Part shown: piece after piece, positions 1 to 35,810 of the stretch
Numbering within the stretch: position 1 is the stretch's first letter
How the letters are laid out: each line of letters starts with the position of its first letter
From: Candidatus Bipolaricaulota bacterium
GTDB lineage: Bacteria > Bipolaricaulota > Bipolaricaulia > UBA7950 > UBA9294
Reading direction: 5' to 3'
Assembly (NCBI GenBank): GCA_030606565.1
Contig: JAUWGE010000004.1
Coordinates: 67,256 to 103,065 of the forward strand
Length of the DNA: 35,810 nt
Program-made: the position numbers and the translations under genes
Notes under the pieces: generated by a model
What the model saw: the letters and a program-made list of their open reading frames with translations, nothing else
Database searches by the model: none
What the model was told of the DNA's origin: nothing

Positions 1-1
1 C

Positions 2-60
2 GAAATCTGGGGACATAACACCTATTTCTGCGTGGTCGGGTCTTCATTCTTGGCATCCAC
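2..60 (-). mobile_element. End of a decayed RAYT-type (IS200-like/REP-associated) element
   Basis: Positions 2-29 have the form GAAAT...GGGGACATAACACC...ATTTC, a short palindromic end resembling the GGGGACA-type termini found around REP-associated tyrosine transposase (RAYT) genes. Directly inside, 41-53 (tcttcattcttgg) is identical to 2088-2100 in the RAYT relic further right. Read on the minus strand it matches the usual 3' end of such transposase genes. Only the end is inside the window, so the element itself is inferred. Positions 61-228 show nothing I can support. Confidence 0.4.
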
Positions 61-228
61 AAGGAGAACGATTTGGCGCGGGCGATGAGAAACGAGACTT
101 GACAACGATCGTTGGACAGGACTATTCCACTATCGATCTCACTGCCATGGGAAAGCGGGGTGTGCCTTGTCTTTTGACGTCCGTTTTGGGTTCTTGATGC
201 TCTGGCAACTCTGACGAAAAGCCACGTA

Positions 229-1106
229 TCACTTCGGCAACGAGATGAGAGACTCAATCTGCGGGCGCAGCTCGCCGATTACGGTTTCGAATGAGGGCAG
301 CCCGGGAACCAGGGGACCGAGCCACTGCTGCCACGTCTTCTCGACGTAGACGAGCATCGTCTCCTGGAAGAAGCTCTCTGGCCCTTCGAAGCTGACGTGC
401 CGCACGGCACACTTCTCGTGGGGAGGAACGACACGAAGCCGGACAGGTCCATCTGGTTCTTGTAGGTCCCCAGCACGCGCCAGAGGTCATAATAGTCACG
501 AGCGCGTGAGCGGCTCCATCCGCGTTTCTCAAGGGTCTCAGTGTGTTGACGAATTGCGCGCAGCTTCTCCGCAACGATCTCCTCCAGTGCATACGCCTGA
601 ACCTTGGCTTCGAGTAGCTCACCGTATCCGTGGATTACCTTCCTGTCCTGTACGGGTTTGAGCACTTTCTCGTCCATCGTGATTTCGATCATGAGGCGCG
701 TGTTGGGTTGCCTGTGCCATGGAAGGTGGGCGCGAATCGCAAAGGCTTCTTGGCCTCCCGGGTGCGGCTCCCTCTCGGTGTACCGTTCGCAAGCGATCTC
801 TACAGGGACGTACTCGTCCAGCAACGCCGATGCCGCGTCACAGGTTCCCTGGATTGCCCGTTCCAGCGCATCGCCGGTGGGGACGCCTTCCATGCCGGAG
901 AAGTCGAGATCCTCCGAGAAGCGATAGTCACCGAAGTAGCACTTCTTAAGCGCAGTCCCGCCCTTGAAGGCGAGTGTGCCGTGGAGCGATCTGTCTTGCT
1001 CGATGCCAGCGAGAATCCACGAGACGAGATAATCCCGTTCAAGGATGTCCCACGAAACTCCTATCTGCTTTCGCGCTTCCAGAAGACGCAGGCGGAGTGG
1101 CCTCAT
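229..1106 (-). pseudogene. abiEii: AbiEii/AbiGii-type nucleotidyltransferase toxin, frameshifted near the C-terminus
   Basis: This is a type IV toxin of the AbiEii/AbiGii family, which modifies cellular targets by nucleotidyl transfer. Counting from the ATG at 1106, the motif GGTALKK is at about residues 49-55, the acidic pair DLD at 66-68, and the downstream motif RDYYDLW is also present. The start at 1106 gives an ATGA overlap with the antitoxin stop. The reading frame breaks at a G run at 420-423. The uninterrupted frame then ends at 279 in Arg/Ser-rich nonsense. One inserted base restores a sensible tail (HEKCAVRHVSFEGPESFF and onward) that stops at 229. Either the toxin is inactivated or the run carries a sequencing error. 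Confidence 0.8.
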
Positions 1107-1942
1107 GTCCCGACCTTTCCGGGAAGGTTCTCCTGGATCATCCAACGACGGTTGTACGGGCCCTTGCGCGGGCCGGTCGGATCGAGCTTTCGATATCCCT
1201 TGATCGGAAGCTGTGCAAGAGCCTCAAGACAACCCGAATCAACGCCCTGTTTTTCGAGCACCCATCCCAGGCGCTTGGAGGTGACCGCATCCAGTTTCCG
1301 GGCGTAGTCGATGATCCGCTTGAGATCCAACCGGCTTCCCCTCACCTCGAACGCATGGAGAACCTCGCCAAAGTCGCCACAGTATTGCGGTTTGTACAGT
1401 CCGTCGAGCAACGTACGCTCGGGATCGGTGATCGTCACGCGGGCTTCCCCGATCCAGATCTTTTCCGTGCCAAAGAATCGCTCCGGCTTGACCTGGATAA
1501 ACTGATAGATCGTATCACCTATTGGATAGCCGCGGTCTGTCCGCTTGATCTTGGTACTCCGTACTCGTGGAACGGAGGTCTCCGTGGTCGTCAGCACAAA
1601 GACCTTCCTGGGAACCTGTTCCGTCAGACCATGGTGGTGCAGGGCGGACCAGTGGCCGATGGCGGCAGGGTTGACCAGCGCCATGGCGATTTCGAACTCG
1701 TGTGCTGCCGTGACACCGGGGACCGAGGACGAAAGGGAATAAAGCCCCTTGCATAGAGGAACGATCCATCCGTTTCGGCGAAGGTGATAGAGCGCCTCCA
1801 ACAGGTACGAGGCTCTGAGGCCAACGCGAGGACTGAGCTCACGAGCACGTTCCGTCGAGAAGATACGGTCGCCTTCGGAGGCCAAGAGTCGCACGAGATC
1901 AATGCCGACGTGGGACTTCTTTGGTTTTCGACCGGTATTCAT
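1103..1942 (-). CDS. abiEi: AbiEi-type antitoxin (type IV toxin-antitoxin), winged-helix transcriptional regulator
   Basis: This 279-residue protein has an N-terminal winged-helix region (about residues 10-60, RVGLRASYLLEALYHLRRNGWI) and the conserved AbiEi body. Recognisable parts are the AHEFEIAMALV and GHWSALHHHGL segments and the ITDPERTLLDGLYKP motif. Members of this family repress their own operon and counteract the AbiEii toxin. The frame could start at a TTG at 1966, but the ATG at 1942 has GGAGGA about eight bases upstream and is preferred. The toxin follows with an ATGA overlap, so the two are translationally coupled. A strong promoter lies at 1994-2022. Confidence 0.85.
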   Translation of the reverse strand: MNTGRKPKKSHVGIDLVRLLASEGDRIFSTERARELSPRVGLRASYLLEALYHLRRNGWIVPLCKGLYSLSSSVPGVTAAHEFEIAMALVNPAAIGHWSALHHHGLTEQVPRKVFVLTTTETSVPRVRSTKIKRTDRGYPIGDTIYQFIQVKPERFFGTEKIWIGEARVTITDPERTLLDGLYKPQYCGDFGEVLHAFEVRGSRLDLKRIIDYARKLDAVTSKRLGWVLEKQGVDSGCLEALAQLPIKGYRKLDPTGPRKGPYNRRWMIQENLPGKVGT

Positions 1943-1993
1943 TGGACGTCCTCCAATATTCGCCAAGGGATATCGTCACCGTTTTTCGTCGGC

Positions 1994-2022
1994 ATTTTAT
2001 GGTATACATTGGAGACTGTCAA
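1994..2022 (-). promoter_or_regulatory. Sigma70-type promoter of the abiE operon
   Basis: Read on the minus strand, a perfect -35 TTGACA (2017-2022) is followed by a 17-base spacer and the -10 hexamer TAAAAT (1994-1999). The predicted transcription start is near 1987, giving a leader of about 45 bases that contains the GGAGGA used by the antitoxin gene. The spacer includes GTATAC, but no long operator palindrome is evident. Confidence 0.65.
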
Positions 2023-2075
2023 ATGATTGCGCTATATGAACTATTCAAGCCTAGAGAGCGGGCGCGCGGGAGCAA

Positions 2076-2232
2076 TGCACTCAAGATCTTCATTCTTGGT
2101 TGTTTCTTCGGCTTACCGGTGCGGTTCGCGATGATGGTGATGGTGGAGCACTCCAGTCCCACAAAGTCAGCCACGTCTTTAAGGCCTATACTTGTGAACG
2201 CGGGAATTCCGGGAACGCATACCATAAATTCC
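2076..2232 (-). mobile_element. Internally deleted RAYT transposase relic
   Basis: On the minus strand this stretch reads from a terminal repeat (2203-2232) into a short open frame containing LKDVADFVGLECSTITIIANR. That is a close match in style to the C-terminal helix-turn-helix tail of REP-associated tyrosine transposases. It then runs into the CCAAGAATGAAGA tail. The Y1 HUH catalytic body is absent, so this is a deletion derivative, not a working gene. It fills most of the gap between the abiE operon and the PIN gene. Confidence 0.5.
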
Positions 2233-2270
2233 TCAAGGAGCAGCCTGAAATAGGGCCTATGTCCCTCGAA
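2203..2270. repeat. Dispersed repeat, copy 1 (RAYT-associated terminal repeat)
   Basis: About 70 bases starting GGAATTCC and containing CGCATACCAT, CTCAAGGAGCAGCCTGAAA and TCCCTCG. The same series occurs at 4406-4473 with only scattered substitutions and one small indel, and a more diverged version is at 5201-5270. GGAATTCC is a perfect palindrome at the outer edge. Confidence 0.6.
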
Positions 2271-2303
2271 CTAGTGAAGAGGCATGGGTTTGCCATCCCC
2301 CTG

Positions 2304-2846
2304 CTACTCGTAGGGGAGTCCTTTCCCTTGGATGCGATCGGTCTGTCCCTCGGCGATGTATCGTTCGAAGTACTCTTTGCGGTACTCAGGGGGTAGGGAT
2401 TTGCGGAGCCCGATAGATTCAAGGACTTCCTCGAATGATATCCCATTGTCTGAGAGCCCCAGCATTGCCAGTACCCGAATTGCAACCTTGTCGCTTGTAC
2501 AGAACAGGAAGCTGTCAGACTCATCTGCGTAAATGATAGCGATGGCCTCCACCTCGCCGTCGTGGAGATCCAGGTTGAGCTCCTTGTCGAACACAGTACG
2601 AACTCGCTCGATGTCAGACACAGAGGCGGAGATCTCGGGGATGACTCCCTGGTTGATTAACGCGGTAAGGTTGATCGAAGCCGGGACAGCGTCTATCTTG
2701 CTGTCGAAGAACTGCGCTTCGTCGTGTGCGATTATCGATGTTACCGCTACGTCTGTTTCTTGGAGCAACGCATTCCACACATCAAGCTCATATGCCGCGA
2801 TGATTACGCTGGCATCAGGCAACAGTTGTCTCGATCTGATAGGCAT
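2304..2846 (-). CDS. PIN-domain protein paired with an XRE-ImmA regulator
   Basis: This protein of about 180 residues begins LPDASVIIAAYE, the first acidic PIN motif. Further motifs are HDEAQFF, HDGEVEAIAI and CTSDKVAIRVL, which supply the conserved acidic residues of a PIN-type nuclease fold. The frame extends further upstream, but the ATG at 2846 gives a protein starting shortly before the PIN core and overlaps the end of the XRE-ImmA gene by 32 bases. A TTG at about 2822 would avoid most of the overlap. Pairing of XRE-COG2856 proteins with a small downstream gene was described as a candidate toxin-antitoxin arrangement. A toxin role here is inference. Confidence 0.65.
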   Translation of the reverse strand: MPIRSRQLLPDASVIIAAYELDVWNALLQETDVAVTSIIAHDEAQFFDSKIDAVPASINLTALINQGVIPEISASVSDIERVRTVFDKELNLDLHDGEVEAIAIIYADESDSFLFCTSDKVAIRVLAMLGLSDNGISFEEVLESIGLRKSLPPEYRKEYFERYIAEGQTDRIQGKGLPYE

Positions 2847-3948
2847 CGGTATCTTCGAACCCGTACTCAAGAAGGGTGGCGGACAGATCGAATAGACTAG
2901 TTTCGAGTAGCTGCGCGAGCCTAGCGCGTGACAGTTTCGCTCTCTTGTAGGCGAGGAAAGCCAGCCTGACAAATCGCTCGGGCAACGGAGCTGGCTGTTG
3001 CCAGTTGGCGGGCATTGTGCTTCGATCTATCGAGCGGAAGTTTGGATCATTCAGTACGGCTCTCACTCGATCGGCGGTGAGAATCCGAAAGTGGACCATT
3101 CGCCAAAGCAGTGCCTCGGTAGACACGTCGAAGTCCCGTGCAAGTTCTACGAGATCGTCATAAGAAATCTTCCCATCCTTGACCCGAGCCTCAATCTCGA
3201 CATCCAGTACATCAGCCGGCAGGAGCAAGTTAGCAGCGAATTCATTGGCGAGACGCTCCACTTTGTCGATTAGGGCTTGGTTATCGCCCACGGATTCCTT
3301 CGATATAGTTGCTCTTGTTATCAGGTGGAACAACTCGTGAGCGAAGCTGAAATTGCGTCGCCAAGGTGCTTGCTCTCGGTGCATCAGGATCCCATATCCA
3401 AAATCCCCCATAGCTGATGCAGCAGATCCGGCTTCTCCAAGATCCTTGTACCAGATCTTCACTGAATAGTCTCCCTCAAGGATTGCTATCAAGGACGCAG
3501 CTGGCCGTCCACCAAGATCTAGCGCGTCTGCAACCTTTTTTGCAGCTACCCTGGCGTCGCCATATGAGGCCGTCTCTGGGTCCAATTCAACCTTCGGAAG
3601 GTCATGTTTGGGTGTAATCCCAAGAAGGTCCTCAAGTTCATGATATTGCCTGCAGCTCTTGAGGAATGAAGCCTCTATTGCAGCGGCTCCTTCCTCTGGA
3701 TAGTCTCTCCAGAGCACGTGCGCAGGTGCAGGCTCATCCCCTGCTATCAGATACCGAACCTCCGTGTGAAGAGCATCCGCAATCCTGACCAACTCCCAGG
3801 CCTTGACATCTCTCCCGCCACGTTCGATCTCGGATACAATCTGGTGAGCGGAGAAGCCGACCTGCTCCGCGAAGGCTCGTTGTGTGATTCCCAGCTTCTT
3901 GCGCAGTAACCGAATGCGCTCTCCAATGATCTTCTGCAGTTCCTCCAT
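2815..3948 (-). CDS. XRE-family regulator fused to an ImmA/IrrE metallopeptidase domain
   Basis: The 377-residue protein starts with an XRE helix-turn-helix (about residues 6-65, ITQRAFAEQVGFSAHQIVSEIERG). It continues into a zinc-peptidase domain with HELFH at 204-208 and EFAANLLLP starting at 237. Fused proteins of this type act as cleavable or protease-regulated repressors in mobile and defence loci. The start has GGAGGTG at a good distance. The PIN-domain gene follows with an overlap, so the two probably form one operon in which this protein regulates or neutralises its partner. That functional link is inferred. Confidence 0.85.
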   Translation of the reverse strand: MEELQKIIGERIRLLRKKLGITQRAFAEQVGFSAHQIVSEIERGGRDVKAWELVRIADALHTEVRYLIAGDEPAPAHVLWRDYPEEGAAAIEASFLKSCRQYHELEDLLGITPKHDLPKVELDPETASYGDARVAAKKVADALDLGGRPAASLIAILEGDYSVKIWYKDLGEAGSAASAMGDFGYGILMHREQAPWRRNFSFAHELFHLITRATISKESVGDNQALIDKVERLANEFAANLLLPADVLDVEIEARVKDGKISYDDLVELARDFDVSTEALLWRMVHFRILTADRVRAVLNDPNFRSIDRSTMPANWQQPAPLPERFVRLAFLAYKRAKLSRARLAQLLETSLFDLSATLLEYGFEDTDAYQIETTVA

Positions 3949-4270
3949 GTTGCACCTCCAGCTCAGCTTGGCTTTCGTGAACTTACGAATTACCAGGTGG
4001 ATAGTCTCGCTGCTGCATACTCATTAAGGGCTTGTGACACGGCGGTAATAGCCTCCGCTAGGATTTCAATACTGCCACTATCAGCACTCTCGCCTCGCTG
4101 CTTTCCGTGTGTTCACTTGACGAAGAGAGGCTCTTGTATGTAGATTCAAGATTAGCTTGAATTTTCTGCCTCCTTAGTTTACATTATAGCAAATACCGTG
4201 CCCGTATTCAAGATTTTCTGTTACGGGGATCATACCAATGCGGTGTATCCAAACGTAAGAGGAGGGGGAC
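3949..4270. other. Intergenic region with a short orphan reading frame
   Basis: No complete gene was found here. On the minus strand 3990-4112 is open for 40 codons without a start, and it has a protein-like helical composition (EILAEAITAVSQALNEY). It looks like the broken C-terminal end of a lost gene. The right-hand part carries the promoter proposed for the small gene at 4271. Confidence 0.3.
4157..4185 (+). promoter_or_regulatory. Possible promoter of the 39-residue gene
   Basis: TTGAAT (4157-4162) and TACATT (4180-4185) are separated by 17 bases, each matching the sigma70 consensus at four or more positions. The predicted start leaves a leader of about 80 bases before the ATG at 4271. 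Confidence 0.35.
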
Positions 4271-4390
4271 ATGGCGAAGAAAGGTTCACCACGCAAGATC
4301 CACAGAAGCGCGAAGACCGGCAGGTTCGTAACTAAGAAGTATGCGAAGAGACATCCAGGCACAACAGTCACCGAAACCACCGAGAAGTAG
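4271..4390 (+). CDS. Small basic conserved protein (39 residues)
   Basis: This short gene has a strong GGAGGGGG ribosome binding site just before its ATG. The product is Lys/Arg-rich, with the recognisable segments RSAKTGRFVTKKYA and TTVTE. Proteins with this KTGRFV...HPxTTV pattern are scattered across many bacteria as tiny conserved hypotheticals, often in accessory regions. Their role is unknown, and the name 'multidrug transporter' sometimes attached to them has no support in a 39-residue sequence with no membrane segment. It sits between the XRE-ImmA and vapBC loci. Confidence 0.7.
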   Translation: MAKKGSPRKIHRSAKTGRFVTKKYAKRHPGTTVTETTEK

Positions 4391-4405
4391 TCAGGCAGCC
4401 GGTGC

Positions 4406-4473
4406 GGAATTCCAGGGACGCATACCATGATTCTCAAGGAGCAGCCTGAAACAGGGTCTACGTCCCTCGGATT
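4406..4473. repeat. Dispersed repeat, copy 2
   Basis: Second copy of the repeat seen at 2203-2270, sharing GGAATTCC, CGCATACCAT, the CTCAAGGAGCAGCCTGAAA block and the TCCCTCG block, in the same orientation. It begins 15 bases after the stop of the 39-residue gene. Confidence 0.6.
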
Positions 4474-4571
4474 GATCTCTTCGCTGTCGCCGTAGCACAA
4501 GGTTGTCCCGAAGACGCGTTGAAGTCATGAAATCCAGATCCACAGGCGCGTGTCCTCGGAATTCACACAGC

Positions 4572-4600
4572 TTGACAAATATGCATCCAGGATGCATACT
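4572..4600 (+). promoter_or_regulatory. vapBC promoter with overlapping palindromic operator
   Basis: The -35 is a perfect TTGACA (4572-4577). After a 17-base spacer the -10 is CATACT (4595-4600). A perfect nine-base inverted repeat with one central base, TATGCATCC-A-GGATGCATA (4580-4598), fills the spacer and enters the -10, the expected place for a VapB or VapBC autorepressor operator. The predicted transcription start is at about 4606-4608, on or next to the vapB ATG, so the mRNA should be leaderless. Confidence 0.7.
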
Positions 4601-4607
4601 GATACAT

Positions 4608-4805
4608 ATGAGAACAACGTTGAACATCGACGATGAGACCCTCAAGCGAGCGGCGGAATTAACCGGCATCAAGGAGAAAACGTCCTTGGTGAAGCTGGGG
4701 TTGGAGGCGTTGATCGCTCGCGAGAGCAGCAAGAGGCTGGCCGAACTTGGTGCGACTGAAAAGGATCTGCAGCCCGTTCCCAGACGGCGGATGGCAGATA
4801 GCTAG
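4608..4805 (+). CDS. vapB: VapB-type antitoxin
   Basis: This 65-residue protein begins MRTTLNIDDETLKRAAELTG, the typical ribbon-helix-helix start of VapB/COG5450 antitoxins, and ends in a short toxin-binding tail. Longer in-frame starts exist upstream (4503), but they run through the promoter and operator. The ATG at 4608 fits the family length. No ribosome binding site precedes it, consistent with a leaderless transcript. The toxin gene begins two bases after the stop. It should bind the palindrome at 4580-4598 with its partner. Confidence 0.85.
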   Translation: MRTTLNIDDETLKRAAELTGIKEKTSLVKLGLEALIARESSKRLAELGATEKDLQPVPRRRMADS

Positions 4806-4807
4806 GC

Positions 4808-5167
4808 ATGGTTTTGGTCGACACGTCCATTTGGGTCTCACATCTGAGGAAAGGGAATGCTCGCCTGAAGACGCTGCTCGAAAAAGCGGAAGTGGTCTGC
4901 CATCCCTTCATCATCGGGGAACTGGCCTGCGGGAACATCGCCAATCGAACCGAGATCCTTTCTTCGCTACATGCGTTGCCTGCGGCGGTGGTCGCGAAGC
5001 ATGAAGAAGTCCTTTACTTCATCGAATCTCACCACTTGATGGGCAGTGGACTTGGTTTCATCGATGTGCACTTGCTTGCTTCAGCGCTTCTCACAAGGGT
5101 GCCCCTGTGGACCGCCGATAAACGTCTCCGTGCAGCATCTGCCGAGTTGAACATCGCTTATCCATAG
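4808..5167 (+). CDS. vapC: VapC-type PIN-domain ribonuclease toxin
   Basis: The 119-residue PIN-domain protein has all four expected acidic residues: D5 in VDTSIWV, E38 in GELACG, D86 in FIDVHLLASA and D104 in WTADKRL. VapC toxins are Mg-dependent endoribonucleases that cut tRNA or rRNA and are held inactive by VapB. Length, motif order and the two-base gap to vapB all fit an intact type II toxin-antitoxin operon. Confidence 0.9.
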   Translation: MVLVDTSIWVSHLRKGNARLKTLLEKAEVVCHPFIIGELACGNIANRTEILSSLHALPAAVVAKHEEVLYFIESHHLMGSGLGFIDVHLLASALLTRVPLWTADKRLRAASAELNIAYP

Positions 5168-5200
5168 GGTTCGGTCTGCCTTCGGACGGGACCCGTCGGG

Positions 5201-5270
5201 GAAATTCCGGGCGGGGCGGGTTCGGGGGACACATACCATAATTCGAAGAGCAGGCTCTATAGGCTCAGGT
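5201..5270. repeat. Dispersed repeat, copy 3 (diverged)
   Basis: Contains GAAATTCCGGG, GGGGGACACATACCATAATTC, and then an AGAGCAGGCTCTATAGG block corresponding to copies 1 and 2 at 2203 and 4406. A GC-rich insertion lies inside the left part. It begins 33 bases after the vapC stop. Confidence 0.5.
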
Positions 5271-5345
5271 CTTGCAGTCCAACCCCCGGAAGGTCTCAGA
5301 TGATACAAACCGGAAAGGAGGTGCCGGTGTGGTAAGATTCTTGTG

Positions 5346-5385
5346 AAAAATGGGGTCATATCTTGATTCTTGACTCAAGATCTAC
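5346..5385 (-). mobile_element. Second RAYT-type element end
   Basis: AAAAATGGGGTCATATCTTGATTCTTGACTCAAG-type sequence. Read on the minus strand it has the form of the coding end and terminal motif of REP-associated transposases (a short SRIKI tail, stop, then GACCCC). It also contains a seven-base inverted repeat, ATCTTGA at 5360-5366 and TCAAGAT at 5375-5381. No transposase body is nearby. Confidence 0.35.
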
Positions 5386-5413
5386 TGCACGCTTCCGTGT
5401 GCTCAGAGAGTAA

Positions 5414-5599
5414 GAACTCTGTCACCACGGCGAGTATCACACCAAGCTTCAGATCCTCGATATCTACGACCGGATGCGGTACGCCATCGACAGCCGCCTA
5501 AGCCTGAAAGCCGCCTACGCCCGACCAACCCGCCGACGAACACGGCAACTTTCTCCTGTTGCTGGATGGTCAGATGATTCTTACTCCGGATGTCGATGA
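5414..5599 (+). pseudogene. Gene fragment of unknown family
   Basis: This open stretch of 61 codons has no start codon. Its first two thirds are protein-like (YHTKLQILDIYDRMRYAID) and its last part is not. Another frame continues the protein-like character (HGNFLLLLDGQMILTPDVD), so the fragment seems to contain a frameshift near 5520-5535. I do not recognise the family. It fills most of the gap between the repeat region and the LarA-like gene. Confidence 0.35.
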
Positions 5600-5676
5600 G
5601 CCGAAGCGCAAAGGATCCTTCGAGGTTTGTCCTTTGTCCTTCTCGGGGCTAGAATCCCGCGGGCAGGTGATAAACA

Positions 5677-6921
5677 TTGGCAGATTTGCGTCTTCCCTAC
5701 GGTAAAGGCGCCGTAGGGCTGAGCATTCTGGATAGGAACCTTCTGGGGATAGTTGAGGGGAAAGAAGCGGAGAGAATCGAGTTCGAGCAGGCATTCCGCG
5801 ATGCATGGGAGTCTCCGATCGGACTTGATGACCCGGCAGCGTTTTTCCACCCCGGGGAGAGCGTTGTATTTGTGGTCACCGATCACACCAGGCGCACTCC
5901 TACACGGGAGATCTTCCCCTTGGTCTGGGAACGGATCCGTGCGCAGGTGCGGCCGGAGGACGTCACGCTTCTCGTGGGTACGGGGACGCACCGTTCCCCA
6001 ACTGAAGAGGAACTAGAAGGGATGCTGGGGGAGATTCGTCACGAGTTCTGCGTGAGGATCCACGACTGCGACGACGATTTAGTGGAGGTTGGAAAAAGCT
6101 CGCGTGGGACGCCGATCTTGCTCAACCGCCTCGTTGCTGAGGCCGACAGAGTTGTGACGATTGGGCATATTGGCATGCACTACTTCGCCGGCTACTCCGG
6201 CGGGCGGAAGAACATCCTCCCTGGAGTTGCCGGGCGGGAGATGATCGAGACGAATCATGCTCAGTTCACCGATCCTCGTTGTGAAGGGTGCATCTATGTG
6301 GGAAACCCTATCAGCGAAGAGATGAGCGAGGTGGCCCGGCTCATCGGGGTCGATTTCATCGTCGATGTCGTCCTCGACGCGCAGGGACGGGTGGCCAAGG
6401 TGGTCGTGGGTGATGTAGAGGAGGCCCACGCTGTGGGGAGGGCATTCTGGGACACGCTTTTCCAGGTAAAGGTAAGCGAGCAGGCTGACTTGGTGATTGT
6501 CTCGGCCGGGGGGTACCCCAATGACATAGACCTCTACCAGGCGCATAAGGCGATATATAATGCCGCTAGAGCAGTGAAGGATGGAGGGATGATCTTTCTC
6601 CTTGCGGCCTGTCCCGATGGGATTGGGCATGAAGTATTTACTGAGTGGATGACGCGCTGTGATAAGACGGATGACGTCTTTGGGATCTTTGCAAAGGAAG
6701 GTTTCAAGCTCGGAGGGCACAAGGCGGTCTACCTGGCGAAGGACCTTAGGCGGGCGGAGATCTACATCTTGACGGAGATGAAGAGCGACCTTGTTCGGCG
6801 TTTATTCTTGAAACCGGTTGCTGATCCAAACGACGTGTTGGCAACTGCCCGTGAACGGTTCGGTGAAAGGTTCCGCACCCTCGTGATGCCCCATGGAGGA
6901 GACACCTTCCCCGTTACGTAA
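5677..6921 (+). CDS. LarA-family (DUF2088) nickel-pincer racemase/epimerase-like protein
   Basis: The 414-residue protein carries the full set of LarA cofactor and catalytic positions: D69 and R72 (TDHTRR), H105 (GTGTHRSP), H168 (GHIGMHYF), K178 (GGRKNILPG) and H194 (ETNHAQF). Their spacing mirrors D72, R75, H108, H174, K184 and H200 of Lactiplantibacillus LarA. LarA enzymes use a nickel-pincer nucleotide to racemise or epimerise 2-hydroxyacids. The substrate here is unknown, because the family contains several specificities. The start is a TTG preceded by AGGTGA. The biotin ligase gene follows 16 bases downstream. The cofactor genes larB, larC and larE are not in the window. Confidence 0.85.
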   Translation: MADLRLPYGKGAVGLSILDRNLLGIVEGKEAERIEFEQAFRDAWESPIGLDDPAAFFHPGESVVFVVTDHTRRTPTREIFPLVWERIRAQVRPEDVTLLVGTGTHRSPTEEELEGMLGEIRHEFCVRIHDCDDDLVEVGKSSRGTPILLNRLVAEADRVVTIGHIGMHYFAGYSGGRKNILPGVAGREMIETNHAQFTDPRCEGCIYVGNPISEEMSEVARLIGVDFIVDVVLDAQGRVAKVVVGDVEEAHAVGRAFWDTLFQVKVSEQADLVIVSAGGYPNDIDLYQAHKAIYNAARAVKDGGMIFLLAACPDGIGHEVFTEWMTRCDKTDDVFGIFAKEGFKLGGHKAVYLAKDLRRAEIYILTEMKSDLVRRLFLKPVADPNDVLATARERFGERFRTLVMPHGGDTFPVT

Positions 6922-6937
6922 CGGGCAAAGGAATGGG

Positions 6938-7639
6938 ATGAACTGGCAAATCTTTCGTTACGGTCAGGTTCCATCGACCCAGGACACTGCGAGAAAGCTC
7001 GTCGCTGCAGGGGCGGATGAGGGGACAATCGTCGTTGCCGATGAACAGGAGCGCGGGAGGGGGAGACGTGGCAGGGCCTGGATCTCTCCTTCCGGAGGGC
7101 TTTACGCTTCGCTTGTCTTGAGAGTAGATCCGCTTGGCTCCCTTCGCGTGGGGATCGCGGTTGCCGAGGCGCTGCGGGATGTTGGGATCAAAGCGATGCT
7201 TAAGTGGCCGAACGATGTCTTAGTTGACGAGAAGAAGATTGCAGGTGTCCTCATTGAGAACGTTGGCGATCTGGCGATCGCGGGGATTGGAGTGAACCTC
7301 ACCACCGCACCGGTCGCGACGGCGACCTGCGTTGTCCAGGAGACTACAGTCTTTCTTACCCAAGATGACCTGTTGAAGAGGATCCTGCAACACCTTACTC
7401 CCGCTTTGCCAAAGGAGATTCTCGAGCAGTATCGAGCGCTCTCAGCCACGATCGGTCGAGACGTGCGTGTAGAGGTTGGAACATCTACTGCGTCCAGGCC
7501 GATCGTCGGAAGGGCAGCGGGAATTGATTCCCTCGGTAGACTCCTTATTGAGGTAGACAATACTCTCCATACCATCGCCTCCGGCAGTTGCATCCACCTA
7601 CGGTTCGTCCCCCAAGCGGGCTGGCGGAGTGCATTCTAG
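6938..7639 (+). CDS. birA: Biotin--[acetyl-CoA-carboxylase] ligase
   Basis: This protein of about 233 residues has the biotin ligase core. The biotinyl-AMP loop GRGRRGRAW, then KWPNDV and KIAGVLIE are clear, and a small SH3-like C-terminal domain follows. It attaches biotin to the carrier lysine of biotin-dependent carboxylases. There is no N-terminal helix-turn-helix, so it is the monofunctional type and does not act as a biotin repressor. The frame opens at 6893 inside the preceding gene, but the ATG at 6938 starts just before the conserved STQDTARKL and has an AAAGGA sequence upstream. Confidence 0.9.
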   Translation: MNWQIFRYGQVPSTQDTARKLVAAGADEGTIVVADEQERGRGRRGRAWISPSGGLYASLVLRVDPLGSLRVGIAVAEALRDVGIKAMLKWPNDVLVDEKKIAGVLIENVGDLAIAGIGVNLTTAPVATATCVVQETTVFLTQDDLLKRILQHLTPALPKEILEQYRALSATIGRDVRVEVGTSTASRPIVGRAAGIDSLGRLLIEVDNTLHTIASGSCIHLRFVPQAGWRSAF

Positions 7640-7760
7640 GGGGATACGCCTTGCTGCCGCTGGCCGTTTTCGCTGGCTCGATCTGAGTTTTGGTGTGTTT
7701 GACCTCAGTTAAAGAGAACGTTAATCTAGAGCGGAAACTGGAGAAAAATAAGGGGGTTAA

Positions 7761-8402
7761 ATGGCCTTTTGGAAAAAGCAAAGAGTAATTGAGACGCTTG
7801 TCCTCAGGCATGCCCAGTGCGTCGATGAGACCCTCGCCTATTTTCAGGAGGCGCTGTCCGCCTACCTCGAAGGCGAGACTAAGAAGGCAAGCCAGCTCGC
7901 CCTTGAGACTCACCAAGCGGAGGGTCGGGCCGATGACGTAAGGCGAGAAGTGGAGGCGGAGCTCTTGGGTGGAGCTCTTCTCGCCCATTCCCGGAGGGAG
8001 ATCCTTGAGATCATCGAGGGGGTGGATAAGCTGGCCAATGCAGGGGAGGCCGCGCTTGATTATCTCCTGCTGCAGAGGGTAAGGATTCCCAAGGAGATCA
8101 AACCGGTGCTCCGAGAGATCATGGTGAAAAATCAGGAGATCTTCGAGGAGGTCAAACAGGCCCTTCATCTGCTCTTTCACGATATGAGCCAGGCGTTGAA
8201 GCATACCAAAGCAATCGAGATCAAGGAGGGTGAGGTCGACCATCTGGAGCGTTCAGTGATAGAGCAACTCTTCAACATGGACATAGACCTGGCCGAGAAG
8301 ATCCAGATGCGTGGCTTGGTGGAAGAACTGGTCGAACTCTCCGATCGGGCTGAGGACCTCTCCGACCGGATTGACATCATGATCGCGGAGAGGAAGCTCT
8401 AG
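7761..8402 (+). CDS. DUF47/PhoU-like protein
   Basis: This 213-residue, all-helical, strongly charged protein matches the DUF47 (TIGR00153) relatives of PhoU. The region EIIEGVDKLANAGEAALDYLL and the Asp/Glu-rich metal-binding segments are typical. These proteins usually accompany a Pit-type phosphate transporter and are thought to regulate it, but no complete transporter follows here. The ribosome binding site AAGGGGG lies close to the ATG. Confidence 0.85.
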   Translation: MAFWKKQRVIETLVLRHAQCVDETLAYFQEALSAYLEGETKKASQLALETHQAEGRADDVRREVEAELLGGALLAHSRREILEIIEGVDKLANAGEAALDYLLLQRVRIPKEIKPVLREIMVKNQEIFEEVKQALHLLFHDMSQALKHTKAIEIKEGEVDHLERSVIEQLFNMDIDLAEKIQMRGLVEELVELSDRAEDLSDRIDIMIAERKL

Positions 8403-8416
8403 GATCTCCAGTATAG

Positions 8417-8518
8417 GGGCTAATTAAGTGGTTTACGATCGCGTTCTCCAAGTTCGACCTTTCGATGGTCTTTGGAGAGATCAGCGGGATCTTCAGGGCG
8501 GCCGACAATGACGAGTGA
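8417..8518 (+). other. Short orphan open stretch after the DUF47 gene
   Basis: Thirty-three codons without a start, with protein-like composition (KWFTIAFSKFDLSMVFGE), end at a TGA. They may be what is left of a gene that followed DUF47, perhaps the partner transporter, but the sequence is too short to assign. The rest of 8519-8640 shows nothing I can support. Confidence 0.25.
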
Positions 8519-8640
8519 AGACGTAGTCATCCGGTATTTTTAGAATTTTCTTCAGCGGATTTAACCCGGCGATCGGATAGGCTACCAAGTCCAATAGCTC
8601 ACAAACGTCTTGGTTCCAGGGCGCTGTCTTTTGCTTTGTA

Positions 8641-8659
8641 AAACCGAGCAATGCGGTTT
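8641..8659 (-). terminator. Possible terminator of the metal permease gene
   Basis: Directly after the permease stop (minus strand) a six-base stem AAACCG/CGGTTT with a seven-base loop ends in TTTTAC. The stem is short and the U tract is partly inside it, so the call is tentative. Confidence 0.35.
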
Positions 8660-9964
8660 CTAACTGCTTAAAATTCTTGCCCCATACCCCAATTCCTCTA
8701 TCGCGGCCACGATCCGGTCGGAATCGAGGTTATTACCTTCTACTACGACACGGCCACGTTTCAAGCTCACCTCTACAGTTTGTACACCGGTGCACTCGGT
8801 AACTGCGCGTCTGACGCTTTCGATGCAGTGATTGCAGTGTATGCCGATGACAGCAAGCTCCAACCGCTGCCCTTGGGAAGACCTCTTGGTCTTGCTGTTT
8901 TCTGTTTGGGGCTTAGCGGCACCTTTCTCACGAAGGAATCTTGATCCGAAGGAGAACGTAAGCACCCCTAATAGGACGACCGCCGCTGACTGATAGAATA
9001 AACCGCCTTCCGCGTGCGCATGGGCGTAGGTTGCAATCTGCGGCAGCGTTTCTTCCACTATCGGTATCAGCCGGTCTAACAGCAGGCCAAAACCAACCGC
9101 GCTCACTGCTATAGTAAAAAGATACAGTGCTGCAGTACGTTTGCCCAGCACTTTCCAAACAGTGGTCAAGGTGGCGGCATTAGTAGCAGGCCCGGCGATC
9201 AGGAAGGCCAGTACCGCGCCGAACGATACTCCCATGTGGAGAAAACCGGCGGCGATCGGTATCGATGCAGTAGCACATACGTATATCGGTACCCCCACTG
9301 CCATCATCACCAGGATCGACAGCACGCCACCACCGATGTACGCCTGCAAGTACCCTGCTGGCACCAGCGCGGCCATCACCCCAGCGATCAGGATGCCGAT
9401 GAGCAAGGCAGGCCCGATATCCTGCGGCAAGGTAATAAACCCGTACCTCAGGATGCGCGACAAGACACTCTTATCTCCCTTATCTGCGCAGCGATCACCG
9501 GTGCAGACAGATCGTTGCGCCTCGCTTCGCGCCGAACCTTCTCCGTTTGGCTCACCGAAGAACCGCACCAACACACCGCCGAGGAAGCTGGTGAGCAGGG
9601 CCACAATCGGTCGGAAGACGGCAAAGACTGGGCCAAGCAGGGAGTAGGTGACAAGGATCGAATCCACCCCGGTCTGTGGTGTTGACAGCAGAAACGCGGT
9701 TGTGGCTGCCCGGCTCGCACCGTGCCTATGAATCGAAGCTGACACCGGGATTACGCCACATGAACACAACGGAAGCGGTACGCCAAAGATTGACGCTTTT
9801 ACCACCGGTGCCAGCCCGCGCCCACCCAGGTGTCGTTCCACCCATTCGGGAGAGATACCAACCGACAGTATTCCCGCTACCAGAAAGCCAAACAAGAGAT
9901 ACGGAGCCATCTGGCCAAGCAACCGCCAGCTTTCGCCGATGATCAGAGACAGGGTATTAAGCAT
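8660..9964 (-). CDS. SO_0444/YraQ-type metal efflux permease with C-terminal heavy-metal-associated domain
   Basis: The 434-residue membrane protein has two permease repeats of the DUF318/YraQ type, with the hallmark PLPLCSCGVIP at about residues 62-72, and about eight to ten hydrophobic segments. A cytoplasmic-looking linker carries CTGDRCADKGDK. The C-terminal 70 residues form a ferredoxin-like metal-binding domain with GIHCNHCIESV. Related proteins are described as copper/zinc efflux transporters. The fused metal-binding domain supports soft-metal handling, but the metal is not determined. It lies 135 bases downstream of the oxidative-stress operon on the same strand, so it may be read through from it or have its own promoter. 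Confidence 0.85.
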   Translation of the reverse strand: MLNTLSLIIGESWRLLGQMAPYLLFGFLVAGILSVGISPEWVERHLGGRGLAPVVKASIFGVPLPLCSCGVIPVSASIHRHGASRAATTAFLLSTPQTGVDSILVTYSLLGPVFAVFRPIVALLTSFLGGVLVRFFGEPNGEGSARSEAQRSVCTGDRCADKGDKSVLSRILRYGFITLPQDIGPALLIGILIAGVMAALVPAGYLQAYIGGGVLSILVMMAVGVPIYVCATASIPIAAGFLHMGVSFGAVLAFLIAGPATNAATLTTVWKVLGKRTAALYLFTIAVSAVGFGLLLDRLIPIVEETLPQIATYAHAHAEGGLFYQSAAVVLLGVLTFSFGSRFLREKGAAKPQTENSKTKRSSQGQRLELAVIGIHCNHCIESVRRAVTECTGVQTVEVSLKRGRVVVEGNNLDSDRIVAAIEELGYGARILSS

Positions 9965-10042
9965 CGTGATCTCCTAAGTTGCGCACAGAAGAGGCAACCG
10001 AAAAAACGCCCCTATGCCTTCCTGCAGTTTACATACTCCCGC

Positions 10043-10074
10043 GGGCGGACAGGCCGGGGCGGGCCTGCTCGCCC
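10043..10074 (-). other. GC-rich hairpin between the desulforedoxin and permease genes
   Basis: Arms 10043-10055 and 10062-10074 pair over eleven of thirteen positions around a six-base loop. There is no immediate U tract on the minus strand; a run of six T appears about 35 bases later (10002-10007). It could attenuate or stabilise the upstream operon mRNA. Confidence 0.4.
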
Positions 10075-10099
10075 ATTGTGATATCGGGGCTGATCGGCT

Positions 10100-10219
10100 C
10101 TACTTTCCCTTGATGTGCATCGGTTGGTTGCAGCAGACGAGCGTCCCTGCTCCGGACTTCGTCACCTTCACCTCTTGCCCACAGATGTCGCAGATGTAGA
10201 TCTTACCTTCCTCTGCCAT
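10100..10219 (-). CDS. dsr: Desulforedoxin
   Basis: This 39-residue protein has four cysteines at C10, C13, C29 and C30 (ICDICG and VCCNQPM). That is the CxxC...CC rubredoxin-like iron site of desulforedoxin and of the N-terminal domain of desulfoferrodoxin. It has its own AAGGAGG site and begins ten bases after the superoxide reductase stop. The likely role is one-electron transfer to its neighbour or to other non-haem iron proteins of the operon. It stands as a separate gene and is not fused to the reductase. Confidence 0.9.
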   Translation of the reverse strand: MAEEGKIYICDICGQEVKVTKSGAGTLVCCNQPMHIKGK

Positions 10220-10229
10220 ATAAACCTCC

Positions 10230-10571
10230 TTAAAGTGTGAGTGAGCTCTCCCACAGGCCGTGGATGTTGCAGTACTCGACCGCGATCAATTCACTTAACC
10301 CCTCCAGGTTAACATGGGTAATGACCGTGGGGACCCCGTAGGTCGGTCCCAGGTCGAACGTCGCCACGTGCACCGGTCCCCCGTCCTTCACCCCGTAAAG
10401 GGCGATCCACTTGATGTGGTGCTCCACGGTGTTTGGGTGTGGCACCTCCTTACCAACGGTGACCTTGACGATCTTTTCCCCGCAGTCGGGGCAAGCGACC
10501 AGCTCGATCACCGGGACGTGCTTCTCCTTCCCTTCTTGTGCTTCCGTTTTGATTAACTCTCCAAGCCGCAT
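10230..10571 (-). CDS. sor: Superoxide reductase (neelaredoxin type)
   Basis: The 113-residue protein has the mononuclear iron centre ligands of superoxide reductase: EKHVPVIE with the catalytic Glu-Lys-His, HPN followed by EHHIKWI, and CNIHGLWE carrying the axial Cys and the last His. The N-terminal desulforedoxin domain of the two-iron form is absent, so it is the one-iron neelaredoxin class. It reduces superoxide to peroxide without making O2, the usual anaerobe strategy. The peroxide can pass to the rubrerythrin and peroxiredoxin of the same operon. AAGGAGG precedes the ATG. Confidence 0.95.
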   Translation of the reverse strand: MRLGELIKTEAQEGKEKHVPVIELVACPDCGEKIVKVTVGKEVPHPNTVEHHIKWIALYGVKDGGPVHVATFDLGPTYGVPTVITHVNLEGLSELIAVEYCNIHGLWESSLTL

Positions 10572-10610
10572 AGTTTCCTCCTTTCTTGGTCGTAAAGTTT
10601 TCTTGCAACC

Positions 10611-11786
10611 TCATTTTTTTAGATCTCGGTGACGGTTGGCTATTTCATCGGCGAGACGATCGAGCGCCTCCAACGTTGTTTCGTCAGGCAACCCCTTCAC
10701 CATCACCGGATCGAACCACTCGACTTTCAGTGTCTTCAAGAGTCCCATGACCTGTTCGGGCGCCTTTCCCGCCCAACCGTAGGAGCCGATCACCGCGGCG
10801 TACCGCAGCTTCGGCCGCAGGGCGTTCGTCAGGTAGGCGGCGTAAACTACGCTTGGGTGAGGTCCAACAAGCATGGTCGGTGCGCCAAAGACGACCGTCG
10901 CCGCATCTACTAGGGTGATGGCCAGCTTTCCAATGTCGGTTACCGTCATGTTGAACGGTTCTGTTTGCACCCCGCGATTGGCGAGGGCGGAGATCAGGTG
11001 GTCCACCATCACCTGTGTGCTCCCGTGCATCGACACATATGGGAGCACGACGAGGTTTTCCGGTGGATCGAGGACCCAGTGTCTGTAAGCGTCGAGGATG
11101 AATGCCGGGTCATCGTAGAGCGGCCCGTGGCTTGGGGCGATGATCTCGATCTCGTAGCGGGTGAGCCTTTCCAGATGCCCCTTGATAATCGAGCTAAATG
11201 GCATCATGATCTCGGCGTAGTAGCGTTTCGCCGCCTCGTAGACCCGTTTCCGCTCTCTCCCGTAGAGCTCGGTTGTAGCGAGGTGTGATCCGAGGAAGTC
11301 GCAGGTAAAGAGGATCTCCTCCTCTTTGAGGTAAGTGAACATCGTCTCCGGCCAGTGGACCCACGGCGCATGGATGAACTCGAGGGTCCGATCTCCAAGG
11401 GAGAGGGTCTCACCGTCCTCCACGGTCACGATCCGATCCGGGTCGACGTGTAGGTGATCGACGACCATCGGTCTTGCCTTCGGCGTCGTGATAAGCGTGG
11501 CGTTTGGATGCCGGTCGAGGACCTCAGGAACAGAGCCTGAGTGATCCTGCTCCACGTGCTGGACGATCAAGAAGTCAAGCTGTGGCACGGATTCAAGCTG
11601 CGCCATCAGAACATCGATCTTGTCTGGATCGACGGTGTCGATGAGAACGGTCTTCTCGCTACCCGTAACGAGGTAGGCGTTGTAGCTTGTCCCATCAGGG
11701 AGCGGAATCAGCTCGTCGAACAGTCGCCGATCGAAGTCCTGCGCCCCCATCCAGAAGACTCCTGGTACGATCTCTCTAGCGTTCAA
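10611..11786 (-). CDS. fprA: Flavodiiron protein (FprA-type O2/NO reductase)
   Basis: The 391-residue protein has a metallo-beta-lactamase-like domain with the diiron ligand set QHVEQDHSG, the His of PWVHWPE, the Asp of FTCDFLGSH and the His of PSHGPLYDD. A flavodoxin domain follows (about residues 250-390, YVSMHGSTQVM and FGAPTMLVG). Such enzymes reduce O2 to water or NO to N2O with electrons from rubredoxin, whose gene lies two genes upstream. The start is a TTG with AGGAGG just before it, overlapping the stop of the hybrid cluster gene. Confidence 0.93.
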   Translation of the reverse strand: MNAREIVPGVFWMGAQDFDRRLFDELIPLPDGTSYNAYLVTGSEKTVLIDTVDPDKIDVLMAQLESVPQLDFLIVQHVEQDHSGSVPEVLDRHPNATLITTPKARPMVVDHLHVDPDRIVTVEDGETLSLGDRTLEFIHAPWVHWPETMFTYLKEEEILFTCDFLGSHLATTELYGRERKRVYEAAKRYYAEIMMPFSSIIKGHLERLTRYEIEIIAPSHGPLYDDPAFILDAYRHWVLDPPENLVVLPYVSMHGSTQVMVDHLISALANRGVQTEPFNMTVTDIGKLAITLVDAATVVFGAPTMLVGPHPSVVYAAYLTNALRPKLRYAAVIGSYGWAGKAPEQVMGLLKTLKVEWFDPVMVKGLPDETTLEALDRLADEIANRHRDLKK

Positions 11787-11796
11787 CGGTAGCCTC

Positions 11797-13095
11797 CTAG
11801 AGCATCTCTGCGAGGTCTGTTTTCGGATCGCCGATTAGCCGTAGGTCGTAGTTCTCTTGCAGCACCTCGAGGATCTCCTCGTTCACCCACGCCGGGAGGA
11901 TCGGGCCAAGGTAGATCCCTTTGATCCCGAGCGAGAGTAACCCCCACAGGATGGTGACCGCTTTCTGTTCCATCCAGGATAGGACAATGGTTAGCGGAAG
12001 GTCGTTCACCTCCACTCCGAAGAGTTCGGAGAGGGCGATGGCGATATCGATTGCGACGATCGAGTCGTTGCACTGGCCGAGGTCGATCAGACGCGGGATC
12101 CCCTCGATATCCCCCAGGTCGAGGTCGTTGATCCGGAACTTGCCACACGCCAAGGTGAGAACGACCGTATCCCTTGGCAGGAGCTTCACGAACTCGCGGT
12201 AGTAGCTTGCCTTGCGAAGCGGCGAATCACATCCGCCGACGAGGAAGAAGTGCCGGATTTTCCCTTCTTCTACGAGCGCCTTGATCTTGTCTTTAAGCGA
12301 GAGGATCGTGGACAGAGAGAACCCGGTGGTGAGCGTCACTTCACCCAACTCATCTGGGAGTTCGGGTAGCGAGCGCGCCTTCTCAATCACCTCTGTGAAG
12401 TCGTAGCCTGCGATGTGCTTCACCCCAGGGAGCCTTGCCGGGCCGGTGGTGAACATGCGGTCCTTGTAGTCGTCTTTCGGTAAAAGGACGCAGTTTGACG
12501 TTCCGAGAATCGCCACCGGATAGTGAGAGAAGAGCTCCTTCTGATCGAACCACGCCTTACCCAGGTTTCCCACCAGGTGCTTATACTTCTTCAGGTCCGG
12601 ATATCCGTGCGCCGGGAGGAGCTCTGAGTGGGTGTAGACGTTGATCCCGGTCCCTCCTGACTGCGCAAGGAGTGCAGCGAGCGCCTTTAACCCGTGCCCG
12701 GTGACAAGGATCCCCGGTCCCTTTATGGTTCCGGTTGGTACTTCTGTCGGTTCGGGCTCCCCGTAGGTCTCGATGTGTGCCTTCTTCAAGAGGCGCATCG
12801 TTTTTATCGCCATCTCTCCGGATTCGAGCGCGAGCTTCACGAAGTCCTCAGCGTCGAAGTTAACGTTGGTGAAAGTGGAGTAGAACGCGCGTTCCAGGAA
12901 CGCGTCGATCTTGGTGTCGGTGTAGCCGAGTTCACGCGCGTGATAGAGGTAGGCCGCCATCCCTTTCGCTGAGAAGATGAGGTTATCCTGCAGCCGGGCC
13001 ACGGTCGCCGGCTTCCCGCAGACCCCTTGCACGGTGCAGCCTTCTCCCCTCGCTGTCTGGGAGCACTGGTAGCAAAACATCTTTAGATCGTTCAC
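11797..13095 (-). CDS. hcp: Hybrid cluster protein (hydroxylamine/NO reductase), short class
   Basis: At 432 residues this is the short class of hybrid cluster protein. The N-terminal [4Fe-4S] motif uses C8, C11, C20 and C26. The hybrid-cluster ligands are visible as TGHG, YTHSE, SNCVLL, GGCDSP, LACGKF, GQCNDS and the EQK pair in SWMEQKAV. Reported activities are hydroxylamine reduction and NO reduction in nitrosative and oxidative stress. The frame starts at a GTG one base after the rubredoxin stop, with AAGGAGA in front. The in-frame ATG five codons later is less well placed. Confidence 0.95.
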
Positions 13096-13096
13096 G

Positions 13097-13258
13097 TTAA
13101 CTCTCCTTTTCGAACAGTTCTTTCCCTACGCCGCACTCTGGGCAGACCCAAGTATCGGGTAGATCCTCGAATGCCGTGCCCGCCTGGATCCCGTTTACGG
13201 GATCACCGACCGCCGGATCGTAGACGTAACCGCACACCGTGCAGACCCACTTCTCCAT
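13097..13258 (-). CDS. rub: Rubredoxin
   Basis: This 53-residue protein has the two iron-binding knuckles [10 protein letters not shown] and CPECGVGK. It carries single electrons, here most plausibly to the flavodiiron protein and rubrerythrin. It starts two bases after the flavin reductase stop, with AGGAGG overlapping that stop, and the hybrid cluster protein gene begins one base after its own stop. Gene order flavin reductase then rubredoxin matches the domain order of the fused high-molecular-weight rubredoxin (Hrb) of Moorella. Confidence 0.95.
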
Positions 13259-13260
13259 TC

Positions 13261-13776
13261 CTACCTCCTCTTTCTCATCGTCTTTCGGTACTCGTTGTAG
13301 GTTAAGGGTTCTCCCCCCTCCCGCGTCCCGGCACGCTCGACCAGGGCCACAAATAAGGTATGTGTCTCAAGATCGAGCATCATCTCTGGGATAACGCGGC
13401 ATTCGTAGAACGCCTTTGCCTTTGGGAGGATCGGGATTCCGTTCTCGCTTAACTCGTGGGGAGTCTCTGCGAACTTGTCCACCGCGCGCCCGGACTGGAA
13501 GCCGAAGTGGCGGATCACCTCCGGACAGTCTTCATCCTCGCGATCGAGGACGTTGACGACGAAGCGCTCGCTTGCCGCGATCATCTCGTGGGTGAGTGAG
13601 CGCTTGTTGACCCCGATTGCGATCCGCGGTGGTGCGCTTGTCACCTGCATCAGCGCGTCGAGGCACTGGCCGTTTAACCGGCCTTCATGTTCGGCGGTGA
13701 CGACGTACAGGCCGTGCGTCACCTGAAACAGGGCTTGGTTCAGCTCCGCGGTCTCTTTCACGATGAAAAACGCCAT
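13261..13776 (-). CDS. Flavin reductase-like FMN protein (Hrb N-domain type)
   Basis: The 171-residue protein belongs to the flavin-reductase-like fold. Signatures are an N-terminal [10 protein letters not shown], then [12 protein letters not shown] and [11 protein letters not shown], and it ends in a basic tail. In acetogens a fused version with rubredoxin (Hrb) transfers electrons from NAD(P)H to the flavodiiron protein. Here the rubredoxin is the next gene, two bases away, so the pair should do the same as separate polypeptides. GGGAGG precedes the ATG. Confidence 0.88.
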
Positions 13777-13802
13777 CTTGCCTCCCTGTCTTTCAGTGTG
13801 TC

Positions 13803-14315
13803 TTACTCCTCGTTCTCGGTGGGGGCGGCGATACGCGTTCCCAGCTCACGATCGGCCATGATCAGGCCGTGGCCGGAATCACCGATCCGTTTCAATAGCT
13901 CCACCACCTTTAACGTCGAGGACTCCTCCTCCACCTGCTCGGTGACGAACCATTGAAGCATGATCCCTGCTGCGTGATCTTTCTCTTCGGCAGCGAGCTT
14001 AACCAAGTCGTTGATCTTCCCGGTGATGAACCGCTCGTGCTCGTGGGCCGCCTTGAATGCCTCTAAGGGCGAGGCCCACTCCTTTTGCGGCTGGGCGAGG
14101 GCTTTAAGTTCGACCCGTCCATCCCGCTCGTCGATGTGGTTGAAGAACTTCATCGCGTGAGCGAGTTCCTCCTGAGCCTGGACAGTCATCCACTGCGCCA
14201 TCCCGTCGAGGCTCTCGGAATGAAAGTACGCTACCATGGAGAGGTAGAGGTATGCCGATTCCAGTTCGTGCTTGATCTGCTCGTTTATCGCATCCTGCAT
14301 CCGTTTTCCGATCAT
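13803..14315 (-). CDS. ftn: Bacterial non-haem ferritin
   Basis: The 170-residue four-helix protein has ferroxidase ligands at E17 (HELESAY), E50 and H53 (EELAHAM), E94 (HEHE), Q127 and E130 (TEQVEEE). It stores iron as a mineral while consuming O2 or peroxide, which lowers Fenton chemistry. It is the fifth gene of the perR operon, between peroxiredoxin and flavin reductase, with an AAGGAG site upstream. Confidence 0.95.
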   Translation of the reverse strand: MIGKRMQDAINEQIKHELESAYLYLSMVAYFHSESLDGMAQWMTVQAQEELAHAMKFFNHIDERDGRVELKALAQPQKEWASPLEAFKAAHEHERFITGKINDLVKLAAEEKDHAAGIMLQWFVTEQVEEESSTLKVVELLKRIGDSGHGLIMADRELGTRIAAPTENEE

Positions 14316-14330
14316 TGATTTCTCCTTTCC

Positions 14331-14999
14331 TTAAAGCTTCTTGTGGCAGAGCCACCAGTCGAAACACTCGTATTCCTTAACCGCTTTTTTTGCCGCTTCT
14401 TCATCCGTGGGCGGTGGGACGATGACCTCGTCACCCACGAGCTCGTTGTTTGGCCAGTTTGCCGGGATCGCGACGCCGTTTTGGTCGGCGGTTTGCAACC
14501 CTTTTACCATCCGCACGATCTCGTCCATGTTGCGCCCCAGTTCCTGGGGGTAGTAGAGGATGGCGCGGATAATCCCTTTGGGATCGACAATGAACACCGC
14601 GCGTACCGTGTTAGTTCCCTTTCCCGGGTGGATCAGTCCGAGTTGGTTTGCCACCGCCTCGGTCCCGGCAATTATGGGAAAACTTATCTCTACCTTGAGG
14701 TGATCCTTGATCCACTCTGTCCACTTCATGTGCGAGAAGACCTGGTCAATGGAGAGACCGACAAGACCGCAATCGAGCTTGCGAAACTCGTCGAAACGCT
14801 TCTGGAAGGCGATAAACTCGGTCGTACAGACCGGCGTGAAGTCCGCCGGATGGCTGAACAGGACGAACCACTTGCCACTGTAGTCCTCCGGAAGAGAGAG
14901 TCTCCCGTGTGTCGTCTGCACCTCCATCTTGGGAAGCGCATCGCCGATGAGGGGCATCCCTTTTCTTTCATCCTTGGTGAGTAGGTACCGATCTTCCAT
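14331..14999 (-). CDS. Peroxiredoxin (Prx6/archaeal thioredoxin peroxidase type)
   Basis: The 222-residue protein has the peroxidatic cysteine C58 in [13 protein letters not shown] and a long C-terminal arm with C212 and C218 (YECFDWWLC). This is the arrangement of Aeropyrum-type 2-Cys Prx6 enzymes. It reduces H2O2 and alkyl peroxides, probably with thioredoxin- or rubredoxin-derived electrons. It lies between rubrerythrin and ferritin, with an AAGGAGG site. Confidence 0.94.
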
Positions 15000-15025
15000 G
15001 TCTATTACCTCCTTTTTATAATTTT

Positions 15026-15598
15026 TTACCAGTTTTCGCCTAAAAGCTCGAAGTGCGCCTGCGGATGGGCACAGGCCGGGCAGACCGAAGGGGCCTCGGT
15101 GCCGGTGTGCAGGTACCCGCAGTTGCGACAGCGCCAGACCACCGGTTGATCCTTCTTGAAGACGGTCCCTGCCTCGACGTTTCTAAGCAGGCCGAGATAA
15201 CGTTTTTCGTGTTGCTTCTCCGCCACTGCAATCGCTTCAAAGACCTTCGCGATCTCGGTGAAACCCTCCCCGCGGGCTGTCTCGGCAAACCCGGGATACA
15301 TCTCCTCCCACTCGTAGTGCTCACCGCCGGCCGCAGCCTTCAGGTTCTGTGCTGTCGTCCCGATAACCCCGGCGGGAAACGCCGCCTCGACCTTGACCTC
15401 GCCGCCTTGAAGGAACTTAAACAGCCTCTTCGCGTGCTCCTTCTCCTGATTTGCCGTCTCCTCAAAGATCGTTTGAATCTGTACGAATCCGTCCTTCTTC
15501 GCCTGGCTGGCGAAATAGGAGTAGCGGTTACGCGCCTGCGACTCGCCGGCGAACGCTGTAAGTAGGTTCTTCTCCGTCCGTGATCCTTTCAGTTCCAT
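15026..15598 (-). CDS. rbr: Rubrerythrin
   Basis: The 190-residue protein has an N-terminal four-helix diiron domain ([34 protein letters not shown]) and a C-terminal rubredoxin-like domain with CRNCGY and CPACAHP. It is an NADH- and rubredoxin-linked peroxidase that reduces H2O2 to water in the anaerobe cytoplasm. AAAGGAGG stands before the ATG, and mutM ends 21 bases upstream. Confidence 0.96.
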
Positions 15599-15619
15599 CT
15601 AGTTTCCTCCTTTTTGTTG

Positions 15620-16465
15620 TCATAGAGCCGTTTTATTAATCTCCCTTAACTTTTGCACGTTTGTAGTCTTCTCGCACCTCTGGCAACCAGGGCAGAAGTA
15701 GGTCGATCGCCCGGCCTGCACGATCCGTTCAATCTTCTTTCCGCAACGGCGGCAGGTCTCTCCCTCCCGGCCGTAGACCGAGAGAACCTCCTGAAACCCT
15801 CCGTACTCTCCGGACGTGTTGCGATAGTCGGAGATCGTATCGCCGAGTGTAGTTCCCATGTGGTCGATTGCCTCCTTGAGTACCCCCACGATAGCGGGGT
15901 GAAGCGCCCGGATCTCCTTTTGGGTGAGCGTGTTCCCAGCTCGGCACGGATCGATACGTGCGCGCCACAGGGCTTCGGCAGAGTAGATGTTCCCGATCCC
16001 GGCGATCCTCTTCTGGTTCATCAGCAGGGGCTTTATCGGGGCGCGCGAGGCCATGACGACCTCTGCCAACCGCTCCGGCGTGAACTCCGGGTCGAACGGG
16101 TCGATTCCGAGCCGGTGCGGGAAGCCGTTACGCGAGTACTCGACCGTTCCCAACCGCCGCGGGTTGATGAAATAGACCTTTCCACGGTCGAGGTGGAGGA
16201 TGAAGCGTGTGTGCCGTACCTCCTCGGGGGAACGGGTGCGGGTGAGTCGGCCGGACATACGCAGGTGGACGATGAGCGACCTCCCCCCGGAGAGGCGGAA
16301 GACGATGTACTTTCCTTGCCGCTCGATCTTCTCGATCGTCGTTCCGACGATCTCATGCACAGGGAGATCTAGGCGCGGGTCGAGGACCTGTAGTCTCTCG
16401 ATCCTCGCTCCGCTTAGATCGCTCAGCTCGCGGACGATCGTTTCGACCTCAGGGAGCTCCGGCAT
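15620..16465 (-). CDS. mutM: Formamidopyrimidine-DNA glycosylase
   Basis: The 281-residue protein starts MPELPEVET, with the catalytic Pro and Glu of the Fpg/Nei family. It has the helix-two-turn-helix segment (GIGNIYSAEALW) and ends in a CRRC...CPGC zinc finger. It removes 8-oxoguanine and ring-opened purines from DNA. Its start overlaps the end of perR by 17 bases, and rubrerythrin follows 21 bases on, which ties oxidative DNA repair to the peroxide regulon. Confidence 0.96.
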   Translation of the reverse strand: MPELPEVETIVRELSDLSGARIERLQVLDPRLDLPVHEIVGTTIEKIERQGKYIVFRLSGGRSLIVHLRMSGRLTRTRSPEEVRHTRFILHLDRGKVYFINPRRLGTVEYSRNGFPHRLGIDPFDPEFTPERLAEVVMASRAPIKPLLMNQKRIAGIGNIYSAEALWRARIDPCRAGNTLTQKEIRALHPAIVGVLKEAIDHMGTTLGDTISDYRNTSGEYGGFQEVLSVYGREGETCRRCGKKIERIVQAGRSTYFCPGCQRCEKTTNVQKLREINKTAL

Positions 16466-16943
16466 CGTCCCTCCTTTTCGTGCTCACTGAAGAACGCCTT
16501 ACTCCTGTTTTAGATTCGTTCTTATTCTGGCTGTTCTGCTTTTGACATTGTACACAAATCCCGTGGAGGTAGACTTGTGCTACTTCCACGAGGTGCCCGC
16601 AAATCTCGTCCCCCGGTCGGATGGAACAGGGAAGATCGACGTCGTATAGGTTGCCACAGACTCGGCAGAGAAAGTGTGGATGGGGACTGGGGTTATAGTC
16701 ATACCGCGCCGCCTCGCGGGCGATGGTGAGTTCCTGAATACCCCCTGCCTTCTTCAGCGCGTCGAGCACGTTGTACACCGTCGCCTTGGCGAGCGAGGGG
16801 AACTGGTCCCGCACCCCTTGATAGACCTCCTCCGCGGTGGGGTGGGTGTGGTTATTCTCCAGGTACTCCAATACTGCCAACCGCTGGATCGTAGGGACAA
16901 GTCCCAACTTTCGCAACCTTGTAGAGCGAGCTCCAATATCCAT
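16449..16943 (-). CDS. perR: PerR-type peroxide-sensing repressor (Fur family)
   Basis: This 164-residue Fur-family protein has a winged helix (ATVYNVLDAL) and two CxxC zinc pairs (C93, C96 and C130, C133). The regulatory metal ligands align with a constant offset of three to Bacillus PerR: H34, D82, H88, H90 and D101 for H37, D85, H91, H93 and D104. Asp at the last position is the PerR rather than Fur signature and supports iron-catalysed peroxide sensing. A basic tail of about 30 residues follows the last CxxC. It heads the 11-gene operon. Confidence 0.93.
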   Translation of the reverse strand: MDIGARSTRLRKLGLVPTIQRLAVLEYLENNHTHPTAEEVYQGVRDQFPSLAKATVYNVLDALKKAGGIQELTIAREAARYDYNPSPHPHFLCRVCGNLYDVDLPCSIRPGDEICGHLVEVAQVYLHGICVQCQKQNSQNKNESKTGVRRSSVSTKRRDDAGAP

Positions 16944-16944
16944 A

Positions 16945-16959
16945 TTAGAACTATTATAA
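16945..16959 (-). promoter_or_regulatory. PerR-box-like operator at the perR start
   Basis: Minus-strand TTATAATAGTTCTAA matches the PerR box TTATAAT-N-ATTATAA at twelve of fourteen fixed positions. It begins in the -10 hexamer and ends just before the ATG, so bound repressor would block transcription of the operon, including perR. Confidence 0.65.
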
Positions 16960-16981
16960 ACTTAGAACGACTAAAAATCAA
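16953..16981 (-). promoter_or_regulatory. Promoter of the perR operon
   Basis: On the minus strand TTGATT (16976-16981) is followed by exactly 17 bases and a perfect TATAAT (16953-16958). The predicted start at about 16946 lies within three or four bases of the ATG at 16943, and no ribosome binding site is possible, so the message should be leaderless. TTAGAAC is repeated at 16945-16951 and 16962-16968. Confidence 0.75.
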
Positions 16982-17013
16982 GTGCTGTGAGAAGAGTGCT
17001 ACAGGTGAAGACT

Positions 17014-17049
17014 GCTGGCCGAAGCCAGCGATTTTGGTCGCGCAAAATC
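17014..17049. other. Two tandem perfect hairpins upstream of perR
   Basis: GCTGGC-CGAA-GCCAGC (17014-17029) is followed without gap by GATTTTG-N6-CAAAATC (17030-17049). Neither has a U tract. They lie in the 305-base gap between the SDR gene and perR. The rest of this gap, beyond the promoter, shows nothing I can support. Confidence 0.45.
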
Positions 17050-17248
17050 CGATGGTTGGTTTGCTGTAGGACGCTGTTGATGGCCTTTTAGATGGGGCGG
17101 GTGGGAGCGGAGGCTAAGTAGGCGGACGGTTTTCTTAAGTCAGATTATCTATCTTCGATAAAAGTAAGGGATTTGATGATATCCATCATTGATCCTCAAT
17201 CGGCACTGCCTAACTGCAAGAGCTCGCCTACGCCGCGCAGGAGTATTA

Positions 17249-18091
17249 CTAATCCCTCGGGTTCGACATCCTATACGCCGGGGGTTGATTTCCATCGATG
17301 TCGGTGAAGCCGTACTCGCGCGCAAGATCACCCACGGTCAGGACGCTTCCCGCCTTTTCCATCACGTTGGGATCGGTCGCGAGGGCGGCAACCGCCCGCC
17401 CGATGTACTCCACCGATTCGGTCTTGCTCAGTTCTTCAGGAGTGTGTTTATCTGCCATCACTGATTCCGTGCGCATCCAACCGGGCGAGAGTGCCACAGC
17501 GGCGATATGGTACTTCCGCAGTTCCAGTGCCATCCCGTAAGCCATGCGGTTGATTGCCGTCTTTGCCAAGTCATAGGGTAGATTGCTGAGACATTTGCCC
17601 CGATCCCAAAAGGTGGTATTCACTATGAGTCCCTGGCGGTGTGACATCATGAGCGGGATCGCGAAGCGACTGGCCGTATAGTGGGCGCGCACCCCTGCCG
17701 TGAATATCTTCTCCCAGCGCCAGAGCGGCTGCTCCCAGAACGGGAGGTCGAAGGTGCGGTCATCGTATTGTTCATACCCGCCCCAGACGTTGTTCACCAG
17801 AATATCGAGCCGGCCGTGTTCCTGCTTCACTCGCTCAAACAGCGCTTCGACTTGTTCATCCACCGTGTGGTTGCAGCGGACGGGAATGCCCGTCCCACCT
17901 CGTGCGGCGAGTTGCTCTGCGGTGTCTTCGATGGTGGTGCCAGGCAAGTCTGGTCTTGTGGGATCACCCCTGATGCTGCGTCCCGTCACGTAGACCGTGG
18001 CTCCCTCCTCACCAAGCACGAGGGCGATACCGCGCCCCCCACCGCGACTGGCTCCAGTGACCACGGTTATCTTCCCCTTTAAACGCTGCAT
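17249..18091 (-). CDS. Short-chain dehydrogenase/reductase, DHRS1-like
   Basis: The 280-residue Rossmann protein has the cofactor motif TGASRGGGRGIALVLGEEG and NN at LDILVNNVWGG. The catalytic YDLAK is preceded by NTTFWDRGK, where a Thr seems to sit where most family members have Ser. Sequence style is that of the DHRS1-like group; the substrate is unknown. It lies upstream of perR on the same strand, about 305 bases away, and shares no operon signal with it. Confidence 0.88.
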   Translation of the reverse strand: MQRLKGKITVVTGASRGGGRGIALVLGEEGATVYVTGRSIRGDPTRPDLPGTTIEDTAEQLAARGGTGIPVRCNHTVDEQVEALFERVKQEHGRLDILVNNVWGGYEQYDDRTFDLPFWEQPLWRWEKIFTAGVRAHYTASRFAIPLMMSHRQGLIVNTTFWDRGKCLSNLPYDLAKTAINRMAYGMALELRKYHIAAVALSPGWMRTESVMADKHTPEELSKTESVEYIGRAVAALATDPNVMEKAGSVLTVGDLAREYGFTDIDGNQPPAYRMSNPRD

Positions 18092-18155
18092 AATCCGCCG
18101 CCGTTGCTTTTAGTTTTTCAGCCGGCACTAGCTTTAGCTAAGGTCCTTATCGCTC

Positions 18156-18641
18156 TTAGCTATTGCCATTCCACGACTCGATTTCCACCTCATCAACGGT
18201 CTCGTTATCCTCTCCAAACGTAAAGCGCGCCCGTATCCGCTCCCCTGCAAGGATGCGTGGGAGCCAATGAGCCCCATCTTTCCACATGCGCTCGAAGGGT
18301 ATATCGTCTACCTTGAACCAAACAGGCTTCATCTCTGTGCTTTCCGTCGGCGTGCCCTCCCACGTTGTCACCACAAAGACATGCACCACTTGATTCCAAG
18401 AGGGTTTTGCGGGAAACAGGAATGTTAAGTGGCCCATCTGCTGGAGGTCCTTTTTGCAGATCTTGATTCCTGTCTCTTCTTCTAGTTCTCTGATAGCGGC
18501 TGTTGCTACCGTTTCTCCCGCCTCGACTTTGCCCCCAGGACCATTGTATTTCCCCGCGCCAAACCCGATCTTCTTGAAGCCCAAGAGGACCTCATTGGCC
18601 GGATTTCCTCGTATCGGAAAACAAAGTGTCGCGTCTTTCAT
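18156..18641 (-). CDS. NUDIX hydrolase, MTH1-like (oxidised nucleotide diphosphatase)
   Basis: The 161-residue protein has a complete NUDIX box from GGKVEAGE to RELEEETGI at about residues 36-58. It also has the MTH1-like KYNGPGGK lead and a C-terminal WLPRILAGERIRARFTF region. Such enzymes hydrolyse 8-oxo-dGTP and related purine triphosphates, though the substrate is not proven here. Its ATG overlaps the stop of the small upstream frame in an ATGA junction and has AAGGAG in front. Confidence 0.88.
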   Translation of the reverse strand: MKDATLCFPIRGNPANEVLLGFKKIGFGAGKYNGPGGKVEAGETVATAAIRELEEETGIKICKKDLQQMGHLTFLFPAKPSWNQVVHVFVVTTWEGTPTESTEMKPVWFKVDDIPFERMWKDGAHWLPRILAGERIRARFTFGEDNETVDEVEIESWNGNS

Positions 18642-18868
18642 CGTTGCTCCTTAGCGTATCCCATGCCGCTTACAGATGAGATCACCCTCGAGGTGGAGCC
18701 TATGCCGTTAGCCGATACAAACAGATTCAACGGAGCGTTTACAAGCTGTTCGATGGAGCGCTCGACTGCGTATGTGTGCGTATGCGCAGGGTCTGGTGGC
18801 GTTCGTAGTCCAATGTCCTCTCTTGCGGAGCCGAGAACGGCTGCTATGAATTGTGTTTCAGATTTCAT
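18638..18868 (-). CDS. Small hypothetical protein between the nucleotidase and NUDIX genes
   Basis: A 76-residue frame begins 11 bases after the nucleotidase stop and ends in an ATGA overlap with the NUDIX start, so the arrangement looks like a coupled operon gene. The product (MKSETQFIAAVLGS... to ...SGMGYAKEQR) matches no family I know and has no clear ribosome binding site. A longer form starts at 18898 inside the upstream gene. It could be a chance frame. Confidence 0.4.
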   Translation of the reverse strand: MKSETQFIAAVLGSAREDIGLRTPPDPAHTHTYAVERSIEQLVNAPLNLFVSANGIGSTSRVISSVSGMGYAKEQR

Positions 18869-18879
18869 AATGTCGATGG

Positions 18880-20370
18880 CTAGGGAATGGAGAGCCAACG
18901 ACCCTGCATCGGCTGAGGCACGGGCGAATGTCGGCGCACGTAGTCTTCAATCACTTCGCGCAAGATCGTCGGTACCTCCTGCTCCGTGCTCTGTCCCTTG
19001 TCCAACACCAGGTAGCCGACCTTCGACATAGTTTCGGCATCGGTATGCGCGAGGCAATACAGGCGATTCGGATCAATTGGTTCCCCCTGCACCATGACAC
19101 GCCGCACCCGGCCTCCTACGTCTGCGCCCGGGTCGTACTCGACCACCACGCCGCTGATTTGCGGGATGCCAATGGGTGTCCCTCGGAAACCGTGATGCTT
19201 GAACTGCGAGATGGCAGGATCCAGGCCATGCTCCAAGGCGGTCAAGATCTGCTCACCTCGAACCTTGGTCAAGCATGGATTGGCTGTTGTGAAACAAGAA
19301 GCATCGAGCTCGCCCAAGGTGATCGTGCCTGCTGGCAGGCCCTGGTTAAGAAGTCCGCTGGCAACGATGGCCACATCAGCTTCCAGGTGCTCTCGCAGCG
19401 CATCAGCGGTGAGGTTTCCAATACCGCACTCGTGGAAGTGATCCAGGTTGAGTGGTACTTCCAACACCCCGATGGGTTCTGCTACCAACGCGTCCACCTC
19501 TTGCTCGGCGGCGGCGATGGCTGCCAGCATGGCTGGGTCAGGCGGCTCGTCCTCGGGCACGTCCAGCACCTGGGCCGAGTGTTCCAGCATCCGTCCATCA
19601 TCTGGATCCAGCGTTAAATCTACCCGACCGAGAGCCTCGGCATATTGGCCCGCCTGAGCAACGAGGACGCCGCTAGATTCTTCCCCTGTAGGCAACCGGT
19701 TGTGGGAATGCCCGCCGATGATCAGGTCAATCCCGGGCACTGACTTGGCTAGGTGCCGATCATCTTCCAGGCCGAGGTGGGAGAGCACAACGATCGGCCC
19801 CCCACACTGCTTTCTCAGCTTTCCGACCAGGGCGCGGGCTACATCACAGAAGTCAGGAAAGTGGAGCCCAAACAGTTCGTAGAGTCCTTCCCAGGGGGCG
19901 GTTAGACCGATGACGCCCATAGTCAAGCCGTGTGGCAGGGGAATGAGCACATATTCTTGAAGCCCTTTGGGCAGCGGTCCATCGCCATCCCGGCAGTTGG
20001 CGGCCAAGATGGGGAAATCGGCCCGAGCCGCCACCGCGGCCATCGCTTGTGGACCATACGGCAGGGAGATGGCATTGCCCATCGTCTGTAAGGTGTACCC
20101 CATTGCGGTGAGAATCGGCGAGAAGGTAGCACCTTTCGTAAGGCTGCATAGACGAACTCGACGGTCCGCAGCATCGCCGGCATCCCAGAAGAAGACCTGT
20201 CGCCCCTGAGCCTCCGCCTCAGCCCGTAACCCGCGGGCAAAGGCACTCAGACGGGCCATGGCCTCCAGATGACCATGTATGTCGTTGGTGTGAAAAATGG
20301 AAAGAGCGACAGGTTCCTTAGGTTTTAATGTCCGTTCTAGCATCTCATGTTTTGTAAGAGGTTTATGCAT
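18880..20370 (-). CDS. Cytoplasmic 5'-nucleotidase/UshA-like metallophosphoesterase with altered GNH motif
   Basis: The 496-residue protein has the UshA two-domain layout. The N-terminal metallophosphatase motifs are HTNDIHGHLE, WDAGDAAD, VLSHLGL and GGHSHN, and the C-terminal nucleotide-binding domain spans about residues 300-496. The motif normally reading GNHE(F/W)D is GNAISLPYG here, so the metal-binding Asn is kept and the catalytic His is Ala. There is no signal peptide, unlike periplasmic UshA. Activity may be changed or directed to another substrate. Its start overlaps the 2H phosphoesterase gene by eight bases. Confidence 0.85.
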   Translation of the reverse strand: MHKPLTKHEMLERTLKPKEPVALSIFHTNDIHGHLEAMARLSAFARGLRAEAEAQGRQVFFWDAGDAADRRVRLCSLTKGATFSPILTAMGYTLQTMGNAISLPYGPQAMAAVAARADFPILAANCRDGDGPLPKGLQEYVLIPLPHGLTMGVIGLTAPWEGLYELFGLHFPDFCDVARALVGKLRKQCGGPIVVLSHLGLEDDRHLAKSVPGIDLIIGGHSHNRLPTGEESSGVLVAQAGQYAEALGRVDLTLDPDDGRMLEHSAQVLDVPEDEPPDPAMLAAIAAAEQEVDALVAEPIGVLEVPLNLDHFHECGIGNLTADALREHLEADVAIVASGLLNQGLPAGTITLGELDASCFTTANPCLTKVRGEQILTALEHGLDPAISQFKHHGFRGTPIGIPQISGVVVEYDPGADVGGRVRRVMVQGEPIDPNRLYCLAHTDAETMSKVGYLVLDKGQSTEQEVPTILREVIEDYVRRHSPVPQPMQGRWLSIP

Positions 20371-20926
20371 TTATCGTACCTCGCTTGCTTCCCGCAAGCG
20401 TGTGCGAGAAAAGCGTTTCGCAACCGACTCGAGAAACTTTGATGATTTTGAGCGCTTCTGCCTGAGCGTGAATCGGCAAAGAAGCTCCCCGAGAAATGCT
20501 CACTGCTTTGGTGATCTTGCCGGGTGAGAGGCCAACGGCGAGCGTACAGTGCGGGACCCAGGATAAAGGACAGTAATGAGGCCAGGGCTTCTTCGCATGC
20601 TCTTCAAAGAGTCGGTGAACAGCGGCGTGCAAACTCAGGAGTTCTTTCGTCACGGTTACGCCAAAGAAGAGGATGCCTTCTTCTGTTGGGAAGATCCCGA
20701 TACTGGATAGGAGAAGCGGGAATGGCGAGATAGTGGTCATATAGGAAGACAACTCATCCTGTAGTCCCTTCACATCGAGTTTATCGCAGACACAAAGCGA
20801 CAGATGAGGGCGGAGACCCTCAACAAGCATAGATGAGGAGACGCCCGCTTCGGCGAGGGCTTCCCACGTCCGGCGAATTGTGGTTTCGGTTGTTCCATCA
20901 AAGGTCAGTACGACACCAACTGGCAC
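20363..20926 (-). CDS. 2H phosphoesterase / 2'-5' RNA ligase-like protein
   Basis: The 187-residue protein has the two HxS/T motifs of the 2H superfamily, HLSLCV and HCTLAV, about 88 residues apart. The start is a GTG preceded by AAAGGGGGA. Members hydrolyse or form 2'-5' or cyclic phosphodiester bonds in RNA. It is coupled to the nucleotidase-like gene by an eight-base overlap, which suggests linked nucleotide or RNA-end metabolism (inference). Confidence 0.8.
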   Translation of the reverse strand: MPVGVVLTFDGTTETTIRRTWEALAEAGVSSSMLVEGLRPHLSLCVCDKLDVKGLQDELSSYMTTISPFPLLLSSIGIFPTEEGILFFGVTVTKELLSLHAAVHRLFEEHAKKPWPHYCPLSWVPHCTLAVGLSPGKITKAVSISRGASLPIHAQAEALKIIKVSRVGCETLFSHTLAGSKRGTINA

Positions 20927-21193
20927 CCGGTCCCCCTTTATTCGCCTTACAGTGTAGCATCTTTGTCACTCTGTGGTAGGGTGGGTGCAGGTTCAAGCGG
21001 CGCTTGGAGGACTCACCCCCGATTGGAGTAGACTAGATGCGCTATCTTGAACGTCTGAGCGTAGGCAACTTGTGAATGGTGTAGACAAGAATTGAGAGGC
21101 CCCCATGCTTTTCCGCACCGAAAGCTAGGGGAGCAGAGTGGCAAGCAAAAGAGGCACGGAAGACCGCGCCCCTTAGTCCCAAATCGACAATTG

Positions 21194-22156
21194 TTACAGA
21201 GGCATTATCGGCTCGCAGATATCGACTATGTGCTTGCCCTCGGGGTGGGTCTTCGGGTCGTTGAGGTAGAGCTCGTAACACAGGCGATCGTCGGGCTGGT
21301 AGCCGCTTTCGGGAAACCATTCACCCATCAGCTTGTCCCACGCCTCAGCGTACTGGTCTTCGTTGATCTCCACGTGAGCCACCGCAAACATTCCCCCGGG
21401 GATCGTCATCGTTCCAACTTCGCCCTCAACAGGTGTGTCCTTGGGTACGGTGATACAAGCACTTGAACGAAGCTTTGACTCCTCGGTGATCTCGGGGTTG
21501 TCGTGGTACACACCCAGAAGCTTCGTCTCAGGGAAGTTGATCAACCCACGCGGTCCGGCCCACCGCATCAGCTTCTCGATAGCTCCCCCGATCTGGTTGT
21601 ACGGGCCAACGTGGCGGATGTAGGCCACGTGCAGTTCGGGCAGCTCTTTCACTTCGACAGTCATCTCGATCATCTTCGTCCTCCTTCTTTTTATTTGGAG
21701 TATACCCTCAGTGTAGTTCAAAGACGCGGCATCGTCTTTCCCATCCTTGCGAATCGATTTTCCGATCTTGCTTTTCGGTTGACGGAGCTTACTCAATGAC
21801 TTAAGCCCGCCACGGCGAAACTGGGAGGCGCTCATTCCGAAGAAGGTCCTAAACTCGCGAGCGAAGGAAGCAGAGCTTGAGAATCCGCAGTGCATGGCAA
21901 TGGCAGTGATCGTCATCTTGGGATTGTTGATGAGCTTCATCGCCGCGGTCTCGGCACGGATCCGTCGAATGAAGGTGTTGAGAGTTTCCCCGGTTATCCC
22001 ACGGAAGACTCGGTGAAAGTGATAGGGGGAGAAGTTGGCCACTCCCGCAAGTTTCTCAAGACAGAGGTCCCCGTTAAGGTTCGCGCCGATATAATCCATA
22101 ACGCGATTTATGCGGGCCACGTACTCTTGTCTCATCCGCTCGCGTCTATTGTGCAT
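21194..22156 (-). CDS. AraC-family regulator with GyrI-like effector domain
   Basis: The protein has an N-terminal AraC double helix-turn-helix (CLEKLAGVANFSPYHFHRVF and ITAIAMHCGFSSSASFAREF). A GyrI/SbmC-like domain follows (about 155 residues, beginning MIEMTVEVKELPELHVAYI and containing HVGPYNQIG). This Rob/BmrR-like architecture senses hydrophobic or drug-like ligands. The frame opens at 22204, but the ATG at 22156 has AAAGGAT at a suitable distance. The 267-base gap downstream to the phosphoesterase gene shows nothing I can support. Confidence 0.88.
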   Translation of the reverse strand: MHNRRERMRQEYVARINRVMDYIGANLNGDLCLEKLAGVANFSPYHFHRVFRGITGETLNTFIRRIRAETAAMKLINNPKMTITAIAMHCGFSSSASFAREFRTFFGMSASQFRRGGLKSLSKLRQPKSKIGKSIRKDGKDDAASLNYTEGILQIKRRRTKMIEMTVEVKELPELHVAYIRHVGPYNQIGGAIEKLMRWAGPRGLINFPETKLLGVYHDNPEITEESKLRSSACITVPKDTPVEGEVGTMTIPGGMFAVAHVEINEDQYAEAWDKLMGEWFPESGYQPDDRLCYELYLNDPKTHPEGKHIVDICEPIMPL

Positions 22157-22231
22157 GTCGGAGTAAATCCTTTGATGATTTCTATGGCCCGATGTAGCAA
22201 CCAAAGCTTAATGTGAACTCATCTCACTTTA

Positions 22232-22936
22232 TTACGGGCGTCTTCCGATGAACAACCCCCTGCCTATCAATCCCTTAGGATCGTAGGTTACTTCAAGGCC
22301 GGCGTTAGCGAGGACAGCACGAATCTCATCTGTCTCAAACAGTCCAAGTTCGTGATGTTCAACAAAGTGCTCCGTTCCCTCCGGTGTCCCGATCAAGTAG
22401 TGAAGGTCAAAAAACGACAGGCGCCCGTCAGCAAAACTCGTGTTGACTCGGGCGATCTTTAAATCGGGCTCATCGATGAAGAGAGAATGGACCGTGCCAG
22501 AATGCCAAGCATCAGGAGTGAACCAGGGTTCGATGACAAGGATACCACTAGGCAGCAAGTGATGTGTCATACAATCCACCGCGCGAGCGAGGTTGTCCAG
22601 TGTTTTGAGATAGCCGATCGAGCTGAAAAGACAGGTTATAACGTGAAACTTGCGATGAAGATCAAAGTTCATCATATCGGCGTGATGGAAGGTGATGCCA
22701 GGGTTTCGCCTCCGAGCGAGATCGAGGAGTTCTTGGGAAATGTCGAGCCCCTCAACGTCGAAGAGCGCTTTTAGGTATTCGATATGGCACCCTGTTCCAC
22801 ACGCTACATTCAACAGGCGGTTTTCCTCCGAGCAAAGGTACTCACGAATGATGGAAATGAGCTTCAGCGCTTCCGTGCGATAGTCCTTGAAAGAGTAGAT
22901 TTTATCGTAATAGGTAGCTGATTCTGAAAACACCAC
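22232..22936 (-). CDS. Class I SAM-dependent methyltransferase
   Basis: The 234-residue protein has motif I LLNVACGTGCHIEYL and the acidic GLDISQELLDLAR. It also has FSSIGYLKTLDNLARAV and the late strand LPSGILVIEPW. It starts with GTG behind GGGAGGA. The fold is of the small-molecule methyltransferase type, and the substrate cannot be told. It is on the same strand as the AraC gene, 75 bases upstream of it. Confidence 0.85.
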   Translation of the reverse strand: MVFSESATYYDKIYSFKDYRTEALKLISIIREYLCSEENRLLNVACGTGCHIEYLKALFDVEGLDISQELLDLARRRNPGITFHHADMMNFDLHRKFHVITCLFSSIGYLKTLDNLARAVDCMTHHLLPSGILVIEPWFTPDAWHSGTVHSLFIDEPDLKIARVNTSFADGRLSFFDLHYLIGTPEGTEHFVEHHELGLFETDEIRAVLANAGLEVTYDPKGLIGRGLFIGRRP

Positions 22937-23093
22937 GTCCTCCCTTGGTGGTCGGGTTTGATTTCGATTCTGTAAAGCTCCTTACAAGGCACCTTGCTGA
23001 TGGTAGAGGGTACTGGTCGAACCTGTTGGGGATCAAGGTCTGCCCTCCGATTTTAGTATTGAAGGAAGTAGCGGGACCTCTGCTGGTGGATTC

Positions 23094-23876
23094 CTAGAGT
23101 TTGCTGACTTTCCGCGCGATGAGCTTCTTTATTTTCTTGTAGGAAGGTGGTGGCCCAGTGCGAACCTCCTTGTTGTCGATGAATAAGGCATCTGAGGTGC
23201 CCCACTCGAGCAGGGTGGGCCGGTCGAACGTATCGATCTCCTGGAACACGACCTTGTCGCCAAATTCAGCCGCGGCCCGCTTTGCCCGTTCGTATACGAT
23301 GTTCTGCGCCTGGCACCACCCGTTAACAAACGAGGTTACCGTCACCTTCCCAGGAGTCGTCTCCGGCTTCTTCTTCTTTTTGATCCACTTGGGAGGGATA
23401 GCGTCGTTTGCGAATGGTTTCCAGAGGAGAACCTGAATCCCCTGCTTGTCAACCTTGGTGTACCCCTGTTTTTTGAACCACGAGGCCCTCATCCAGAAGG
23501 GCAGAGATATCCCCCAGGCGACCATTCCCTTCGCCCCTTTCTCTTTAGCATCACTCTCTGCGGCCTTTAGCAATGCCTTCCCCATTCCCCTCTTCTGGAA
23601 GTTTCCTCTTCCCTTTTTGTAGCCGTGTACCCATATGCAATAGATGAGGTGGAGGTCCTGCCCTTCTACAAAAGTGTGCTCGATCGGGGCATACTGGATC
23701 ATCCCTCCTACTTCTCCGGTATCATCAAGCGCCAGCTTTACCCCGAGGCCTTGATCCTTCATCTTCTCGTACCACACCCGTTTGTGGTCCCCCGCCTCTT
23801 TCATCTCATCTGACCAGTCTTCAAGACAGAAGAAGTACAGTTCCTTTCGATCATCAGTCAGATCGACGATTTGCAT
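23094..23876 (-). CDS. GNAT acetyltransferase with YoaP-like C-terminal domain
   Basis: The 260-residue protein has an N-terminal GNAT domain (acetyl-CoA loop around NFQKRGMGKALLKAAE). A C-terminal thioredoxin-like segment of the YoaP type follows, with SFVNGWCQAQN at about residue 188 and a terminal PPSYKKIKKLI motif. The acceptor substrate is unknown. GAGGTGA precedes the ATG. The gene diverges from yjbQ. Confidence 0.82.
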   Translation of the reverse strand: MQIVDLTDDRKELYFFCLEDWSDEMKEAGDHKRVWYEKMKDQGLGVKLALDDTGEVGGMIQYAPIEHTFVEGQDLHLIYCIWVHGYKKGRGNFQKRGMGKALLKAAESDAKEKGAKGMVAWGISLPFWMRASWFKKQGYTKVDKQGIQVLLWKPFANDAIPPKWIKKKKKPETTPGKVTVTSFVNGWCQAQNIVYERAKRAAAEFGDKVVFQEIDTFDRPTLLEWGTSDALFIDNKEVRTGPPPSYKKIKKLIARKVSKL

Positions 23877-24030
23877 AGTTTCACCTCTTCCTTAATTTTC
23901 CATAGCCTGCCACAGTCTTCCTGTGCCCCTCTGAACACCACGAGCGTGCACCTTGGCGCCGGTTGAAGTCAAATTTGGCAATCATTACCTTATGGGCGTC
24001 TGATCGGCCCGCACCTGGCCGCGGAGGTTC

Positions 24031-24059
24031 TTGTCATGAGAATCCGGGTATGACACAAT
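24031..24059 (+). promoter_or_regulatory. Possible promoter of the yjbQ gene
   Basis: TTGTCA (24031-24036), a 17-base spacer and CACAAT (24054-24059) match the sigma70 pattern at four positions or more each. The predicted start leaves a leader of about 45 bases containing GAGGAGG. Confidence 0.4.
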
Positions 24060-24110
24060 GAAATAACGAAATTAGCACCGATTACGTCATCGAGGAGGTG
24101 TCACTTCAAG

Positions 24111-24527
24111 ATGGCTGTTTCAAGAATTTCTGTCAAGCTATCCGCGGACGGGGGCATGAGCGATATCACTGATCACGTGCAGGGAGAGCTTGAGAAAACG
24201 GGCTTTGCCGAAGGGATTGTGACCGTGTTTATGCCCGGTTCAACCGGCGCAATCACGACGATTGAGTACGAACCTGGATTGGTGAAGAATGACCTGCCCG
24301 AGGCGCTTGCGCGGATCGCTCCGGCTGACATTCCCTATGAACACCACAAGCGGTGGGGCGATGACAACGGTCGGGGCCATGTGAAGGCCTCCATCATGAG
24401 CCCAAGCCTGGTCGTTCCTTTCACTGAAGGTGAGTTGACATTAGGAACCTGGCAACAGATTGTGGCCATCAATTGGGATACAAGGCAACGAAGAAGAGAG
24501 ATCATCGTCCAGATCATGGGGGAGTGA
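24111..24527 (+). CDS. yjbQ: YjbQ/UPF0047 family protein
   Basis: The 138-residue protein matches the YjbQ family throughout: VFMPGSTGAITTIEYEPGL, HVKASIMSPSLVVPF, and the ending LGTWQQIVAINWDTRQRRREIIVQIMG. The single-domain fold is conserved in all domains of life, and some members show weak thiamine-phosphate synthase activity. A GAGGAGG site precedes the ATG. A methyltransferase gene follows 74 bases later. Confidence 0.9.
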   Translation: MAVSRISVKLSADGGMSDITDHVQGELEKTGFAEGIVTVFMPGSTGAITTIEYEPGLVKNDLPEALARIAPADIPYEHHKRWGDDNGRGHVKASIMSPSLVVPFTEGELTLGTWQQIVAINWDTRQRRREIIVQIMGE

Positions 24528-24601
24528 TCGTTCCCTCCACTACGACACGATCAAGAGGAACCTGCGTTTGCAGACAGGGGATACCAAAGAAGGTGTCGGC
24601 C

Positions 24602-25243
24602 ATGGGACAGGGAAGACGAGATGGGTGGTTCACCCGACGCATCATGCGGCTCACCTGCTTCGAAAAGCGGGCGATGAACAGCCCTAAGCACGCACGGTAC
24701 ACGGAGCGGACAGCGCTTGCTCTTCTTGCGCATGTGGCGTTGCCATCCCAACCGCGTTGTCTAGAGATCGGTTGTGGCCAAGGGGCATTGGCCAGGTTGC
24801 TGGTGGGGCGGCTTAATGCAAGTGTGATGGCCACCGATTTCGATCCGGGCCAAGTAGCTGTGGCCAAGGAACGGCTCGCCGATCTTGGTAAGCGGGTCGA
24901 GTTTCGCGTTGTCGATGCCAGAGAACTTCCCTTTGATGACGCACAGTTCGATGTCGTCTTCTCTTTTGGGGTATTGCACCACATTCCTCGCGGATGGCGG
25001 CGAGCCGTGGCTGAGGTGGCCCGAGTACTTCAGCCGAACGGATCGTTCATCTTCACTGATTTCTTTGTCCCCTCGTTTGTCGGTCGTTTCATCGCGCTCT
25101 TGTTTCCCCGCCTGGACCAGCTAGAGGAAACCGCGCTTAAGACCTGCCTTGCTGACAACGGCTTCCATCTGGAGCACTACGAACGTGGTCGGTGTATGTT
25201 GGGACTAATGAGACATTGCCAGGCTATCGCCCGCAAAGGATAG
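24602..25243 (+). CDS. SAM-dependent methyltransferase, UbiE-like
   Basis: This protein of about 213 residues has motif I LEIGCGQGALARLL, the acidic ATDFDPGQ, ELPFDDAQFDVVFSFGVLHHI and LQPNGSFIFTDFF. This is the pattern of the Methyltransf_11 group. The open frame starts at 24473 inside yjbQ, but the ATG at 24602 has GAAGGTG ahead and fits better. The substrate is unknown. Confidence 0.85.
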   Translation: MGQGRRDGWFTRRIMRLTCFEKRAMNSPKHARYTERTALALLAHVALPSQPRCLEIGCGQGALARLLVGRLNASVMATDFDPGQVAVAKERLADLGKRVEFRVVDARELPFDDAQFDVVFSFGVLHHIPRGWRRAVAEVARVLQPNGSFIFTDFFVPSFVGRFIALLFPRLDQLEETALKTCLADNGFHLEHYERGRCMLGLMRHCQAIARKG

Positions 25244-25301
25244 CGGTGTGGGTCCTTGCCAGGGGATGCTGGGATTCACATGTCTTCAGCCAGTGTGGCA
25301 G

Positions 25302-25958
25302 TCAATGTGCTTCTTGGGCCCGCTTAGTTACCAGTTTCATCCCGTGAGCGAGTAGGGCATCGCGGATTCCCTCCGCTGTCCACTCGCGCCGGCCATCAAG
25401 GACGATCGCGTCCGGGTTATTGAGCAACCACTCATCGTGAAGGGCTTCCAGATCGCGGAGATAGGAAAGCGTCAAGCTCGCTTCTTCCTCTCGACCGCGC
25501 TCCCTAATACGTTCCAAACACACATGGGCTGGCGTTCGTAAATAGACGATCACATTGGGCTCGGCCCAAACAGCATCCTCCAGCCAGTCCCACAGGCAGC
25601 AGTATAGCTGCCACTCTGTATCAGTCATCAAGCCTCTGTGATAGCAGTTCTTGGCGAAAACGTAGCGATCGCAGTAGATCGAACGCTCCAAGACGACGGC
25701 CCGATGCTCTGTCTCCTTCAGAAGTTTCGACCACGTCATCGCCCGGGTGGTAAACGCCGCGAGCTGGAACGTAAACGACCAGCGCTTGGGATCCTGATAG
25801 AAGAGCCCTAATAGATTTGATGCAAACCCCTCTTGCCATGCGGTGACCGGCTCTTCGACGAACCCAAACAACCCGGACGCCCTCAGACGGCGTCCGACCG
25901 TGCTTTTCCCAGCAGCGATGTTTCCCTCAAACAGGATTAAAGTGTCGTAGTTGCTCAC
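25302..25958 (-). CDS. Deoxynucleoside kinase
   Basis: This protein of about 218 residues has the P-loop EGNIAAGKST near its start, then VEEPVTAWQ, the LERSIYCDRYVFA motif and the LID arginines RIRERGREEE. These are typical of the dCK/dGK/TK2-like kinases that salvage deoxynucleosides. The frame extends to 26030 through a hydrophobic stretch that looks like read-through. The GTG at 25958, directly behind a run of nine G, gives the family's usual N-terminus. The gene lies 97 bases downstream of pyruvate kinase. Confidence 0.86.
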   Translation of the reverse strand: MSNYDTLILFEGNIAAGKSTVGRRLRASGLFGFVEEPVTAWQEGFASNLLGLFYQDPKRWSFTFQLAAFTTRAMTWSKLLKETEHRAVVLERSIYCDRYVFAKNCYHRGLMTDTEWQLYCCLWDWLEDAVWAEPNVIVYLRTPAHVCLERIRERGREEEASLTLSYLRDLEALHDEWLLNNPDAIVLDGRREWTAEGIRDALLAHGMKLVTKRAQEAH

Positions 25959-26055
25959 GCCCCCCCCCTTCACCACCAGCACGGAGCATAGCACTATCGC
26001 CATAACAGGGCAAAACATAGGCGACAGCAAAGTCGCCTTTCTGTTCCCGCAGTTG

Positions 26056-27498
26056 CTACAACCGATGCACCTTTAGAAAGTTGGTCCTCCCCCCGCCACC
26101 CAAAGGAAGTCCACCCGTGACCACCACAAGGTCTCCTTGCGTGGCAAGGCCGCGCTGCAACACAGTGCGCTGCATCATCTGGAGCATCTTGTCTGTATTC
26201 TCGATTGGCTCCACAAGCACTGGGATAACCCCCCAGGTCAGAGCAAGCCGTCGCCAGACTGTTTCGTTTGGGGTAAGCGCGACGATCGGCACGGTGGGAC
26301 GCTCCCTGGCCACCTGCCGCGCTGTATATCCGCTCCACGTGGAGGTCACAATCAGGCGGGCACCAACCTCTCTGGCCACCGTAGCTGTGGCGTCGCTGAT
26401 CGCGTCGGTGATAGGATGTTGGTGCGTTGTTGCTGCGAAACCCACCTCGTCCCTCGTGCGAAGTGCCTCTTTCTCTACCGTGGTGGAGATCTCGACAATC
26501 GTTTCCACCGCCCGTACCGGGTAGCGGCCCACTGCGGTCTCACCGGAGAGCATCACCGCATCGGTGCCGTCGAGAATGGCGTTGGCTACGTCACTTGCCT
26601 CGGCCCGGGTAGGACGCGGATGATCGATCATCGACTGTAGCATCTGTGTGGCTGTGATCACAGGTTTCCCGGCACTGTTGCACTTGCGGATGATCGCTTT
26701 TTGGTGGAGTGGCACCTCCTGCACCGAGACCTCGACCCCCAAATCGCCACGCGCTATCATCACCGCGTCGGCAGCATCAAGAATGGTGTCGAAATTATCC
26801 AGTGCCTCTTGCTTCTCGATCTTGGCTACGATCCCTACGTCGGGCTTACCGTCAGCCAGATGCTGGATGAGCCAACGTAGCTCCTGAATCGTTCTCGCGC
26901 TTCTCACAAAGGAGAGGGCAAGGAAGTCCACTCCTTGATTCAACGCGAAGAGGGCATCGTCGCGATCTTTGGGCGTGATCGCCGAGATGTGGGATAACTC
27001 CCCCGGGGGGGTGATCCCCACATGCGAGCGCAGCTCACCCCCTACGACGACTTGGCAGATCAGTCGATCGGATTCCTTCTCCTCCACCGTGAATTCAAGC
27101 GTGCCGTCGTCAAGGAGGAGTGTTGACCCAACGCTAACCCCGTCGATCACCTCAGGATGAGGCAGGTGAATCTCGTCCCTCTCCTTGGTCGTCTTCTTGC
27201 TGGTCAATACAACTCGATCGCCTCTCCTCAATACAAGCGGCTCAGGCTCGATCGTACCGAGACGAAACTTCGGACCCTGCAAGTCGGCCATCACGGCCAC
27301 CGTGGCGCCTTCATCCTGCGCCAACCGCCGAGTGGCAGCGATGTCGAACGCATGCTCGTCGTGAGTTCCGTGTGAGAAGTTGATTCGTGCCACATCCATG
27401 CCAGCACGGATCATCGCTCGAAGCGTGGCCTCATCGCGGGATGCAGGCCCAATCGTACAGACGATCTTAGTTCGTGTGCGATCCATATCAGCCTTCAC
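26056..27498 (-). CDS. pyk: Pyruvate kinase
   Basis: This protein of about 480 residues runs from RTKIVCTIGPAS through INFSHGT and the Mg- and PEP-binding IEKQEALDNFDTILDAADAVMIARGDLGVE to ITATQMLQSM. It has the full C-terminal effector domain. It makes pyruvate and ATP from phosphoenolpyruvate. The open frame goes to 27588, but the GTG at 27498 has AAGGAGGG five to seven bases upstream and starts just before the conserved N-terminus; an ATG four codons later is the alternative. Confidence 0.96.
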   Translation of the reverse strand: MKADMDRTRTKIVCTIGPASRDEATLRAMIRAGMDVARINFSHGTHDEHAFDIAATRRLAQDEGATVAVMADLQGPKFRLGTIEPEPLVLRRGDRVVLTSKKTTKERDEIHLPHPEVIDGVSVGSTLLLDDGTLEFTVEEKESDRLICQVVVGGELRSHVGITPPGELSHISAITPKDRDDALFALNQGVDFLALSFVRSARTIQELRWLIQHLADGKPDVGIVAKIEKQEALDNFDTILDAADAVMIARGDLGVEVSVQEVPLHQKAIIRKCNSAGKPVITATQMLQSMIDHPRPTRAEASDVANAILDGTDAVMLSGETAVGRYPVRAVETIVEISTTVEKEALRTRDEVGFAATTHQHPITDAISDATATVAREVGARLIVTSTWSGYTARQVARERPTVPIVALTPNETVWRRLALTWGVIPVLVEPIENTDKMLQMMQRTVLQRGLATQGDLVVVTGGLPLGGGGRTNFLKVHRL

Positions 27499-27712
27499 GT
27501 AACCCTCCTTGAGCGAAAGTGCGGGTGGGAATCGTGAGCAGACGGCGAGCAACCGGATTTCTCCAGCCGTGGTATCTGCCCACACCAACCCTCGATGAAT
27601 GATACAGCCTCATGCGAGTTCCTGCCGCCTATCTTTCCTACCTTGTAGGTTCCAGCCAAAACCTATCCAGTTAGTCGCTCTGGCTTGTGGCTCGCAAAGA
27701 CAATATCATGCT

Positions 27713-27718
27713 TATAAT
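27713..27718 (+). promoter_or_regulatory. Perfect -10 element for the reductive-dehalogenase-like gene
   Basis: TATAAT with TG four bases upstream. No good -35 lies at 17 bases. The predicted leader of about 24 bases holds the AGGAGG of the GTG-initiated gene. The 250-base gap to pyruvate kinase also holds the short hairpin CCTAC-CTT-GTAGG and nothing else I can support. Confidence 0.4.
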
Positions 27719-27748
27719 AAGACAGTTTCCGTAGCAGGAGGTCACGAA

Positions 27749-28745
27749 GTGATCAAACGACTCGATCTTCCTCCCTACACGATCGACCCTCAAAAGCACA
27801 GCCGGTACGATGAGCGACAGACGGTCTTCATGCGGCGCTTCTGGGACAGAAAAGCGAGCTTTTACGGAAAGGAGTACCGGGAGAATGTGGCGGAAATAAT
27901 CGCTTGCGATAGCCCTGGTTACTCACGCCTTGATTTCGCGAGGATACTCGCCGCATGGACCGTTAATGACTGTTTCAGTGATGCGTTCTCCTGGAAGCGG
28001 TTGGGCCAGGCTGATCCAAGCATGATTAAGATCGGGGTGCATCCCGTGCCGGACCAAGCTCTCATGAGTAAACAGGTTAAAGAGACGGCTCGTATGTACG
28101 GTGCGGACCTCGTTGGTATCTGCGAGCTCAATCCGAAGTGGGTCTACTCGCGACCGAAGCGGGGACCCGATTGAGATCCCTGCAGAGTACAAGTACGCGA
28201 TTGTGATGGGGATCGCGATGGACAAGGAAGCGGTGATGACCTCGCCGGCTTTTACATCGGCCACCGCGACCGGAGTTGGCTATTCGCGCATGGCGTTTAC
28301 GATCGCCTGTTTAGCCCAGTTCATCCGTAATCTTCGCTACAGTGCGATCCCGATGGGGAACGACACCGCCCTGAGCATTCCGCTTGCCATCGACGCCGGC
28401 CTGGGGCAGCTGGGGAGAAACGGCCTTCTGATCACTCCGGGATATGGCCCCTGCGTGCGGATCTGCAAGGTGTTTACCGATCTTCCCTTGAAGCCGGATC
28501 GACCGATCGATTTTGGCATTACTGAAACCTGCAAGGATTGCAACAAATGCGCCACGGCGTGTGAAGTGAGAGCGATCAGCTTTGAGCGTGAACCTTCGTA
28601 CGAAGTTGCCAGTCCCTCCAACAACGAGGGGATCCTCCGCTGTGCGGTGAACGTCGACCGCTGCTACGAATTCTGGGTGGAAAACGGAGCCGCCTATTCA
28701 AACTGCATAGCTACCTGCCCGTATACTCACCGTAGCGCTACATAG
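27749..28745 (+). pseudogene. Soluble reductive-dehalogenase-like 4Fe-4S protein, frameshifted
   Basis: Two overlapping frames together give one protein of about 330 residues. The first (GTG at 27749 with AGGAGG) ends VKETARMYGADLVGICELN followed by PKWVYS. The second resumes with DPIEIPAEYKYAIVMGIAM and continues through LGQLGRNGLLITPGYGP to the ferredoxin motif CKDCNKCATAC and the final NCIATCPYTH. This is the corrinoid and Fe-S module of RdhA proteins, without a TAT signal, so it is cytoplasmic. A one-base loss near 28150-28154 separates the halves. No homopolymer is present there, so a true mutation is possible. Confidence 0.78.
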
Positions 28746-28788
28746 AATACGCGCAAAGACTTGAGGAGGTAAGTTGTCGTCTTTTGCG

Positions 28789-29565
28789 TTATATCTCGAC
28801 CAGCTCCAGATCTCGTGCGGTGCGAATCGCTTTTTCTGGCCGAAGGAGCGCCACATGGCGGTGCGTTCCGCCGTAGGCCTTGGAAGTGAAGATTGTCAGA
28901 CACCGATCTTCGTATAGGTAGGTTGGGGCATGCGGCTGGTGCGAGCGGACGAGCGCCTTGAGTCCAAGGCGATTTAAGATCGTCTCAAATGCGTCTCGGC
29001 CGTACACGGGCCTGCCGAGCGCACCGGGATCGAGCACGGTTCCTGGGGCGTCCATCCAGTCGCCCCAGGTGATGCGTCGCCAGTCCGATGAGCCAAGCTT
29101 GATATCTTGGATCGCCTCGATTGAGTCTGTATCGGGCAATGCGCCGTGCAGGGCAAGTACTCCACTCGGGTGCCAGGCCGCGAACGGAAGGAGCGAGAGG
29201 GTCGCAGCGATGCGTTGCTCGTCTTTGGGAGCGAGGCACTGCCAGAAGTCGGCCGGTGAGAATGTCGTCACTGCCCAGCCCTCGTGGTTTCCCATGAGAA
29301 GAAAGACCGCCTTAGGATGAGCTAGCTTCGTTTGCAGGATCAACTCGAGGTTTCCGGCTGAGTCCGGACCGCGGTCGACGTAGTCGCCGAGGAAAACGAT
29401 CACATGATCCGTGTCGAGGAATCGATCAAACACCCGCTCGGTCGCCTCGCGATCCCCGTGGGTGTCACCAACGAACACGATCGTCTTGTCCTTTGGAAGT
29501 TCGATCAGCCGTCCCTGTTTCTCCAAGATTTCTGCCACATCGGATAGCAGTTCTTGTCCTATCAT
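28789..29565 (-). CDS. PPP-family serine/threonine protein phosphatase
   Basis: This protein of about 258 residues shows the PPP signature: GDTHGD, FLGDYVDRGP, LLMGNHEGW, LALHGALP and VRSHQP. It binds two metal ions and removes phosphate from Ser/Thr in proteins, though small-molecule substrates are also possible. The frame opens with a TTG at 29601. The ATG at 29565 is chosen because homologous N-termini are short, and neither start has a convincing ribosome binding site. Confidence 0.88.
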   Translation of the reverse strand: MIGQELLSDVAEILEKQGRLIELPKDKTIVFVGDTHGDREATERVFDRFLDTDHVIVFLGDYVDRGPDSAGNLELILQTKLAHPKAVFLLMGNHEGWAVTTFSPADFWQCLAPKDEQRIAATLSLLPFAAWHPSGVLALHGALPDTDSIEAIQDIKLGSSDWRRITWGDWMDAPGTVLDPGALGRPVYGRDAFETILNRLGLKALVRSHQPHAPTYLYEDRCLTIFTSKAYGGTHRHVALLRPEKAIRTARDLELVEI

Positions 29566-29601
29566 ACGGCTTAAGGTTACAGGTTGAGCCACGGAAGGCA
29601 A

Positions 29602-29895
29602 GTGTAGTAGCTGAACATCCAGCTCTCGTTAGGTGAACAGCCTACCGCTTGTGAGTTGTGAGCACTGGTCAAACAAGTAGGCGTACGATCGCCGGAAGTG
29701 GGATCGCTCCCAGCGATTGGAGGCTTGAGAGTAGTGCTCACCCATTTAAGAGCCCCTGCTCAGCTCCTTGAAGCTATCCGCGAAGCTATGAACAGAGTCG
29801 TTTGCGGGGCTGTCCTTGATCTCGCGTCAGCCAGCTACAGGGATGTAATATACATCACTGTCGTAGCCACTACAGATTCAATAAAAAAGACTTGA
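29602..29895 (+). other. Intergenic region with an orphan frame ending in a RAYT-like tail
   Basis: No recognisable gene. A 65-codon plus-strand frame (29698-29895) matches nothing I know. It ends DSIKKT, a stop, then GACCCCC, which resembles the terminal coding end of RAYT elements. It is probably a relic. Confidence 0.25.
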
Positions 29896-29907
29896 CCCCC
29901 ACATACC

Positions 29908-29941
29908 GAGGTGAGCCCTCCGATGTCGAGGAGCTCACCTC
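29908..29941. other. Long near-perfect hairpin downstream of the ACT-domain gene
   Basis: GAGGTGAGC (29908-29916) pairs with GCTCACCTC (29933-29941). Inside it CCTC pairs with GAGG around a seven-base loop with one bulged A, giving 13 paired positions. On the minus strand a T-rich stretch (gtcttttttatt) follows only after about 17-20 bases, so it may be the terminator of the ACT gene or the hairpin of a mobile-element end. Confidence 0.5.
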
Positions 29942-29956
29942 AGCAACACTTCAGCC

Positions 29957-30331
29957 CTAAGCTATCCGCAGGATCTGTTTCGCACGTGCTACATTGTCCA
30001 CGGTGAGGACGAGCTTATTTCGCTCCACGCCAGCGTACAAAGACTGCACATTTATCCCGTCGTCAGCGAGCCGACGGAGTAGCGTGGCCAGTTCTCCTGG
30101 GTGATTGGGAATGTCGATGACCAAAGCTTCGTTTTCCTTGAAGTCCACTGCAAGGTCCTGCAAGATCCTCCGCGCCTCGCCAGGGTCATCGATAGCGAGA
30201 CAGATCAATCCTGTGTCTTCCGACCCTAGCCCAGTAATCCCGTCGATGTTAATACGCGCCTCGCCGAGTGCTGAGGCAATCTTTGCAAGGGCTCCGGGCT
30301 GATTCTCCACTGTGAAACGCAACTCCTTCAT
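29957..30331 (-). CDS. Tandem ACT-domain protein
   Basis: This protein of about 124 residues contains two ACT units: residues 1-65 (MKELRFTVENQPGALAKIASAL) and 68-124 (VIDIPNHPGELATLLRRLADDGINV). Stand-alone ACT proteins bind amino acids or similar small ligands as regulators. The frame extends to 30388, but the ATG at 30331 has GGAGGTG at the right distance. No biosynthetic partner is adjacent. Confidence 0.85.
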   Translation of the reverse strand: MKELRFTVENQPGALAKIASALGEARINIDGITGLGSEDTGLICLAIDDPGEARRILQDLAVDFKENEALVIDIPNHPGELATLLRRLADDGINVQSLYAGVERNKLVLTVDNVARAKQILRIA

Positions 30332-30534
30332 CGTTGGCACCTCCTTCTGTTCTATCATAGCCTTCTCGTACCCGCTCGAGCAAGCCATGACCTCTCGCCT
30401 AGTGAGGGACCGCCCCCTGAACGGGAGAAAGGCATAAGTTGACAGGAGGGAGGCACGCTCGCCAGACTACGGTGGTACCCAAAACGAACAGCGAGGCGCT
30501 TCAATTACATGTAGTTGGGATCTGGGGTAGGACG

Positions 30535-31122
30535 ATGATAAAGTCGACAATCACTCGTAGCTTGTTCCTGCTACTGGTCGCAATTCTCCTCATGTCTGGA
30601 TGTGTAATCGAGCCGTGGCCGGAGCCGGCGCGAAAGACCGTACCGCACGAACAGCGGTGGGGCATCTACGCACTGGATCTTTCCTTTGAGGATGTTGAGT
30701 TGATCTACAGCTCTCCCCGCAAGATCTCGACCTTACGCTTAAACAGCGCTGGCGATCGTCTGGTCTTCTCTCAGAAGATCGACGGTGACAAGGACATCCA
30801 CGAGGAGATCTGCACCTTGAGGGTAGACGGTACGGATCACAGGAGGCTCACGGACAATGAACTGTGGGACCTCTGCCCTGCCTGGTCGCCGGACGGTACA
30901 CAGATCGCGTTTCTCTCGGGGCGCGACGGCACTCTTGACATCTTCATGATGAACGCATCTGGTGGCAACGTGCGGAAGATCTATGATTCCGGTGGGCATG
31001 ACGCGGCTTCTCATTATACACCTCCTTTGGAAGCGTCCAATACGCACTCGTGCCTCTGCTCTGTCCTCATCCGTCAGCGGTTTGGTGAAACTCACGGCCT
31101 AGGCATTGTCGTGGAGGGTTAA
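30535..31122 (+). CDS. Truncated TolB-like beta-propeller lipoprotein
   Basis: The product begins with a lipoprotein signal (MIKSTITRSLFLLLVAILLM, then SGC, so the lipidated Cys is about residue 22). TolB/WD40-like blades follow: LRLNSAGDRLVFSQ and PAWSPDGTQIAFLSGRDGT. After GGNVRKIYDSGGHDA the sequence loses propeller character, just where the next SPDG blade should start. At about 195 residues it is too short for a closed propeller and looks 3'-truncated or frameshifted. It would sit on the outer face of the membrane. Upstream 30332-30534 shows nothing else. Confidence 0.6.
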   Translation: MIKSTITRSLFLLLVAILLMSGCVIEPWPEPARKTVPHEQRWGIYALDLSFEDVELIYSSPRKISTLRLNSAGDRLVFSQKIDGDKDIHEEICTLRVDGTDHRRLTDNELWDLCPAWSPDGTQIAFLSGRDGTLDIFMMNASGGNVRKIYDSGGHDAASHYTPPLEASNTHSCLCSVLIRQRFGETHGLGIVVEG

Positions 31123-31223
31123 GAAAAGTCTTGCAATCCAACATTTGAGACTCTTCAATACTGACCCATTTCATTGCTTGTCTCCTGCTCTTCGTCTTTC
31201 CGATTTTCCTTCTATCCTATCAT

Positions 31224-32207
31224 TCATTGGCCCGTTTCTTCAGCCTGTTCATGCACGGTAACGACCACCTTGCCGCGAGCGTGTCCACGCTCGACATATC
31301 GGATAGCTTCGGGAACCTCAGCCAACGAATAGCGTCGATCGATGACCGAACGGACGGCACCCGCTTCGATCAGCTCCTTAACAACGGCCAGGTCGGCCGT
31401 GGTGGGACGCTGGAGCATCGGTTTCAGTCGCTTGCCGCTTGTCAGCGCGACCCACAGCGATTGCAGCAGGAGGCCCACAGAGATTGTGGTAGTCACGTAG
31501 ATCCCGTTCGAGGTCAGGACACGCTGGCACTCGGCGAACGTGCGCTTCGCCACCACATCGAAGATCACATCATAGTGCTCTGCGCCCTGAGTGAAGTCTT
31601 CTTGCGTGTAGTCGATGACCCGTTCGGCGCCGAGCGAACTGACCAGCTCGAGGTTGCGTGTGCTGCACACGCCGGTCACCTCGGCGCCGAACGCCTTAGC
31701 GATCTGCACCGCGAACGTCCCGATTCCACCCGATGCGCCATTGATCAGGACCCTGTCTCCTGGCTTGACCTTGCCTTTGTCCCGGAGGCCCATCACCGCC
31801 ATCACGCTCGCCATCGGCACGGCGGCGGATTCCTCGTAGGACAGTCCGTCCGGCTTTGTGGCTACCAGACTAGATTTGGAAAGACTGATATACTCCGCGA
31901 AGCTCCCGTGTTTGGAGCTGAGGCCGAAAACTTCATCCCCTGGCTTGAACGCCGTCACACTGTCGCCGACCGCCTCCACCCCTCCCGCCACATCGGAACC
32001 CAGCACTTGGTGTCCTGGCTTGAGCAACCCGCCAACCATCAGTCGCGCCAAGAACGGCTTGCCCCTCAGGCAATGCCAATCCTGCGGATTCACAGCAGCC
32101 GCATGGACCTTGACAAGAATCTCGTTATCCCGCACTGCAGGTTTCTCGATCTCGCGGATTGACATTGCCTCTGGCGGACCGTATCTCTCAAAGACAATCG
32201 CTTTCAC
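31224..32207 (-). CDS. Zinc-free quinone oxidoreductase-like alcohol dehydrogenase (MDR family)
   Basis: The 327-residue protein has the MDR layout: HAAAVNPQDWHCLRGK, then GSDVAGGVEAVG, the nucleotide-binding GASGGIGTFAVQIAKAFGAEVTGV and a final GKVVVTV. The structural and catalytic zinc cysteines are lacking, as in NADPH:quinone reductase-like members. Its ATG overlaps the protease stop in an ATGA junction, so the two are coupled. Confidence 0.88.
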   Translation of the reverse strand: MKAIVFERYGPPEAMSIREIEKPAVRDNEILVKVHAAAVNPQDWHCLRGKPFLARLMVGGLLKPGHQVLGSDVAGGVEAVGDSVTAFKPGDEVFGLSSKHGSFAEYISLSKSSLVATKPDGLSYEESAAVPMASVMAVMGLRDKGKVKPGDRVLINGASGGIGTFAVQIAKAFGAEVTGVCSTRNLELVSSLGAERVIDYTQEDFTQGAEHYDVIFDVVAKRTFAECQRVLTSNGIYVTTTISVGLLLQSLWVALTSGKRLKPMLQRPTTADLAVVKELIEAGAVRSVIDRRYSLAEVPEAIRYVERGHARGKVVVTVHEQAEETGQ

Positions 32208-33037
32208 ACGTCTCGCCTCGAACGTTCCGCCCGCACCAGCCGCGTTGTGCCGACTGCAGCGACGATACCGACAACGACCAACCCGAACAGCGCTGCAGAC
32301 ACCAGATTGCTTCTCAATTCAGTTCCTGCCGTGGAACTGGGGACCATGAAGACGATAGCGCTGCTGGTAATGCTGAAGTGAGTCAGCAGCATCAACAACA
32401 TGCTGGCGTTGGCGTTGTTGTGAATCCACGTCATGATCACGGTTTGGAGAATGGGACCCAAGGCCAACGCAATCAGGATGGGGATGGCCCCCGTCCTGAA
32501 CTTCGATAAGGCCAAGTAGTTGATCGGAGCGTGCCAGAGCGCCCATCCCATGCCCACGATAAGGGCTGCAGTCAGTGCGCTGTGGCGTTCCAGCAGCTTG
32601 GGCAGGGCGAAGCCTCGCCAGCCGAATTCCTCCATCAGACATGCAATGAGGGCAATGGGAAGTGCAAACGCTAGCTTGTCGACGACGTCAATCGGGCCCG
32701 TCGGTCCGCCGAGCCAGCCTTGAACAAAGTAGCTCACGCCATAGACGACGGGGATTAGCAGTAGGGACACCGCATACCAGATGGGCTTCACCTGCCAGCG
32801 AACGGCTCGGGCGAAAAGCGCTCGGACTCCCTGCTTGCCGTCGACCATCCGTGCGAACAAGACCCCGAACACGCTGGGACTCGCTACGAGAAACACGAGC
32901 GCGACGTGCATCGCACCAGGTCCCTCGACCGGATCGATCGGTACCAGAGCGATGATCGCGGCCATGAAGATCCAGGTCCATACCACAATGAAAACCAGAA
33001 ACGCCAGCGCCGGTCTTTTCTTGATGAACTCCCTCAT
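32204..33037 (-). CDS. CPBP-family intramembrane glutamic endopeptidase
   Basis: The 277-residue protein has about eight membrane segments and the CPBP (Abi) motifs EEFGWRG at E136-E137, WHAPINY with H169, and a later IHNNANAS. Family members include Rce1-like proteases and bacteriocin self-immunity proteins. The frame opens at 33190, but GGGGGAGGAGA precedes the ATG at 33037. The alcohol dehydrogenase gene follows with a four-base overlap. Confidence 0.87.
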   Translation of the reverse strand: MREFIKKRPALAFLVFIVVWTWIFMAAIIALVPIDPVEGPGAMHVALVFLVASPSVFGVLFARMVDGKQGVRALFARAVRWQVKPIWYAVSLLLIPVVYGVSYFVQGWLGGPTGPIDVVDKLAFALPIALIACLMEEFGWRGFALPKLLERHSALTAALIVGMGWALWHAPINYLALSKFRTGAIPILIALALGPILQTVIMTWIHNNANASMLLMLLTHFSITSSAIVFMVPSSTAGTELRSNLVSAALFGLVVVGIVAAVGTTRLVRAERSRRDV

Positions 33038-33296
33038 TCTCCTCCCCCTTACCTCCAGTAGCTCCGACCGAGATCGGCAACACAACGTCCAACATACTTG
33101 GATATCCGGAACGATGCAATTCCACAGCATGTACGGCGCTCGCCGACACGACACGTTCCCTCTCGGTTTGCGAAAACCTGACGAAGGCAAAGATCAGCAG
33201 CCTCGTTGCCACGCTACGGCTAGCGAACGCGTTCTACAATCTCCGATGCGTTTCGTGGTCTCCGTTACAGTCAGCGTTTTCAAAGGGTGCCTCTCC

Positions 33297-33318
33297 GGTG
33301 AAGAGTTGACTCTTCACC
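33297..33318. other. Perfect nine-base hairpin
   Basis: GGTGAAGAG and CTCTTCACC pair fully around a TTGA loop. No U tract follows on either strand. It lies in the 729-base gap 33038-33766, which holds no recognisable gene. Confidence 0.5.
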
Positions 33319-33356
33319 ACGTTCCCCTCCCCCTACCCCACCAGAGGTACTTGGTA

Positions 33357-33407
33357 GTTCTCCAATTGGCCCCTCAAGCTCTTGTGATGTACATCACATT
33401 GGAGAAC
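33357..33407. promoter_or_regulatory. Inverted repeat enclosing a perfect CRP/FNR-type palindrome
   Basis: The outer arms GTTCTCCAAT (33357-33366) and ATTGGAGAAC (33398-33407) are perfectly complementary, ten bases each. Inside, TGTGATGTACATCACA (33383-33398) is a perfect 16-base palindrome of the CRP form TGTGA-N6-TCACA. It lies between two divergently oriented genes, 321-370 bases from the CPBP start and 360-410 bases from the DUF4389 start. Confidence 0.55.
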
Positions 33408-33587
33408 GAAGCGCGTGCCGGATGCGGCGCCGCCCATTGACGCCGGCGATCTGCTCTGTTGTTCGGTCTACTATTCGCGCAGGGTCAGTAAAGCGACTTA
33501 TCACCCTATCCTTGGTCCATTCTTCGGGGTGAAGGTCACCTCTGAATGCACTCGTGCGCTGGCAAAGGTTCGCACAATGATTCAAGG

Positions 33588-33617
33588 CGTGAGTGATCAT
33601 CATTCACGTCGTGAATG
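33588..33617. promoter_or_regulatory. Overlapping palindromes resembling a dimer-binding operator
   Basis: CATTCACG-T-CGTGAATG (33601-33617) is a perfect palindrome. Its left arm is also the right arm of an imperfect 21-base palindrome starting CGTGAGTGAT at 33588. Three CGTGA-type half-sites are thus spaced regularly, about 150-180 bases upstream of the DUF4389 gene. Confidence 0.45.
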
Positions 33618-33766
33618 GATTTCGGCACAAGACAAGCCAAGCTCCCGAGCGAGATCTAGGCATCGACGCGTGCTCGCTTCGTCTTGCCACGTCCCGACCG
33701 GCGGAGTATTATGCACTCTCGGGTTCAGCGACTGCGCTGCCCGATCGCTTCGAAGGGGGTTGAGGA

Positions 33767-35080
33767 ATGAGCACAGGGAAGGTCGTTTCACTGGTTCTCG
33801 GAAGTCTGATTCTGCTCGTCGGTGTTGCTCTTCTGTTCGGCGGAGGGACGCTGGTCGGCGTCGATCTCACCTTCAGCGATGAGGACGGGTTCCTGAACCT
33901 GCCGCCGACCGATATCGAACGAGACACTTACGCAGTGGCCGGGCGAATGGTCCTCGAGGGCGACTGGATCTGGTGGTGGAAGCACCCGGCCACGATTCAG
34001 GTCAGGATGACGGGCGAGCAGCCTGTCTTCATCGGCATCGTGCCAAGCTCCGATCTCAAGGGCTACCTGTCCGACGTCTCCTATTCGCAGATCGAGGACA
34101 TCGACTTCGACGATTACTGGGCCGATCGCGTCTGGACGACCGACTACCGGGACTACATCGGCACGATCGCACCGGCATCTCCGGCCGATCAGACCTTCTG
34201 GCACGCCAGTGTTCAGGGCGCGGGAGAGCAGACGCTGAGATGGGCGATCGAGCCGGGCGACTGGATGCTCGTCGTGATGAACGCCGACGCGAGCCGCGGA
34301 ATCGAGGTCTCCGGCACGGTCGGCGCCCACGCCCCGTGGCTGCTGGGCGTCGGGATCGGTCTCCTCGCCGCAGGAGTCGCCCTGGTCGCGCTCGGCCTGA
34401 CCCTCATCTTGTTCGTCGCGCGTCGCGCGCGGATCGAAGCGCCGCAAGCGCCGGCCGAATCTTCTCAGCCGATCGCCTCAGGCGGCTTCCCGCTTACGTT
34501 CAAGGCGGAGATGACCGAACCACTCTCTCCGGCACTGTGGCTGGTGAAGTGGTTCCTGCTGATCCCCCATCTTCTCGTCCTGCCGTTCCTCTGGGTTGGG
34601 TTTGCCTTCTCATGGATCGTGGCGCTCTTCGCGATTCTGTTCACCGGGCGCTACCCACGCGGGTTGTTCGACTACAACGTCGGCGTGATGCGGTGGACGT
34701 GGCGCGTTGCCTTCTACAGCTACCAGGCGCTGGGCACGGACAGGTATCCGCCGTTCACCCTGCAGGCCGGCGGGTATCCGGCCGATCTCGACGTCCGGTA
34801 TCCGGAGACGCTGTCCCAAGGGCTCGTGCTGGTGAAGTGGTGGCTGCTGGCGATTCCCCACTACATCGTGGTGGGCATCCTGCAGGGCGGTGCAGGCTTC
34901 TATTCCTGGGGGCTGGTGACGATCCTGACGATGTTCGCAGCCATCACACTGCTGTTCACCGGAAGGTACCCGAAGGACATCTTCCGACTGGTCGTCGGCA
35001 TGAACCGCTGGGCATTTCGAGTGTTCGCCTACGCGGCGCTGATGACCGATGAGTACCCTCCGTTCCGTCTGGAGGAGTAG
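33767..35080 (+). CDS. Membrane protein with two DUF4389 repeats
   Basis: The 437-residue protein has an N-terminal membrane segment (VVSLVLGSLILLVGVALLF), an extracytoplasmic beta-rich region of about 150 residues, and a second membrane segment near 195-220. Two DUF4389 units follow, each pairing membrane helices with FTGRYP and YPPF. The repeats share VKWFLLIPH and VKWWLLAIPH, and RYPRGLFDYNVGVMRW and RYPKDIFRLVVGMNRW. The function is unknown. Codon use looks more GC-rich than in the left part of the window. GAGGA precedes the ATG. Confidence 0.85.
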   Translation: MSTGKVVSLVLGSLILLVGVALLFGGGTLVGVDLTFSDEDGFLNLPPTDIERDTYAVAGRMVLEGDWIWWWKHPATIQVRMTGEQPVFIGIVPSSDLKGYLSDVSYSQIEDIDFDDYWADRVWTTDYRDYIGTIAPASPADQTFWHASVQGAGEQTLRWAIEPGDWMLVVMNADASRGIEVSGTVGAHAPWLLGVGIGLLAAGVALVALGLTLILFVARRARIEAPQAPAESSQPIASGGFPLTFKAEMTEPLSPALWLVKWFLLIPHLLVLPFLWVGFAFSWIVALFAILFTGRYPRGLFDYNVGVMRWTWRVAFYSYQALGTDRYPPFTLQAGGYPADLDVRYPETLSQGLVLVKWWLLAIPHYIVVGILQGGAGFYSWGLVTILTMFAAITLLFTGRYPKDIFRLVVGMNRWAFRVFAYAALMTDEYPPFRLEE

Positions 35081-35204
35081 CGAACTGACCGGGGCTTAGC
35101 GCGGCTCTCCGCAACGCAGCTTCCGATGGCCGGACGCGCTCATTCGACGACTCCACGTTTGACAGTCGTCGCCCCTCTGTGAATCCTGTGCGGGGGTGAG
35201 AAAG

Positions 35205-35267
35205 ATGACTAGAGCGGCACGCAGTCTTCTTGTCTTCGGGATCTACCTTGTCCTGCTGGGGGACTAA
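35205..35267 (+). pseudogene. Truncated start of a small membrane protein gene
   Basis: A GGTGAG-preceded ATG opens a 20-codon frame reading MTRAARSLLVFGIYLVLLG and then stops. It looks like the N-terminus of a small multi-helix membrane protein family with an RSLxxFGxYLxxLG start. After the stop no continuation is visible in any frame, so the gene was broken by deletion. Confidence 0.4.
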
Positions 35268-35475
35268 CGGCTCTGTGCGAACCCCAGTAGATACTCACCA
35301 AGCCAGTCTAGGGAGTGCCCGCGAGGCTGCTGTAACGTGTGGTGAGGCGTGGTTTCGCGAATATGTGATTTGTTGATCACTTTGTCGCATTTTCCGGCAC
35401 CGGGAAACGCGCGTCATTCGAGCATGTACGTGTGCCGAATGCGCCTTCTATTGGGATCTTTCTCTTGAGCCCCTA

Positions 35476-35764
35476 GGTCGTCACCACGCGAGGGCCAACA
35501 CTTGAGTTCTACATTCAGTCCCCCAGGCTCCTGAACTCCGAACCCACGGGATTGCTCCTCGGGCTTGCCGGAGAGAACGACCGCACGACCGCCGGAAGCG
35601 CGTCGGACTACCTACCGGATCACCCGGACGCCGGGACGCTCTACGCCTGGAAGATCACCCGCCAGGAAGCCGCCGATCCGCATTCCCTGACGATCCGCGA
35701 TGACTTCTGCACCCTCCTCGACCTCGACACGCTCCCCGACCTCTGGGTTGCGTTTCGTCTGTAA
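35476..35764 (+). pseudogene. C-terminal fragment of an unrecognised protein
   Basis: This plus-strand frame is open from 35476 without a good start and ends in a stop at 35762-35764. It has protein-like composition (TLEFYIQSPRLLNSEPT, DHPDAGTLYAWKI, DDFCTLLDLDTLPDLWVAF). A TTG at 35552 could start a 70-residue form, but no ribosome binding site is seen. I do not recognise the family. 35268-35475 and 35765-35810 show nothing I can support. Confidence 0.35.
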
Positions 35765-35810
35765 TTGGAGCCGGGGACGGCGGTCGGGCCGGCGGTCGCG
35801 GAGGTCCTTT

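Follow-up and report, generated by a model that had tools for sequence, protein, structure and literature searches.

The window, the whole stretch of 35,810 nucleotides analysed here, carries eleven intact genes, perR, mutM2, rbr, prx, ftn, flr, rub, hcp, fdp, sor and dx, which follow one another on the minus strand from position 16943 to position 10100. An earlier note on this DNA had described such a single-strand run, with spacings between a 17-base overlap and 39 bases; all eleven reading frames are indeed intact, and the recomputed gaps, from perR to dx, are -17, 21, 26, 15, 26, 2, 1, 10, 39 and 10 nt. Its impression that almost every gene has an AGGAGG-type site is borne out for ten of the eleven, which are preceded by a purine-rich AGGAGG-like or GGAG-like ribosome-binding site, perR being the exception. 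The gene identities it gave also stand, on the strength of Pfam and NCBIfam assignments and, for fdp, of NCBIfam and a PDB search. Scans for Rfam families and for tRNAs found no match in the window. Every gene is under purifying selection (dN/dS 0.05-0.19) and the order is retained in about 20 related genomes, which argues that the cluster did not arise by chance.

The first gene, perR (16449-16943), encodes a Fur-family protein of 164 amino acids predicted to be a peroxide-sensing repressor. A PDB search gives B. subtilis PerR (2FE3) as its nearest solved structure. In a residue alignment, the regulatory metal site (H37, D85, H91, H93 and D104, the last being Asp and not the Glu of Fur) and the four zinc-site Cys of B. 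subtilis PerR are intact, and all nine residues tested are present. These metal and zinc ligands are kept in the window protein and 18 orthologues, except for D85E in two. The best NCBIfam PerR model scores 96 bits against a curated equivalog cut-off of 180; this model looks clade-specific and was therefore not treated as defining the whole PerR family. The low score, together with the presence of ferritin and of a reductase resembling A. fulgidus 1I0R within the operon, would also suit a regulator that senses iron, manganese or zinc instead of peroxide and heads what is mainly an iron-homeostasis or ferritin operon. Such a regulator is quite improbable given the kinship with B. subtilis PerR, the retention of PerR-type Asp104, His37 and His91, and the Per box-like operator described below.

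The operon-linked Fpg/MutM protein, MutM2 (15620-16465; 281 amino acids), scores 262.8 bits against a curated cut-off of 212 and has three Pfam domains; alignment places in it the N-terminal PELPEVE, the H2TH domain and the FPG zinc finger. A second mutM, 37% identical to mutM2, lies on another contig (C54). Pfam and NCBIfam identify the next three products as rubrerythrin (rbr, 15026-15598; 190 amino acids), an archaeal-type, Prx6-like peroxiredoxin (prx, 14331-14999; 222 amino acids) and ferritin (ftn, 13803-14315; 170 amino acids). The short-form hybrid cluster protein, or hydroxylamine reductase, encoded by hcp (11797-13095; 432 amino acids) scores 645 bits against the TIGR01703 cut-off of 361 and aligns over its full length with the solved HCP 7e0l (residues 2-431). 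The fdp product (10611-11786; 391 amino acids) matches the solved flavodiiron protein (FDP) 1YCF over its full length, with the HxExDH region and the downstream His/Asp aligned. It combines the lactamase-like diiron domain, with its His/Asp/Glu ligands, and the flavodoxin domain of class A FDPs.

Two pairs of genes resemble the halves of known fused proteins. The superoxide reductase (SOR) catalytic, or neelaredoxin, protein of 113 amino acids encoded by sor (10230-10571) matches, as a regular expression, the Center II motif EKH-x(19-27)-H-x5-H-x(40-63)-C-x2-H defined for 2Fe superoxide reductase (PMC11980386), with EKH-x26-H-x5-H...C-x2-H in the window. It is not a fused 2Fe-SOR (desulfoferrodoxin), the Center I motif CxxC-x15-CC lying outside the sor polypeptide, in the free-standing desulforedoxin of 39 amino acids encoded by dx (10100-10219), 10 nt downstream of sor and found by domain search and motif. 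It is proposed from these motifs that sor and dx constitute a functionally split 2Fe-SOR. Similarly, flr (13261-13776), encoding an FMN flavin-reductase-like protein of 171 amino acids, and rub (13097-13258), encoding a rubredoxin of 53, are separate genes 2 nt apart and not a fused high-molecular-weight rubredoxin (Hrb); their spacing is 2-6 nt in 17 of 17 loci. The best solved relative of Flr in a PDB search is A. fulgidus 1I0R. Flr is proposed to be an NAD(P)H:rubredoxin reductase and, by analogy, the pair to work as Hrb does, the likeness being one of function only.

The perR promoter and its operator

The earlier note had named internal promoters and terminators as the features that would break up the block; consensus scans find no sense-strand match to either inside it. 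Within 9 kb the single minus-strand promoter match is that of perR and there is no minus-strand terminator match, although such scans would miss non-sigma-70 promoters and Rho-dependent terminators. Downstream of dx there is no clear terminator, the folding there being no better than that of shuffled sequences (z-score -0.46). The perR promoter consists of a -35 element, TTGATT (16976-16981, minus strand), kept in 18 related loci, and a -10 element, TATAAT (16953-16958). Because the ATG sits 9 nt past the -10 hexamer, the perR message is predicted to be leaderless, in keeping with the missing ribosome-binding site.

Two PerR-box-like 15-mers overlap this promoter. Box 2, TTATAATAGTTCTAA (16945-16959, minus strand), overlaps the -10 element and matches the box pattern exactly. 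Box 1 (16962-16976) occupies the promoter spacer; it reads TTTTAGTCGTTCTAA in the window, where its left half is degenerate, and TTAGANNNNNTCTAA in relatives, in most of which it is palindromic. The TTAKAANNNTTMTAA pattern is matched exactly at one place only in the 1.81 Mb assembly, at perR, and alignment across the GTDB family shows promoter and operator kept in 18 loci. It thus appears that the predicted Per box is both unique in the assembly and conserved in relatives.

A scan of 33 genomes with TTGATTTAGANNNNNTCYAA returned 13 sites, against none in the control. Ten lie at perR. Two more, at the mutM operon of genome G013, represent a single site present on two contigs that overlap. There perR is gone and the promoter-operator is retained, now directly 5' of mutM. 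A match in G022:C3, with no recognisable defence gene downstream, was taken as chance. Extra sites allowed at one mismatch (3 versus 7 in the reversed control) were dropped as below control; one of the three lies, as judged by eye, 24 nt 5' of a tRNA-like sequence.

The locus in related genomes

A locus with the succession perR-mutM-rbr-(prx)-ftn-flr-rub-fdp...sor-dx runs through the whole of this Bipolaricaulota family. Adjacency is kept for perR-mutM in 20 of 21 loci, for mutM-rbr in 22 of 22, and without exception for ftn-flr (15/15), flr-rub (17/17) and sor-dx (10/10). Searches of the 33 family genomes found neither Fe/Mn SOD nor cytochrome bd. A genome search of the kind suggested in the earlier note recovers the gene order in about 20 relatives; in four relatives hcp belongs to a separate unit. 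The arrangement is not unique to the source genome; what is special about it is its compactness.

The source genome is a metagenome-assembled genome (MAG), 91% complete, and statements about it as a whole come from targeted searches. Its nature as a MAG might suggest that unrelated pieces were joined during assembly or binning, as might the mosaic divergence of the same-genus locus G031 and a second locus copy, on C59, whose DNA shares 92% identity with the locus of G013, from another genus. The conservation of the order in independently assembled genomes largely refutes such an artefact, and the island is interior to a 103 kb contig, so that this explanation is scarcely credible. The C59 copy, only 80% identical to the window, was set aside as a true second copy because of its greater identity to the other genus.

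In the four relatives mentioned, hcp lies in an Rrf2-DUF438-hcp unit, with a strong promoter-like sequence of its own (an 11/12 match) between rub and hcp, and in most relatives 2.4-3.7 kb of other genes part sor-dx from fdp. Because the block is split in this way elsewhere, internal promoters may have been missed by the scan. The perR promoter would then serve perR to rub, and hcp-fdp and sor-dx would be transcribed from weak or unrecognised promoters under other control, such as that of NO or of Rrf2-type regulators. The largest gap of the window (39 nt) does fall before sor. However, the rub-hcp gap in the window is 1 nt with no sense promoter match left, and DUF438 was not found by targeted search of the source genome, which makes a conserved cluster with several transcripts unlikely. 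With the Rrf2-DUF438 module missing from the window locus, hcp would therefore fall under the perR promoter. In the HCP tree the compact loci form a single clade (support 0.979).

Comparison with known systems

The statement in the earlier note that anaerobes usually scatter these functions holds only in degree, because Geobacter, Desulfovibrio and C. difficile are known to group perR with rbr, FDP or SOR. Smaller published relatives are Geobacter perR-rbr-roo and Desulfovibrio vulgaris perR-rbr-rdl, which likewise open with perR and continue with rubrerythrin and FDP or rubredoxin (PMC545781). The window locus shares with this perR-rbr operon type of anaerobes co-directional perR and rbr and a predicted operator before the first gene, and in Geobacter too the operator palindrome overlaps the -10 element (PMC545781). 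In contrast, those operons have three genes and not eleven, and the operator there departs from the B. subtilis Per box; D. vulgaris also has further PerR targets, rbr2 and ahpC (PMC545781). The window box is B. subtilis-like, with apparently one site in the source genome. The PerR-controlled rbr operon of Clostridioides difficile (rbr, perR, sor, CD0828) shares with the window rubrerythrin, SOR, a rubredoxin-domain electron donor and, as predicted here, PerR control. Unlike the window locus, it has four genes and a fused 2Fe-SOR, and no FDP, HCP, ferritin or MutM (PMC11980386).

Within the phylum, superoxide reductase, rubrerythrin and peroxidases are listed for Ca. Bipolaricaulis anaerobius Ran1, in a passage that describes no operon or PerR control (PMC6092417). 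Literature searches for a Bipolaricaulota rubrerythrin operon, or for PerR with formamidopyrimidine-DNA glycosylase and rubrerythrin, found none except an unrelated Frankia paper.

Moorella thermoacetica reportedly has a cluster, said to have been described by Das and colleagues in 2001, of two divergent operons, rbr-fprA-hrb and rbo-rub, with a fused Hrb. It would thus resemble the window in grouping Rbr, FDP, flavin reductase/rubredoxin (as Hrb), SOR and rubredoxin; it is not known to include perR, mutM, ferritin or hcp.

A proposed PerR-repressed operon

Our preferred reading, to which we give a probability of about 75%, is that the block is one PerR-repressed operon, a compact form of the oxygen-defence locus of this Bipolaricaulota family. 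The sequence is best read as the single PerR-controlled unit of the earlier note, with one promoter, one PerR box in the assembly, no internal terminator match and a conserved operator. The block is no isolated oddity, and in some relatives it is split by Rrf2-DUF438-hcp.

Under this operon model, metal-loaded PerR would repress its own promoter, of sigma-70 type, by binding to one or two overlapping boxes that span it, and oxidation of PerR by peroxide would release the promoter. One message, beginning no more than about 3 nt from the perR ATG, would serve the whole chain. FDP would turn O2 into water (or NO into N2O), SOR, working with the free-standing desulforedoxin, would convert superoxide to H2O2, and rubrerythrin and Prx would reduce H2O2 to water. 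Ferritin would store released iron, the dedicated MutM would remove oxidised guanine, and HCP would deal with NO or hydroxylamine-type damage. Flavin reductase and rubredoxin may form an NAD(P)H-to-rubredoxin electron line supplying Rbr, SOR/Dx and FDP. Loss of the Rrf2-DUF438 regulatory module, together with the internal promoter that served it, would have brought hcp under PerR, in which case the missing module would represent a change of regulator of a nitrosative-stress gene by deletion.

A more far-reaching version is offered tentatively, with the odds slightly against it. It assumes that the PerR regulon of this lineage is a single operator. One leaderless promoter with two boxes would then control the whole inducible oxygen defence, including an 8-oxoguanine glycosylase paralogue dedicated to it and hcp as a captured nitrosative-stress enzyme, and this switch would have been built through loss of an internal NO-responsive unit. 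The operon model would give an almost wholly uncultured anaerobic phylum a defined oxygen-defence pathway together with its sensor. The operon-linked MutM paralogue further suggests that DNA repair may be induced jointly with peroxide removal.

The proposed operon and its promoter

The island consists of eleven minus-strand open reading frames from 16943 to 10100 in a 1.81-Mb metagenome-assembled genome (63 contigs, 91% complete), whose relatives carry the names Candidatus Bipolaricaulota/Acetothermia. Pfam and NCBIfam bear out all eleven gene identities proposed in the earlier note, and the successive intergenic gaps from perR to dx (-17, 21, 26, 15, 26, 2, 1, 10, 39 and 10 nt) match its range of a 17-base overlap to 39 bases. 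PDB searches found solved relatives of PerR (2FE3), MutM (1EE8), Prx (3W6G), HCP (7e0l), FDP (1YCF) and SOR (2AMU). All eleven genes have dN/dS values of 0.05-0.19 against relatives. At a lesion-probing position, the operon-linked MutM proteins (mutM, 15620-16465) carry PRRLG in place of the PRRFG of the T. thermophilus enzyme. An additional CxxC (CPDCGEK) lies in the N-terminal part of sor (10230-10571), outside the catalytic motif; it is present in most relatives and absent from one locus, L064. Jointly, sor and dx hold both iron-centre motifs of 2Fe-SOR (motifs as in PMC11980386).

A pattern scan of 9000-18000 detected a single minus-strand promoter-like site, TTGATT-17-TATAAT (16981-16953), immediately 5' of perR, and no minus-strand terminator-like site. 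Rescanning the island alone returned the same lone promoter; internal promoters or terminators that might split the block, a concern of the earlier note, have no minus-strand match inside it. With 9 nt between the end of the -10 and the perR ATG, a leaderless or almost leaderless message is predicted, which would account for perR being the sole gene of the operon without a ribosome-binding site.

The stretch upstream of this promoter is an insertion/deletion hot spot: 16983-23948 is missing in same-genus G031 (locus L060), with the junction at the -35, and comparison with the G032 locus L085 (17140-21859) shows the region to be partly missing there too. Along 16982-13745, L060 is ~89-98% identical in perR-mutM and only 68-77% in prx, suggesting a recombination mosaic within the genus or a chimeric assembly. 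Farther away, two putative gene pairs were recognized by eye in 279-3948: an AbiE-like nucleotidyltransferase with a regulator, and an XRE/ImmA-type gene with a PIN-like one.

The candidate PerR operator

TTATAATAGTTCTAA spans the -10 of the perR promoter. Compared with the Per box consensus of B. subtilis cited in PMC545781, TTATAATNATTATAA, it agrees at 13 of 15 positions if the N position is scored as agreeing. Within the assembly, this promoter holds the sole instance of the stricter core TTAKAANNNTTMTAA; allowing one mismatch adds 3 sites, fewer than the 7 in the reversed control. A PerR regulon with a single site would give this picture, although weaker boxes may exist and ~9% of the genome is missing from the assembly.

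Alignment of the regions upstream of perR from 18 related loci reveals a fixed architecture (TTGATT, 17-nt spacer, TATAMT, ~9 nt, ATG), with TTAGANNNNNTCTAA in the spacer in most genomes and no conservation 5' of the -35. The strong box lies over the -10 in the window's genus and in the spacer in most others; the two boxes trade strength. When 33 genomes were searched for the spacer form under strict criteria, 13 sites emerged, versus 0 in the control: 10 precede perR, one in G022 is of unclear meaning, and one in G013, a relative of another genus, appears twice, on two contigs with a 141-nt overlap. The G013 locus lacks perR, and mutM, which has a ribosome-binding site, directly follows that same promoter, whose palindromes there are TTAGACGCAATCTAA and TTAGAATGATTCTAA; the promoter thus remains with the operon even without perR. 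PerR of the window and its 18 orthologues retain all regulatory and zinc ligands, with D85E in two.

The locus in the family and in the genome

Counting loci in which both genes were seen, perR-mutM are adjacent in 20 of 21 (the exception, in G030, is an isolated mutM fragment where a contig ends), mutM-rbr in 22/22, ftn-flr in 15/15, flr-rub in 17/17 (2-6 nt apart), sor-dx in 10/10, and rbr-prx in all nine having an operon prx. Between the conserved blocks relatives carry Rrf2, a DUF438-hemerythrin-PAS protein, a SufC-like ABC ATPase with a SufBD-core protein, a second Prx, a second rubrerythrin, ferritin-like proteins and nitroreductases, and an Nramp transporter lies 3' of dx. One family branch has a 2-oxoacid:ferredoxin oxidoreductase pair between fdp and sor (L072, L074, L078; one subunit in L075), possibly a local electron source.

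In G017, G020, G022 and G023 an 11/12 sigma-70-type site separates rub from the hcp unit. DUF438 was not found in the window's genome. In the HCP tree the compact loci with complete hcp (window, G013 and contig C59 of the window's bin) form a clade (support 0.979), outside which falls the DUF438-linked G031 copy. The simplest reading is that a single deletion removed the Rrf2-DUF438 module and promoter, leaving hcp 1 nt behind rub; this step is tentative because G031 has 8% contamination.

Leaving aside the doubtful C59, fdp, hcp and rbr are single-copy, so the assembly has no further copy of these functions. The mutM gene has a second copy, on contig C54 (37% identical), and most relatives have both. 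C59 (5.75 kb) bears a second operon copy without prx and ftn; its DNA is 92% identical to the G013 locus and 80% to the window, and it is probably contamination or a second strain. Neither the Fe/Mn SOD C-terminal domain nor cytochrome bd was found in the 33 family genomes, where controls worked.

Proposed working and known operons

From family knowledge, PerR-Fe would repress the promoter until inactivated by H2O2. FDP would then remove O2, SOR with free desulforedoxin superoxide, and Rbr and Prx H2O2, while ferritin would take up iron, the operon-encoded MutM2 repair oxidised guanine and HCP deal with nitrogen oxides. The invariance of the flr-rub pair suggests a split form of an Hrb-type NAD(P)H:rubredoxin reductase; flr relatives at ≥60% identity are limited to the window's family in a 100-genome phylum search. 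Alternatively, flr may act in ferritin iron release, as its best solved relative is the A. fulgidus protein 1I0R, a ferric reductase.

Operons of this kind are already established by perR-rbr-roo of Geobacter and perR-rbr-rdl of D. vulgaris (PMC545781) and rbr-perR-sor-CD0828 of C. difficile (PMC11980386), so that the window's operon is surprising in degree, not in principle. Compared with these three, what is new is its size, the family-wide MutM paralogue, the inclusion of hcp, the split SOR and split Hrb, and an apparently single operator.

Follow-up and report, generated by a model that had tools for sequence, protein, structure and literature searches.

A conserved 41-base stretch appears to combine promoter, PerR operator and near-leaderless start codon at the head of an oxygen-defence operon in Candidatus Bipolaricaulota

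The perR operon

The window, a stretch of 35,810 nucleotides, is part of a 1.81-Mb genome (G000) whose close relatives are Candidatus Bipolaricaulota/Acetothermia MAGs. Its minus strand carries perR and a series of genes for oxygen defence (Table 1). The initial annotation had proposed an 11-gene message in which only the first gene lacks a ribosome binding site, and both statements agree with the sequence: the 11 genes were identified one by one from perR to a desulforedoxin, and a strong Shine-Dalgarno (SD) sequence precedes 10/10 of the downstream genes and is missing before perR. The gaps between the genes are at most 39 nt, and a scan of the minus strand for internal promoter- or terminator-like sites in the operon found none. 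The operon is conserved across the family, with the gene order kept in many of its genera. perR and its putative target genes lie in one predicted transcription unit with a candidate operator at the perR promoter, the arrangement expected of an autoregulated operon. Further along the same strand, an ArsP-type permease with a C-terminal heavy-metal-associated domain is encoded at 8660-9964; it lies 265 bp after the superoxide reductase gene, has its own SD, and could belong to the perR message or be separate from it.

Table 1. Features of the perR promoter and operon in the window; alignment columns are numbered with the first T of the -35 element as column 1
Feature	Position	Strand	Remarks
-35 element TTGATT	16976..16981	-	From sequence; TTG invariant in 20/20 promoters, conservation begins here
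Box 1 position, TTTTAGTCGTTCTAA	16962..16976	-	Columns 6-20; weak PerR-type box, 10/14 to B. subtilis consensus; symmetry peak at column 13
-10 element TATAAT	16953..16958	-	From sequence; T1, A2, A4 and T6 invariant in 20/20
Box 2, TTATAATAGTTCTAA	16945..16959	-	Columns 23-37; 12/14 to B. subtilis PerR box; overlaps -10 and predicted +1
Predicted transcription start, leader AAT	16946	-	Inferred from -10 spacing (7th base after -10)
perR, Fur family with PerR-type ligands	16449..16943	-	ATG start (16943-16941), no SD
mutM (formamidopyrimidine-DNA glycosylase)	15620..16465	-	Overlaps perR by 17 bp; strong SD
Rubrerythrin (rbr)	15026..15598	-	Strong SD
Peroxiredoxin (prx)	14331..14999	-	Strong SD
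Ferritin	13803..14315	-	Strong SD
Flavin reductase-like protein	13261..13776	-	Strong SD
Rubredoxin	13097..13258	-	From sequence; position conserved in relatives; strong SD
Hybrid cluster protein/hydroxylamine reductase (hcp)	11797..13095	-	Strong SD
Flavodiiron protein	10611..11786	-	Strong SD
Superoxide reductase (neelaredoxin/desulfoferrodoxin domain)	10230..10571	-	Strong SD
Small desulforedoxin-like ORF, 39 aa	10100..10219	-	Last of the 11 genes; strong SD

The regulator

The perR product matches PF01475 with 82.6 bits (cut-off 23.1), indicating a Fur fold by sequence, and its closest solved structure is Bacillus subtilis PerR (2fe3, E 9.8e-24). The regulatory-metal ligands H37, D85, H91, H93, and D104 all align with those of B. 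subtilis PerR, and the Cys4 structural zinc site is present as two CxxC pairs with the four zinc cysteines aligned. In the two further Fur-family proteins encoded by G000 (L002 and L003), the D104 site is occupied by Glu. Scores against the NCBIfam PerR models fall short of the curated cut-offs (NF052545, 96.1 bits vs. 180; NF047406, 84.3 bits vs. 200), which probably reflects the narrow clades on which the models were trained; they look lineage-specific and therefore do not make a defining biochemical test. These comparisons support the assignment of the protein as a PerR-type regulator of the Fur family, and by analogy its DNA binding and redox behaviour would be those of the B. subtilis family.

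Promoter geometry and the near-leaderless start

Read on the minus strand, the perR promoter has the layout TTGATT-17-TATAAT-9-ATG, the two hexamers and the 17-base spacer being exactly where they had first been placed. It is the sole sigma-70-like site found in a scan of 16400-18300 on both strands. With 16946 as the predicted transcription start, the leader of perR would be 3 nt long. No SD precedes the perR ATG in the window, and no in-frame start codon occurs between this ATG and the stop codon 18 nt upstream. In its sequence, perR looks like a near-leaderless gene: it begins with AUG, an SD is missing, and the -10 element lies within the expected range of about 6-9 nt ahead of the start. 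Farther out, a hairpin with a 7-bp stem (GCTGGC-TTCG-GCCAGC, 17013-17030) lies 30-50 bp upstream of the -35 element; it is present in 3/4 same-genus genomes and absent from the fourth.

The geometry was compared among 20 non-redundant orthologous perR promoters, of which 19 come from the same family and one (L017) represents a sister family within the same order. PerR protein identity goes down to about 43-50%; the sequences in this set are related rather than independent, and the statistics given below ignore descent. The TTG of the -35 element, the exact 17-bp spacer, and a -10 element of the form TAnnnT are kept in 20/20 promoters, and the start codon is ATG in every one of the 20. The distance from the -10 element to the ATG is 9 bases in 16-17 promoters, 8 in 2, and 6 in 1-2, the counts being uncertain because L014 can be read in two ways. 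The information content is about zero upstream and rises abruptly at the edge of the -35 element. Two loci of the same genus whose PerR proteins are 98% identical (L001 and L008) have flanks that are unrelated right up to TTGATT, and for this reason the 41-bp unit looks self-contained, as the sequence comparison suggests. The same pair displays a rearrangement boundary at the promoter edge, just upstream of window position 16981.

One could suppose that the ATG spacing is conserved for some other reason and that the message begins further upstream, so that perR would have an ordinary leader lacking an SD; an upstream gene (17249-18091) on the same strand makes read-through possible. This explanation is very unlikely given that there is no other promoter-like site on the perR strand in 16400-18300, no conservation upstream of the -35 element, a flank that differs wholly between close relatives, and neither an SD nor an upstream start codon. 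We concluded that a near-leaderless perR start is supported by the rigid promoter-ATG geometry in 20/20 orthologues; the leaderless start that had been proposed stands in this modified form, with a predicted leader of 3 nt and not zero.

Two tandem positions of a predicted operator

A PerR-box-like sequence had been described as running from the -10 element to the base next to the ATG. This sequence (box 2, TTATAATAGTTCTAA) agrees with the B. subtilis consensus TTATAATNATTATAA at 12/14 fixed positions and, like known PerR boxes, is a 15-bp 7-1-7 inverted repeat close to that consensus at a putatively regulated promoter. The match from the -10 element onward is as described; the box stops at 16945, and a single base (T at 16944) separates it from the ATG. 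When the segment was shuffled with the -35, -10, and ATG fixed, 3.9% of the shuffled versions had a box with at least 12/14 matches at the box 2 position, and 4.9% had one at any place. The single-sequence evidence for a box in the window is thus weak (about 5% by chance) because the -10 element supplies half of box 2. Genome-wide, the PerR consensus with up to two mismatches occurs at two places, the same number as for the control; since the control matches equally often, we make no claim of a wider PerR regulon. Searching the rest of G000 brought out no additional PerR-type site, hits being no more frequent than for controls, so that the assignment of the box to PerR rests on one operon per genome. 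The significance of the candidate box comes from its conservation.

Among the 20 promoters, inverted-repeat symmetry peaks exactly at columns 13 (4.40 of 7 pairs) and 30 (3.75 of 7), compared with a null of 2.03 (sd 0.26); in 99% of the shuffled sets the maximum stayed under 3.00. In all 20 promoters, the B. subtilis PerR consensus fits best at a place beginning in column 6 or 23 (null 9.8 promoters, sd 2.1, maximum 17). From this agreement, the predicted operator consists of two tandem 15-bp positions that share one geometry and are offset by 17 bp; the first is in the -35/-10 spacer and the second extends from the -10 element up to the base before the ATG. The earlier picture of an operator overlapping both promoter and translation start is upheld by inverted repeats at fixed places and is revised in that there are two box positions, not one. 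The whole arrangement might be an AT-rich promoter whose layout arose by chance and plays no part in regulation, as could be argued from the genome-wide consensus matches, which do not exceed the control. Such an explanation is hardly credible: it is already contradicted by conservation, i.e., by the 20/20 positional agreement with an external consensus and by a promoter geometry that is rigid throughout the family.

The two positions differ in strength. The window is of the box 2 type, its box 1 being degenerate (3/7 symmetric pairs). Box 1 is strong in other genera (e.g., TTAGACTTCGTCTAA in L021), many relatives have a degenerate box 2 with 2-3/7 symmetric pairs, and in many the stronger box is the one in the spacer. 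L015 and L024 have lost box 1 and have a strong box 2 (5-6/7; TTAGAATGATTCCAA in L015). Measured by palindromy, the strengths of the two boxes trade off (r = -0.71, permutation p = 0.0002, uncorrected for descent); measured by the match to the B. subtilis consensus, no such trade-off is seen (r = -0.04). The commonest box form across the family is TTAGA-N5-TCTAA. A search for TTAGAN5TCTAA across the family gave hits at or below the control frequency overall, among them several perR promoters and the double box of a relative without perR (G030, see below).

The weakness of box 2 in many relatives bears on a further possibility, namely that the near-leaderless promoter is real and box 2 is a by-product of the -10 element and A+T richness, the operator being only the spacer box 1 or belonging to another repressor. 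Half of box 2 does come from the -10 element, its chance frequency in the window is about 4-5%, and several genera combine a near-perfect box 1 with only 2-3/7 symmetric pairs in box 2. However, TCTAA in columns 33-37 is conserved downstream of the -10 element, where a promoter alone demands nothing, and the other leaderless promoters of G000 have 0-3/7 symmetric pairs at this place vs. 5 for perR. The strong box 2 of L015 and L024, where box 1 is lost, and the near-perfect state of both boxes in G030 also speak against a by-product, and we consider this explanation unlikely, though it is the most serious of the alternatives.

Relatives that lost perR

In G030, which belongs to another genus (g8) of the same family, perR is gone from the head of the operon while the promoter and both boxes are near-perfect (TTAGACGCAATCTAA-gc-TTAGAATGATTCTAA). 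Immediately after box 2 come AAGGAGAGGG and the start of mutM, so that the promoter is joined to the SD of mutM, and the same junction is found on two contig ends, C11 and C109 (L099 and L107). No PerR orthologue was found in the G030 genome, which is 87% complete, and the persistence of its boxes speaks against the proposed role of PerR. In G010, of the same genus, a C-terminal perR remnant precedes mutM and the upstream region has been replaced (L033/L109, C63). G030 and G010 each encode one other Fur-family protein. Because the boxes of G030 are kept in the absence of perR, the operator seems to be tied to the operon and to be independent of the leaderless start.

Proposed mechanism

The perR promoter observation is confirmed mostly as first read, and the comparative data strengthen it: a single conserved segment of 41 bases seems to be promoter, repressor docking site, and translation start at once for an 11-gene oxygen-defence operon. 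From the observed geometry, conservation, box positions, metal ligands, operon, and SD absence, we infer the transcription start, PerR binding, peroxide release, and translational consequence as follows. The 41-bp unit would be a sigma-70-type promoter with transcription starting about 3 bases before the perR ATG, at which PerR, bound to one or both boxes, represses its own operon until released by peroxide; we assign this reading a probability of roughly 80%. PerR loaded with Fe(II) or Mn(II) would bind one or both of the 15-bp 7-1-7 inverted repeats and block RNA polymerase. Peroxide would oxidise the metal-site histidines, PerR would leave the DNA, and the 11-gene message would be made; the encoded enzymes would then remove peroxide and superoxide, and newly made PerR would reclose the promoter. 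PerR would be translated from an AUG behind a 3-nt leader and the enzymes from strong SD sites. Such a short leader would imply the 5'-terminal AUG initiation pathway, as for lambda cI and tetR (PMC4965119). As a hypothesis, the near-leaderless start sets the repressor-to-enzyme ratio.

Comparison with known systems

PerR-led rubrerythrin operons with predicted palindromic PerR sites are found in Geobacter (perR-rbr-roo) and Desulfovibrio vulgaris (perR-rbr-rdl) (Rodionov et al., 2004; PMC545781). They share with the Bipolaricaulota operon a leading perR together with rubrerythrin and oxygen-reducing genes, and the predicted Geobacter site overlaps the -10 element; in contrast, their sites do not fit the B. 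subtilis consensus, there is one box, and they are not leaderless, the Geobacter perR genes having a predicted SD and a site at -99 (PMC545781). In the rbr-perR-sor-CD0828 operon of Clostridioides difficile, PerR represses its own rubrerythrin and superoxide reductase operon, which is induced by H2O2, but perR is second in the operon and the available part of that report describes no leaderless start (PMC11980386). Campylobacter jejuni has a PerR box inside the perR promoter, where autoregulation was demonstrated, and differs in having two promoters and a second regulator, CosR (PMC8231278). B. subtilis PerR itself (2fe3) is alike in its protein ligands and in the 7-1-7 15-bp box TTATAATNATTATAA, whereas the Bipolaricaulota unit has two boxes 17 bp apart, the TTAGA-N5-TCTAA form, and an operator touching the start codon.

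The start itself also has counterparts. Lambda cI and transposon tetR are repressors made from a 5'-terminal AUG with a regulated promoter adjoining the gene, but neither heads a long defence operon of SD-led genes and neither senses peroxide (PMC4965119). The -10-adjacent ORFs of Deinococcus-Thermus (PMC12340547) and the TA-led genes (Zheng, 2011; PMC3160421) likewise have the -10 element just before the start codon, and DdrO sites were reported near or overlapping the -10 elements of -10-adjacent ORFs in Deinococcus-Thermus (PMC12340547). Leaderless genes make up a fifth to a third in those systems (PMC12340547, PMC3160421) and a minority in G000, and perR, unlike those genes, keeps a clear -35 element.

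PerR-led rubrerythrin operons, autoregulation, and -10-overlapping sites are thus already known, as are leaderless repressors and -10-adjacent genes, and a literature search pointed to no paper on how perR is regulated in Bipolaricaulota. Each ingredient is known from elsewhere; the compact unit itself is conserved in sequence across this Bipolaricaulota family, and what is new is the conserved fusion of a promoter, a predicted two-position operator, and a start codon at the head of the perR operon. For an uncultured phylum, it offers predictions anchored in sequence: a regulon, a promoter code, and a second way of starting translation. The relatives form a natural series with two box positions, spacings of 6, 8, and 9, and one perR-less lineage with its boxes kept, which lets one ask why some repressors are leaderless and how operators shift inside a promoter while control is kept.

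Near-leaderless starts elsewhere

SD-like motifs were found for 192/228 genes in a roughly 300-kb sample of G000. The SD and -10 spacing counts in this sample were too sparse to estimate the leaderless share, and a pattern search was used instead: TTG-N19..21-TAWAMT-N6..9-ATG occurs at 23 places in G000, compared with 0 for the reversed pattern. About a dozen of the 23 begin long frames without an SD, including pheS, trxB, nadE, hutI, a TetR regulator, an XRE-cupin regulator, a rhomboid protein, a UvrD/PcrA-type helicase, and others (names assigned by reading the sequences). We concluded that near-leaderless starts, as predicted by this pattern, are a normal minority class in G000 and not special to perR.

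In other families of the class, the perR homologues L139, L140, L142, L146, and L156 have a -10 element within 4-9 nt of an ATG, and their operator sequences differ; some further homologues have an SD-led start or an unclear one. Among L148-L161, also from other families of the class, are perR homologues in which the -10 element is followed by Fur-like repeats that seemingly include the start codon (e.g., TATAATGCAAATCATAATCATGAG in L150). A broader scheme may be put forward tentatively, and we regard it as less likely than not: class-wide, the perR genes would have compact units that fuse the operator with the start codon, and the near-leaderless start itself would be under selection, keeping repressor synthesis low and free of an SD compared with the SD-led enzymes of the same message. 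The operator sequence would drift between the two positions and between families, as with the Fur-like boxes overlapping the ATG elsewhere, and the near-leaderless layout would persist.

Two further near-leaderless starts of G000 deserve mention. The TetR-family gene L077 (G000:C17:3527-3566) has the same layout as perR, TTGAAC-17-TATACT-8-ATG with no SD, and carries the palindrome ACGAACGTTCGT in its spacer; it is possibly another near-leaderless autoregulated repressor. On contig C52, one near-leaderless helicase start is present in two copies (L090 and L091) about 2.2 kb apart, one of them truncated after 35 codons.
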